A DNA stretch of 64,000 nt, taken from positions 1,302,001-1,366,000 of the forward strand of contig JAMXDE010000004.1 of NCBI GenBank assembly GCA_026770025.1. The letters are read 5' to 3'. The position numbers and the translations under genes are program-made. The notes beneath the pieces were generated by a model that made no database searches, had not been told where the DNA came from, and saw nothing but the letters and a program-made list of their open reading frames with translations. Numbering within the stretch: the stretch's first letter is position 1; each line of letters opens with the position of its first letter. Shown here one piece after another: positions 1-64,000 of this stretch. This DNA comes from Craspedostauros australis. Taxonomy: Eukaryota; Bacillariophyta; Bacillariophyceae; Mastogloiales; Achnanthaceae.

Positions 1-2449
1 GAAATCGAAACAATGCAGAACTTCTCTACTTGTGCACAAAAACATGCGCATAGACGAATTTGAAGCGATGAAACCGTGAAGAGGGACAACTTGGAATCTT
101 TTGGGGGAGTGCACAGGTGCATGCGCGCGAGCAATTGTGGAGCCACGTCTTCGCACGAACCATGACATCGCGGGACATGCTTGGAGTAACTCGCACCATG
201 ATACCGCATCAGCCTCTGGGTTCGTTTTCCTGGACTCATGGTATCGCCTGGATGAACTTCAGAGCAGCGCAGTTAGAATTCCAAATGAGCACCTCACGAG
301 AAGGAGAAAGAGAAGAAAAATCCAACCATGCAGATCGCCTTGGGGCAGACACTTTGGTTGTGTTGGCGACGGAAGAGCTTCTCACGCCGCAAGTGGGGGC
401 GGCGAGCCTTTGTTGGCGAGAGGCGATTGACATGTCGTGAGCGAGAGCATAGGAGAGCGAACATCGCCCGATCAAAACATCCAATGTTGGGACTGTCAAC
501 ATCAACGTGTGAATAGGGACATGGGGACGAAACAAACACAACCACGACTACGAGCGTCAACATCAACATCAACATCAGTGCAACGGAGAACGAGGCATTG
601 TTCCCAACGAGAAGGGGCTGAGCCATGGCGTGGCAGCAATCTTGCTTGACGGGACCTTGACACGGTGATTATCTGAATACCCTTCCACGGCGGCCACACT
701 CCCACATACTCGCGTCTTTGGATTCGTCCCGTGTGATCCATTTGCTGGTGTTCTGTTCGGTTGCCATAACGGCAGAATATGGTGAAGTATTGTGTTGTGG
801 ATGAGCTGCGCAGTGTGGTGTGTCAAGATTTGCGAGGCCGGCAGACGGTCAGAGTCGCGTCCCCAAGTTGTTGGTTGTGCTCAAATTGTTGGTACCGCAC
901 AAGCGTCGAGTCGTCGACTATGTGGTGGCTTGTGTGGCACGTACGAGTGCTGTACTGCGCTGCACTGCACGTTAATGTAGTGTCATGTACTGTACTGGAC
1001 TGCATATATTCCTCTGCTCTGCTGCGTCGGCTATTGCGGGTTAATTTCCTCTATTGCCAAAAAGAGTGCTGATTCGGCAGAGAGCTCTTCACGTAGCTTC
1101 TCGCGAAAGACATGGGGACAGCGCCGAGGAGGAGGCGACACAAGAGCAACTCCCATTGCATATTTGGTCGCAAATCGGACCAGAATGGCAATGTCACGAA
1201 CAACTATTTTTGGTCTGGACACGTGTTGGCAGAAACCGAACTTGGGGAACGATGTGGTTGGGGACTGGCGAACGGTGGTGCTGGCGTGTCAAGATTGTTC
1301 CAAAAACAGCCATTTAGTCAGCGAATGGGGGAGCGAGGCATCGCCCATGAAATTTCGAATGGCTATTTAAGGGGAACCGCGACGCCGGCCAGAATCAAAC
1401 CAAGTGCCGAACAAAAATGTCAGTTTTCTGGTCGATTCTGACGGACTTCCAGAACGTTTTGGCTTTTTGGCGCGTTGGAGTTCCTCTACCCGTATTCGTC
1501 AAGCTTCCGACCGCCAACGAACAAGCTCTCGCCCTCGCCGCACACGAACAGGCAGCCATCGCAAATCAACTCGTGTCTGACCGCTTCGAGGAACGGAAGG
1601 ACGGAGACGGAAATCTTGACCGTTCGCGGTGACGCTGCGAATTTGGTTGGCTCCGCGCTGGAGACCCGTGCTAGCAAAAACAACAAAAAGGCTCTCTGCA
1701 TGAGAATGTGTTCGTGTGCGTGGTACCTGTGCTCGTAGATCGTAGAGTACATGTCCCGCGCATGTGGTCGAACCTGTTGCCGTGTTCGAACCACATCTCT
1801 TCACGTACGAGTACGGTCCAACCAGACCAAAGTGGCACCCGCACAATCACGCTTAGTGTATCCTATGCACCAAAATTACGAGGCGCGAGGCGAACGCCTG
1901 GTCCGACCGGATCCCACACACCTGAGTTTCATCTAAAACAGAGTCGCCGCAAGTTGTACCAGGCTCGTGTCCGCACCGGCGTCTGCACCTCTGCATCGAA
2001 CCTCAGAGCACGTCAGTCAGCCTTGGCAGCGCGCACACATAGACACACAGACAACAGTCGTACTCGTATTCGCACCACGCACACAAACACTCGCTCTCAG
2101 CTTCAGCTTCAGCACCGGCGACAAGGTCGTTGGACCAACCGTCCAAGACCCTGCTGTGGTCTTGCTCGCCATTCGCAGTGTCGGGACAGACTCTTTTATC
2201 AGTTTCGGCTCTGCAACTGCCAACGGTGGGTCCACATTCACGATCTCGCGCTCACACTTGTGCTTTCATTCGCTCTCCGAGTGCTCTGTCGGTGCACGTC
2301 TACATCAGGAGAGAGTCAGGTCTGCCCCTTCCTTGCCACAAAATCTCTCCTTTGCCTACTCGACCCATTCTCTTCGATTCGAACCAATTCCCAAACAATC
2401 TCACAAATAACAAACATCCACACGAATACGAGCACTCGTAGCCACCAAG
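1..2449. other. Intergenic, no supported gene
   Basis: I see no open frame here that looks like real coding sequence on either strand. The longest frames are short, overlap each other and match no family I recognise. The stretch holds short ATCAAC repeats near 557-580, CACA-rich sequence near 2035-2100, and an exact GTACGAGTAC motif at 1805-1814 with a related TCGTACTCGTAT near 2060. The last few hundred bases are the likely promoter and 5' UTR of the gene starting at 2450, which has a good translation-start context (CCACCAAGATG). Confidence 0.5.
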
Positions 2450-5206
2450 ATGTCGACAAACATCGAAATCTGCAAGCAACTTCGACTGGAGCTGGCCAAG
2501 CTCTCGAAGGCATCCCGCGACACGCTGCTGGCCGACATCGACGGGACAAGGCCGATGATCTTTCAGGAAGACGCGCCTGTCGTCGACGATCGAATCCGCA
2601 TGCTGGAGGACGTGCTGTCGAAGATGACGGCTCAGGAGACAGAATCCTATCATCAGGCCAAACGACAGTGGACGACCGATGGTTCTGATAGTTCCACCCG
2701 TGCTCTCTACCTCCGGTTTCTACGGGCAGAGGTATTCCAGGCAGGACTTGCAGCGCACCGCCTGACTCAGTATTTCGATCTGGCCAAGAGGTTGTTCGGC
2801 CCCGCGGTGCTAGGCAGGCCGATTCAGATCACAGATCTGACAGACGATGACATAGAAGCTTTCGCAACTGGTGGCTTTCAGATACTGCAACGGCCCGATC
2901 GAGCGGGGAGGAAGATATGCTTCCATCGAGAGTGGGCGTGCGACTATAAGAGCGTGGACAGCATGGTGAGTGCAGAGTGCAATGGACGGAGCACGGACGA
3001 CCGCTTAATATGGGTCACAGGACGGTAGAAATAGTATGTGCCTTGCATTTGTTGGCAACAGCGCGGGTGTCGCAAGGCCATTGACAATGACATTGCCAAT
3101 GGTACACCAGTGATGGTGTGCCCAATGCAGAAAACAACATTGCACACCGCCGCGATGCTGCGAAACGATGCAAGGCGTTGTCATTCGTGTGGCGGCTCCA
3201 TGTCGGAACTGTGCTGTGATTTGGGAACGCACTGACGCCGTACGACACAGGCGAAGACACTGGCGGCAATGGACGACGATGGTGACATTGGTGGCGGTGA
3301 TACTCTGGTCACGTCGTTGCGCACTCTCGCACATCCAAACACGAATGGATCTTCATACGTTCGCAGGGCAATTGGTATCCACAACAACCATGTCCCTATC
3401 TCGGGAAGTTGAAGGTATTCGTGCACATGTTGATAACACCAACACTAACACTTGCCTTTGCTCTTTTCACTCGATTGGCTCTGTCACTGCAACCATCAAT
3501 ACTTATGTTGCTGCTACTGCTGCTACTGTGCTTACAACACTGGTCAATGGATGATCTGACCCACCGTGTGGCCCACGACCATGCAGCTGCGCGCGATATT
3601 CTATACGATAGATATGGCAAGTCGCGACGAGGAGGTTCAGATCAAGGGAATTGTCTCGTTGAGGCACTGCATCGGGATACCTCCCGATCGTATGATGGAT
3701 GTGAGCACGATGCTCGAACTGGAGAGCTTCCTGCGCTTTGCTGCGCCGCTCAGGGTGGTGGGGATACATGTTGCCAGCGACAGCATGGCGGCACTGGACA
3801 CGATCACACCGACGATGAACATGGCACTATCGAGAGAATTGATGCTGCGTTTGGTTGTGCATCACGTTGGTGAGTTCTGCCTGTTTCATGTTGAAGGGCC
3901 TTTGCCCCTCCCAATTTATCGCATCCATCTGGTATGCTTCTATTGCCAAGCTATCTCATACCGTGATGTGCTTTGTTTCGGTTTGGTGCTCTTGTTCACA
4001 TGATTCCTGCGGTGCTTATTCTCACAAATGATGCTCTTCTTGCTCTTGGTTTTATCTTTTTCCTGTGGTTTCTACGATTCTCGCGCTTGCCATATGCACG
4101 TGGATCTGTTCTCAGACTCACACGCCGCATTTCTCGAAGAGATGTCCGCATACGGATTCCCAAGAGACTACGACCCGTTGAGCGAGAACGGTGACATGAA
4201 GTTGGCGGCTCACCTGGACTGGCTTCGATCACAGTTGAAGACCCGAGATTCCCACGGATCTCCGACTCAGGCTGTTGTGGCAACGAGAACATTGCCTCAA
4301 GCGCAGGGCGGAAGCCATGGCGGCTACGCTGATGTAGCCTGGCGAATCGCAGGAGCAACCAATGCGCATGGAGGGGCGGATGCTGCGATGCAGATTCTTG
4401 CAATGTTGCAGAATGCGAGCACAGGCCAAGCGGCTCGTTTGCAGCCTGTGCCTGCACACATCCAATTGGCCCAACAGCAGCAGCAACAACAACAACACCA
4501 TCAGCTGCACCTGCAGCTGCAGCGACAGAAGGAACAGGCCGCATTGCTCCAGAGACTCGGTGTGCAATCGACGTTGGCACCCATGGGGACTGTCACGTCG
4601 CATAGCACGACCCAGTTGTCGAATATGATCAACGCATCAGCTCGTTCTGGATTGCAAGGCGGAGTCACGGGGATGGCGTCTGCTTCGCGGCTCACCGCTA
4701 TCGTGAACGTGGAGGGAATCGAGATTGACAAGAAACTTCGCCCAACAAGTCTACCAACCCTATTGTTCCTTGAATCCGATCTGACTGTGCTATCGGCCTA
4801 CCAGTGCCTGCTGCGACAGCAGATTGAGGTATTCGAGGCAACTGAGGAGGACTTGGAGAACAGTACAGCTCGGTTGAACAGGGTGATTCATCTCAAACAG
4901 GTAGGTCTTCGTTGCTGCCATTGCATGCGCGAGGATGAATGGAAGAAAGCACCTGGGTCCGTGTACTACCCTGGCGGACTTGGCGTGATCTACCAAGTAG
5001 GGCAAAACATCGCAAAGAACCATCTGCTGCAGGGCTGCTCCCGCATCCCCGAAACAACAAAAGCGCAGCTGCTGCAGCTTCGGTCAGAGAAGAGCAGAGC
5101 TTCAGTGGGAAAGCGCTATTGGAAGGCTGCTGCTATATTCGCTGGCCTATACGAGGATGAGGAACGAGAAGGGAGCCTCTTCTTTCGGCGTGAGCCATCA
5201 GAGTAG
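2450..5206 (+). CDS. CRAL-TRIO/Sec14-like protein with diatom-type Cys/His C-terminal domain
   Basis: Three exons give about 629 residues: 2450-2965, 3587-3869 and 4116-5206. The introns are 2966-3586 (GTGAGT..GCAG) and 3870-4115 (GTGAGT..TCAG). The frame is kept across both junctions, and the join reads DSM-LRAIFYTID. The N-terminal ~300 residues follow the pattern of diatom Sec14/CRAL-TRIO-like proteins: RFLRAEVF near residue 88, a LFG..LGRPI motif, an AGRKI strand, VQIKGIV and YGFPRDYDPL. That fold binds lipids, so lipid transfer or sensing is a family-based inference. The middle (about 310-480) is low complexity with a polyglutamine run near 385-393. The C-terminus (about 495-629) has QIEVFEAT, a clustered Cys/His motif (C533, C534, H535, C536), GSVYYPGGL and a conserved YED, a domain seen in other diatom proteins and possibly zinc-binding. 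The in-frame CAG|GTAGGT at 4901 looks like a donor, but reading straight through keeps the domain whole. Confidence 0.8.
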
Positions 5207-8200
5207 ATTCATAAGAATCATAAAACAAAATCGTGCCGTACCGTGCAGTATGGCACGGCATGGCTGGCAGACAATCCGCAATGATGACTCTTACTGAGTG
5301 TTGGGTGCTCCTCCGGGTCGCATGTTGTCAGCGTGCCTGATTCTGTGGCTGCGAGCACATTTAGTAGTGCTGCTGCCGATGTTGTTGCTACTGTCGACGA
5401 TGAAAGCAGCAGTGACGATGGAAGTGGGTATGGGTGTGGTGTTGCTGTAGGTGGCGGTGATGATGATTATGATTATGATAGCGGTGGCTATGCCGGTGCC
5501 AGTGCTCTGCCCCCGTCTGCATTTTGGCGATGATCTTGTGAGACTACTCCGTGAGTTGCAGTTTATCACCGTCCTATGGTTCTCCATACCACATCTCGTC
5601 AGATAGAGGTCGATGCTTGCTAGGTGCTGTCAATGGCACACGTTGACAAGTCCCATTCCATTGCTGGTGTGCTGTTGCGTCCACGTACGATTATGATAAC
5701 AACAGTTCAACACATCGTGAGAATACGCGTCATTGCGAGTATTCGTACGTGGAAGAATGGAAGGAGTCTGTTCGCGTGGCATGGGGACCCTCCGTTGAGA
5801 ATGGAGCAAGACCGGGTCAAGTCAAAGCGTGTCAGATGCAGAGATAGCGGTGGTTTTTGGTTGCATCACGCTGCAGCTTGTGTGGGATGGAGTGATGCTG
5901 GGAGGTGGAAAGCCAGCGACGAACCGAGAGAGGAAGTGGACTGGAAACATTGGTTGATCACGTTACAAATTGCTTTTGGTCGCATACTGGCACCAGGATT
6001 CGTTGAGGTCTGTTGCATGCGCCAAGGACGATCATAACGGGGATCTCACTTGGAGGATGTGAGATGGTGAGTAGGAATGCTAGAATTTGCCATGCCGTGC
6101 TGGAAGCAGACACACATGGCGTACTCTCTACATTTACTTCGACCTGCACCGGGCGGCACTAGTCGCAACCCGACTGCAGCTTCTCGCCATTGTGAAATGG
6201 GGCGATGCGTACCCTACGAAGCCGTAGCTACCACGATGCGGGGTGCAGTGAAGGGTGTTCGTCAGTGGAATTGAGGGTGCCGCCATGTTTGTGATGTGGG
6301 TAGCCTTGCTGGCGTGGCCTTGGCTTGCAACTCACCTATCGTCGCGAAGGCCAAGCAATAGCTTCACCACAGCAAGAGGTACGCTGTTGCCGCTGCGAGC
6401 CTCTTCATCGTGAATTTGTGGATGGTTCACACGATTCTCGCAGTCGCGGCCGCCATCGTCATCGTCATGATTGTGCTTGTGGTGATGTCATTGACGTTGT
6501 TGTGTTTTCGTATCTGCTGGCGATGGCCACGTGCAAGGGGGAGGTGGAGGCCGCAGTGGGGTGAGAATGGCGATGGCTGTAACATACGACTGCTGCGGTT
6601 GTCGATATTGACGATATTGATTATAATGGTTGCAGTGTTGTCATCGATGTTTGGAAACGGAGTCTGTGAGGAAGACTCAGCGTTGAAGGGGGATGGAGTT
6701 GTTGATGTCGATGGAGAGCGAACGCCAAACTGTGACCCGAAGACGGTGGGCGAAGAAAGCCGCTGGCGGTGTTGGTGCTGATGTTGGTGCTGATGTTGGT
6801 GCTTGTGGAGAGGGAGTCATGGCAGAGAGGGAGCTTCGTCTTGTCATTGATTTTCAGTTATTGCAGGCATCCATGTACAAGAATCGTCTGAATGACGTCG
6901 GTCCGGTTTGAGAATCGACGAAGTGCACCTTACCTGATGTGTTGATGAAAAAGGAAGGGCTGTCCCATTCCTGCCATCGCCTCGGCATCATCCAACTCGT
7001 CTCCAGATTCTGCCTTGCTGCTCGGTGATGATGTAGTTGGTCCGGGACGTTGGGCGTTGGACATTGGATATTGGCCGTTGAGCATGTCATGTTGGATTTT
7101 GGACGATCGAGGGAGTGGGACCAATGGCAGCCAAGTGGAGACATACTCGTAGTGGAGATGATGATCCAGGAATCGCATCATTGCAGCAAGGCATCAAGAC
7201 GTCGCCATGGACCATTGCCACCCTCGTCTGCACCGCCTCCTGTTGCTTCTGCTTTTGTATCTTTCTTTCTTTGAGAGTGTTGCTTTATGATCCCTCGCAG
7301 GCCATGTACCCATGCATCCTATGAATCCATTTGCAATCTTCGTCTTCTTGCGCCTGTCTCTGCCTTTGGCGAAGTGAGCGCTGCTCATTGGCCTTAGCAC
7401 TCTGATTGCAGGTGGACCACATCTCGTACTCGTGTATCGGAACGATTCGTTGAGGAATGACTGAATGTGGCATCATCGGCACCCCCTCATGACCGCTATG
7501 TGGCTACCTTGTTGGCCATGCTTCAAGTGGATGGTTGTTGTTCGCGAAGACCCAGCTTCCGTTGGTCGTTGGGCGCAGACTGCGTCAGCTGCAAAGATGG
7601 GGTGTACCATGGCTAGTGTGGTACTCATAGAAGACGCCGAAGTGGGTGTACTGTGTACCACACCTCTAAGCACTCATTGATGCTCTGGTGTTTCGCCCTC
7701 TCTGGTGTGTGGGTGATTTGAACACGCCTCGTTTGCCGTGGGCGATACGGACGAAACGCAGGCTTCTCGTGATCTCTCACGAAAATGGCACCAGGCAAGT
7801 GGAGACGAAAACGATGAGATGTGCGCAATGGCGCTGACAGAATCAGCGCCGGCGATCACAGACACTTCAGCTCTTCCCTGTTCCCCTGAGAACCAGCGTG
7901 AGCCAATAACGACAGACAACGCGCGACAACACAAAACCAACACAAAAACATGAAATACTGCTTTGTGCAAAGAAGGCCACACGCAAACTGGAGCAGAGCA
8001 GGGAGAGTGCAGATAGCATGTTTCTGATGCTATACATATACTCAAGCACAATGGAATGGAATGCAAACCAATCCCAACGCGGGTTGGTGCATGAATACGA
8101 AGCGGAACAGCCCAAAAGCGATGCAAACCAATCGGAAAAAGTCGAGTGGGCGACGACACTCCAGGGCTCGACGGACTGAATCGCTCCTTTTGCGGACCTG

Positions 8201-9741
8201 CCGAAACTGCTTTCACCACTAACTTGCTGACACACGCACTGTGGCTCGCACATTGAGATGGGTGGCGTGGCTTGGATGAGTTTGCTCGTTCGTCGCTGAG
8301 CGCAAAGACTTTTTCATGTTCTTTGTCGTGGTGGGTTCCATGAAACGATTGTACTTGTAATGTACAGTTACGCTACTGGCGTGTACCACAAATAAGAGAA
8401 CACGAGAAGCGTGCAAATAAGTGGTGGTCAGCAAAACTGCCTGTCCGCGCGTCGTCGTTATGCTTCCGCTCGGCAGCGGCGTGACGTGGTCGCTCGTTAT
8501 AGTACGTGTGACGTAGGCCGCCTTGGGTGCGAACCGAGGCTTTTTTCCCGCATGTGATGGTGGGGCGAGGTCGTTTCCTCGTTCGCGTTTCTCACCAAGA
8601 TGTCTCTTTTCTCGTTTCTCGGTGGAGGTCCCGAGAATTATCACGCGAAGAACGCAGTTTGAAGTTGGTGACCCAGCGCCCAAACTTTTTTGGGATTTTT
8701 ACGACCTTTGGGTGCATGGGAACAGAATGCAAAGTGCGGAAGTGCATAGGCACCCGTGTCATGCGATTCAGAATCAAGGCGCGGAACGAAACGCCAGAGC
8801 CAGACAGATAGGCAGGCAGGTAGGCAGGTAGGCAGACAGACCCAGGAACTACCTCTCATAACCTTGGATACGAGTGCAGTGTCCTCGCTTGCTCTTTCTC
8901 TTGTGTGTTCCTGTGGTTTCTCTCTGTTGATATTTGTTTGGTGAACACCCTTTCTGTGCACAGGTGGTTGTGCTAAAGATGATCTATCGCTTTCTGGCAT
9001 CGTAGAGAAATGGCTGCCACGAACTCTGCTCAAAGAAGGACGAATGCTCAGCCGAGACTCGTATCATATGTACGGCTACTCTTGCATTCAAGTACTCTAT
9101 GGGTACGAGTATGTACCTGTGAACATCAACCAGAGTGACAACGGCCATGAGAAGCCAATGCCCAATCTGATGTTTGTGTCATTTTGCTGACCAAAATCTA
9201 CAGCATTCTTTCGTGTACCTCCGTACTGAAATCCTTGTGCGAAGGTTCGCATTCGGCTATTGGACGGAACATGCGTGTCAACAAGAAAAGAACCGCAGAT
9301 CTTTTCCGCCGGAAAGGAGGATGACCTGATCAATCCTGGAGTGTGTCCAAGAAGAGCGGCAAGGATCCGAAAGCGAGAGGCGAGGGTCCACGCAATTGGG
9401 ACGACCATCTGTGGCGGGGGTTGTTCATGCGTACTCGTACTCGTACTTGTACTTCTTTGCGTCAAGTTACTACCCACACCAGCAGTGGTACCGATTTCAG
9501 AGCCTCCTTTGGTTGAGTACTGGTAGGCGTACGAATAGAACAGAGGAGAGCAGAGTAGCTCGCACGAGTACCAGCACAGGCATGTCATCCGTACGTCAGG
9601 ACTCGTTGCCTCTTGGTGAGATTGTCACATGCCATTCATCGAGGGAGGCTCACCCGCTGTCACTTCCACCTGTTTGAGATCATCGGCGCGCAACGTTTAG
9701 AAGGCGAAAACGCGTGATGGAGGATACAACAGTTCATCAAC

Positions 9742-9765
9742 GAGAGAGAGAGAGAGAGAGAGAGA
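9742..9765. repeat. (GA)12 microsatellite
   Basis: This is an uninterrupted run of 12 GA dinucleotides in gene-poor DNA. A similar (TC)11 run lies at 11479-11500. Confidence 0.9.
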
Positions 9766-11478
9766 CGAAAGCATTCGTATCATCTCCACGCCACGACCAC
9801 AGACGGTCTCTTTCTCTCTCTTTCTTTCGAGGGAGTGTATCGCGTCACCACTCCGCGAGCAATAAATCCAAAGATGCATGGTGTATTCGTACGAGCTATG
9901 AATAGAGAGCGCAAGCTACACCACCTGAAACGCGGCACTCCACGATCCGCGAGTATGGTTGTGCGTACAAGTACAGTAGAGCAGAGTAGAGTAGGCCATA
10001 CTCGTTCGGTGTTCCACTGTGATTCCCTTCCTGCGTTTGTGAAGTTTGGCAACCACCAGAACGAACACGTCAAAATTGGAAGCGTGAAGCAAACGCCACG
10101 AACATCGTCGGCAGAAGTCAGCGCGGCTTCCTTCACAAGACATGATGCACAACTCGAAGTATGGAGCAACAGATGATGGCATGACGAGTCATATGTTCTT
10201 GTACACTAGAGAGGGTGTGATCTGCCCTCATTGAAGGTTCGTGTTGTTGTCAGTCTTCCTCAAGTACTCCAGAGAGAGAGAGAAAGAGCAAGAGAGAAAA
10301 CTGCTCCCTCGTACTGGTTGGAGGACTCCGGCAGCGTTCGCGAGAAATGCTTGGACCTTTGTGATGGAACCCAATGCGCTTGTAGATCCTTCGTGCGTAC
10401 ATATGGCTTTGTTGAGGGAAGTTCGTATCTACTCCTGCTCTGGGACCATGTATCTTACTTCGCTACTATATCCCTGATGAACTCTGAGGGATGGACAGCA
10501 GGGGGAGCACAACGCGCGCATGCGCACAAGCCAGATGGTGACGCTTCCTCGTCGTTCCCCAGGAGACACATGAGCCATCTATGCTTCTGTTGTGGGAAGC
10601 TCCCAATCTCAGTGGCTCCTTCACGGCTTTCGAGCTTCGATGCTTGCATGACGGGACCTTCCCAGTCACAAGACGGAGTTCTGCATTTGCAAGAGTGCGG
10701 GCACGAATTGTCTTTCATCACACAAGGACAGTACGGGCATGCTCATGCGAGGTGGAGCGTGACGAGATAACAAGTCCTCCTCCGAAACCTGGAGACGAGT
10801 ACAATGTTGCCACACCAAGTACTCCAGAGTGTGCAGAGTTCCACGAGTCAGCCAGAAAGATGACAGGAATGGCAACGACGACGGTTTTATATTTTGTTGA
10901 TGTGGTGTGAATGTAGTTGTAGTTGTAGGTGGGCGTTGTCTGCAATGAATTTACAATACCAACTTGCACGCAGAAAGTAGAAGTGAAACAAACTGAAGTG
11001 CTTGTGTTTCCAAAGGCATTGGTCAACATCATAGAGTATTGCACATGGCAGAATAGAGGACACCACTCTTGACGCATGCCTCCACTTCCCCACAGCTAAA
11101 CATATCACCTGATTTTTTGTCTCGTTTGAAACTGCCTCTGTTTGGACTACTGTGCGATGTCAAGCCGCTGTGTTCTGCTTCCTTATTTCTTTTACGTGGT
11201 ACCGTTTGGCCGGGTTGTATTTTGTGGAGACACAGGAACAACGACAACCGCAAGAAGGTAGTGCTGGTTGACCAAAAAAGCAGTGTACAGTAGTGAAACC
11301 TGGAGACAGTCCAGGTTGCTCTTCTTCGTCCTTTCTCCATTCGTCCCGACTCCTTCCTTTCATTTATGGACAAGAGTACGCAGTCACGGAAGCGAACTAT
11401 GGAGCATACAGCGTTGCATCATCTGCATTTAGTTATTGGGAGGAGAACTCCGCTCTTATCTGCACCAGCGTAAAGAAG

Positions 11479-11500
11479 TCTCTCTCTCTCTCTCTCTCTC
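11479..11500. repeat. (TC)11 microsatellite
   Basis: This is an uninterrupted run of 11 TC dinucleotides, followed by an imperfect GA-rich stretch up to about 11520. The two halves could fold into a hairpin. Confidence 0.9.
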
Positions 11501-13416
11501 GAGACAGAGAGACAGAGGGGAGGGCACTTTGCTCTATCGCTTCTGTATTCATGCTGGTACGGAGGTGCGCATGTCCAAGTCTGGGCCCAAGCCTGAGCCC
11601 AATCATGAGACCTCGCAAACTGACCAAAGCGCTGTGAGTGCGAGCTACCGATGGATAATGAGGCGCACGAAACAACTGGGGAAGGAATCACAACACGTCT
11701 CCATACGGAATAGCCTGACATTCAGTGTTACAATTGTAAGGTTGAAGGGCGCTGACCCTCGTCTTTGTTCCTTCCTCCATCCGGTCGAGCAGTGATAAGG
11801 CATGGAGAGACGGAGCGCAAAATCCGGTTTCAGGAAAGGGCGCCTCCGTTTCTTGGGGAGCGCCTCTCTGGTCCACATTGTCCACATCGTCCCAACGACG
11901 ATCAAACGGACGAGAACAGAGCGGAGCACGGCAGAGCGAGCGATCCGCTCTGCCCAACGAATGTACCTGTCATTCGAACCATGCAATCTCTGGAAGGAAC
12001 CAGACACGTATTTGGCACCGCTTGGCACGGGAACGGTGACAGGTAGTTGTACCTGTTTCCCTTCAGACGAACTTCTCCCAAATTTGTGAAAAAAGGCTTC
12101 ACAGCCACGTGGCGGTTCGCCAATGGAGCTCAGGCCAGTACCGGAGGAGAATCGCCCGACACATCTCCACCAACATCTTGTGTCAGACCGGAGTCATTGG
12201 ACGGTTCACATTAATTGTATACTCGTGTCTCAGTACATCAAATGAATGTGGGTGCAAAATGCCATTTGGTGATTTGCGATGTCAGAAGATGATGTCAGAA
12301 CTCGCGAGTTCTGGATCTGACCCAAAAGGAAAGGAACATCTGCGCATCTGGGGATCTGCGTAAGGAGGTGTATGTGGGAGGCAGTACGGCTCGTACGTAG
12401 GTAAGAACAGGCACGAGTACGTACCAGAGGCCAAGAGAGCCCTTGGCTTGGAAAGTTCTTGGCTCGTGTGGCTGCCGACGCAAAGTTCGCGGTCCGCAGT
12501 CTGCATGTCGCGCGCACGGCGCATACATTTCTCCCACCTACGTCATTCACAGGTTGGTTTGGGATGCCTTCTCGTCCTCGAACACGTGTGTGCCTATCTA
12601 CGGTATGTATACTACGTATTAGTGCGAGCTGCTTGCGCGCTCGTGCCTTGTGGACCGATAGTGCATTCATGTGGCAGTTGGGTGTGCCGTGTGGTGCCAT
12701 GCAGCACGACACGTAGCCAAGGACCTGGCGATGCACCAAGAAGGACGAGTGACGAGTGGTGAGGGGGCCGACACCTTCTGCATGGCGCCTGCAGCAATGA
12801 AAGAGGATCCACGTTGACGAGCTTTCGTTGAGATGGCCATGGCATGCTCGTTCGATTGGGTCAGACGATGGCCCAACTCGTTGAAGTCGTTGCCGCCCGT
12901 CCCTTTCCTAGTCCACGCCCACGTCCACATCCCCATGGCCATCAACATTGCGATGTGGCACGATGTGGTACGACAGATACGGACGGTACATGTGATCAAG
13001 ATCGTCAAGATCCTGGCACATCGCTGCGGGAGTTTGGACTGCTGTGCAATTCCTGTTGCACAAAGCAGCCGTGACCTGCATGACCATCATATGTATCATT
13101 GTATTATATTTGGTGCATACTCTTGCAGCAATCAGGATGCGTGTGTACGCGCTGTTGCAAGATATGACATGTACCACACAGTACATACATACCATGGCGG
13201 AGACCAAGATCGTTACGAGCACTTCAAGACAAGACTGAGGATGGCAGAGCTCTCTCTGTACTCCAATATGTTATATAATACCACTCTATGTCATGCTTGG
13301 TAAGTTGCGAGTTTTCTGCCGTCCTGCCATTCCTGTTGTCGCTGCCATCGCGAGAATTGCTGCAACTTCGATGATTCGCCATCCTCACCAACTCACCAAG
13401 AAGCTTGCAGTTGCTC

Positions 13417-14922
13417 CTACGTCTGACTGAATGCCAGCAATCGATGACAGGCCTCATCGATATCCGCATCGGATCGGCAAGCCGCGAAACGCAGGTAGCA
13501 GGATGCCTCGATGTCGGCGTTGCCGTAAAAGTTGTCGCCTGGGACGCAAGCAACACGCACATGCTCGAGCAGGTGCTGAGCAGCATCGGTTGGAGTCATT
13601 TGGGACAGAGCCGACACGGATCGGAAATCTGCCCACAGATAGTACGCGCCCTCGGGATCGACGACATCGAAGCCAACTTGTCGCAGCGTGGTTGTCAACC
13701 GATTCAGACGATCGAGGTATCGTGTCGCGAGATGTTCTTGGAAGAAGGACAACGGTAGCGCGAGGTAAGTTAGCATGGCCTGCTGCACGGGATGAGGTGC
13801 CATGACCGCCATCTGGTCATGGATGGCACGGTACTCGGTGCAGAGATGGGGTGGGTGAATGCACCATCCCAACCGCCAGCCCGTGGCGCTGGCCGATTTG
13901 CTGATGGAGTTGCACACCAGCAGCTGGTCCTTGATTTCGGGAAATGCCCGCGAGACAAGAATGTGCGGCTTTGCCGGTTTGGTGTAGCACATGTGTTCGT
14001 ATATTTCGTCCGTGATGATGTGGCAGCCGTGTTTGAGACACACTGCGACGATAAATTGCAGCTCGTCATGTGTGAACACTTTGCCGGTGGGGTTGTGCGG
14101 GGAATTGACAACAATCGCCTTGGCACCTTTGACTGCTTGCTCCACCTCATCTCTGTCAAACACCCAAGATTGCTTGCCATCTTCCACACTCCCAACTTGG
14201 TTCGTGGCTGCTGGCTTTGGGTGGGACTCGACTGCTGTGTCAGTGCCCGTGCCAACCTCCATTTTACCACCATCATGGCCCTGCGCCGATCTGCGCAAAG
14301 TGATGAATGTTGATTCGAGATGAAAGATCTTGCATTGGCTTGGATAGGCTTCGTGGAACGGTTGAAACATGGCGATCCTGTCGCCTGGCATCCCCACGGT
14401 CCTGAGCGCGGATGCCAATGCCTCGGTCGCGCCCAAAGTCACGGTGATTTCGTTTTGATGGTCCACCTCGTAACCGTACACTTGGCCATAATGATCAGCG
14501 ATTGCCTTGCGCACATCCGGTCTGCCCATTGGCGGGCTGTACTGGTTGACCACATCGGCCTTACCATGCTTTGCGTCACCATCTTCATTCTGGTCGCAGA
14601 CCACGCGCAACGCCTGCATCAGCTGGTCAACGGATTGATGTCCATCCACTGCCTGACCTGTCAGAACGCCCAGTGCCAACGCCAATCGAACAGCGCGTGG
14701 CGGTGGTTCATTCGGGAAACCTTGCGACAAGTTGACGGCGCCGTACTGTTCTGCCAGCCGCGTCATTTTTCGAATGGTCGATTCTTGAACTGCCTTGTTC
14801 TGGTTGCCATGGCTGCCTTCCACGGTGCCAGTGTGATGATTGTGGTGGTGGCGTTGGTTGCCGCCCTCCTTGGTTTCTTGAGGCTGCCCCGACGGTGCGT
14901 CACCATTGCTACGGCCAAGCAT
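13417..14922 (-). CDS. Class I/II PLP-dependent aminotransferase (kynurenine/aspartate aminotransferase-like)
   Basis: A single-exon frame of about 501 residues encodes a fold-type I PLP aminotransferase. Visible landmarks are VNLSQGFPNEPPP near the start of the domain, a YSPPMGRPDVRKAI substrate-site strand, NSPHNPTGK (N273), the PLP-ring aspartate in DEIYEHMCY (D305), the Schiff-base lysine in NSISKSASATGW (K342) and a C-terminal YLRFA arginine. This layout suits kynurenine, glutamine or methionine aminotransferases and their MalY-like relatives. The exact substrate cannot be told. The first ATG is at 14922. The frame stays open upstream to about 15030 without another ATG (a TGA closes it), so an unseen 5' exon with a targeting peptide is possible. 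The ~65 residues before the domain are Gln/His-rich and probably disordered. It is transcribed divergently from the M32 peptidase gene. Confidence 0.88.
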   Translation of the reverse strand: MLGRSNGDAPSGQPQETKEGGNQRHHHNHHTGTVEGSHGNQNKAVQESTIRKMTRLAEQYGAVNLSQGFPNEPPPRAVRLALALGVLTGQAVDGHQSVDQLMQALRVVCDQNEDGDAKHGKADVVNQYSPPMGRPDVRKAIADHYGQVYGYEVDHQNEITVTLGATEALASALRTVGMPGDRIAMFQPFHEAYPSQCKIFHLESTFITLRRSAQGHDGGKMEVGTGTDTAVESHPKPAATNQVGSVEDGKQSWVFDRDEVEQAVKGAKAIVVNSPHNPTGKVFTHDELQFIVAVCLKHGCHIITDEIYEHMCYTKPAKPHILVSRAFPEIKDQLLVCNSISKSASATGWRLGWCIHPPHLCTEYRAIHDQMAVMAPHPVQQAMLTYLALPLSFFQEHLATRYLDRLNRLTTTLRQVGFDVVDPEGAYYLWADFRSVSALSQMTPTDAAQHLLEHVRVACVPGDNFYGNADIEASCYLRFAACRSDADIDEACHRLLAFSQT

Positions 14923-15854
14923 GCTGGCTGACCGGTGTCTTCTTGGTTTGTGTTTGCTGCGCGCGATGCCCGGGAGCACACAGATCGCAGATACAGTTCC
15001 AGCCTCGTCCGCAGTGATCAAAGTGATGCTTCACGCCAACTTTAGCGACCAAGCGAGGAAGAAGTTCTCTTTTCTGATCGTGGTGCGACCAACTGTGAGT
15101 ACTCTACAGTCTGGTACGAGTACTTCGTATGATGGTAACTTGTGTGGTGATGGCTTCGCCCAATCCGAACGAGCGGAAGCTTTTGGCGCTCGCTGTTGTT
15201 CGGTCGGCGGATTGGTCGCAAATACGCAGCGAGGACGAATGGAAGTGGGAATGCCTCTTGAAGGAGGAGGATGGCAGCAGCAGGTCGCTGTCATTCATGT
15301 GGATGCAGATGGAGATGTCGGATGTTCCTCTTGCTGAGGTTGTCGGCGGTGGGCGTGTCTGCGGTTCGTACCTTCTCTCTTGTTTTTGTTCTGTGGCTCT
15401 CTGGTTGCAACACCAAAGTCATTGTTTTCTCTTATTTCGTCCTGAGTCGTCATCGGTATCCTGCATCCAGCAGAGGAACTGGATTTGCCGATCTTGTTTC
15501 ATTTTGGTCATTACAGACTATCGCAGTACTTTATTTCGCACAACCGCACAAACGACAGAACACATCAGTTTCGTGACATCATCAAGGAGATCTTTCGTCA
15601 CAAAAAGCGTGTGTGGCAACTCCAAGAGATCTTCTTTGCCGATGATGACGGCCACAAAGATGATCTCGACGACGGTCCGGCCTCATTCGAACGCATGCCT
15701 TCGTGCCATTACATCGAAAGCAACAGCAACGAGAGCACGTCGCATTCACTGTCTCACAACCACGAATTCGAGACTTGTCAACGAGGAGAGTCTGCACAAT
15801 CAAGTCCAGATCCAGATCCAAGCCCAAGCCACGCACAGCATTGCAAACGAAACG
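14923..15854. promoter_or_regulatory. Divergent intergenic region between aminotransferase and peptidase genes
   Basis: About 0.93 kb separates two genes transcribed away from each other, so both promoters should lie here. It contains an exact GTACGAGTAC motif at 15114-15123, followed by CTTCGTATGATGG. The frame of the peptidase is open across much of this stretch, but that part does not look like protein. The role is inferred from gene order only. Confidence 0.45.
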
Positions 15855-17744
15855 ATGAAGTTCACGCAATCTGCCGTATCCATGCTGGTGCTTCCAGCGG
15901 TTGTCCTGTCTGGCAACACAAACAATCCAAGTGGCGGAGCTGGCATGTGCCATGCCTTTGCGCAGCAGTCTGCCAGCGTGTCAACGAGCGGCGCCTCCTT
16001 CCGACGAATGCCGTCGACGGCTGAGGTGACTGCACCGGCGTCGTCTCTGCCATTCGTGGGACGTTCCGCCATGACAATGCGTGGTGGATCCGCAACAACC
16101 AGCGGCACTGCACGATCGATGTCATCATCGGCAACAGCCGAAAGCGTCGAATCAGCAGAACCCACGTTGGAGGCGACGTCTCCCAACTACGCCAAGCTCG
16201 TCAAGAAGCTGCAAACGATCACGCACTTGGAACGCGCCCAGGCCGTCCTCAGCTACGACCAGCTCGTCTTCATGCCGCAGTCCAACCCCCTCACGGCGCA
16301 AGAACGCGGTGCACAGCTGGCCGCGCTGGCCAGCGTCGTGCATGCCCAATCCACCGATCCCGAATTGCTGCAACTCATGGACGCGGCGCAGAAGGAGCTG
16401 TCGGCCAACGACGCCGATAAAACGCGGCTGCTGCAGCTGGAACGCAAATCCTTCGAAGAGAATGCGCGTGTTCCGGCCGCGCTGGCCACCAAATCGGCGG
16501 AATTATCATCGAGCGCCTACGCGGCGTGGGTGCAGGCGCGCACGGATAAGGACTTCGATGCGTTCCGGCCCGTCCTGCAGGATTGTTTCGAAACGGCCGC
16601 CGACATTGCTGCGGCCAAGTTGGGCGATCCGGATGCATCGCGCGCGGCTTTGTACACCAAGATGCTGGATCAATTCGAACGCGGCATGTCCAAGACCCGC
16701 ATCGACGATATCTTTCAGGAAGTGCAGGAGGCCCTCGTGCCGCTCATCGCCAAGGTCATGGCCAGTGAGACGCCGCCGTCCACCGACGTGCTGCATGGCA
16801 CGTTTCCAGTCGATGCGCAGCAGAAGCTGTCGCAAGAAATCGTGACGACGTTGGGATTCGAGCTGGACCGCGGTCGCATCGACGTCTCCGTGCATCCCTT
16901 CACCAACAGCTTCAGTCCTTCCGACGTGCGCATCACGAGCCGGTTCCGCGACGATGAATGGTACCAAGGTTTGGCCGGGACCATCCACGAAGGCGGACAT
17001 GCCATGTACGAGCAGAACATGGGCGGCGGTGTGAGCAGCAACAGCGAAGACAACAACGCGCAGTCCTTGTCGTCCGGCCTGTCCATCGATCAGTACTTGA
17101 GCATGGGAACGCACGAGAGCCAGTCGTTGTTTTGGGAACGTCACATCGGCCTTTCCAAGCCGTTCTGGCGATGGGCCACACCGAAATTGAAATCGCACTT
17201 GCTGGACGACAACGCGTCGGACGTGACGGCCGAAGACGTGTACGGCGCCGTCAACGCGGTCTCCCAATCCTTGATCCGCGTCGAAGCCGATGAATTGACG
17301 TACCCGCTGCACGTGATCCTGCGGTACCAGATCGAGTCGGACGTCGTGGCAGGCAAGATGGATGTGAAGGACATGCCGCAACGCTGGAACGACGGCATGA
17401 AGGAATTGCTGGACATCACGGTGCCATCCGACGATCAAGGATGCCTGCAGGACGTGCACTGGAGCGCGTTGGCCATCGGGTACTTTCCCACCTACCTGAT
17501 CGGCGCCATCGCGGCGGCGCAGCTCGCGCATTACTGCGAAGCCGAGGTGGAGGACTTTGAAGGTTGCATCGAACGTGGCGAATTTGGCTCCATCAAGAGC
17601 TGGCTGGTCGAGAAGGTGCATCGGCATGGACGCAGATACACGTCGTTGGATGAGATGTTCGGGCAGGAGCTCGGCGAAGCCCTCAACCCCAAGTACTTCA
17701 TCAAGTACCTGACCGACAAGTACAGCGATTTGTACAAGTTGTAG
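15855..17744 (+). CDS. M32 (Taq-type) metallocarboxypeptidase, probably plastid-targeted
   Basis: A frame of 629 residues encodes a carboxypeptidase Taq (M32) protein. The zinc site HEGGH is at residues 378-382 (H378, E379, H382). It is preceded by the M32 strand DVRITSRF and followed by GTHESQSLFWER and HVILRYQIE. The domain begins near residue 113 (YAKLVKKLQ) and runs to the C-terminus, the usual ~500-residue length. I chose the ATG at 15855, although the frame is open further upstream, because it starts a hydrophobic signal-like segment (residues 3-20). This is followed by CHAFAQQ, which resembles the ASAFAP motif at the signal/transit-peptide junction of diatom plastid proteins, and then a Ser/Thr/Ala-rich stretch. 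M32 enzymes remove C-terminal residues from peptides using one metal ion. Peptide turnover in the plastid stroma is an inference from the presequence. Confidence 0.9.
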   Translation: MKFTQSAVSMLVLPAVVLSGNTNNPSGGAGMCHAFAQQSASVSTSGASFRRMPSTAEVTAPASSLPFVGRSAMTMRGGSATTSGTARSMSSSATAESVESAEPTLEATSPNYAKLVKKLQTITHLERAQAVLSYDQLVFMPQSNPLTAQERGAQLAALASVVHAQSTDPELLQLMDAAQKELSANDADKTRLLQLERKSFEENARVPAALATKSAELSSSAYAAWVQARTDKDFDAFRPVLQDCFETAADIAAAKLGDPDASRAALYTKMLDQFERGMSKTRIDDIFQEVQEALVPLIAKVMASETPPSTDVLHGTFPVDAQQKLSQEIVTTLGFELDRGRIDVSVHPFTNSFSPSDVRITSRFRDDEWYQGLAGTIHEGGHAMYEQNMGGGVSSNSEDNNAQSLSSGLSIDQYLSMGTHESQSLFWERHIGLSKPFWRWATPKLKSHLLDDNASDVTAEDVYGAVNAVSQSLIRVEADELTYPLHVILRYQIESDVVAGKMDVKDMPQRWNDGMKELLDITVPSDDQGCLQDVHWSALAIGYFPTYLIGAIAAAQLAHYCEAEVEDFEGCIERGEFGSIKSWLVEKVHRHGRRYTSLDEMFGQELGEALNPKYFIKYLTDKYSDLYKL

Positions 17745-18648
17745 AGCAAGCCGATGCAGTGTGACTACTAATATGAAGAGGTGTGATAGGCTACCGCCCA
17801 GAGACTATTCTCTGTCCCTCTAGAGAGAGAGAGAGAGAGCAGAGTATGCAATTTCTACATCTCCAAGCTTGCCTGCTTGCATGGACTTGTTGGTGCAGAT
17901 AAGGAGCTACCGAAGTCCTCCTCAGTCTTGCTTTCTTGGTGCATTCGAGCTCGGGCTTGTTTGTCTTACTGGTCTTGCCAAGCGGAGGGAACAAACAGCC
18001 GCCCGTGGCCGTCGTGGCGTTGGCCTCTTTGTGACAGTGTGTCCGTCATTGCATTCATGTGATGGGAACGAAAAAGACCCAGCATAAGTGTAGTTGTTGT
18101 GACTGCGGCACGGCTTGCGTCATGTGTTCGTGAAAATCAGCTCCGTGACACACAGCGCCTTCAGGAAGAGCGAACGGGTCACATCCCTGACGATTTTTGC
18201 AGCGGAGAAAGGACGAAGGCACCCGTTCCGATGTCACACATGACACGACAATAATCCTCGGTTTAATCTTTTGTGGAACTCCTGCAATCGGAACTTGATT
18301 TGCGCCAAAACCGGAAACGAAGGAAACAGAGAAACGGCCTCGTTCTGCTCCGCGCTGTTCGACTCGGCTCTGCAGCATCCCATACTCGCGGAGCAGACTC
18401 TCGGGAGGTACATGCTGGAAGAGTCCTCGCACATGCGGACGAGTGCACAAACACACCCTCGTGGATAGCACAAGGCAACAACGGTTCAGAAACGTCTGAG
18501 CGAAGGTCGCATTCATTGCAATCCAGGCCGGAACGAGTTGAGTTGGGCTTGGCTGAGTTGCGAACAGAAGAGAGGCAGGCAGACTCGCAACAACAGCAAT
18601 AGCAATAGCAGTAGCAACAGCAATAGCAACAGCAAGAGGCGTGCCACC
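17745..18648. other. Intergenic, with GA microsatellite
   Basis: No gene is supported here. An (AG)9 run lies at 17822-17839, about 80 bases after the peptidase stop codon. CAGCAATAGCAA-type repeats at about 18590-18640 lead into the Kozak-like GCCACCATG of the next gene. The region should contain the 3' UTR of the peptidase gene and the promoter of the RING gene. Confidence 0.5.
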
Positions 18649-20760
18649 ATGAGCGCCCAGCTGGCCTCCCTCTTCGATGAGGAAAAGAACAAGAACGGAA
18701 TCGAACCGGAGCGTCTCCAACACCAGCTGCATGAGCGAGGCAGCCTCCGCACAGCTGCGCATGAACAGACAGCGACAAGCGCAGGAGCCCTAGCATCAGA
18801 GGAGGCCTTGCCAATGGCATACCCGTATTCATCTGCGCCGCCACAAGAGCAAATCGAGACACCAGCACTGACGACAATGCCGCAGCCGTCCACCATGCTG
18901 CGGCGATCGCTGCAAACGAACGACAGCGGACTCGACGGCCCCATCTGGGTCCTCATCGTCGTCTGCATCCTGTTCTGCTGCATCTGGACGCCCATCATCT
19001 GCCAGCGGCATTGCCGTCGATCCAATCGTCGCCGCGCGGAAAGCCAGGCCGAGGAGATCATCCGCGCCAGTCTCGGAAACCTCAACATCCTGGCCTCGTT
19101 GGAACAGCGCGCCACGGCAGCTGCATTGGATGCATCTGCGGATACGCATTCCTTCTTTGGGGCCGGCGCCTTTCGGTGGAGTCCCGACGATCGCCGCGAA
19201 TTCATCCAGAACGTCTTGGTCTCGAGGGTGAGTATCATATGGAAGCACGAAGAGCAGAATATTGTGGTTGCTTGATATTTTATTGATGTTATGCGATGTG
19301 TTGTGCTGTGCTGTGTTATAAGAAGACTCGAGACGCTGCTGCAGGAGCGTTTGCGCTCCGTCATCGCCATGGTCGTCTTCCGTCCTCCTCGTGAAATGCT
19401 GTCCATAGGCTGCTCGCGCGAATCCCTTCACTCACCCGATCCATCCCATTTCACACATCTTCTTCTCCATATTTCTTCCAATCCATAATCACGCTCCCAA
19501 TCCACACTTGCAATCGAACAGAGAATTATGGAAATTTCTTCGATCAGCAAGTCGACGCCTGCAGCGACGGAGGATGACAAGGAAGACCCGACTGAGGTCA
19601 CGAAGCCCGTTGCCACTCAGATGCCCATGATGCAATACAACATGATACTGTCCGATGTCGGTGATCCCAAAGAAATCACGAAATATGTGGCCGTGGAACC
19701 ATGCGCAATTTGCTTGACGGATTATGAGAAGGATGACATCCTCTGCTGGTCCCAATCGGAGAAGTGCACGCACGTGTTTCACAGAGATTGCATGGAGGAA
19801 TGGTTGCTCAAGCATGAGGAATGTCCGTGCTGCAGGCACAATTACTTGTCGTTGGGTGGTGAGGATGATGAAGTTGATGAAAACAACAACAATGACAACA
19901 ACAACAACAACAACAATGGCGGTAACAACAACAACCGTGGTAGAACAGCCAGACGCCGAAATCGGGAGACTTCCACAGCAGACGCAGAACGACAGCCACA
20001 ATCCACATCGGAGGCACCAGACGCCACCGACTTGGAAATCCGCAGACGCGCACGATCCGACCGCTCCTTGGGCGCGCGCAGAAATAGCAACCGCGTCTTG
20101 CATTCGACGGCGCTGTGGCTCGGTCAGGCGCAAAACAACCAAAACAGGTCGACGGGCATCATTCGCACGACGCATATCCCGACTGTCATCTCACCGCATC
20201 TCGGGGGACTATCCTCCAGCAGCCGCGCTTTGAATGGGCGCAGAAGTGCCAACGCCAGCACGCGCAGAATCCAACTCCACAACGATGACGACGCCGATGA
20301 CGACGATCGTGCCACCGACATGCACCAGCTGCAGATTGTGGCGCTGCTGTCGCAGCTTGGTCAATTGGCGCGACAAACCAGCGAAGGATCCGAGAGACAT
20401 ATGGAAGCACCTGCGATCGAGTTGCAGACGACGACGACGACGACGACGACAGCATCCGAAGTCTCCACACCCATGGAAGACGCACTCAGTGAAACGCAAT
20501 CATCGCAGGATGACGGCGGTACAGCGAAGGATCCACAGGAACCGGATGCGTCGAACGACTCCCCAAGTGAAGCGTCTCCACAGCAACATGACGATCTGGA
20601 GGAATTGGATATCGATATTGATGGAACGATCACCATCACACCTGTTGGTTCCACTGTCGAAAACGAGCAAGATGACAGCGCTCGTAATGATGACGATGAT
20701 GGTAAGGATGATGGCGAGAAGGAGAAGGAGCAGAATGATGATGTCCACACTGATGAATGA
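18649..20760 (+). CDS. Membrane-anchored RING-H2 finger protein (putative E3 ubiquitin ligase)
   Basis: Two exons, 18649-19227 and 19522-20760, give about 605 residues. The intron (19228-19521) is in phase 0, with donor GTGAGT and acceptor AACAG. The start ATG lies in GCCACCATGAGC. A single transmembrane segment spans about residues 98-120 (IWVLIVVCILFCCIW), followed by a Cys/Arg-rich cytosolic flank and a conserved FRWSPDDRREFI stretch just before the intron. The RING-H2 domain is at about 254-297, from C254 in CAICLTD through HVFHRDC to CPCC, with all eight ligands visible. The C-terminal ~300 residues are low complexity, with Asn runs, acidic blocks and a Thr run. Membrane RING-H2 proteins of this kind are usually E3 ligases that ubiquitinate membrane or secretory-pathway targets. 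No substrate can be inferred. Confidence 0.88.
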
Positions 20761-20923
20761 GACGATTGAAACAAAACGATGATGTACTCGATTGAAATGA
20801 ATTTCCTAAAGTAAAGATAGAGCAAAGTTCACCAAAAGCTAAAGATACGGCGTGATATGCAGAAGTCGCGTAAACAACACTCCACCTGATCAACGCCGTG
20901 GAGAGCAACTACCATACGTAACT

Positions 20924-21922
20924 CTAATCCCATTGATTGGGATTGACGCGCACGGTCAGTTCGCCTTCCTTCATACCATACCCGACTATCGCCTTGCATG
21001 CCAAACGTTGACGCGGCACGTCCGCTAGCATCTGCTGTTCTGACAATCGCTGTGGATTCAGCAGATCGCTACCTGACGACACCGACACCACGCAAGTGCG
21101 GCACAATCCGCCAGCTCCACAATTCCCACCATTCGCCGTGTCGAATCGTTTGGCCAAGCGATCATTCAGTTGCACGCCGCGGATCAGCATGCCGTGGCGT
21201 AAATTCTCTCCAGCGTACATCGTGATGGTCTCGTCTGGGATATTTTCGCTGGGTGGGTATTGCAAGTGGACGGTGATCTTGGGGATGCGACGGATTCGTT
21301 TCAGTGTCACTTCGAAGATGTCCGGCGCCGTTGCTTTGCGTGGTAATGCGAGCGGTAGCTTGGATAAGGCCTCCACTGTGCCATCGTAGGAGAGGCACTC
21401 CAAGTTGACCGTCGAGATGTTGGATGCGCGGATCAACGCCACCTGCACAAGCGAATCGCCCGGCAGGATATCGATGTCGCCCGATGCAGCCGCCGAACCA
21501 CCCTCCACGAGACCCTTCACCAACGTGATACCAACTCCGTCGTCACGACCTCCGGCCAATTCGAACAACTCCAACCCGAGACCGCCATTGGGCAATCGAG
21601 GATACGTGACACGCACCACGTCGGCAAACAGCTCGCGATCGTTCTTGGTTCGTAGATAGACGGTGCCGGTTTGCTGCGTGGCCTTTTGAACTCTCGATGC
21701 CGTCCATTCATCCTGAATCTCTTGCAGCGATGGCAAATTGTACTGATTGACATCGACGGCAGGCTGTCCCGTCCCTTGGAGCACCTGCGTGGCAACGTTC
21801 CTAGTGGTGTCACCGAATGGCGTGGACATTGCTTCCACAATGAAACTGCGACTGCCATATCGTGTGCCACGTGGAGTGCCCCAATGGATGGCGCATAGGA
21901 TCAGGAAAGAAAGGGATCTCAT
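20924..21922 (-). CDS. PDZ-like + [2Fe-2S] ferredoxin-domain protein, left paralogue
   Basis: A single exon encodes 332 residues. The N-terminus (MRSLSFLILC) is a short hydrophobic leader and may be a signal or targeting sequence. A PDZ-like region covers about residues 65-190, with GLGLELFELAGG and a DDGVGITLVKGLVEGGSAAASGDI stretch whose GGSAAASG-D-I-L-PGD pattern is typical of PDZ domains. A ferredoxin-type domain follows, with NCGAGGLCRTC (C-x5-C-x2-C) and a fourth Cys in RLACKA, enough ligands for one [2Fe-2S] cluster. It ends NPNQWD. Electron transfer or cluster-dependent sensing in a plastid is a reasonable guess only. It converges on the RING gene, with 163 bases between the stops. 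A paralogue with about four in five residues the same lies at 37618-38715 on the other strand. Confidence 0.85.
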   Translation of the reverse strand: MRSLSFLILCAIHWGTPRGTRYGSRSFIVEAMSTPFGDTTRNVATQVLQGTGQPAVDVNQYNLPSLQEIQDEWTASRVQKATQQTGTVYLRTKNDRELFADVVRVTYPRLPNGGLGLELFELAGGRDDGVGITLVKGLVEGGSAAASGDIDILPGDSLVQVALIRASNISTVNLECLSYDGTVEALSKLPLALPRKATAPDIFEVTLKRIRRIPKITVHLQYPPSENIPDETITMYAGENLRHGMLIRGVQLNDRLAKRFDTANGGNCGAGGLCRTCVVSVSSGSDLLNPQRLSEQQMLADVPRQRLACKAIVGYGMKEGELTVRVNPNQWD

Positions 21923-22501
21923 GTTGTTTTGCTCTGCTCTGCTCTGCTATGCTATGGTAGGTTGCGTTGTGTTGTGGTGTGGTGTGGTGTATTGGGACAG
22001 AATGGAATCGCGGACGCGTCTGTCGGTGCTGTTGTGTTGTTATACTGTTGTGCTGCTGTGATGACAACTGTTGATGCAACTGTCCACACCGAATTTGTGA
22101 ACGAAGTATGCCATACACAGTGCTTGGAAACACAGCCCCATCATGCCTCTGCGCATGAACCCGCTGTCGATACTTCACATCCATCGTATGTCGACGCGGT
22201 TCTTCCCATGCGGTTCTTCAAATCGAAAGATCGCCATGCGGTTCTTCTGCGGAAATTCTCAGGAGGTGTCAGAAATGACATGGCAACGACTTTGCGAAGC
22301 AAGTCGACATCGTCAATGCGAAAGCACCAATGACATGAGGGATGTTGCAGAAAGAATCACAGGATTGTTGAGCATGGATTGGTATCTGCAAGGGCGCTCT
22401 TGTGCTTGTCTTTGCACAAGGCATCTTTGTGGCACCTCTGAGGGTTGAGGGGAGAGGGAGAGGAATCACTCTTCTTCGCGCAGCATGGGGTATCTTTCGT
22501 G
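21923..22501. other. Intergenic between ferredoxin gene and left duplication arm
   Basis: Simple TGCTC and TGTGG repeats lie just upstream of the ferredoxin start (about 21935-22000). A GCGGTTCTTC motif is repeated three times between 22197 and 22252. By eye there is no similarity to the matching position on the right side (37216-37617). No gene is supported. Confidence 0.5.
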
Positions 22502-22965
22502 AAGATCTCACACCCATGATTGACGTCACCATTGAAGTCGATCATCACTCGTGAATCAAACCGACACAACAATTTGAATCTGTCCCACATAACCGTTATT
22601 TCAATTCCCATACAACCAACCACACACAAAGAAGACACGCTAACACAACAGTGCAAATCTCACCACAACAATAACAGAACAACAGACAACACAAGGAGAG
22701 AAACAAGGAAAACCCCAACGCCACAACGTCTCAACGTCACAACATCTCGACATCTCATTGTTCCAGTCTGCATCTTCCATCCTCCTCCATCTCACATCCC
22801 ACATCTCACGCCACCATCGAGCATCGCGCATCGTGGATCGTTGGTTGCACCAATACTGTAGACATCGATAGGAGTAGCAGGCATCGGATACCACCCAGCA
22901 GCCATCAGCCATCAGTCATCAGCCTGCGACCGTCACAGGCAACCTCCTCTGCGACAAACACAAAC

Positions 22966-25900
22966 ATGCCTCCAACTCGGCCACGTGGATCGGCATCCAA
23001 GTCCACGTCGAAGGCTGCAACGAAGTCCACATCATCTTCTGGTGCGGAAGGTCTCCAGCTCTACAAGGGAACCACTCCACAATGGAGAATCGGGAAGATG
23101 CTCGGTGCTGGTGCGTGCGGCACCGTGCATGAGCTTCTGTCACTCAAGCCATCGTCGGCCTTCACCTCCAACGACTTTGCCATCAAGATCGCACCGCTCC
23201 CCACCAAGACCACGAAGAAGCGCAACTCGCCTGCTGAGGTCAACGCATCTCGGCTCTACTACGAGCACAACATGTATCACAATCAGTTCCAGACTCTGCA
23301 GGGCACCTTCGTTCCTCGTTTGCCACCCAGCAAAGGGCCGCAGGCATTCGGTGACATCTCAGGTGAGCTTGTGAGGCAGGCATATTGTTGACTGTGCTGA
23401 AAGTGATGAGTGATGAGTGATAAGTGTGATGGATATGTTCGATCAGTGGCGTCTGCTTCGTTTGCTGACATTGTTGGATCCTCCATCATACCATGATGCC
23501 GTCATGCCATCTCATCATCGTACTAATCTCACTAATCTCACCAAGCCCAATTCTCTCTCATGCCATCCATACATACATACCTTCATCCATCCCTTCATTC
23601 ATCCACATGTTCATCTGCACATACGTATTCGTACAAACGTAGGCTTCCGATTCATGGTGATGGAACGGATGCACAGCCCGCTCGAGATGATTGTCCCGCT
23701 CCTCCTCGAACTTGCCACTCCATCCAACAGTGCCACCACCAAAACCTCAAGGAGCTCAAAGAGCTCAAGGAGCAACAGAAGCTCCAAGAGTGACAGCGGA
23801 GGTTCCCGCGTGGTGCCATTCGGACCAGTTGCTGCACAGCTGATCAAGTCTATACAAGCCATCCACGAGTGCAGACACATCGTCATCGATGTCAAGACCG
23901 ACAACTTCATGTTGGCTCCATCCACTACCTCACCAGCATTCCCAAAGATCAAATCAACCAAGTCTGCAAAGTCTTCGAAATCAACAAAAGCAACCAAATC
24001 AACAAAAGCAACTGCAGCAGCAGCAGCTCTCGCTCAACGCATCCGCATCCTCGATCTCGCCCTCGTCCAACCAAGGGCCACCTTCTCTGCTTCACACAGA
24101 CCGAACGAGACCGCTGATGGAATCAAGGCAGGCACGCCACTCTACGCATCGCTCAACGTCCATCAAGGACAGACACCGAGTCGCAGGGACGATCTGGAAG
24201 CACTCGCGTACATCATCGCAGAGCTCATCATGCAGCTGTCGTCTGGCGGGGACATGTCCCTCACGTTGCCATGGAGCAACGGAAAGTCGGATGAAGACAT
24301 CGGCAACATCAAGGAATCGCATGTGACCAACCCCGATTCTGACTTCTACAAGATGCTTGGACCGGTTGAGGTGGGCGACACGTTCCGCAAGTTCCTTGAT
24401 GAGATCAGAGGGTATTCGTACAAGCAGGAGCCTGACTATGATGGTCTTGTGGAGATGCTCCTCGATCTTGATGTGGTGGTGGTTGATGGTGATGGTAGTA
24501 CTCGTACTAGTGGTGGTGCTATTGGTGGTGCTAATGACGATGGTTTGTCGTCAAAGAAGGCAACACCGAAGCAGCCATCTGCAACAGCGAAGGAATCGAT
24601 GGCATCGATGGCAACAAGAACGACCAGGGCAACCAGGGCAAGCAGAGCAACCAGATCGAGCAAAGCAGTTAGAGCACCGGCAGAAGAGCCAGCCACGGCT
24701 CCAGCCACAGCTCCAGCCACGGCTACAGCCAAGCGAGCAGGTACCAAGAGAAGAGCAACACGAGCCTCGCAAGCGTCAGAAGTAGCAGCAGCTGCAGCTA
24801 CGCCTGCTTCATCCTTGGCGCAGAGTCATGAATCACCGACCAAGAGTCAACGACGTCAACAACCGGTACGTCAATCGAAGAGGCTTCAGCAGAGGCAACA
24901 ACAACAGCATCAGCAACAGCAACATCAGGAGCAACAGCAGGAGCAACAGCAGCAGCAATACATCGATACTATCAACGTCGACGACAGCGATGATGATGAT
25001 GATGATGATGATGAAGATGATGGCAATGATGATGATGATCATGAAGACGATGAAGATCATTCATTTGAAGATGCACAGGAGATCATCAGTGTGGATGACA
25101 ATGCATCCGCCCACGATCATCCGACACCACCATCCCAACAAGATGCGCATGCTGGCCAATACGAAGATGCACAAGAGGACATGTACGAGGACACACAGCA
25201 GTACATCCACATCAATACACAAGATACTCATGATGCTCAGGACGATACCGTGTTCGTGACCTGCGCCGAAGGATCGATGGATCACATGATGGGTCAAACC
25301 ATCGGTGATGCTAGCAACGATGGCAACGACAGCGACGGCGGCGGCGACAGCGATGATGATCAGTACGATGATCCAATGGAATGGGACCCCATCCTCGATG
25401 AAGAGAACGTCAAGCCTGCTGCTGGCAACACCATCGACACTCGGACATCCTCCAAACTCAAGGCCACAACCACAACCGCGGCCAAAGCCACGTCAATGAC
25501 GAAACGCAAACCCAGATCAAGCACAACACGCAACAAGACAAGTACAGGTGTCACCATCACCGTCCATGTAGACCACGGGTACGCATACGATCCCATCCTT
25601 CATCAGCAACACCACCAACAGCAACAGCAGTTTCATCTCATCGAAGGAGTGTCCGACACCATCATCGTTGGATCCAAGCCGACGACACTTACACCTGCAG
25701 CCGCAGCTCCAAGCAATCACACCAGTCATGCCAACCACACATACCACATCGCGCATGGCAGTCATCTCGATGACTCTCATGTGCGGCTGCAGCTCAACAT
25801 CACCAAGAAGCTCATTTCTGTCACTCTCACTGATCTCAGCTCGACGAGTGGCATCTTTGTGGAAAGTCAGAAGATCGGCAAGACTGGCCGTGTGTTCCTG

Positions 25901-26746
25901 AATCAATCGTTTCGCATTGGCAACATGACGTTCAAAGTGAAGCCATTGTCGAAGTCGGTACCGAGACAGTCGTTGAAGTCCGCAGGCAAAGCAGCCAGAT
26001 CAGGTGGACAGGTGGCATCACAGGTGGTATCACAGGTGCCATCAGGGTTATCGTCGCAAGCCCACGGAGATGATATTGATATGGAGATCATCGATGTGGA
26101 TGGTAGCGAAGGTGATCACGATGATTCAAAGGTCAACGCAAAGGGCGACGACAGGAAGAACGACACTTCTGGTGATATGGATGAAGAGGCTTCACCATCG
26201 TCCGTTCCATCAACATCAACATCAGACCGACCGCAGCAGAAACAGGCACAGCGTCAAGGAGTGCAGCTGGAAGTCATCAGCGGTCCACATGAAGGTGAGA
26301 CCTTCACACTCCAGAAGGGTGGCATCATCAGCCTCACCATCGGCTCCAATGCCTCTTTTCTGCCTTCTGCATCTGCTGATGTATCCGTGAAGGATTCCCT
26401 CGTCCAGACGCAGATCTCCACAAGGACCAGCACACGCACCAGAGCGCAACAACAAGCGCAACCACAGGTACCACAGCAAGAGCAGCAGCAACATCAGCAG
26501 CAGCAGCAACAACAACAGCCTTCGGAGGTGAAGGTGAGGCTGCACAAAGATGCGAGTGTTGCGAAGAACCATGTCCGGCTGGAGCTGAATGCCACGAAGC
26601 GCTTGACAACGGTGAAGGTGTTGGATCTGAAGGGAGGATCTACGGTTGTGCGTGATGTGTTGCTTGGGAAGGGCAAGGCCAGCCGCGCGTTCCTGAATGA
26701 CAAGGTGACGATCGGTGAGACGGTGTTGGTGATCCGCAAGCTGTAG
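22966..26746 (+). CDS. CK1/VRK-type protein kinase with two FHA-like domains, left copy
   Basis: Two exons, 22966-23362 and 23643-26746, give about 1,166 residues. The phase-1 intron (23363-23642) runs GTGAGC..GTAG, and retaining it leads to an early stop. The kinase domain has the glycine loop GAGACGTV (residues 47-54) and AIK lysine K74. Its catalytic loop is VIDVKTDNF with D215, K217 and N220. The DFG aspartate is kept, but as DLA (D270). GTPLYASLN and SRRDDLEAL are signatures of the casein kinase 1/VRK group. A long disordered linker has Lys/Thr/Ala repeats, polyGln and Asp/Glu runs. Two FHA-like modules follow: about 778-870 (SHVRLQL, SSTSGIFV) and 1006-1166 (NHVRLELN, DLKGGSTVV). FHA domains bind phosphothreonine, so the protein may scaffold phospho-dependent partners. 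The missing DFG glycine makes catalytic competence uncertain. A near-identical copy is at 33104-36759. Confidence 0.85.
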
Positions 26747-27432
26747 AGCCATCATAGTTTGTGGATGTCACTGCATCACTGCATCACCGTGAGCGGGGTT
26801 TGTGGAAGGTGAGAATGAGATGGAGGAAGCAAATGCGGTAGATGAAGGATGCGAACACCATTACTCCATTCCAAAGTACGTTTACGTACGGACAACACCA
26901 TACAGATCAAGATTTGGAGGAGGAGAACGAATGGCAACAGGCACCATGACGAAGCAGGAGAAGTTCGGAAGGGTGCAAGTTGGGGACGAGGTGGGGTGGC
27001 ATTCGAAGAGTATCGGGACCAACACCAGCAACAGTACAAGCACACGACGATGAGGATACCCCAAAGAAGGATGCTATCGTCCAATCGTATTCTGCTCTCT
27101 AGTTATTTGCTCTCACACAACAGCCGAGTATGAAATCAAATGGTGATGCCGATTCAGCAATGATGAGAGTTGTGTTGTAATGTGGAGCGGCATGGTCGCA
27201 GTACCAAAATGGTGATGAATGTATGTGTGTGGGTGGATGTAGAGCGATGGCGCAGAATAGTACGAGCTATTGTACAACCTACGAAAGTATAATATGTACA
27301 TACAGTATGCATGGCATACATAGTGCACCCAAATGTGTTGGCGAGATCGTGAAGCTGATCGAGTTGGCGAGCAAAAGGTTAGGTTCCAACAGAGCTGCGG
27401 GTGTTGTGGATGTGTAGCGGAACAAAAGGACA
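26747..27432. other. Duplicated intergenic region inside left arm
   Basis: No gene is supported between the kinase stop and the tRNA. The whole stretch has an inverted near-identical counterpart at 32395-33103. Small differences include a longer ACACATACATACATAC run on the right. Confidence 0.55.
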
Positions 27433-27506
27433 AGCTTCATCGCGGATTCGAACCACGGACCTCCTCATTACTAATGAGGTGCTCTAACCAACTGAGCTAA
27501 TGGAGC
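27433..27506 (-). tRNA. tRNA-Thr (AGT), left copy
   Basis: The 74-nt sequence folds as a tRNA. The D arm is GCTC/GAGC. The anticodon stem CCTCA/TGAGG encloses loop TTAGTAA, so the anticodon is AGT. The T arm CGTGG/CCGCG encloses TTCGAAT. The A box (TAGCTCAGTTGG) and B box (GGTTCGAATCC) both match the RNA polymerase III consensus. There is no intron. A TTTT run follows within 10 bases. The acceptor stem has one C4-A69 mismatch. The copy at 32321-32394 is identical. Confidence 0.93.
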
Positions 27507-27900
27507 TGTTGCCGCAATTACTGTTGCTGCCATCCTAGGCCAATCCACTGTACAAATACTATAATACAAGCATGTACTCATGTGTCGCATCATTTTGGTC
27601 TCATCTCACCAGTCGATCCGCTTCCTGTCCTTCCGACTGTTCACCTTTTCATAACCGTGTAGATCGTACTCATACAACACAACCTTCTGAATCTTCTGTG
27701 TTGCGTGTGATCCTTCTCAGTTATGCTTCTGCTCTAATGTGTATTTATGTTCCGGAATGTGTTCCGGAATGTACTGTACATAGAAATGTGTTGTTCCTCC
27801 AGCCCAAACAACTGCTCGCTACCGCCTCCAGAAAGTCCATCGTATCACTGCTGATGCGATCCATTCAGCATGACGCGTCTCGGTGCCTTGCGATGATGAC
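27507..27900. other. Intergenic between tRNA and Patched-like gene
   Basis: No gene is supported. It includes a directly repeated GTTCCGGAAT near 27750-27768 and the 3' UTR of the minus-strand Patched-like gene. The right arm has the counterpart at 31927-32320. Confidence 0.5.
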
Positions 27901-30752
27901 TCATGTGCTGTCTTGTTCGCCACGACTGGTCGTACCGGAATTGATCTCAGGTCCGCAGATGGAAAGGACAACAGGAAGCAAGACGAGGCCATGGCCGATT
28001 CCAATGGTCACGAGTCCGATGAAGGCAATGAAGATGGTCGAAAAGATCGTGCTCGTGGAGAAGGCGAGTGGGATGACGCCAAGGAATGTGGAAAGACCAC
28101 CGAGGAATACGGACGATCCCATGGTTCGAAGCAGCTCGACGACCCTGGTTCTACGATCTCCGGGGATTTCGTAGTATCGCAGAAGGATATGGATGAGGAA
28201 GTCGACCAGCAGACCGATGGACATGACCAACGAAACGTAGCTGACGGTATTGATGTGGACGCCGGCCAATTGAAGGAAGCCAAGCAGATCGACGTAGAGG
28301 ATGGTAATGAACGGAGCCACGAAGAATGTGGCAGTCCAATGCGGAATAAAGATCATACTCAGCACAGTGACAGAGACGACACCCAGGATGGTAGTCAGAA
28401 TCAGCTCTTGCACCGCGACTGCGTAGAATTCCCAGATGGAGTACAGCGATGCGTAGGTGAAGAAATTCCAATATTTCTGGCCTCTGTTGGTTGGCTGTAT
28501 CCTGCTCGTCTCTCGCTGGTTGAGCAACGCATCAATCAAGTCCTCGACATCGTCGTTATCGAGGTTGTCCATGTAGATGCTGACGCGGGATGCAGTGATC
28601 TTGTTGTTTTCATCCACGACAATGTCGTTGCGGTACTGCGTCTGGCTAGCCTCTTCCGCGAAGAAGGCATCGAACTGGTCCTGGAATGACTTATCCTGGA
28701 TGCTGGAGGTTTCGTTGACGTACGCTTCGAAGTCCTTGATCCAGAAGAATGGCGGCTCATATGAAATTTCATGCATGGCCACAAGATCGTCAACGTACGT
28801 CTTCATCTCCTCTCTGACATCTTCGGAGGTTTGATCGACGTTACGGAAGTACGCTTCGATGACGTATCCACCACGAGTGGTGAAATCATCGTACGAATCC
28901 CAGTATGGCTTAATGTACTGTGAGTGAAGAAGGAATAGTAGCGGACCGGATGGTAGAGGAGGGTAAACAGGGGAGGAGAATGTGCAGATACGCAGCGGTT
29001 AGATGAGGACGATTGAGCATGGTACAGCTGTCACTCGAATACGGGCACTCGTGCGATGAGAGAATCGTGTCCGATACCACTTACCGAATCCGACGGAACG
29101 ACATCAGTGAATTCGAACTCTTGAGTTAGAAGGGAGGCGCTGTAGCTGCATGCGCATGCGATTGCAAGGAACACGACCACCACGACTACCTTGACAGCGG
29201 GTTGCAGCAGAAAGTTTGCATACGACACCATCATGCGGTCGATGATGGATTCTTCGGGCTCAATCGGCAGCTGGGTTTCTCCCTTCGCGACGTTGTCATT
29301 CTCGTCATCATCACGAGCGTTTTGATCCTCCTCATCTTTCGGAACAGCGATGCACACGCAGCAATCGCGCCGATTGTCCTGGATACGGCGCTCATCGATG
29401 GCCATGAGAGCGATATAGAATGTCATTTGGTAGAAGAAGTCGATGAGGATGGTGGGGAACGCGTACATGCACAACCAGTAGACAGAGGGAATGGTGGAGA
29501 TGCATCCCATGGCGAAGGCAACAGATGAAGTGGTCGTGGTCAGCGCGATGCTGACTCCAACATCTCGGACGGTGTCTTCGATGCGTTGTTCGACGGACCG
29601 ATTTGGATCTGTGCGTTGGAAGGATCCGGACAGGATGTACGCTGCGTCCATTCCGATGCCGAACATGATGAAGGGAAGAATCTGCGTCATGGAGGTGAAC
29701 GGGACACCGATCAGAAAGAGCAGACCGTATCCAGTCATGATGCTGAGGAAGACGGAGACGACAGCACCAAAGCCCAGGGTTGTCCGTGACTTGACTCTGT
29801 CCTTCTTGAAGAAGACCATGCAGGTGAAGATGCTCATGACGGTGAAGACCATCGGCACGAGCGGGATGTCAGCCATGATGGCACGTCCGAATTCATCGGA
29901 GAAGGAACGTTGAGAGAAGACCTCCACCTTGTACGGATTGCTCTTGTCGGCATTCCATGCGTCCTGCAGATCGAAGACATTCTCCAAGGCACTGGATTCA
30001 AACTCTTCAGCTTCGGGAGTTTCCGGCAAATCAAAATGGATGAGGAAGATCCTGGACGAGACGAGAATCTCGTTTTCGTCGTAGGTGTTGGTCCCCAGCA
30101 CGCTTTCGGTGTCCACGCCAGTCCCGTCCGGATACTTTTTAGCGGACATGGCGATGAGGACCTCTTCGTCGGTAGGACCTGCGGCTTCGAACACGGCCGT
30201 CGAATGATTCCAGAAGTTGGTGATGGCTTTGAGCTGGCAGGTGCTTCTTTGGGTACCGTCTGCGAGCATCTCAGTGGCGCCGCCCTCCAGGCAAATCTGT
30301 TCGTAATCGGGCGTGTTGCGAACGGTATCGACTGCTTCGAAGACGCGCTTGACGCCATCCGCAGCGAGGACGTTGTCGCCGTCGATGTGAACGGTCATGA
30401 GGAAGAAGCGCGGATCCAACGGAAAACCTGATGACTCGTCGATCCAGTCCTTGTGCTGCCGCGAGCGGCTCTTGCTGGGCGAGTACAGAATGTCCTCGTC
30501 CACCTCGACGTAGAAGTTGGTGAACAGGCCGAGCACGACCATGGACAGCGCGAAGCAGATGGTCAAGGAGACCGTGGTCTTTGGGAACTTGACGGCCGTC
30601 CCAGAGAGTTTCAGCAGAACGTTAGTGATGGGCTCGTGGATGAAGCGGAGGATGGCCCTGGACCATTGGGCACCGATGCTGGTGTCGTCGTCGTCATAGT
30701 AAGCATTTCCATGGCGCGATGGCGCTGACGATGTTTCCTTTCTTTCGCTCAT
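27901..30752 (-). CDS. Patched/NPC1-like RND-family membrane protein
   Basis: Two exons, 30752-29085 and 28917-27901, give about 894 residues. The 167-nt intron (28918-29084) is in phase 0, with donor GTAAGT and acceptor CTCACAG. The first half has one N-terminal membrane span (about 60-82), a large lumenal loop starting DEDILYSPSKS, and a sterol-sensing-like bundle with GIGMDAAYIL near residue 345. The second half repeats the plan, with a lumenal loop and a membrane bundle containing SIGLLVDFLIH. This gives about 12 spans, as in Patched/NPC1/Dispatched proteins, which move sterols or other lipids. The substrate here is unknown. The last 59 codons lie inside the left arm of the inverted duplication, and their copy at 31750 is a stub. 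This gene is therefore the intact original. The start ATG at 30752 leads straight into a polar N-terminus. Confidence 0.88.
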
Positions 30753-31749
30753 GAGTGCGTGCGTTCAGATGGCTAGAAATATGTGCGTGGCTTGGCTTGG
30801 TGACTTGGTGGCTTGATTGAATGGCTTGGGGGTGAAGTTTGAAGGAATCTGTGTTCTTGATGATGGGAAACGGTGAAATGTCTGATGGTTGATGTTCAAA
30901 ATTATGAGTTGATTCAAGTTCTCCTCGGCTCGAGATGGTTCTTGTTCCTCCACGACAGACCTGCCAAGAACAACCAGCTTATCAACCGGGACACAGTGGA
31001 ATGTGGAAGATTGCGGCCATCAAAAATGACTTCTTCGCGGTTTGGTTCAGCTGGTGTGTGTTCGTCACGTGGGTACTGGCCATTTTGGTTTCTCCACGTT
31101 TGATCTCTTGGTCAAGAGTTACCGCGTCGTCATTCGGAGAAAAAACTGAAGAACGTCTGTGATGTCAGCTGGTGCGACATTGACCGGTGAATTAGCAGCA
31201 CTTGGGGTCTTCAAAAGCCTTTTGCATTTCATTGACCACGACACAAGCGCCCATTTGAAGAAAACAAATCGGACACTCTTCACGGAAACCCGAATCTTGA
31301 GTCCTGCGTCACGTTTCGGTCTGTCCACTGAACGCAGAAACGGGCGATTTACAGACATGATACTCCACAAACACAGTTCTGTCCTGCTCTGCTGTCGAAC
31401 ACTGTGCTGATCAGTTTGACTTGTGTCCGTATGTCGTCGGGCCAAGTCGGCGATCGCAAGGTTCCCCGCATCCGGCTCCTGTGGATGGCATCGTGTATGG
31501 GCAGTTGTGTCTGGAACGATGGGTTCTTCAGTTCGAGTAGTTCTGGATAATGCATGGAGTAGATGGAGTTCAGGGTGACGACAGATAAAGTGGTGTTGGC
31601 ATTGATAGACCGCACCTTCTGCTCCTCTTTACGACGGGCAACGGGGAGCCGTGGCATGCAGCGCTGCGTTCACCCCAGCCACAAAAGGTGGTGGAGGAGA
31701 CATATGACTCACGATTTCATGCATAGGGTTGAAATGTTTTGATTTCGCT
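30753..31749. other. Spacer between Patched-like gene and right duplication arm
   Basis: This unique sequence of about 1 kb upstream of the Patched-like gene should contain its promoter. It ends at the sharp inner edge of the right arm. The only coding-like hint is a minus-strand frame at 31349-31657, listed separately. Confidence 0.5.
31349..31657 (-). pseudogene. Possible ankyrin-repeat-like gene fragment
   Basis: This short minus-strand frame contains LNSIYSMHYPELLELKN followed by TQLPIHDAI, which recalls the YPEAL..LPLHDA pattern of diatom ankyrin-repeat proteins. A stop lies just upstream and the frame is only about 102 codons. If real, it is a remnant or one exon of a gene cut by the duplication junction about 90 bases away. 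Support is weak and rests on one repeat-like stretch. Confidence 0.22.
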
Positions 31750-31926
31750 GTCATCCCACTCGCCTTCTCCACGAGCACGATCTTTTCGACCATCTTTATT
31801 GCCTTCATCGGACTCGTGACGATTGGAATCGGCCATGGCCTCGTCTTGCTTCCTGTTGTCCTTTCCATCTGCGGACCTGAGATCAATTCCGGCACGACCA
31901 GTCGTGGTGAACAAGACAGCACATGA
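31750..31926 (+). pseudogene. Truncated 3' stub of the Patched-like gene
   Basis: These 177 bases repeat the last ~58 codons and the stop of the Patched-like gene at 27901-30752. They begin at VIPLAFSTS and end with the same C-terminus (RGEQDST). Nothing of the rest of the gene is present upstream, so it cannot make the transporter. It was carried along when the neighbouring arm was duplicated. Confidence 0.9.
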
Positions 31927-32320
31927 GTCATCATCGCAAGGCACCGAGACGCGCCATGCCGAATGGATCGCATCAGCGGTGATACGATGGACTTTCTGGA
32001 GGCGTTATCGAACAGTTCTTTGGGCTGGAGGAACAACACATTTCTATGTACGGTACATTCCGGAACACATTCCGGAACATAAATACACATTAGAGCAGAA
32101 GCATAAATGAGCAGGATCACACGCAACACAGAAGATTCAGACGGTTGTGTTGTATGAGTACGATCTACACGGTCATGAAAAGGTGAACAGCGGGAAGGAC
32201 AGGAAGCAGATCGACTGGTGAGATGAGACCAAAATGGTTCAACATATGAGGAACTGTTTGCATTAGCTAGTTTGTACAATAGATTGGCCAAGATCGGCAG
32301 CAACAGCAATGATGGCAACA
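31927..32320. other. Duplicated intergenic region inside right arm
   Basis: This is the counterpart of 27507-27900. No gene is supported. Compared with the left copy there are scattered substitutions and a few larger local differences around 32230-32300, near the tRNA. Confidence 0.5.
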
Positions 32321-32394
32321 GCTCCATTAGCTCAGTTGGTTAGAGCACCTCATTAGTAATGAGGAGGTCCGTGGTTCGAATCCGCGATGAAGCT
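32321..32394 (+). tRNA. tRNA-Thr (AGT), right copy
   Basis: The sequence and fold are the same as the copy at 27433-27506, including the C4-A69 mismatch and anticodon loop TTAGTAA. The downstream terminator is TTTTT here, against TTTT on the left. An identical pair inside inverted arms fits a single duplication event. Confidence 0.93.
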
Positions 32395-33103
32395 TGTCTT
32401 TTTGTTTCGCTACACATCCACAACACCTACGACTCTGTTGGAACCAAACCTTTTGCTCACCAACTCGATCAGCTTCACAACGTCACCAACACATTTGGGT
32501 GCACTATGTATGCCACGCATACTACTGTATGTACATATTATACTTTCGTGGGTTGTACATAGCTCGTACTATGCTGCGCCATCGCTCTACATCTACCTAC
32601 ACACATACACACATACATACATTCATCACCATTTTGGTACTGCGACCATTCCGCTCCACATTCCAACACAACTCTCATCATTGCTGGATCGGCACCACCA
32701 TTTGATTTCATACTCGGCTGTTGTGTGAGAGCAAATAACTAGAGAGCAGAATACGATTGGACGATAGCATCCTTCTTTGGGGTATCCTCATCGTCGTGTG
32801 CTTGTACTGTTGCTGGTGTTGGTCCCGATACTCTTCGAATGCCACCCCACCTCGTCCCCAACTTGCACCCTTCCGAACTTCTCCTGCTTCGTCATGGTGC
32901 CTGGTGCCATTCGTTCTCCTCCTCCAAATCTCGATCTGTATGGTGTTGTCCGTACGTAAACGTACTTTTGGAATGGAGTAGTGGTGTTCGCGCCCTTCTC
33001 CGCATCATCTGCCTCCTCCATCTCATTCTCACCTTCCACAAACCCCGCTCACGGTCATGCACTGGTACAGTGATACAGTGACACCCACAAAACTATGATG
33101 GCT
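32395..33103. other. Duplicated intergenic region between tRNA and right kinase
   Basis: This is the inverted counterpart of 26747-27432. It holds a CACATACA-type microsatellite near 32600-32625. No gene is supported. Confidence 0.5.
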
Positions 33104-36100
33104 CTACAGCTTGCGAATCACCAACACCGTGTCACCGATCGTCACCTTGTCATTCAGGAACGCGCGGCTGGCCTTGCCCTCCCCAAGCAACACATTACGC
33201 ACAACCGTAGATCCTCCCTTTAGATCCAAAACCTTCACCGTTGTCAAGCGCTTCGTGGCATTCAGCTCCAGCCGGACATGGTTCTTCGCAACGCTCGCAT
33301 CTTTGTGCAGCCTCACCTTCACCTCCGAAGGCTGCTGTTGCTGTTGTTGCTGCTGCTCTTGCTGTGGTACCTGCGGTTGCGCTTGTTGTTGTGCTCTGGT
33401 TCGTGTGCTGGTCCTTGTGCAGATCTGCGTCTGGACGAGGGAATCCTTCACGGATCCATCAGCAGATGCAGAAGGCAGAAAAGAAGCATTGGAGCCGATG
33501 GTGAGGCTGATGATGCCACCCTTCTGGAGTGTGAAGGTCTCACCTTCGTGTGGACCGCTGATGACGTCCAGCTGCACTCCTTGACGCTGTGCCTGTTTCT
33601 GCTGCGGTCGGTCTGATGTTGATGGAACGGACGCTGGTGAAGCCTCTTCATCCATATCACCAGAAGTGTCGTTCTTCCTGTCGTCGCCCTTTGCGTTGAC
33701 CTTTGAATCATCGTGATCACCTTCGCTACCATCCACATCGATGATCTCCATATCAATATCATCTCCGTGGGCTTGCGACGATGGCCCTGACGGCACCTGT
33801 GATACCACCTGTGATGCCACCTGTCCACCTGATCTGTGTGCTTTGCCTGTGGACTTCAACGACTGTCTCGGTATCGACTTCGACAATGGCTTCACCTTGA
33901 ACGTCGTGCTGCCAATGCGGAACGATTGATTCAGGAACACACGGCCAGTCTTGCCGATCTTCTGACTTTCCACAAAGATGCCACTCGTCGAGCTGAGATC
34001 AGTGAGAGTGACAGAAATGAGCTTCTTGGTGATGTTGAGCTGCAGCCGCACATGAGAGTCATCGAGATGACTGCCATGCGCGATGTGGTATGTGTGGTTG
34101 GCATGACTGGTGTGATTGTTTGGAGCTGCGGCTGCAGGTGTAAGTGTCGTCGGCTTGGATCCAACGATGATGGTGTCGGACACTCCTTCGATGAGATGAA
34201 ACTGCTGTTGCTGTTGGTGGTGTTGCTGATGAAGGATGGGATCGTATGCGTACCCGTGGTCTACATGGACGGTGATGGTGACACCTGTACTTGTCTTGTT
34301 GCGTGTTGTGCTTGATCTGGGTTTGCGTTTCGTCATTGACGTGGCTTTGGCCGCGGTTGTGGTTGTGGCCTTGAGTTTGGAAGATGTCCGAGTGTCGATG
34401 GTGTTGCCAGCAGCAGGCTTGACGTTCTCTTCATCGAGGATGGGGTCCCATTCCATTGGATCATCGTACTGATCATCATCGCTGTCGCCGCCGTCGTTGT
34501 CATAATTGTCATCGTTGCTAGCATCACCGATGGTTTGACCCATCATGTGATCCATCGATCCTTCGGCGCAGGTCACGAACACGGTATCGTCCTGAGCATC
34601 ATGAGTATCTTGTGTATTGATGTGGATGTACTGCTGTGTCTCCTCGTCTATGTCCTCTTGTGCATCTTCGTATTGGTCAGCATGCGCATCTTGTTGGGAT
34701 GGTGGTGTCGGATGATCGTGGGCGGATGCATCGTCATCCACACCGATGACCTCCTGTGCATCTTCAAATGAATGCTCTTCATCGTCTTCATGATCATGAT
34801 CATCATCATCATCATCATCGCTGTCGTCGATGTTGATAGTATCGATGTATTGCTGATGCTGCTGTTGTTGCCTCTGCTGAAGCCTCTTCGATTGACGTAC
34901 CGGTTGTTGACGTCGTTGACTCTTGGTCGGTGATCCATCACGCTGCGCCAAGGATGAAGCAGGCGTAGCTGCAGCTGCTGCTACTTCTGACGCTTGCGAG
35001 GCTCGTGTTGCTCTTCTCTTGGTACCTGCTCGCTTGGCTGTAGCCGTGGCTGAAGCTGTGGCTGACTCTTCTGCCGGTGCTCTAACTGCTTTGCTCGATC
35101 TGGTTGCTCTGCTTGCCCTGGTTGCCCTGGTCGTTCTTGTTGCCATCGATTCCTTCGCTGTTGCAGATGGCTGCTTCGGCGTTGCCTTCTTTGACGACAA
35201 ACCATCGTCATTGGCACCACCAATAGCACCACCACTAGTACGAGTACTACCACCATCATCAACCACCACCACATCAAGATCGAGGAGCATCTCCACAAGG
35301 CCATCATAGTCAGGCTCCTGCTTGTACGAATACCCTCTGATCTCATCAAGGAACTTGCGGAACGTGTCGCCCACCTCAACCGGTCCAAGCATCTTGTAGA
35401 AGTCAGAATCGGGGTTGGTCACATGCGATTCCTTGATGTTGCCGATGTCTTCATCCGACTTTCCGTTGCTCCATGGCAACGTGAGGGACATGTCCCCACC
35501 AGACGACAGCTGCATGATGAGCTCTGCGATGATGTACGCGAGTGCTTCCAGATCGTCCCTGCGACTCGGTGTCTGTCCTTGATGGACGTTGAGCGATGCG
35601 TAGAGTGGCGTGCCTGCCTTGATTCCGTCAGCGGTCTCGTTCGGTCTGTGCGAAGCAGAGAAGGTGGCCCTTGGTTGGACGAGGGCGAGATCGAGGATGC
35701 GGATGCGTTGAGCGAGAGCTGCTGCTGCAGTTGCTTTTGTTGATTTGGTTGCTTTTGTTGATTTCGAAGACTTTGCAGACTTGGTTGATTTGATCTTTGG
35801 GAATGCTGGCGAGGTGGTGGATGGAGCCAACATGAAGTTGTCGGTCTTGACATCGATGACGATGTGTCTGCACTCGTGGATGGCTTGTATAGACTTGATC
35901 AGCTGTGCAGCAACTGGTCCGAATGGCACCACGCGGGAACCTCCGCTGTCACTCTTGGAGCTTCTGTTGCTCCTTGGGCTCTTTGAGCTCCTTGAGGTTC
36001 TGGTGGTGGCACTGTTGGATGGAGTGGCAAGCTCGAGGAGGAGCGGGACAATCATCTCGAGCGGGCTGTGCATCCGTTCCATCACCATGAATCGGAAGCC

Positions 36101-36759
36101 TACGTTTGTACGAATACGTATGTGCAGATGAACATGTGGATGAATGTATGGATGGATGTATGGATGGCATGAGAGAGAATTGGGATTGGTGAGATTCGTG
36201 AGATTGGTGCGATGATGAGATGGCATGACGGCATCATGGTATGATGGAGGATCCAACAATGTCAGCAAACGAAGCAGACGCCGCTGATCGAACATTTCCA
36301 TCACACTCATCACACTCATCACTTTCAGCACATTCAACAATATGCCTGCCTTACGTGCTCACCTGAGATGTTACCGAATGCCTGTGGCCCCTTGCTGGGT
36401 GGCAAACGAGGAACGAAGGTGCCCTGCAGAGTCTGGAACTGATTGTGATACATGTTGTGCTCGTAGTAGAGCCGAGATGCGTTGACCTCAGCAGGCGAGT
36501 TGCGCTTCTTGGTGGTCTTGGTGGGGAGCGGTGCGATCTTGATGGCAAAGTCGTTTGAGGTGAAGGCCGACGATGGCTTGAGTGACAGAAGCTCATGCAC
36601 GGTGCCGCACGCACCAGCACCGAGCATCTTCCCGATTCTCCATTGTGGAGTGGTTCCCTTGTAGAGCTGGAGACCTTCCGCACCAGAAGATGGTGTGGAC
36701 TTCGTTGCAGCCTTCGACGTGGACTTGGATGCCGATCCACGTGGCCGAGTTGGAGGCAT
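33104..36759 (-). CDS. CK1/VRK-type protein kinase with two FHA-like domains, right copy
   Basis: Two exons, 36759-36363 and 36099-33104, give about 1,130 residues. The phase-1 intron (36100-36362, GTGAGC..GTAG) matches the left copy. Exon 1 has the same length as on the left (397 bases). The kinase landmarks are conserved: GAGACGTV, AIK, VIDVKTDN, DLA, SRRDDLEAL, and both FHA-like modules are complete. Relative to the left copy it lacks 36 residues in total, all in simple-sequence tracts of the linker: polyGln, Ala/Thr/Pro, Asp/Glu, and a Gln run before the second FHA. It also has scattered substitutions. Both copies have open frames, so both may be expressed. They point towards each other, tail to tail, around the Patched-like gene. 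Confidence 0.85.
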
Positions 36760-37215
36760 GTTTGTGTTTGTCGCAGAGGAGGTTGCCTGTGACGGTCGCA
36801 GGCTGATGACTGATGGCTGATGGCTGCTGGGTGGTATCCGATGCCTGCTACTCCTATCGATGTCTACAGTATTGGTGCAACCAACGATCCACGATGCGCG
36901 ATGCTCGATGGTGGCGTGAGATGTGGGATGTGAGATGGAGGAGGATGGAAGATGAAGACTGGAACAATGAGATGTCGAGATGTTGAGATGTTGGGACGTT
37001 GTGGCGTTGGGCTTTCCTTGTTTCTCTCTTGTGTTGTCTGTTGTTCTGTTGTGGTGAGATTTGCGCTGTTGCGTTAGCGCGTCTCCTTTGTGTGTGGTTG
37101 GTTGTATGGGAATTGAAATAACGGTTATGTGGGACAGATTCAAATTGTTGTGTCGGTTTGATTCACGAGCGATGATCGACTTCAATGGTGACGTCAATCG
37201 TGAGTGTGAGATCTT

Positions 37216-37617
37216 TGCCCAATCGCAACGAAGAGGTGTCGGCGTCAGTTGTGCTCCTTGAACATGATGACCATGGCAATCACAACACACCCTCTTTGAG
37301 GCAACAACACTTCCCTTGGACCAACCGGATTGAACAACAGCAACTCCCATTGCAACACCGGCAACACCAGCACTGCCATTTGATTGCTCCTTCCCGCTGT
37401 GATCGTGGTGTCAATTCTTCATCTTCACCTGCATCCGCTTCCTTCGATTCATTGAATCCCAGCTGTCCGTTGAGGCTCAAGCAGAGCGAAAGGCAATCAC
37501 ATTCGCAAGGGCCGACTTGAAGGCACGGCAGAGTCCACCACAGTAGCAGCAGCGGCGTCAAGGTCTACCTCATCTCATCTCAACGCAATCAGCTGTATCG
37601 CAGTTGAACAAGCGAGC
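37216..37617. other. Intergenic between right arm and right ferredoxin gene
   Basis: No gene is supported. It holds AACACCAGCAA-type simple sequence at about 37330-37375 and the presumed promoter of the ferredoxin gene starting at 37618. Confidence 0.5.
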
Positions 37618-38715
37618 ATGCGATCCTTTTGCGTACTTTTCCTGTGCGCCACCCAGTGGGGCGCTCCACGCAACAGCAATAATGGCAGCAGAAGCAGCAG
37701 CTTGGTTGCGGAAGCAATGTCGACACCGTTCGGTCAAACGACAAAGAACGTTGCGACGCAAGTGCTTCAAGGTGCTGGACAGGCCACGGTCGATCTGAAC
37801 CAGTACAATCTGCCATCCATAGAAGACATTCAGAACGAATGGACGGCATCGGTGGTGCAAAAGGCCACGGAACAAGAAGGCAAGATCTATCTGCAAGCCA
37901 AGAACGATCGCGAGCTGTTCGCCGATGTTGTGAGGGTCGTGTTCCCGCGATTGCCGACCGGTGGTCTCGGATTGGAGCTGTTCGAATTGGCCGGTGGTCG
38001 CGACGATGGGGTCGGCATCACCTTGGTGAACGGCTTGGTCGACGGCGGTTCGGCGGCAGCGGCAGGCGATATCGATATAGTGCCGGGCGATTCGCTGGTG
38101 CAGGTGGCGTTGATCCGCATGTCCGCCGCGCAGCAGGCTGCGGCTTTGGCACCGCCATCCGACGAAGATGATGAAGCAGAAGCGCAGACGGCGAACGGAA
38201 TGCTCGCTGAGAGCGCCGACGTGACGACGGTGAATCTGGAGTGCCTGTCGTACGATGCCACCGTCGAAGCATTATCTGAGCTCCCACCGCCACTCAAGGC
38301 ATCCAGCCCTATGACGGAGCTATTCGAAGTGACGTTGAAACGAATCCGCCGCAAGCCCAAGGTGACCGTTAATCTGCAATACCCACCCAGCGAGAAAATC
38401 CCTGACGAAACCATCACAATGTACGCAGGCGAGAATCTGCGACAGGGTATGCTAATCCGTGGCGTAAAGCTCAACGATCCATTGGCGAAGCGATTCGATA
38501 CGAAGAATGGCGGAAACTGCGGAGCTGGTGGACTGTGTCGCACGTGCGCGGTCTCTGTGTCATCCGGAAGCGATCTGTTGAATCCGCAACGTCTAGCGGA
38601 GCAGCAGATGTTGGCAGATACGCCGCGCTGGCGCTTGGCATGCAAATCGATCGTCGGCTTTGGCATGAAGGAGGGCGAGATGACGGTGCGTGTCAGCCCC
38701 AATCAGTGGGATTAG
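37618..38715 (+). CDS. PDZ-like + [2Fe-2S] ferredoxin-domain protein, right paralogue
   Basis: A single exon encodes 365 residues. It is collinear with the left paralogue: hydrophobic leader (FCVLFLC), MSTPFGQTT, PDZ-like GLGLELFELAGG..GGSAAAAGDID..PGD, then the cluster motif NCGAGGLCRTC with a fourth Cys in RLACKS, ending SPNQWD. It differs by an insertion of about 30 residues rich in Ala, Asp and Glu (near residues 165-197) between the PDZ-like and ferredoxin regions, which accounts for its greater length. All four cluster cysteines are present in both. Retention of function in both suggests sub-specialisation rather than decay. Confidence 0.85.
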   Translation: MRSFCVLFLCATQWGAPRNSNNGSRSSSLVAEAMSTPFGQTTKNVATQVLQGAGQATVDLNQYNLPSIEDIQNEWTASVVQKATEQEGKIYLQAKNDRELFADVVRVVFPRLPTGGLGLELFELAGGRDDGVGITLVNGLVDGGSAAAAGDIDIVPGDSLVQVALIRMSAAQQAAALAPPSDEDDEAEAQTANGMLAESADVTTVNLECLSYDATVEALSELPPPLKASSPMTELFEVTLKRIRRKPKVTVNLQYPPSEKIPDETITMYAGENLRQGMLIRGVKLNDPLAKRFDTKNGGNCGAGGLCRTCAVSVSSGSDLLNPQRLAEQQMLADTPRWRLACKSIVGFGMKEGEMTVRVSPNQWD

Positions 38716-39151
38716 CATGGTAGTCGCCTTCTGTGCTTGCAATGCGCTTTCCTCTACTCGACTATTTTCTTTTTCTTTTCCGGTTAGCCATCTCGTCACA
38801 CTTTAGCAAACTTTCCCGTCGTAACAAAGTAGACGACGGATGCTCTCTCTCTCTACTCGCTCTGTACCGTTCTTGACTTACTATAACTGGTGGTGTCATC
38901 TACACTCTAGCATGCATAGCCTGTCTTCCTTCAGATGACTTGGAACAATTTCGTTCCCTTTCCTCCACGAACGAAACGACCAACACGAAAAGCCGAGTGG
39001 CCAATCAACCAAAACACATCCGCAGATACTCTCAGCAGGATTTCACCACACACGCCGCAACTCGCCCATCCACCACATTCGTGCGACGATACATAGCTCG
39101 TACTTGTGGAACTGTGCGCACCAAAGACACTCAACTCAATACCATACCGAC
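38716..39151. other. Intergenic with CT microsatellite
   Basis: A short CT run lies near 38842-38855. The rest is presumed 3' UTR of the ferredoxin gene and promoter of the membrane hydrolase-like gene. No gene is supported. Confidence 0.5.
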
Positions 39152-42100
39152 ATGCCGCTGGGATTCTACTCCCAAGTTGCTGCCAACACAAGCAGCGACG
39201 ACGATGACGACGACGACATCGAAGAAGAGGAGGAAGATTACGCCGAATCCTTCGACGACGAACTTGGCTCCATCGATGGCGAAAGCGGCGAGCCGGGCCT
39301 GGACGATGATGCCCCCAACGAGGTGGAACTGACCGACTACCCGCAACATGACCGACGGGGGTCGTCACGATTCCGCGACGACAATTCGTTGGACGACGAA
39401 GACGAGACGAACATCTCGCAAGGGCAGATCCGCATCCCTCGGCTCGTGGAGGACATGATGTTGCAGGATTCCTTCTTCCGATGGGAGGAACCTTGGTTGC
39501 TCTCCGTCGTCACATCGATCCTCTTGGTCATCCCGGCACTGACCATCAACATCATCACGGTGGTGTTTGATTGGACTGGTGGGAGGTGGTGGGCCGGATT
39601 CATCTTCCTCTTGCACCTGGTCGTCGTCATCGCCAATGCTCGCAACCTGGTGCGTGCCAATCAGGACTCCACGACGAAGACGGCGACCAACAGGCGCATG
39701 GAGGAAGACGGAGAACGCCAGCTCAGGAGTTGCTTTTGCTGCTGCTCTGGCCAAGGCCGGATATTTTCATCGCTGGCGTCACTGCTCGATATCATATTAC
39801 TTGGCATCGTCTATCCTTCCATAATGAAGGGCGTCATCGGCGCTCTATTCACCGATATCGACGACACCATCGTCGAAGAATGGCATTCGATGGTTGTTCG
39901 AATTCGAGTGGCGATTTGGATTGGATACCTTGCGGTGGCGTCGCGATGTGTCGTCGGCGGCATGACGCTGTTTGTGAGATACCTCAAATGGAAGTACCCG
40001 CATCACTATCGCAACTGGCGTCCGACATTCCAAACTTTCCCAATCAACTGCTCCGATGTCTCATCCATCACATCGCCGTCACTGCTCTCGCTGAGCCAAA
40101 CGACGCGTCCGTCCGCACTCACGGCCATGGAGGGACTAGTGAGCACCGTCCCTGAGGAATGGTTGGAACGGAGAGCTCGGGTGGCGAAGTGTTTGCTGTA
40201 CGGCATGCTCGTCGCCATTTTGGTGTACATCTGGAGTCTGCTCTCTGCCGTCTCGCACTTTGGGCCATGGCCGATTCACTTGGGGGGCTTTTTCCGAATT
40301 CAACCAACATTGGACCACTGCGATGCCATGGATGAAACGGAATGCATGCTTCCATTCCCATCGTTTCATCACATGAAGACTGATTCAGAATCAGAAACAG
40401 GCTGGAGGGTCAACTTGCGCAAAAATGTCCTGCCTCCTTTGCGCGGAGGGTGGAAGATGCACGTCGATTTCCTGAACGAGCTCGACGGCTTTTCGACGAT
40501 GGGGCCGTTGATGTTTTACATGGACGGAATGAAGGAAGCGCACGTGGCCAGGAAGGAGAGCAACGCCACGCTGGAGTTCCCCAATGCTGATGACATCGAG
40601 AAATCCATCACGGAGGAATCGGTCACGTTGCTTCTCGACGTGGAATCGCAGCAGCTTGTACCGCACATTGCTGACATGGATTACCTCGATCCTGACCGAC
40701 CTATCGTGCAGGTGTTTCCGGCAGCACCTCTCAAGCACGCAGCACACTATGCTCTGTTCGTTGTGCATGCCACCGACAAGGACAACAAGCGCCTGCCGCA
40801 AACATCTGGCATGAAAGAACTGCTCGCAGACAGCAGCGGGCTCGCGGGCAAGCGCTTTCGCAGCAAATTGAGGCCAGCCCTCGAAGCAGCGGCACCGTGG
40901 GTTGACATGAAAACAGACCCGAAGGTTATCCAATTGACATTTGACTTTACAACTATCAGCGCAGAATCGCAGCTGGGCATGGTCCGGGCTGTGAGAGATC
41001 AAACCATGAAAGAGATCGGGAGCTACAAATGGGAGTGGGCAGACAACGTGAAGGTGGTGAAGGTCGTTGACAATCCGAGCGTTTGCAGCACGCCAAATGC
41101 TGGAACTGTCGCGGCCCGCACGATCCATGGGGAGCTCAACGTACCATGGTTCCTTGAGCATCCTCACAGCAGATCAGCTCATCTGCTTAGCAAGAGGGAC
41201 ATCGTCGATCGCTCGTGGTCATCTCGAAAGGTTGGGAAAGCCAAGTTCATCACAGTCGTGCCATGCTCGGTGAGAGAGGCGGCGCTGAGGCCATCCGAAG
41301 GAACGCCCCTGAGGGCAATCATGGAATTCGGCCACGGACTCTTCTACAACCGCGCTGAGGCCACGAACGACTTCTTGGTGAGGTAAGTTGTTCGGTGCTC
41401 GGTGATGCGCTCTGCGATGATGTCTCGTCCGAGTATTTGAGCGTGGTGTCAGCTGGTGCTACGTCTTGTTTGCTGATTGTTGTTTGCTGGGTTGGCACGG
41501 CTGCAATTCGTATGTATTGAGCACACCTGCAACGTACGAAGACTTACTTGTCTGGATCACTCTCGCTGCTCTTCTCTGTTCATGCTCCTCGCCTCACTTG
41601 AATGTACTGACAGCATGGCGAATGAAAACGGATACGTCGTGACGGCGATGGATTGGAGAGGCATGTCGAGCTTTGACTTGCCGATTGTCATCAAGACGCT
41701 CATTGGAAAGCCCAGAGTGTTCCAAGCGGTCCGAGACAATCTCATCCAGGGATATGCCAACAAGTTTGCCCTTCAGCACTTCATGCGAAATGGTCTGCTA
41801 TCCATCGACGAGATGAAGTTTGACGGCAACATGATTCCAACCTTCGAAGGCAGGGAGCCGAGCTACGTCTTTTACGGGATCTCGCAGGGTGGGATCCTTG
41901 GGGCCGGTACGTGCAACAGAGAGATCAAAGTGCTTGTTGTATAATCTTCACTGGTGGGTGCGTGCCTTGATCAGCATGCAGCATTCAGGCATATCGCTGT
42001 TTGCAGTTGGCAGTTGGCTGTTGGCATGGATACCTGGATGCACTTGCCGCAACTACCGCGCCGAGTCAAAGTCACTATTGCTATCGTCATTACTGTCGCC

Positions 42101-42882
42101 ATTGCCATCACGATTGCTAGCATCTCCATCACGACTGCTTGCATGCTAGTACGAGCATGTGCAACCCTTCATACCACTACGACATACGAGCACCTACGAG
42201 TACTAACAGATGCATTGCTTGGATTGTTCAAACACCATCTTGTTCTCTCTTTGCAAACCTCCACTCCCACTCGGGTACAGGATATACTGCGCTCTCTGGT
42301 CCCACCAAGCTCATTGATCGCAGCGTACTCGGTGTGCCTGGAACCCCATTTGCCTTGATCATGACGAGATCGCTGGACTTCGCTGACTACGACACCTTGA
42401 TGTTGCTGAACAGCTACAACAATCGCCATGTTCGTTTGCTGCTTGGTCTTGTCCAGATGGCCTGGGACTCGGTCGAGGGTGCAGGCACATTGGCACGACC
42501 GCAAACCGAAGCGTTTCCGAGGGTTCTAATGCAAGCAGGACTCGGAGATGTCGAAGTGCCAACCATAGCAGCCGAGGCTCTGGCGAGAGGATTTGATGCG
42601 AGAACGCTCCCCAACAACCCACGCAAGTTGTTCGGTATTCCTGAAGGCAAGCCTGCGAACAAAACCTACGATGGACCTCACGTGACACTGACCGAAATGC
42701 TGTATGAGACGCAGTACGATTCTCTTCCCATCGACGACGAAGCGCGGACGAGCAACTACGTACATCTTTGCCTCAAGATGGATTCACGGATGCAAAGGCA
42801 AGTCGCGCAATTCATCAGTACTGGTCAGATAGTGAATCCATGCGAGCAAGATCAATGCCGACGCGACACGGTCCGCTGTTAG
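39152..42882 (+). CDS. Multi-span membrane protein with C-terminal alpha/beta-hydrolase-like module
   Basis: Three exons, 39152-41382, 41614-41906 and 42281-42882, give about 1,041 residues. The introns are 41383-41613 (GTAAGT..CAG) and 41907-42280 (GTACGT..CAG), and all junction phases agree. The N-terminal ~110 residues are strongly acidic. Hydrophobic segments follow: SVVTSILLVIPALTINIITVV, WWAGFIFLLHLVVVIANA, a span near LDIILLGIVYP, one near VAIWIGYLAVASR and one near LLYGMLVAILVYIWS. The C-terminal third looks like an alpha/beta hydrolase: an oxyanion-like FGHGLFYNRAEA, GYVVTAMDWRGMS, and the nucleophile elbow G-I-S-Q-G (S834). I do not recognise a named family, and substrate and membrane are unknown. 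Lipase or esterase activity is an inference from the elbow. A GA run begins within the stop codon itself. Confidence 0.78.
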
Positions 42883-43950
42883 AGAGAGAGAGAAGTGATG
42901 GGATGGGATGGGATGGCGCCTTCATCAACACCAGCGTGCAGATGATACTCTCGGCGCTATTGGAAACGTCGCCCGCACGCTTCCTCTCTCCTACTTCCTA
43001 CGTGCTCGTGCGTGCGCCTGCATACAAAGAACACGGGTCCTTTCTGGATGGGGAGGCCTCCTTTGATTGCTCCCTGCGTGTCTCCGCCGCATGCCATTAA
43101 CACATCACAAATAGAAGAACTCGCACGAGTTGGTACTGCCACAAACCAAGCCTGGACACTTGAAGATCGAAGCGGGGAGCACGGTGTGCAGAACTGTCGG
43201 TATTGTTTCACATCGAAAAGGGCGGCCCTAATACCAGTATCAGTAGAACAACGTTTTCAGTAGTACGTGGGTTGGCACGCCTAGGGGACTTATGAAGACC
43301 GTGCATCTTGGGTGTTCTACTGCTTTCGTTGGGTTTCCTTCTTACCTGGCGATGTTGAAGTCGAACCGCAACGGTCTCCACGAGATGGTGTGGGCTTTGG
43401 TTTTCGCTACCACGGCAATTCTCATCAATCGTGTCAAATCGACACGAACAGCAAGGAGTGGTAGCTCACCACTGCGCCGGACCATGCACCACTTCCAACA
43501 GAAAGTCGGCTTCTCCAGAGGAATGACGCCTGTGAGATCCGATACGAGCTACCCGATTCAAGTAGCAACAAGACGTGTCGGGAACCAAACGACTTGAGCA
43601 AGAAGCGCCACCGAGGCCGTAGTACCTTGCGAATGATATTCGTTGGTTGAACACTGGTAGGTTGCCGCGAGATCTTGGTATTCTATGCACAAGTGTGTCT
43701 GGTGCGACATCTGTCCAGATGCGACGACGTCCAAGTCCTGCTTATCCTGTGGCGTTCACCTTTGCACGTACATTCCTTGGGCAGACCTGTTCGCTAGGCC
43801 AGTGCAACGGGCCTCCTTGACGTCGTGCTGCCGTCATCTTCTCCTTGTTTAAGGCGGCGGTACCTCGGTGTATTGGTGTTGCAGTCGACATCGGTGTTCT
43901 GGCCGACATCTGTGACCTAGTCAGGCGTCAGCGAGTTCTGCAAACAATCC
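42883..43950. other. Intergenic, no supported gene
   Basis: An AG run at 42881-42893 and a GGGAT pentamer run at 42899-42915 follow the hydrolase-like gene. Frames here are short and arbitrary. The right part should hold the promoter of the DUF6824-like gene. Confidence 0.5.
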
Positions 43951-45494
43951 ATGCAACAGCACACAAAGGCGATGACAGGGGCGATACATCAACCATCTAA
44001 TCTCACAATTCAGAAATTAGTCCCATCAAACCAACATCAACAAAAACAACAACGCATCAGCATCATTAGCACCAGCAATCCAAGCAACAACAGCAACGGC
44101 AACAGTAACAGCAACATCAGCCAGCTCTGTCTGGTGTCAACGGTGAGCGACACAACATCAACAACAAAGAGAAGAAGACAGTCAGTCATAATGATTCAAT
44201 CTCCAAGAAGTACCACCATGACGCTCAACCTCGCCGACGACGATATCAACATGCTGAACAAAAGCTGCGAATACTCGCACAGTGGCGAAGCTGGGATGAT
44301 GAGTACCGGCGTTGCACATACGATCATGCACAGCAACGTCGAGAGTAAGCACGTGCAAAGCCTCTCTGTTCATAACTACCAAGTGATGTATAGGCAAGAG
44401 AACATCCCGTCATGCAAAGCACTGCTGCCGAAAGACTACAAACCTCGTTCGGTTGATGTGATTTGCGCTCGCGGGAAGAGCTGGTGGAATCATGGCGGCA
44501 ACGTGCGCTATCGATCGTTGATTGCTGCGGCATCGCTGGCCTACTCGAAGGCCATGACAAAATTGCAGAAGACCGTCATCGTGTCCCAGATCGCAGACTC
44601 AGTGTACAGGTGCATTGGGTCAACCGAGAACATCGACAATGGCATGTTCGTGAAGAGAGAGAAGAATGGACAGTGGGTGGAAGTGACGGAACACTTCGCC
44701 AGAGGTACGTTGCAATATGCCACTCTGCTTTGTTGAGATCTGGATCTTGTCGGCAACCTTTGCTCATCGAGAGCGGTTTGCATTTGACAAATGGAACGCA
44801 CGGTCTTGCTACTTGCTACTTGATGCTCCCTCCCACCATACGGCTGTTGGCCTATTGCATCTTGTTAACAACGAGCATCGCGCACAGCACAGATGAGTAT
44901 CCGCGCGCTTCGCGACGCGTCTCTACCATCTGCAATACGCAACACCATATGCTGCATATCGTGTTTTGCACTGCAGATCAATACCTGACATCTCTTGCAC
45001 CCATCCATCGCTCTATCGCTCCATTCTTCCACCCAAATGCACTTGCAATATGTCTACCTGCCAATACGAATATCCCCGTCTCCGCAATAGAGAAAATCGG
45101 GCAAAGCCTGCGAGATAGCCTCCACGATCAGTATCGATCCAGCACGAAGGCCAAACAAAAGCGCCGAAAGTCCAAGACGACACCACCTCCGCCAAGGCAG
45201 CATAGTCCAGTCAACATCGAGGAGGTCGTTCACTCCAACGTCAACATCCGTGATCGCATGGCGCGGCTGTCATGGGATGTCGGGATGCAGGGAGGGCAAG
45301 AAGCTGCGGATACAGTAGTCATGAGCCTGTTCTCGGAGGCAAACGTCTCAGTACTGGATACAATCAAGGGTGACCCTTCCCTCCTGCATCAACTGCAACC
45401 GCGACGATCTCCTGCCACCATCTTCCACAATGTCGAGGCAACGCCGAGCACCTCACACGCGCCGCGGATGCCGATCCGAGATATGCCACTGTAG
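43951..45494 (+). CDS. DUF6824-like protein
   Basis: Two exons, 43951-44704 and 45091-45494, give about 385 residues. The phase-1 intron (44705-45090) has donor GTACGT and acceptor AATAG. The join reads AR-EKIGQSLRD, which continues the domain correctly and supports the model. The N-terminus is Gln/Asn/Ser-rich. The domain (about 169-285) begins DVICARGKSWWNHGGN, continues with a YSKA..KLQKTVIVSQI helix and GMFVKREKNGQWVEV, and is followed by a basic KAKQKRRKSK stretch. This is the pattern of the DUF6824 domain common in diatoms, whose usual opening is D-V-L-C-G-R-G-K; here the middle Gly is Ala. Function is unknown. The basic tail and helical core would suit a nuclear protein, which is inference. 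The first ATG is used; later in-frame ATGs are possible starts. Confidence 0.8.
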
Positions 45495-46983
45495 TTAGAC
45501 CCACGATCTTTGCTGCATCCCTCAATAATTGTAGAGTGTGACAAAGCACAAGCGCACTCTCTAGGGATACATTATTGATGGTTGGCATGCAGCGCAGAAG
45601 AGAGACGCGTTGCCGGGCTTGACAGTTGACCCGGCAGACCAGAATTCCAAGAACGAACCCTCGAGCCGACGAACCTGGCCACAAGTGCGCCCCATGCAAC
45701 GCTCTCTGTGCTGCATAATCGTAGCTGATGGCTCTGCGATCTTTGTGGTGCTCTCATTCATGCACTACTTGTGTGAGTTGGTGCGGAAGATACGCGGTGG
45801 GGGAAGAGGGAATTGAGATATCCTCCGTGGTTGCCTGAAATCCACGATCTCGGGTGAAGACAGAACGTCGCGCATCTGTCGTATCCAATCCCGGCATTTC
45901 GCTGTCAGTGGAATGAATCTACTTGGATTCTTGGCCCCTGTCTTGATATTTTGTCATTCGCAACAGTGCGTAGTTGGACAGTCTAAACGTAAAGAGGATG
46001 CACAGAACGATGCGACGGAGTCATAATCACATGGGTACTACTATGGGCATGGTGGGTTGGGCGTGAGCTGGGTGCAAAATCGTTGTGTCAAAAGTGCGTT
46101 CGCGGCCACACGAACTTGCATCGCGGCTTGAGAGTACGAGTATTGGCACACGCAGCTTTCGCCCATTTCGTATCGGGCCTCTTCCTCAATGCACATCATT
46201 TGTGCTGAACAGTGCGCGAGGTGGTCTTGAATTCGCACAGGTTCCACGGCGGTGCCAACCTCGCGAACCGGCGTAGTCACAACTCTCACGTCTGCGTTGT
46301 GTTGTGCTTTGTTGTGCTATGTTGCGCGAAGCGACCGAGGTTAAAAGTGAAGGTTGAAGCAGATATTCCCTCTCCTTCACTGAGCGTGGATTGGTCGCGC
46401 AGGGTTCTACAAGATTGGTGCCGATCACAATGATACAAACTGAAATGTCCACAACCAAGCACAAAGCTTGAAGCTTTCATGACCCACGGTACAGGTGGCA
46501 TTATCAAAGGCTTGTGAATTGGAGCCAAGATAGTGAACGCGACATATTCGTTGTCATTGTGTCCATCTTGTGCTGTTGCCGCAAAGGCGCTATTTAGATC
46601 TTCACATGGGATCAATTGATGTTTTGGTCCTGAAAAGCTCCCGTATCCGGTCCAGTACGCGCGGGAAGACAAACTTCGACATTGTCCTCCTCACAAGGAA
46701 AGAAAAATGCATCAACCACTTTCCTCCGTCGAACAACTGCGTCCTGCGCGCTTCTTCCGCATTTCCAAACTGCACCGACGCTGCTCACAGGAGTACTAGT
46801 CGTACGAGCTGCAATCCTGCGCTGGCGAGATCATCGCGTCCACTGAACCCAAACAGAGCGCGAAACCGCAAGTCGAGACAGAGCGCAAACAGAGAAAGAG
46901 TGAGAGACGTGCACAAGCATAGTCGTACATGTGCTCGTACTTGTGTGGTACGTACTCACACTCATGATGGAGAACTCATCGAA
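45495..46983. other. Intergenic, no supported gene
   Basis: About 1.5 kb without a convincing frame. It holds a GTACGAGTAT motif at about 46134-46143 and several GTACGAG/CTCGTAC-like motifs between 46795 and 46955, just upstream of the next gene. Confidence 0.5.
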
Positions 46984-47133
46984 ATGTCGACGACCACCAA
47001 CGCCCACAAATTCTGCGACTGGGACAACTTGATCGCATCGCAGCCAGAAACCTCATCACTGGTCCAACAACCACCACCACCACGCACTCCCCATCAACTC
47101 GTCATAAAAAGGCAGCAACACCCATTCAGATAG
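46984..47133 (+). CDS. Short upstream ORF before the Ser/Arg-rich gene
   Basis: A 49-residue frame starts at an ATG in ATCGAAATGTCG and ends at a TAG 8 bases before the ATG of the next frame. Its sequence (NAHKFCDWDNLIAS, then PPPPRTPHQL) looks more protein-like than the surrounding DNA. It is in a different frame from the downstream ORF. It may be a regulatory uORF, or a real N-terminal exon if splicing joins the two. I found no convincing intron. Confidence 0.4.
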   Translation: MSTTTNAHKFCDWDNLIASQPETSSLVQQPPPPRTPHQLVIKRQQHPFR

Positions 47134-47141
47134 CAACGAAG

Positions 47142-48830
47142 ATGAACAAAGTAGACATGGACAGGCAACGATCTTCGAAGCGATCTATCATGAGCGATCT
47201 GAAAGCATCCAAATCCGTTTTCGGTGTGCTATCGGAAATCGAGAACGATACTCTGAAGGGAGAGCGGACGATCGGCCTGAACGCGAGCGCACTCGGCAAG
47301 ATCTCGTATGACTACGATCAAGCACCATCGCCACGATCAGTCTGCGAACGCAACAAGCGGCAGGCACTGGCACAGTTGCGGTCGCAGTCGCAGCCCAAGA
47401 CGACGACGTTGGACGACCAGTACTACGTGTCTGCGAGCGGTGATATCGTCAAGGCAAAACCGCCCTCGATGCGCGAGGTTCGCAGATCCTCAACAGGAAG
47501 CAGCCCAGCAGAGCAGGAACTGCAGCAGCAACGACAACGGCTGCGGCGACCAACTTCGGCCCGGTTTGGTCCCAGTTCGATTCCTCCAGCTCCCGCGCAG
47601 TCACCTCCAAGCATCAACGCCGCGAGACGCTTGGGACATCTCGGCCACCGAACTTCACGTGCCCAGCGACATTCTCTGTCGTCAAGCGAGACCGTGGCAA
47701 GCGATGGATCCGCACTCAGCTCGAGTCTGCGTTTCAGATCAGATGCGTCTGTCAACTCATCCACCAGCACCAGCTCGGCAGCTGCGGCTTCGACGGAAAG
47801 CGAGGCAGTTCGAAGATCAAGCCTCGGCGACAACCAAGGCGCCGATACGGGCAGCACATTCCCTCGTCCTCTTCGTCGTGGAAGAAGACCGGCTGCGGGC
47901 GCTCCAACGCAACCCAAGAGAACGACGTCGATTGAGTCGCTCAACTCGTCATCGCGGAAGGAGTACGAGTCTCCGTGCGTGCTGAGACGCTCAAGGCGCA
48001 ACTTGCGCAGCTCAAGTCCATCCAAGAGGCGCACGGCATCCGTCAAGCGCACCCCAACCGCCGAATCTGGGCGGAGGAGATCCGACACCGAGCCAAAGGT
48101 AGGCAGACGCTCCCGCTCTCGCTCGCGATCCCGTGCGAGGACTAGATGTGCCGGCAGGGCGACCAGCACCGAGAGACGCAGCAGAAGGCAAACCCTCGAC
48201 CCCGAGGGCAGACACGCGTCCGTGCCTCTGAAAGGTGAATCCCCCAACGAGCGATCATCACGATCTAAGTCTCCTTCGAAGCGCCGTGGGGACAGCGCGT
48301 CGAAAAGGTCAAATCATTCCTCGACGTCCATGCCATCACCTTCCAACAGCCGAAACAGCGCTGATGGCGAACAGCACGCGACTTCATCCTCGAACACACG
48401 TGGTGCGAGACGCGGCAGACGCAAGGAGATTGCTTTGCGACGGTCCAACAGCGACCACATGCCCATGTCACGTCCAGACCCACCAAACGTGGACCGCCCA
48501 CGCAGACGCAGACCCAAGCAGACCGGCAAGCAGAACCAAGGATCGCAGCACGACAACTCCATCAAGACGAAGAGCCAATCGTCTCGTGCGCTCTGCGCCA
48601 AGATCCCCCAAGACGGTTCCAAGAACAAACCGAGGAAGCTCAAACGTACACAGAGTCTGCACAACCCTTTCGGCAAGAAGGATGAGACTAGCAGCAATGC
48701 CGACAACAATGCCAACTGCGACCGAGCCCACTCAGAATCCATGAAGTGGAACGAGGGATGGGACTTTAACAATTGCTCAGACACAGAGTCTCTCCTGAGC
48801 TTCTCCGATGTAAGCTTCTCGGCCGACTAA
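47142..48830 (+). CDS. Ser/Arg-rich, largely disordered protein
   Basis: A single-exon frame of 562 residues has no domain I recognise. The N-terminal ~60 residues (SIMSDLKASKSVFGVLSE) and the very C-terminus (WNEGWDFNNCSDTESLLSFSD) look like conserved short segments. Everything between is rich in Ser, Arg, Lys, Pro and Gln, with RSRSRSRSRAR near residue 330 and many RRSS and SPSKRR repeats. Such composition resembles SR-type splicing or chromatin-associated proteins and heavily phosphorylated scaffolds, but no RNA-recognition motif is present. Nuclear location is inferred from the basic clusters. The W-x-x-G-W-D-F C-terminal motif could be a protein-docking site. Confidence 0.72.
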   Translation: MNKVDMDRQRSSKRSIMSDLKASKSVFGVLSEIENDTLKGERTIGLNASALGKISYDYDQAPSPRSVCERNKRQALAQLRSQSQPKTTTLDDQYYVSASGDIVKAKPPSMREVRRSSTGSSPAEQELQQQRQRLRRPTSARFGPSSIPPAPAQSPPSINAARRLGHLGHRTSRAQRHSLSSSETVASDGSALSSSLRFRSDASVNSSTSTSSAAAASTESEAVRRSSLGDNQGADTGSTFPRPLRRGRRPAAGAPTQPKRTTSIESLNSSSRKEYESPCVLRRSRRNLRSSSPSKRRTASVKRTPTAESGRRRSDTEPKVGRRSRSRSRSRARTRCAGRATSTERRSRRQTLDPEGRHASVPLKGESPNERSSRSKSPSKRRGDSASKRSNHSSTSMPSPSNSRNSADGEQHATSSSNTRGARRGRRKEIALRRSNSDHMPMSRPDPPNVDRPRRRRPKQTGKQNQGSQHDNSIKTKSQSSRALCAKIPQDGSKNKPRKLKRTQSLHNPFGKKDETSSNADNNANCDRAHSESMKWNEGWDFNNCSDTESLLSFSDVSFSAD

Positions 48831-49385
48831 TGTATTGGCCAATCAATTTCGCAACCGCCCGGCAATGAAACAAGGGCAGTTTTGGTTCCCACCTGGGACG
48901 TCCCAGATGAACGATTTTTAACAATAGAACACAAAGAGCCGCTACATTCTTCAGCTACTACCTATCCTCCTCGTACTTCAGCCAATGCACGAGCAATACA
49001 CCGCCATGCACTCTGGCGCGGCTTGCCATTCTGCTCTTACTGCTTGCAGCAAAGAGACGAGTGAGTGGAGTATCCGTAGAAGACGATTGCGCTCACGAGC
49101 GGAGCACTATTGCCTGTGGTAATACGTGGCGACACAACTCTCGCGAGACCATGAGAGAATCCAGCGTACTCTGGGGTACAAGAACAATACCGTTCCATGA
49201 GTATTTCCGGGCGTTTCGCGAAGCGGTTTTCGCCCTTCCGCTGCTACAAGCAGAAGCCTGCTCTCCTACGACGCGCCTCATTTGATCAAAGGCGGGGACG
49301 TCTCCCCATGTTGGAACAAAAGGGCTGAAAAGCCGATCAGAACAGTCTCCGATACTAAGACAGCAGAACTGTTGCGCTCTATTCC
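48831..49385. other. Intergenic between convergent genes
   Basis: No gene is supported. It contains the 3' ends of the plus-strand Ser/Arg-rich gene and the minus-strand beta-propeller gene. Confidence 0.5.
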
Positions 49386-50951
49386 CTACCTTTTCACGAT
49401 GAGATTGGTTGGCGTCACGAGGGGTCCTTGCCGGATTTTGATTCGGAGCAACGAATCCGACGTTCCGATGTATAGGAAGTTGTCTTCCCCGACTGTCAAC
49501 GACGCTGGGATGATTGGCAGCGCCAACATGCCAATGACCTGGTTATTTGCGTTGGCGATGAGGACACCCTGGTCCACAGCGAGGAAGATGTTGCTGTTGC
49601 TATCGATGGCGACTGCTCCTGGCTTCGCAGCATGAGATGAGAAGTCTAGCAAAACCTTGAGGGTGCCACCAATACCCTTTGCCGTCGCCCCGCCATCATG
49701 TCCATTTCCATCGATGGCGTCATCATCGTCATCGTCTTCATCATCTTGAATGGAAAGCGAACCCACGACGATGCTCTTGGACCCGTCGGCATTTGCGGTT
49801 TCTGCCGTTACCAGAATATCTGCCCATGACTTGGCAAGTGCCATCCCACCAATGCTGGTGGTCTGATAGATGATATCCGGCAGCTCTTTGTTGTGCATGA
49901 CGTCGGTCCACGCATGCGCTTTCCGACTCGCCGGCAATGACGGAAGACCTTCAATGTTGGAGATCTGTTTGAGACGGTAAATCCCATGCTGTTGACCGCC
50001 GTTGCACTGTTCAGCTGGCGTTGAGTTCGAATCCACAAACAGCAAGTCGCCGAACGGGGTAAACAGTAGCGCCGATGGTTGGTTGACACGCCGAAGACTC
50101 GCAGCCCCATGTTCGTTGTCAGGAGGGTCGCGAGTACATCGCAACGATGGAACCTGAATGACCAATGGCGTCCTTGCACCATTCTCTTCCATTCGGACGA
50201 TCCGCCCTTCGCCCCACTCGGCAACGATCAAATTCCCTTCCGCGAAGTGTTCTTCGCTATGAGAGCTGTCAATTGCGATACCGCCACTTCCATATCTGTC
50301 TATTTGGCCAGCATCCCCAACAACGCCGCTCAGTTTTGACCCAGCGCCACATTGTCTGTACTGACTCGATCTGCATCCAGATTGATCCACGCTGAGCGAT
50401 CGTCCAATGGCAATCGGTCCACCACCCGTCTCCCATCTCCAAATCCGACCAGATCCTTCAGAGATGGACACCAGCACGTACCCTCTGCCAAGCTCCGAGT
50501 CGTGACGCCATGCGGTCGCAACGAGGCCACCCAATGTGCCATCTTGAACCATGTACACTGGTCGTTTCAGAGCAATGCGATCATCGTCGTCAGTTTTGAT
50601 ATCGGAAGATGCTTGACCCTGTCGTGTGCTGCTGTCCTTCGATGAGGCTGGAGCATCCCGATGCGGACACGAAATGTAGAATATTGACTCCAATGCCTTG
50701 CATTTTGCGTGGATTGCATTGGTGTTGCCGGTGGCAGCGTCGTTTGAATCGATCTGGATGTCCAACCGATCTTGTATGAGCTGGCCGATGCTGGAAGATC
50801 GAAACAAGCCTACCGCGACCAACCGCGTCGACATGTAATAGCATAGCGCAGGAAGAAAGACGGTCAACCAAGCCAGTGATGGCTTGATCAACTGCCTTGG
50901 GAGTTTTGATTGCCCAACATCGTCCGTTCCCAACTGTTTCTGCCCTGTCAT
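49386..50951 (-). CDS. Membrane-anchored SMP-30/gluconolactonase-like beta-propeller protein
   Basis: A single exon encodes about 521 residues from the ATG at 50951. The frame is open to 51113, but that part lacks protein-like character and a second ATG. An N-terminal hydrophobic segment (about 25-47, LAWLTVFLPALCYYMS) suggests a signal anchor. The rest shows repeated four-strand blade patterns: GNLIVAEWGEGRIVRMEENG, LLFTPFGDLLFVDSNS, SIGGMALAKSWADILVTAE, GAVAIDSNSNIFLAVDQGVLI and DNFLYIGTSDSLLRIKI. These match SMP-30/gluconolactonase-type six-bladed propellers, which bind a divalent metal and often hydrolyse lactones. Candidate ligands are the E in VAEWGEG and the D in FVDSN. An acidic linker (DDEDDDDDDAIDG) interrupts the propeller. 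A lumenal or extracellular sugar- or ester-processing role is inferred. Confidence 0.78.
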   Translation of the reverse strand: MTGQKQLGTDDVGQSKLPRQLIKPSLAWLTVFLPALCYYMSTRLVAVGLFRSSSIGQLIQDRLDIQIDSNDAATGNTNAIHAKCKALESIFYISCPHRDAPASSKDSSTRQGQASSDIKTDDDDRIALKRPVYMVQDGTLGGLVATAWRHDSELGRGYVLVSISEGSGRIWRWETGGGPIAIGRSLSVDQSGCRSSQYRQCGAGSKLSGVVGDAGQIDRYGSGGIAIDSSHSEEHFAEGNLIVAEWGEGRIVRMEENGARTPLVIQVPSLRCTRDPPDNEHGAASLRRVNQPSALLFTPFGDLLFVDSNSTPAEQCNGGQQHGIYRLKQISNIEGLPSLPASRKAHAWTDVMHNKELPDIIYQTTSIGGMALAKSWADILVTAETANADGSKSIVVGSLSIQDDEDDDDDDAIDGNGHDGGATAKGIGGTLKVLLDFSSHAAKPGAVAIDSNSNIFLAVDQGVLIANANNQVIGMLALPIIPASLTVGEDNFLYIGTSDSLLRIKIRQGPLVTPTNLIVKR

Positions 50952-52045
50952 GATCACACAACTTCCTGGAGCTAATCCACAGACTGATATTGGCTTGACT
51001 TGATCCCCAAGGAGCAGTGCATCCGTATTGGCATGTATTATATTATATTTGATTATAATACTTGCGTGTGTGCATGCGTTCGTTGCCTGATGTCTTCCTG
51101 ATGCCTTCCTCACACCTTTCCTGGCTCATGAGGTGCGTTTGCACTTGGCGAGGCGGATCCTGTCGTTTGTCACGCTTTTGTGATGTTTGGCTGGATGTAG
51201 ATGGTTGGTAAAATACAGTTGTCCCACGAAATGAACGTATTTTAGTCATTGCTATTTTACAAACACCTGTGTCCGACGAAATCAGACGAAAATGGACCTC
51301 AGGATGAAGAAGCACGCGCGCCAAATGGAGAATTTTGATGCGAATCACGGGAATGGCTATTCGCTGTTTGTTTCGAATCGAACCGAACCGAAAACGCCAC
51401 AACTTCGCCAACACTTGTCTTGTTGTGGTCGTGGAGTCATGATTCTACCCCATCCAACAGACATGATGCAAGTTCGCGCAAACGGCGTCTCGTCACCGCA
51501 ACTTCACCGATTGGAGCAACTTCGGGATGGCGAGAAGTGGGAAACCACTAGTCGAAATGGGCAGAGCAAAAATAACCTCTGGCGCAACCCGCCGCTCTCT
51601 TGAATCTTGCTGCGCTGTCTCCTTTTGTCAATACTCGTTGCTTGTCGCCCCATCTTCGACATCCAGATGGGGAGGAAGACAGAGAACGAGGAGAGGCGTT
51701 TGGCGAAACGGGAGAAGCAAGATAGCGATGCGCCAAATCAGTACTTTAGCTTTGACAAGGAGAGAAGACAAATCGTCTGTGGAGAGTCTTCTATTTCATC
51801 CATGACACTTCTTGGCAGCTCCATCCGCGACTGCTGTTTACGACCTACGAGGCACACCAGCTGCGGCATGGTCCCTGGCATAGTCGTAGGCGAGTTCCTT
51901 GTCTGCATGGCCAAAGAACGGACGTGAAATGGCCACTGCACGTACGCGCATGCAGGAGGGAGTACGAGTTGTAGGTCCACCTCCGGGGGTGGGACGGAGG
52001 TGGGAATGAAGCATTAGTCGCACTGTGCGCATGAGCGCTTTGTTG
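50952..52045. other. Intergenic, no supported gene
   Basis: This is the promoter side of the beta-propeller gene, up to the target-site duplication of the retrotransposon. It is AT-rich near 51030-51060 (TATTATATTATATTTGATTATAATA). No gene is supported, and the transposon does not appear to break one. Confidence 0.5.
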
Positions 52046-52050
52046 AGTGG
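52046..52050. repeat. Target-site duplication, left copy (AGTGG)
   Basis: AGTGG flanks the left end of the Copia element and is repeated exactly at 61182-61186, just beyond the right end. Five bases is the usual length for Copia integrase. Confidence 0.9.
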
Positions 52051-52737
52051 AGTTAGGATTCGAGCGTAGGCGTCGAATCGGTGGAGAATGTCTCGTGAAT
52101 CTGCCGGCTTCGGGATAGCCGTGTGATGCAGTTCAAGAGAGAGGTGTGCTGGTTGAAGAGTTATAACTGTAACGATGAGTAGAAGAGTGCTTTGAAGCTA
52201 ATCTTTGTCTGTGTTTATTATGAGTTAGCTTGTGGTGTTAATAGGGTGAAGAAACGATGTCACACAACTTGGTGAGACCCTGCACTGATGTACTTGGTTC
52301 AGTGCTACAGGGTATACTGTCATTACAGCGCCTTGCTCTCCACACACGTAGATACACTGCAGTGTAGATCATGGCAGATGGCAGTGACGACCATGAGGCA
52401 GTGGCTGTGGTTGGAGCTGGCTCTCGGATTCCATTGCTTGAGTTGAAGCAGGTTGGATACACGCGTTAAGACTACGGCAGTGGTGCAGTAGTCATCAGCA
52501 TGGAGGGAATCGAGGTATGTTGTAGTAAAAGGATCTGAGGAGCATATAGTTCCCAAGGTGGAGTGTGAGTCAGGTCGGTCATGGTTGAGTCATGATGGAT
52601 TCGTGAATGGAGGAGAGAAAGGAGGAGAAAAGATTTGGTGGTCCATCAGGACGGAAGATTTCGCGCCAAAACAGGAATTTCTCCCATCAGGTTGATACCG
52701 TGTTCGGTATTAGTCTGTCCCTCATTGAATCTCAACT
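52051..52737 (-). repeat. 3' LTR of Copia element
   Basis: 687 bp, bounded by AGTTAGGATTC and GAATCTCAACT on the plus strand. The right LTR is offset by exactly 8,444 bases throughout, so there are no indels between the two. No substitution was seen by eye. Confidence 0.95.
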
Positions 52738-52748
52738 CTCCCTCTCAG
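52738..52748 (-). other. Polypurine tract of Copia element
   Basis: On the element strand, GAGAGGGAG lies directly against the 3' LTR. This is the expected position and composition for the plus-strand primer of reverse transcription. Confidence 0.75.
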
Positions 52749-52821
52749 TGTTGGGTCGTGATTGGAGTTGTGGTATCGATGAAAACTTCATCCTTCGTTG
52801 TTGTTTGTTGTTTGCTGGTTG

Positions 52822-55800
52822 TTACCAGCCCATGATTTTGGATCGTAGGTATTCGAAGACTGCGATGGACAATCCTTTGGTGAAGATGTCTGCAAGCTGC
52901 TCCGGAGTGGCGATGTGCTGGATGCAAATGAAACCTGCCTTGACCCAGTACCAAAAGAAATGCCACTTGGTCAGAAAATGCTTGGTGCGCGCGGTCGGCT
53001 GGTGATTGGTGGCTAGAGAAATGCAAGCTTGGTTGTCCTCGAAGACAGTGCACTGGAGGTTGGTGTGCAGCGGCATGTCGGTGCCGGCGTTATTGATCAC
53101 TTGGCGAATGAGCTGTTGGATGGGAATCAATGTTCGCATTGCCAGGGAGAGAGCGGCGTATTCGGACTCCATTGTGGATAACGCGATCTCAGTTTGGAGT
53201 TTCGACTTCCAAATGAGAGGGCATCCACCCAATGTGATGAGATATCCCGTGCGTGATTTCACCGACACTGGATCTTTGCTGTCCTCACGTTGGTAGAGGC
53301 CTGCGAAGTCAGCGTCCACGTAGCACTTGAGATCGAGTTGCCCTGTAGGGCGAACGATGGTGCCCATGGTTTCAGTGTGCTTGAGATAGCGCATGATGCG
53401 CTTGATCGCTTTGGCATGTGATCGGCGGGGATCGTGTCCGAAGCGAGCGACTTGGGAGACTGCGAAGGCGAGATCGGGACGAGTGTTCGTCGTGAGGTAG
53501 AGCAACATTCCGACAACAGAGCGGTAGTTCCATTTCTCGTTCATGGCTGGTTCATCCTTGCACTGTCCGAGTGCGAGTTGGGTAGTAGGTACCGGACATG
53601 GATTACAGTTCGACATCTTCGTTGTCTCCAGGATCTTTTTGATCAATCCTGGCTGTCGGAGATGAACTACATCCGCTTTTGGATCGCGGCAGAGTTCGAT
53701 CCCCAGGAACTCGGTGAAGCTGCCTTCCTGAGTGAGCTCGAACCCAAGTTCACGCATTGATGCAATGAATTCGTCGGCATCCTTCTTGGTCTTGGAGGCA
53801 ATTCCTGCATCGTCAACGTAGAGAACGATCATGATGTTGCGCTTGATGAACAAGCATTGCTCTTGGTCGCAGGCTGTGAAGCCAACTGTGATTAGAGCTC
53901 GTATGAGGTGCTCGTACCACAGGCGCGGGGCGATCGTCAATCCGTAGAGACTTTTGCAAAGTCGGAGACAGGTGTTGGGTCCCTTGCTTGACTTGAAGCC
54001 GCGAGGAAGGTGAAGATGAACAGGCTTGTGGATGGAGGCCTGCACGAAGGCGTTGGTGAAGTCGATTGACGTGGTTGTCCAACCCATCACGATGGATGTG
54101 CTCAGGAAGATGCGAACCGATGACCAGGCCACGACTGGTGCGTAGGTGGATTCATCCTCATTCATGAGGTCTCCGCGGCAACACCAGCGACCCTTGTACT
54201 TCTTGATAGTACCATCTGGTAAGCGCTTGCGACGGAAGACCCAGGTCCCTGGGAAGATTCGATCATTGACGACGTCGGCCTTTTGAATTTCTTCCCATGT
54301 TCCCTTTTCGGTAAGTGCCTTGATTTCCTTTTCGGCTGCCTGCATCCACTCGTCCTTGTTGTCGTCGCGAATTGCTTCGTCGAAGGAAAGGGTATCAGGG
54401 TCATTGCTGGATGCCTTGTACGTGGATGAGCGTTCGGCGATATCCAAATCGCCACCTGTTGCGAAGTAGCTCATCATGTGTCCATCAACGTAAGTTGGGA
54501 AGTTTGTCGAGTCTCGTTGTGGTTCGATGATCGAGACAGCGTAGGCATGCTGTTCGATGTTAGCCCACTCGTGTTCTGGAATGCATGTTGCCGTGTCCAG
54601 GATGGACGATGGGTCAACTTCAAGTGTCGATCCGATTTTCTCGGAGACGCGCGTTGCTGGAGCCACCTTGAGAGGTGCCGTGTTGGTCTCGATCATCCCT
54701 TGGACAAACTTCTCGACTTCGAATGCACTTGGCTGTGGCCATGGCCCTGGACGAATCGTCTTTACTTGACGACGGAGTAGTTCGAATGCGAGACGATAGC
54801 GATGATTCTCAGAGATGGCGTTCCACACGGAGCGAGTCCTTTTGAAGAATGTGTTTCCACTGATTCTGGATTCGGGAGGAAGAAAACCCTTCATCATCAA
54901 GTATTCCGGATCCTGATACGACCATGGCTCTGGTTTGGCCGATGACATGTAGTCAAAAGCATCGAAGCTGGGGTTCATGATGCCGGTTCGTATGAAAGCG
55001 CTCAGTCTGTTAACGAATTGGCCGACGGCGTAGTCAGTCGCTTGTCTCCTGAGGTCGTCGCAACGAATCTCGCAGTGAAGGTCGACTTCGAAGTGTCTCT
55101 CCATGTCCGCGTAGAAGTCCTCGTAGACGTCTTGGAATGGCGTTGGTCCTTCTTCGACCATGTCGTCTGGATCCGGCTGCCACCAATCGGCCATGTTGAT
55201 GCTTGCTTCTTCTGCTTTAGCCGGCTTTGGGGTGAACGTTGGAAGGACGATGTTGGTTGGTTGTGGATTCAACGTATTGAATCGACCTCGAAGTCTGCGC
55301 AACAAGTAGTGAGCGTCCACCTTGAATTGATGTAGGTCGATAGAGAGAGAGTCGCTGCCTTCGCGTTGGAGAGGTTCAATTGTATGTAGGCAATCGACAA
55401 TAGCTTGTGAGAATGTTATGATCGACGACGAGTCGGGGTGCAATTCCCTGGGTGTCATGGCCTGGTCAATCTCTTCCAAGGTAGCTACTGCGGGGCAGAA
55501 GTAGTAATCGTCGGTGTCCTCGTCGTCCAACCAGGCTGCTTTGCCTCCCAAACGCGCGTACGTGAATCGCTTTGGTTGTTTGCGACTTCTCGTGCTTCGA
55601 GGTCTTGATGGCGTTGACTCGGGCTTCGGCGTGGTAGTTGTCGTGGACTTAGTATCAACTGAAGTTGGAGCTAAAGGTGGTAATGGAGTTGCCTGTCCTG
55701 AAATTGGCGACTCTCGGAGAGGTGAACTCAATTGCGGTTGAAGTGTTCGCTGATCCGGTGACTCTATAGTAGAGTCAGGTACCGGGGACTCATAGGGAGC

Positions 55801-58800
55801 TCCCTCTGTCGAAGACATTTGCTTGTTGGCTCCCTCTGAAGCTGGCATCGGAGGGGCGAGAGTTTCACTCATGAGATCCGGGATCTGTTGTGTCGTTGGC
55901 TGCGACTCTTTCGCCAATACCTGTGGCGCTCTTTCACGGATGGTTCGTTGGTTTCGCGTTTCAGTTATCGGTGGTGGAGTATTGTCGTCATTGCGTTGTA
56001 ACCGGTTGTGGTCTCGCGTGTCTGATGCGAAGATGTCGTCCTGCTCCATTGATTCCACATCGTCGTCGTCGAATGGGTATTGAAAGGTGGTATCACCGAA
56101 CATGCGAGTCCATTCTTCCGATTGATAGCTTGGAAGTTGCTTCAAGTCGGTAGCAATCGTTGCGAACCAGTCATCGAATACAACATGGAACTGAGGTGTG
56201 ATTGAACCTGTCCGTGGTGATAGGACCAAGGGTACGGTTGAGGCATGCTTCGTGGAGAGACCCATGTTCACGTATCTCTCTCCTCTTGGTTCCCATCGGG
56301 GTATTTTGCGCCCGTCGGCCAATGCTTTGTTAAGGACATAGACTGGACTACCCCACACGTGCAGGTTATGAAGTTGCTTGAGGGGGAGACGAATGCGTGA
56401 TAGAACATCGTAAGGTGTGAGGCCTGTGGCGGGGTTAGGCACGCGATTGTAGATGTACGCGGCATGCACTACGGCCATTGGCCACAGTTGAGCGTCGAAC
56501 ATCGTTGGCCAATGAATGCTTTGATGCATCATCATGGTTCGGGCCATTGATACAATTGTTCGAATGCTTCGCTCGGCGATTCCATTGTGGTGATGTGCGC
56601 CTACGCCTGCGAATCGATGGACTTGATGGAATATCTCAAGGTGTTTGGAGTATTCGGGCGAGGTGAAGGTGGTAGCGTTATCCGATAGATATGATCGTAC
56701 GGGGACCCCCACATCACGACACATCAGTTCGAACCGTTCCTTTGCTTCGAGGGTGGCGTGCGTAGTCAGCGCTGCCACAGGTTCCACATGGATGTATCCT
56801 GATGCGTGGTCGACGAAGATGGCTCCGCCTTTGTACATTTCATTTGGGTCGCTTTTGCCTCGTCCTGAGAAGAGGCGTCCTGGCGTTCGACCGACGAAAT
56901 GGTCCACTGATACCTGTTGTCCTGGGAACAAGTGATCGGTGCGCAGAACTCCTTGTTTGTCGCGAATGACATGTTGGGTTATTCCTGGTGAAGGTCGACG
57001 ATGCAGTTTTCCGAATTGACATGCGGCGCAGAGCGGGAGGCTCGTGACTTTTGCCGCAGCTGTGTGCATCTTTCTAGACGATTCTGACCCAGTGAGTGCA
57101 CCCGAACGCAGCAGGAACTTCACTCGACTGAAGGATAAGTGTCCGAGACGATAGTGCCACCGAAGAAGTTCCTTTTGTGGTTGGGTGAGGTTCACGTTGT
57201 GGTCGGACACGGTAGAGACGATGGACGTTAGTGCAGCTGGCACATCATGGATGTTGTCGGCGCTGTAGCCGACGGATGTTGGCAGCCTTGTGGACTTCTT
57301 GTAGTTCGCTACGATTGCATTGCGATCGTCGTTTCCCAGGATTCCGCTGAGTTTACAGGAGGACTTGTCGAATACGATCGTTTCGCCCTGATACTCTTCA
57401 AGGAGACTGGATGTACTGATTAGCTTGACCTTTGATTCGGGAACATGGAAAGCAGGCAGTTGCAATTTGCGAGGGCTTCCAGTTACATCAAGGACATACC
57501 ATTCGACGGTTCCCAACGCATTCACTTGGATTTTCTTGAGGAATCCGTTGAGAAAGGTCGGTTTTGGTGGAGGACTTGGAGTAGAACAGAAATCGTTGAG
57601 GTCATTTGTCACAGAGATTGACGCTCCGCTGTCCCATACGAGTTCGAATGGAACATCAGGCGAGAGATAACTCTCAGCCTTGGCTGGGGATGCGAAAGCG
57701 TTGCGATTGGAGAAGTAGGAGGCTAGACCTTGTAGAGTGAGTAGTGCTGGCATGTCATTGTCACATTGTTGTTTTTGATTTCGATCATACATCAAGTCGA
57801 TTCCGCGAGTTGGGTACAAGCTCCAGAGGTTTCGTGAGATGGATGAGGTGCGACCTTCCTGGCGGGGCAATTTTGCAGTCGTGAATGGTTGGTTTTTACC
57901 ATAAGTGGAAGTTTTTGACTGGTTCCGGTAACGACGTTTTGATCTGTGATTGCGAGTTTTGGTCCGAGTTTGGGGACGCCACACACTTTTTGTTCGTGGG
58001 GAGTTCACTTTCGACACGTTCACAGTTTTGGGTCCATCTGGGTCAAGGCTTTCCATCACGAGATCGTAGAGACTGCGTTTCACAGCTCCATTGAAATGTG
58101 TGGGACGTTTGTGCACTTGCTTGAACCGTTCCTTGACTCGTGCCTTGTTATAGGCTAAATCAGTAGAGTTGATTAAGTTGGGTCTTCGTGGAACGTTCGT
58201 GTGGAGGAGGAGTAGAGTTACGGCGATTAGCATCCAGGCATTAGCTGCCACGATGTACCACCCATACTCTACTCCGATGGTGATGACTTGGAGTGAAGCG
58301 AAGAGGAGAACCGTTCCAACGATGCTACCGAAGTAGTTGAAAGAGGTGCAGAGGTTCCATATGAGGGACCACCAGGTGTCTTCGTCTTGGCTGGAGGCGG
58401 CTGTGAAGCATGTCCAGGCAGCCATGTCGATGGAGAGGTTTTCTTGTTTGGGAACGTTCTTGCCCTTTGCCTTCGCCTTGAACTTGAAGTTGTCCTGGTG
58501 GCTCTCGGTGTTGTGCGAGAGACGCCAGCGTCGGCACTTGGCGCACCACATGAACGTCTTGTCGTTGACAAGCTTGCGCTGTGGTTCACCGGGCTTGGGA
58601 GCTTTGGACGACCAGCCCTGGCCGGCGTTGCGTTTGGCGTCGCGTTCCTTGGGCTTCTTGGAGTTGTTCCTCTTTCCGTCGTTCTTGGAGAAACCCTTGT
58701 GTTGCTCGAGGACGTTGGCGCTTGGGTTTTGGGCGACGTTGCTAGCGTACGAGTACTTGGGCACGTTGCTGTCTCTGGTACGCCTGATGGCATGCCAGCG

Positions 58801-60066
58801 ATTTCCACGCACTTCGTTTTCGTACGACGCCTCGGCCTTGTTGCAGATTGCCATCCATGTGAGATCTTTTGCGGCAAGCTGGGGGCGAGCGTACTCGTAT
58901 GTGAAGACGGGGAGACGCATGAGGATTTCCTCAAGGCTATCCTTCATCACATAGAGAGGACGTCGGTACTGTTCACCAGACCGGATCTGTCCTCCAGCCT
59001 GTAGGAAGGCATCGAGGATCGTTCGGAGGAGACGGAGGTCGAAGCGACCGGCGTCGTCGAGGCGCTTGCAAAGAGCACGGAGGTGGACTGCCATGAGTCC
59101 AACGTTCTCGTTTGGAAAACGTCTGCAGTTGACTTCGCGGATCTTGGCTGCGAGGGCGTCTTGTTCATCCAAGGAGTTGGCTGAGTTGCTGTTCATGAAC
59201 TCAACGAAGAGAGTGATGAAGTTATCGTGGAACTTCTGCTCAATTCGGTTCATGAGCTGGTCTTCGAGGATTGGATCAAGACTATCACGGAAGAACGCTG
59301 AGGCTGTCTCGTTGTTCTGGACGTCGTAGTGATCCCACTTCAGATGGAACTCTTCAAAGTGCTTGGTGGCATCTTCAAGAGTGAAGGCGGCTGGTGAATC
59401 CAGGACGCAAGTCATCCCTGACTCTGCGTTGGCGTCAGCAATGTACGCCATGGTGAGGAGTCCGGTTCTTGCCATGTGATTTCGCACCAGGCGGATGAAC
59501 TGCTGGATGTTCCCTCCCTTCTTGAACTTGTCGGTGAGTCCTTGCTCTCGCTTGGACTGGTTGGTGGAGTCAGCACCGTTATGGAGGATTCTCTGTTGTT
59601 GAGAGTTAGTCCACCTGGTGTGTGACTCGTCTTGGAGGCCGGTCCAATGTCCGTTTGGTGCGCCTGCGGTCCAGGGCACCCAGTTGCGTCCTTGCTTGAG
59701 GATACCTCCCATGATGGGAACGGTTGGTTTCCCTGAGAGGTCGTGGTCGTCGTCTTCGCTATCCTCTTCTGACTTTCGGCTCTTCTTGGGCATGGGAGTT
59801 CCCATGTCGAAGATACTGTCGTTGAGGAAGGACTGGTCCGTCCGGGTTCTTGTGTCGCCAGCGGAACGGCTGCGCTCGAGACCGGGACGGCTTGGGGTCG
59901 TAGTGGCTGTAGCTGCTGCTTGGGCAGTGGCTATAGCCGCATTTGCTGCTTCTGCAGCGGCTTCGGCCGCCAACGTCGCCTGTGTGAGGCGGGCGTTTTC
60001 GACCGTGATCGCTTCGAGCTGCGCTTGCAGCTCTTCCAGCGTGGCAGGGGTTGTCTCTTCCGCCAT
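52822..60066 (-). CDS. Copia Gag-Pol polyprotein, intact
   Basis: One frame of 2,414 residues has no stop or frameshift. Gag has a coiled-coil-like N-terminus (Ala/Glu/Gln-rich) and a zinc-binding-like motif C508-x2-C511...H518...H523 in place of a classic CCHC knuckle. A hydrophobic stretch at about 580-625 (FGSIVGTVLLFASL, then WMLIAVTLLLL) would make two membrane spans, which is unusual for Copia. The protease has WDSGAS (D812). The integrase has an H/C zinc region (CAAC) and the catalytic triad D1055, D1129 and E1165, giving DD35E spacing. The reverse transcriptase has TSIDFTNAFVQ and YVDD at 2083-2086. RNase H has YVDADFAG at 2249, then STMESEYAAL and DNQACISLA. It ends near the PPT. All catalytic residues are present. 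Confidence 0.95.
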   Translation of the reverse strand: MAEETTPATLEELQAQLEAITVENARLTQATLAAEAAAEAANAAIATAQAAATATTTPSRPGLERSRSAGDTRTRTDQSFLNDSIFDMGTPMPKKSRKSEEDSEDDDHDLSGKPTVPIMGGILKQGRNWVPWTAGAPNGHWTGLQDESHTRWTNSQQQRILHNGADSTNQSKREQGLTDKFKKGGNIQQFIRLVRNHMARTGLLTMAYIADANAESGMTCVLDSPAAFTLEDATKHFEEFHLKWDHYDVQNNETASAFFRDSLDPILEDQLMNRIEQKFHDNFITLFVEFMNSNSANSLDEQDALAAKIREVNCRRFPNENVGLMAVHLRALCKRLDDAGRFDLRLLRTILDAFLQAGGQIRSGEQYRRPLYVMKDSLEEILMRLPVFTYEYARPQLAAKDLTWMAICNKAEASYENEVRGNRWHAIRRTRDSNVPKYSYASNVAQNPSANVLEQHKGFSKNDGKRNNSKKPKERDAKRNAGQGWSSKAPKPGEPQRKLVNDKTFMWCAKCRRWRLSHNTESHQDNFKFKAKAKGKNVPKQENLSIDMAAWTCFTAASSQDEDTWWSLIWNLCTSFNYFGSIVGTVLLFASLQVITIGVEYGWYIVAANAWMLIAVTLLLLHTNVPRRPNLINSTDLAYNKARVKERFKQVHKRPTHFNGAVKRSLYDLVMESLDPDGPKTVNVSKVNSPRTKSVWRPQTRTKTRNHRSKRRYRNQSKTSTYGKNQPFTTAKLPRQEGRTSSISRNLWSLYPTRGIDLMYDRNQKQQCDNDMPALLTLQGLASYFSNRNAFASPAKAESYLSPDVPFELVWDSGASISVTNDLNDFCSTPSPPPKPTFLNGFLKKIQVNALGTVEWYVLDVTGSPRKLQLPAFHVPESKVKLISTSSLLEEYQGETIVFDKSSCKLSGILGNDDRNAIVANYKKSTRLPTSVGYSADNIHDVPAALTSIVSTVSDHNVNLTQPQKELLRWHYRLGHLSFSRVKFLLRSGALTGSESSRKMHTAAAKVTSLPLCAACQFGKLHRRPSPGITQHVIRDKQGVLRTDHLFPGQQVSVDHFVGRTPGRLFSGRGKSDPNEMYKGGAIFVDHASGYIHVEPVAALTTHATLEAKERFELMCRDVGVPVRSYLSDNATTFTSPEYSKHLEIFHQVHRFAGVGAHHHNGIAERSIRTIVSMARTMMMHQSIHWPTMFDAQLWPMAVVHAAYIYNRVPNPATGLTPYDVLSRIRLPLKQLHNLHVWGSPVYVLNKALADGRKIPRWEPRGERYVNMGLSTKHASTVPLVLSPRTGSITPQFHVVFDDWFATIATDLKQLPSYQSEEWTRMFGDTTFQYPFDDDDVESMEQDDIFASDTRDHNRLQRNDDNTPPPITETRNQRTIRERAPQVLAKESQPTTQQIPDLMSETLAPPMPASEGANKQMSSTEGAPYESPVPDSTIESPDQRTLQPQLSSPLRESPISGQATPLPPLAPTSVDTKSTTTTTPKPESTPSRPRSTRSRKQPKRFTYARLGGKAAWLDDEDTDDYYFCPAVATLEEIDQAMTPRELHPDSSSIITFSQAIVDCLHTIEPLQREGSDSLSIDLHQFKVDAHYLLRRLRGRFNTLNPQPTNIVLPTFTPKPAKAEEASINMADWWQPDPDDMVEEGPTPFQDVYEDFYADMERHFEVDLHCEIRCDDLRRQATDYAVGQFVNRLSAFIRTGIMNPSFDAFDYMSSAKPEPWSYQDPEYLMMKGFLPPESRISGNTFFKRTRSVWNAISENHRYRLAFELLRRQVKTIRPGPWPQPSAFEVEKFVQGMIETNTAPLKVAPATRVSEKIGSTLEVDPSSILDTATCIPEHEWANIEQHAYAVSIIEPQRDSTNFPTYVDGHMMSYFATGGDLDIAERSSTYKASSNDPDTLSFDEAIRDDNKDEWMQAAEKEIKALTEKGTWEEIQKADVVNDRIFPGTWVFRRKRLPDGTIKKYKGRWCCRGDLMNEDESTYAPVVAWSSVRIFLSTSIVMGWTTTSIDFTNAFVQASIHKPVHLHLPRGFKSSKGPNTCLRLCKSLYGLTIAPRLWYEHLIRALITVGFTACDQEQCLFIKRNIMIVLYVDDAGIASKTKKDADEFIASMRELGFELTQEGSFTEFLGIELCRDPKADVVHLRQPGLIKKILETTKMSNCNPCPVPTTQLALGQCKDEPAMNEKWNYRSVVGMLLYLTTNTRPDLAFAVSQVARFGHDPRRSHAKAIKRIMRYLKHTETMGTIVRPTGQLDLKCYVDADFAGLYQREDSKDPVSVKSRTGYLITLGGCPLIWKSKLQTEIALSTMESEYAALSLAMRTLIPIQQLIRQVINNAGTDMPLHTNLQCTVFEDNQACISLATNHQPTARTKHFLTKWHFFWYWVKAGFICIQHIATPEQLADIFTKGLSIAVFEYLRSKIMGW

Positions 60067-60482
60067 GATGGATAGCAGGGACTTCTCGAGTAGTCTTCGG
60101 ACGTCGAGGGGATCGATCTGTTTACCTTCTCTTGCTCTTGCTCGACTTCACTTCGTTGAGAAGGTGTGCACTGAAGTTCGATGCAGGTTTTGAGAGGCTC
60201 GTACTCGGTCAGCGAGTATGGTTATAGCTTGCTTTAGCAGAGGCTACTGAAGTTCGACCTTGGGTCGCTTACCTTCAGCTGGGACTTTTGTCCTCTTGAG
60301 TGGCTCGGTTTTCGAGCGTTGGGAGTCTGATTTCAAATCAGATGCATGCGATGAGGACTGTGTCCTTTGTTGAAAGCTCGGTCTGCGAGCTGTGCCTTTT
60401 GGCTTGGTCTCAGAGAGACTCTTGCGATCGGTTGGCAGAGGAAGATGCTCGGTGGGGTTGATTTGAGAGTATTTGGCAACCA
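60067..60482 (-). other. Copia leader between PBS and gag start
   Basis: This ~415-base leader contains a stop-free stretch of about 79 codons (60483 down to 60244) in the same frame as gag. It is basic and polar in composition and has no ATG start. TAG and a later TGA separate it from the gag ATG at 60066. ACTGAAGTTCG occurs twice (near 60170 and 60247). It may hold the packaging signal. Confidence 0.45.
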
Positions 60483-60495
60483 CTCGCAGCTACCA
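60483..60495 (-). other. Primer-binding site of Copia element
   Basis: On the element strand the site reads TGGTAGCTGCGAG, next to the 5' LTR and sharing its last base. It would pair with a tRNA ending CTCGCAGCTACCA. Such a tRNA would have an A1-U72 first pair, a hallmark of eukaryotic initiator tRNA-Met, so initiator Met priming is inferred. Confidence 0.65.
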
Positions 60496-61181
60496 GTTAG
60501 GATTCGAGCGTAGGCGTCGAATCGGTGGAGAATGTCTCGTGAATCTGCCGGCTTCGGGATAGCCGTGTGATGCAGTTCAAGAGAGAGGTGTGCTGGTTGA
60601 AGAGTTATAACTGTAACGATGAGTAGAAGAGTGCTTTGAAGCTAATCTTTGTCTGTGTTTATTATGAGTTAGCTTGTGGTGTTAATAGGGTGAAGAAACG
60701 ATGTCACACAACTTGGTGAGACCCTGCACTGATGTACTTGGTTCAGTGCTACAGGGTATACTGTCATTACAGCGCCTTGCTCTCCACACACGTAGATACA
60801 CTGCAGTGTAGATCATGGCAGATGGCAGTGACGACCATGAGGCAGTGGCTGTGGTTGGAGCTGGCTCTCGGATTCCATTGCTTGAGTTGAAGCAGGTTGG
60901 ATACACGCGTTAAGACTACGGCAGTGGTGCAGTAGTCATCAGCATGGAGGGAATCGAGGTATGTTGTAGTAAAAGGATCTGAGGAGCATATAGTTCCCAA
61001 GGTGGAGTGTGAGTCAGGTCGGTCATGGTTGAGTCATGATGGATTCGTGAATGGAGGAGAGAAAGGAGGAGAAAAGATTTGGTGGTCCATCAGGACGGAA
61101 GATTTCGCGCCAAAACAGGAATTTCTCCCATCAGGTTGATACCGTGTTCGGTATTAGTCTGTCCCTCATTGAATCTCAACT
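60495..61181 (-). repeat. 5' LTR of Copia element
   Basis: 687 bp, with the same ends and length as the LTR at 52051-52737. It should carry the element promoter. Confidence 0.95.
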
Positions 61182-61186
61182 AGTGG
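61182..61186. repeat. Target-site duplication, right copy (AGTGG)
   Basis: This exactly matches 52046-52050. Confidence 0.9.
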
Positions 61187-61762
61187 GGATCAGTTCTGGT
61201 GGATTGCGAGTTGTGGATTGTCTAATGTTCTTCGTCACGCACAAAGCGAGAAGGTCTTCAGCGCGGGGCGGCGCACGTACATAGAATCAAGCTCGTGGAT
61301 TGGCGTTCACTGCAGTGGAGGAAGCAGGTGCAACAAAAGCAGGGCAAAGAACAAGGGGGGACACTTAGACATGATAATGATGTGTAGACATTCTTGGTGG
61401 TGCCAATCCCCCAACTCCTTGCGAAGCAGCAAAGTTCCCTCGATCGCCAAAGCAGCCAGTCAAATCCAAAGACCTGAGCAGCATCACCGGGATTGATCTG
61501 AGCAGGATGACACGGAGGTGCTGCCGATACATTGATGGTGGAGACAACAACCTGAATGGTACACACCGACAAGCATACTCGCATCAATGTTCTAGTGCCA
61601 AACATGGCCGAAGCCCAGTGATCACTCCCATAACAATCCCTCTCCTCGCTTGACAAAGAATCACATTGCAACATCGCAACATCATCAACCCATCCACCCA
61701 TCGACAAAACAAGCGACTTGTCACGGGCGTCAATCGTCACCTTCAGACAAGAGTCATCAACG
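61187..61762. other. Intergenic right of the retrotransposon
   Basis: No gene is supported. It may hold the 5' UTR of the Ser-rich frame that follows. Confidence 0.45.
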
Positions 61763-62614
61763 ATGGTAAACCTCGCCATGGACTTCTTCATGAAGGAACT
61801 GATTCAAGAACGATCAGCATCAATGGAGGGGTCGAGTGAACATCCCTACACCTCCAAGTGTACCATTGTTGTTGACAATGCGCGCTTGCTTCCTCCGTGT
61901 ATTCAAGACAACGTCGTCATGGGCAGCGACCGAAGAGGCCGATCGCAGCGCTCTTCATTCACAACAACGACTGATGTTCCGTTGTGGGCGTCTCATGGCG
62001 CCTGTTCGCTGGCATCATCATCCAGGCTAACGCCACTATCACCGCCACCGCCAGCCTCATCGTCGCTTGTTCATAGCGATGGCAGCGACAGCAGCAGAAG
62101 CAGCGAAAGTAGTCACAGTAGTGATGACAATCACAGTTGCAGCAGTCGCAAGAAACGAGCATCAAGATGGGACGCAATGGGCTGCAACGCGTCGCCATTA
62201 CAATGTTCACGGAAACATCTCGCCAGCACTACCAGATTGTCGCCATCCCTCGCTGGAATGAGACAGGGGAGACCATGCAGGTGGGGGATGAATCATATGG
62301 TCGAGAGCGACGACGACAAGGCCGAATCGGCTGAGAAGCCACCGCAGATGCACTCGTCCGCACCCTTCATCCGCGTCAACACAAAAATATTGCGCCAGCA
62401 GCGAGTTGCCAGAGAGCAACAACAATATCGCATCAATTGCACTGTCGAGAGGGAGAAGACATCATGGGGGCAGCAGAAAGGAGAGTCTGGTCTTCTGGTA
62501 TACAGATATAATGCTGAGCAACAGAAACCAGACATGGTGAGGATCTTTGCTCATCAATTCACCATGGAAAGATTGATCAAACCACAACGACGATCGTCAA
62601 ATCCCGGTTTGTAG
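61763..62614 (+). CDS. Hypothetical Ser-rich protein
   Basis: A single frame of about 283 residues runs from the ATG at 61763 (CAACGATGG context). The frame is open slightly upstream but without an ATG. The N-terminus (MVNLAMDFFMKELIQE) could be an amphipathic helix. The middle is Ser/Pro-rich with SDSSRSSESSHSSDD. The C-terminal ~80 residues (RVNTKILRQQRVAREQQQYR, then LLVYRYNAEQQKPDMVRI) look more ordered. I recognise no family. Overlapping open frames in this Ser-codon-rich DNA make the model uncertain, and an exon of a larger gene is possible. Confidence 0.4.
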   Translation: MVNLAMDFFMKELIQERSASMEGSSEHPYTSKCTIVVDNARLLPPCIQDNVVMGSDRRGRSQRSSFTTTTDVPLWASHGACSLASSSRLTPLSPPPPASSSLVHSDGSDSSRSSESSHSSDDNHSCSSRKKRASRWDAMGCNASPLQCSRKHLASTTRLSPSLAGMRQGRPCRWGMNHMVESDDDKAESAEKPPQMHSSAPFIRVNTKILRQQRVAREQQQYRINCTVEREKTSWGQQKGESGLLVYRYNAEQQKPDMVRIFAHQFTMERLIKPQRRSSNPGL

Positions 62615-63366
62615 AATAGCGAGGGCGGCGTACTCTCAATCAAAGGGAACGGATTAAACTAGATCCAGAAAGAGCTCTCGTAGCTTGAGCAACATCAGCG
62701 CTACCATCATTGCAGGTTGTATCGCACCTTGTGCTGCTCAACAAGAGCATTTCGTGCAATGAAGTAAAATGGAGTAGAGTGCGATGGAGCGACAAAGAAG
62801 CAACAGCACCACTCTTGGCAACACAGGAACGCAGTCATCCTCTCCTCGAAAATTTCAGATGCGACTGTCTACCGCGCTTTCTTTGTCAGTTAGTTCCCTG
62901 GCTGTCTTTCGCTATGACTACTTTGGCTGTCTGTTGACAACTGTGGACTCGTCGTTAACTTCAATCTTGTATCTGCGTGACTCAGCGTGTCATTGTTTCG
63001 ATACGAACAAAACGGTTGATTTCCACACCCATCTCCACTTCAACTGATGCCAACCTCTCCTCCTCTTCCTCCATCATTCATCGTTGTTGTGACAGCAACA
63101 TGCTTCGATGATGGTACAAGACATGCTGCGCTCATGTCATCATCATTCCTGAAACTTCACGGCATTCCCCATCCATTGTCTGCAGACCGGGGTGTCGTTG
63201 CACGCCCAGCAGCTGTCGCAAGGTGGCAGTCGCAACACACAGAAGTTCCGCTGTGATTGCGCCGCCACCACAAGGATCTCCTTCGAGATGCGACACTGAC
63301 CCAACCAGCAGCCATCGACAGAGTCATCAAGCAGAGTACTCCGCGAGCACAATCATACACGCGAGT
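62615..63366. other. Intergenic, no supported gene
   Basis: About 0.75 kb with no convincing frame. The right part is the likely promoter and 5' UTR of the gene starting at 63367. Confidence 0.45.
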
Positions 63367-64000
63367 ATGAACGTCGGTGACAACGATGGCCATGATAGTG
63401 CTGATGATGCTACCAAACTCCATCATGATCAATCCAAGAGGATGATGAATGTGAAGAATGGACGGAAACCAAACACAGCACAACGCAGACACAAACACAA
63501 ACAACAGCGTTCTCTGTCATCGAAGTTCGTGATCGCCATCATCGTTCAGATCCTTACTTCAGCCATGTACATGTGGAAGCTATCTCAGACTGTCGATCCA
63601 ACCCAACACCCATCACATCCGTCTCAGCAGCAATATCAACGTGCCAATGGTCGCTTTGATCGATCAACGACGGTGCTGCCCAACACGAGTGCTACCGTGG
63701 CTTCTGCGGCTTCAGCTTCAAGGGCTGCTGAGATTGAGAAAGCACCAGAATCTATGCCGATCCCCGTTTCCGCACCTTCACCGCAAGCACACGCAAAAGT
63801 AAAACCAAACAAAGCACAAACAACGCACGCAAAGAAGATGCCTCGGTTCATCATCCATGTTGGACCATCCAAGACGGCGACCACCACCATCCAAACCAGC
63901 CTGGCGGATCTGTCCAGAAGCACCATCCTCAGGCAAGATCACTACATGTACTGGGGACGGTACCATCTGAACGGGCAATTCAGGGGGAATCGGATGGGAT
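63367..64000 (+). CDS. Sulfotransferase-like type II membrane protein, 5' part only
   Basis: The frame opens with an ATG at 63367 and stays open to the window edge (211 codons), so the 3' part is missing. The first ~50 residues are polar, then basic (RRHKHKQQR), followed by one membrane span at about 53-71 (FVIAIIVQILTSAMYMW). This is the topology of a Golgi type II enzyme. A Ser/Ala/Pro stem (about 72-158) leads to FIIHVGPSKTATTTIQ (161-176). That motif matches the 5'-phosphosulfate loop of PAPS-dependent sulfotransferases (P-x-K-T-G-T-T), with Ala at the usual Gly. It probably sulfates glycans or proteins in the Golgi. A related nucleotide-binding glycan enzyme is the alternative. Confidence 0.65.
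   Translation, partial: MNVGDNDGHDSADDATKLHHDQSKRMMNVKNGRKPNTAQRRHKHKQQRSLSSKFVIAIIVQILTSAMYMWKLSQTVDPTQHPSHPSQQQYQRANGRFDRSTTVLPNTSATVASAASASRAAEIEKAPESMPIPVSAPSPQAHAKVKPNKAQTTHAKKMPRFIIHVGPSKTATTTIQTSLADLSRSTILRQDHYMYWGRYHLNGQFRGNRMG

Follow-up and report, generated by a model that had tools for sequence, protein, structure and literature searches.

A near-identical inverted kinase-tRNA duplication enclosed by an older, diverged ferredoxin pair on a putative diatom chromosome

Background

A kinase gene and a tRNA gene occur as two mirror-image copies about 3.7 kb apart on a putative diatom chromosome, and the arrangement raises the question of how old the duplication is and what has made its two halves so alike. 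The near-identical mirror duplication with a refreshed core is a known kind of event, and when conversion resets only part of a duplication the ages of the duplicates are misread. No paper treating diatoms, gene conversion and inverted duplication together was found in the literature searched, nor was an account of such a locus recognised there, as judged by titles and opening lines. In this work we describe the symmetry of the locus, the two ages found within it, the edge that separates them, an orphan 3′ gene end and the selection acting on the kinase pair, and we weigh the events that may have produced them.

Methods

The window is a stretch of 64 kb (C2:1302001-1366000), and all positions are counted within it; it also contains a gene with a DUF6824 domain, a domain typical of diatoms. 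The genome searched comprises 74.8 Mb in 90 contigs; its size and the predicted introns mark it as eukaryotic, and we read it as that of a diatom or a close heterokont. In the copy-number searches scores were obtained for the best candidates only. Synonymous divergence was estimated with the Nei-Gojobori method and a Jukes-Cantor correction. Local alignment with 300 shuffles per test served to look for residual homology beyond the edges of the arms.

Results and discussion

Two inverted arms around a single spacer

The limits of the arms, their inverted orientation and the length of the spacer proposed in a sequence-only reading of the window were recovered to the base:

22502-28077, no strand assigned, left arm of the near-identical inverted core (5,576 bp)
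28078-31749, no strand assigned, spacer between the arms (3,672 bp)
31750-37215, no strand assigned, right arm of the near-identical inverted core (5,466 bp)

BLASTN aligned the arms in pieces of 94.5% identity over 3,098 columns and 96.0% over 2,415 columns (E = 0), which excludes chance likeness. In the global alignment 179 mismatches were counted in 5,441 aligned columns, with a further 160 gap columns, so that the arms are about 96.7% identical overall. The differences are distributed over the upstream intergenic DNA (12 of 456 aligned columns), kinase exon 1 (6/397), the kinase intron (13/263), kinase exon 2 (69/2,996), the downstream intergenic DNA preceding the tRNA (36/683), the tRNA (0/76), the downstream DNA past the tRNA (39/390) and the 3′ end of a Patched-like gene (4/180). 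The matching exons, introns, intergenic DNA and tRNA reported earlier for both arms were thus confirmed, and the likeness extends over coding and noncoding DNA around a spacer, as in a converted inverted repeat.

The kinase and tRNA genes of the arms

Each arm carries a predicted two-exon kinase gene, with splice sites placed by eye and common to both arms, and a tRNA-Thr(AGT) gene, called also by Rfam:

22966-23362, plus strand, predicted exon 1 of the left kinase gene
23643-26746, plus strand, exon 2 of the left kinase gene, with an FHA match (predicted intron 23363-23642)
27432-27507, minus strand, left tRNA-Thr(AGT)
27514-27600, no strand assigned, divergent pocket adjoining the left tRNA
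32320-32395, plus strand, right tRNA-Thr(AGT)
33104-36099, minus strand, exon 2 of the right kinase gene, with an FHA match (predicted intron 36100-36362)
36363-36759, minus strand, predicted exon 1 of the right kinase gene

The N-terminal part of the arm gene resembles a casein kinase I homologue (best PDB phmmer E 1.7e-9, over query residues 264-408 only), the Pfam Pkinase model scores 16.6 bits, under the cut-off of 31.7, and exon 2 matches the FHA domain in both copies (23.5 and 23.4 bits, cut-off 20.7). By sequence match the arm gene is a predicted kinase of the CK1 superfamily. The genome search with exon 2 gave four matches, namely the two arm copies and two weak ones (E 3.5e-4 and 5.1e-4) read as low-complexity sequence; no other close paralogue was found among the best 42 of 1,490 candidates that were scored.

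Both kinase genes had been described as open, and their reading frames do run intact through the two predicted exons with matching splice sites. The pair differs by Ks 0.044 and Ka 0.017, and at 18 of 562 fourfold sites. Synonymous change exceeds nonsynonymous change (p about 8e-5, fractional counts) and the pair is constrained, the Ka/Ks of 0.38 being a pair average that does not show constraint on each copy. All seven coding indels are multiples of three, with every gap in the right copy, as are 4 of 12 noncoding indels. Because the coding indels come in threes, both frames are open and synonymous change is in excess, both kinase copies appear to be working genes.

The two tRNA genes are identical at 76 of 76 positions, and a bare copy of the tRNA lies also on C3. 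The flanks of tRNA genes diverge fast, and the 100-site noncoding bin at 27514-27600 has 24 differences, the highest among 17 bins.

A Patched-like gene cut by the inner edge

The inner edge of the left arm passes through a Patched-like gene, the 3′ end of which recurs in the right arm:

27901-30764, minus strand, Patched-like gene in two frames (29031-30764, which carries sterol-sensing and Patched domains, and 27901-28998)
31750-31926, plus strand, orphan Patched 3′ end in the right arm, with no gene attached

The last frame (27901-28998) had no match in the Pfam search. The two frames probably form one gene, since the Patched-like paralogues on C7 (71% amino acid identity) and C4 (65%) match both of them at the DNA level. 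A DNA search of the genome with the spacer piece 28200-31740 returned one full-length copy, with the paralogues of Patched on C7 and C4 matching at 70-77% identity.

The earlier placement of the Patched-like gene wholly within the spacer has to be corrected, as positions 27901-28077 (the final 58 codons and the stop) lie inside the left arm, with a copy in the right one. The orphan end has an identical 58-codon translation and stop, and all four of its differences from the left copy are synonymous, for which the chance is 0.005 provided that the orphan acquired all of them. The C7 and C4 paralogues allow two of the four to be polarised, and both are derived in the orphan (chance 0.07); the signal as a whole is weak. 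When the last Patched frame was compared by tblastn with the right part of the spacer only chance-level matches were obtained (best E 0.37). The left arm is the likely source of the first duplication, because the Patched 3′ end is there joined to the whole gene. Since both arms contain this end, the Patched-like gene should stay intact if the spacer were inverted through the arms.

An older ferredoxin pair outside a sharp edge

The symmetry had been taken to end at the limits of the arms, yet it runs outward to 20924 and 38715 in BLAST pieces of 76-80% identity, where two ferredoxin-domain genes lie in mirror orientation directly outside the arms:

20924-21922, minus strand, left ferredoxin-domain (Fer2) gene, start codon predicted, member of the older mirror pair
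37618-38715, plus strand, right ferredoxin-domain (Fer2) gene, start codon predicted, partner of the left one

The predicted start codon lies 579 bp from the edge of the arm on the left side and 402 bp from it on the right. The two are mutually the closest in the genome, with 78.6% amino acid identity over 332 codons, the next relative, on C6, being at 47-49%. Their Ks is 1.16, a high and therefore approximate value, versus 0.044 for the kinases; taken alone the core would pass as a young duplication, while synonymous divergence in its flank is about 26 times as high. Fourfold sites differ at 72 of 139 positions in the ferredoxin pair, and the contrast with the kinases in synonymous change is highly significant (Fisher test on rounded counts, p about 6e-76). 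The Ks contrast dates the flank partners, not the first duplication of the core.

The transition between the two zones is abrupt. At the outer edge (22502/37215) identity in adjacent 200-bp bins goes from 0.953 to 0.478; the bins through 22500-24499 show 94.9-99.5% identity, and the three bins in 21900-22499 show 48-57%, which is the level of force-aligned, unrelated-looking DNA. No residual old homology was detected between the arm and the ferredoxin gene (p 0.21) or in two tests beyond the inner edge (p 0.23 and 0.42), and at Ks > 1 none need survive. Downstream of the ferredoxin genes residual homology is marginal (p 0.0498), and past the ferredoxin pair there is no more inverted similarity at E 1e-10.

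The sequence-only reading offered a choice between a recent segmental duplication and a palindrome kept alike by conversion. The single recent duplication fails on the Ks contrast, since such an event should have one age and unrelated flanks and the ferredoxin partners look far older than the core; a later homogenisation, or a nested duplication, has to be added. As two ages are present in one mirror structure, two events are needed.

Divergence along the core

With the neighbourhood of the tRNA included, the clustering of differences between the arms is strong (0 of 20,000 and 0 of 10,000 permutations; change-point test 0 of 5,000). When the tRNA ±100 bp is left out, noncoding divergence of the core is 4.0% and permutations as clustered as the data number 10 of 10,000 (W=50) and 739 of 10,000 (W=100), the figures for ±130 bp being 30 and 482 of 10,000. 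In the change-point test 876 of 5,000 simulations were as extreme (±100 bp) and 1,177 of 5,000 (±130 bp), the best change-point separating 44/1,402 outer from 52/982 inner differences, which is not significant. Synonymous differences in the kinase are clustered to an extent reached in 544 of 10,000 simulations (W=50 codons) and 41 of 10,000 (W=100); the last full 100-codon bin holds 11 of the 32 synonymous differences, and the longest stretch of codons without a synonymous difference is of ordinary length (3,125 of 10,000 simulations).

The signals of patchiness stem mainly from the tRNA flank and the 3′ end of the kinase gene, and without the tRNA ±100 bp the core is nearly uniform, and conversion tracts do not form a clear mosaic in it. 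The use of patchiness to prove conversion was given up, as most of the signal adjoins the tRNA and weakens once this neighbourhood is left out. A core that is evenly young apart from two hot spots suits a single long conversion and a single duplication alike, so that the divergence of the core does not decide between conversion and a nested duplication.

Origin of the locus

We consider it fairly probable that an old inverted duplication had its inner 5.5 kb re-homogenised later by gene conversion from arm to arm. The old duplication would have spanned at least about 7.1 kb and included the ferredoxin-domain gene, the kinase, the tRNA-Thr and the 3′ end of the Patched-like gene. After that the ferredoxin genes on the outside would have diverged freely, to a Ks of about 1.2, and the inner 5.5 kb of one arm would have been overwritten from the other, in a single long event or in several, by non-crossover gene conversion within the chromosome; this would have left about 4% neutral divergence and the sharp edge between kinase and ferredoxin, and the kinase pair would have been under selection since. 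What favours such a history is the mirror gene order that continues outward through the ferredoxin pair, the whole of which is explained with one rearrangement; the mutual closeness of that pair, the Ks contrast, the sharp outer edge, the orphan Patched end with its preserved translation and stop, and the constraint on the kinase pair also speak for it. The near uniformity of the core outside the tRNA flank speaks against it, as does the lack of residual homology past the edges, although at Ks > 1 such homology need not persist. We infer that one duplication lies behind both zones and that conversion, and not a second duplication, lies behind the young core.

The same two ages would arise, with no need for conversion, if an old inverted ferredoxin duplication enclosed the kinase, the tRNA and Patched, and a 5.5-kb inverted copy of the kinase, tRNA and Patched 3′ end landed later between Patched and the right ferredoxin gene. 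This is possible, though we regard it as rather doubtful. The abrupt edges and the truncated Patched end are expected from one copying event, and the neutral divergence of the core, near uniform outside the tRNA flank, agrees with it in both the noncoding rate and the kinase Ks. The copy would, however, have had to land by chance within the roughly 1.4 kb (1,388 bp once the arm is subtracted) that separate the Patched frame from the start codon of the right ferredoxin gene, and in the orientation needed for a complete mirror order, for which a rough guess is a few per cent, landing and orientation together. The residual neutral clustering also speaks against it (10 of 10,000 permutations at W=50 and 41 of 10,000 simulations at W=100), less so at the other settings (739 and 544 of 10,000). 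With its orphan Patched end and its ferredoxin pair, the locus is a compact test site for conversion versus nested duplication.

An assembly artefact, in which two haplotypes were joined head to head, had been named as something to exclude, and it turns out to be very unlikely. The difference of about 3% between the arms could be allelic. For the arms to be two haplotypes of a single locus, the flanks would have to be so as well. Pieces of the left flank (1,901 bp) and right flank (2,301 bp), however, have one match each in the 74.8 Mb, and a spacer piece (3,541 bp) has one full-length match besides the Patched paralogues. A mis-joined palindrome should enter its flanks at the identity of the arms; here the two sides differ beyond the arms, the flanks holding the ferredoxin pair at Ks 1.16 and then nothing inverted at E 1e-10, and the right arm carries the orphan Patched end. 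The flank pieces searched are thus not present twice in the assembly, and the flanks do not continue the palindrome at arm identity. The sharp edges of the core could also suggest that it was carried by a mobile element, but this is most improbable: two arm queries (601 and 1,541 bp) found these two copies only, if the bare tRNA on C3 and the C7 and C4 paralogues of Patched are set aside, and none of the three arm frames scanned had a mobile-element match. Loci related to the ferredoxin or to the kinase exon 2 protein were not found in viral contigs.

Comparison with known systems

For the old duplication with later conversion, parallels are found in animals. In Caenorhabditis elegans the inverted hsp-16 modules and the tandem col-12/col-13 genes are near-identical modules beside diverged flanks, ascribed to conversion (PMC3966223), and the present core and its surroundings resemble them. 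Unlike in those cases, the flank here holds recognisable diverged partner genes, which date the outer symmetry as older. This goes one step past the Caenorhabditis examples, yet the caution given in the same review of Caenorhabditis paralogues, that a limited recent duplication gives a similar picture (PMC3966223), still stands. The palindromic Hsp70Aa/Ab and Amy pairs of Drosophila, which evolve in concert, are likewise mirror-image gene pairs (PMC3924832); conversion is backed there by comparison between species and by shared polymorphism or substitutions, whereas the present locus is read from one genome. The human Y palindrome P6 also has inverted arms, with conversion tracts of a mean minimum of 2,068 bp and up to 9,023 bp, lengths that could span the 5.5-kb core (PMC3723533). 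The Y palindromes lie on the male-specific Y, with arm similarity > 99.9% (PMC3723533), unlike the arms at about 96.7% described here.

Membership of the locus in a conversion-maintained class is plausible, short of proven. We suggest only tentatively, as something that may well not hold, that it is a diatom-like nuclear palindrome kept alike by recurrent conversion until its flanks had passed Ks 1, with an orphan end that would be kept synonymous without selection of its own by being tied to the intact gene.

As a control for large inverted repeats, 180 kb were taken from the genome in nine stretches, a non-random set picked for paralogues or tRNAs, in which no inverted match between two places exceeded the 117 bp of one on C4. 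Self-palindromes were filtered from this control for C5, C32, C12, C10 and C40, and a self-palindrome of 156 bp was seen in C6.

tRNA gene pairs within the arms and across the genome

The most divergent stretch of the two inverted arms is the flank on the 5′ side of the tRNA gene (27514-27600 versus roughly 32230-32315), and the tRNA-Thr(AGT) gene lying beside it is identical between the arms. Pairs of tRNA genes on other contigs (C-numbers) of the genome were examined at loci L026-L030 and L033-L038. Inverted pairs of same-isoacceptor genes, spaced 1.4-10 kb apart, were found on C3, C4, C5, C12 and C32, with similarity limited to the tRNA and a few adjacent bases (76-117 bp); the pair on C10 is direct and that on C40 is unlike. 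In a post hoc count made by eye among the best 63 of 1,610 candidates, which takes in the tRNA-Thr(AGT) pair of the arms and two wider pairs matched by equal score only, inverted pairs outnumbered direct ones by 7 to 2 (p 0.09).

A young Copia-type element in the window

Two features were assigned from direct repeats, a coding frame and domain matches:
52051-61181, LTR retrotransposon, Copia-type
52822-60147, minus strand, uninterrupted frame of 2,441 amino acids between the 687-bp direct repeats

The element is a young LTR retrotransposon: the direct repeats bounding it are 100% identical to each other, the frame matches gag_pre-integrase and RVT_2, and a 5-bp target-site duplication was read by eye in the flanks.

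Contigs C83 and C89

Each of the 13 tRNA matches listed for C83 is paired with one of equal score on C89, at hand-calculated offsets of 36,512 in ten cases and -29,745 in three. Two such offsets would be expected if both contigs were copies of a single ~66-kb circle, circularly permuted relative to each other; the circle is probably an organelle genome.
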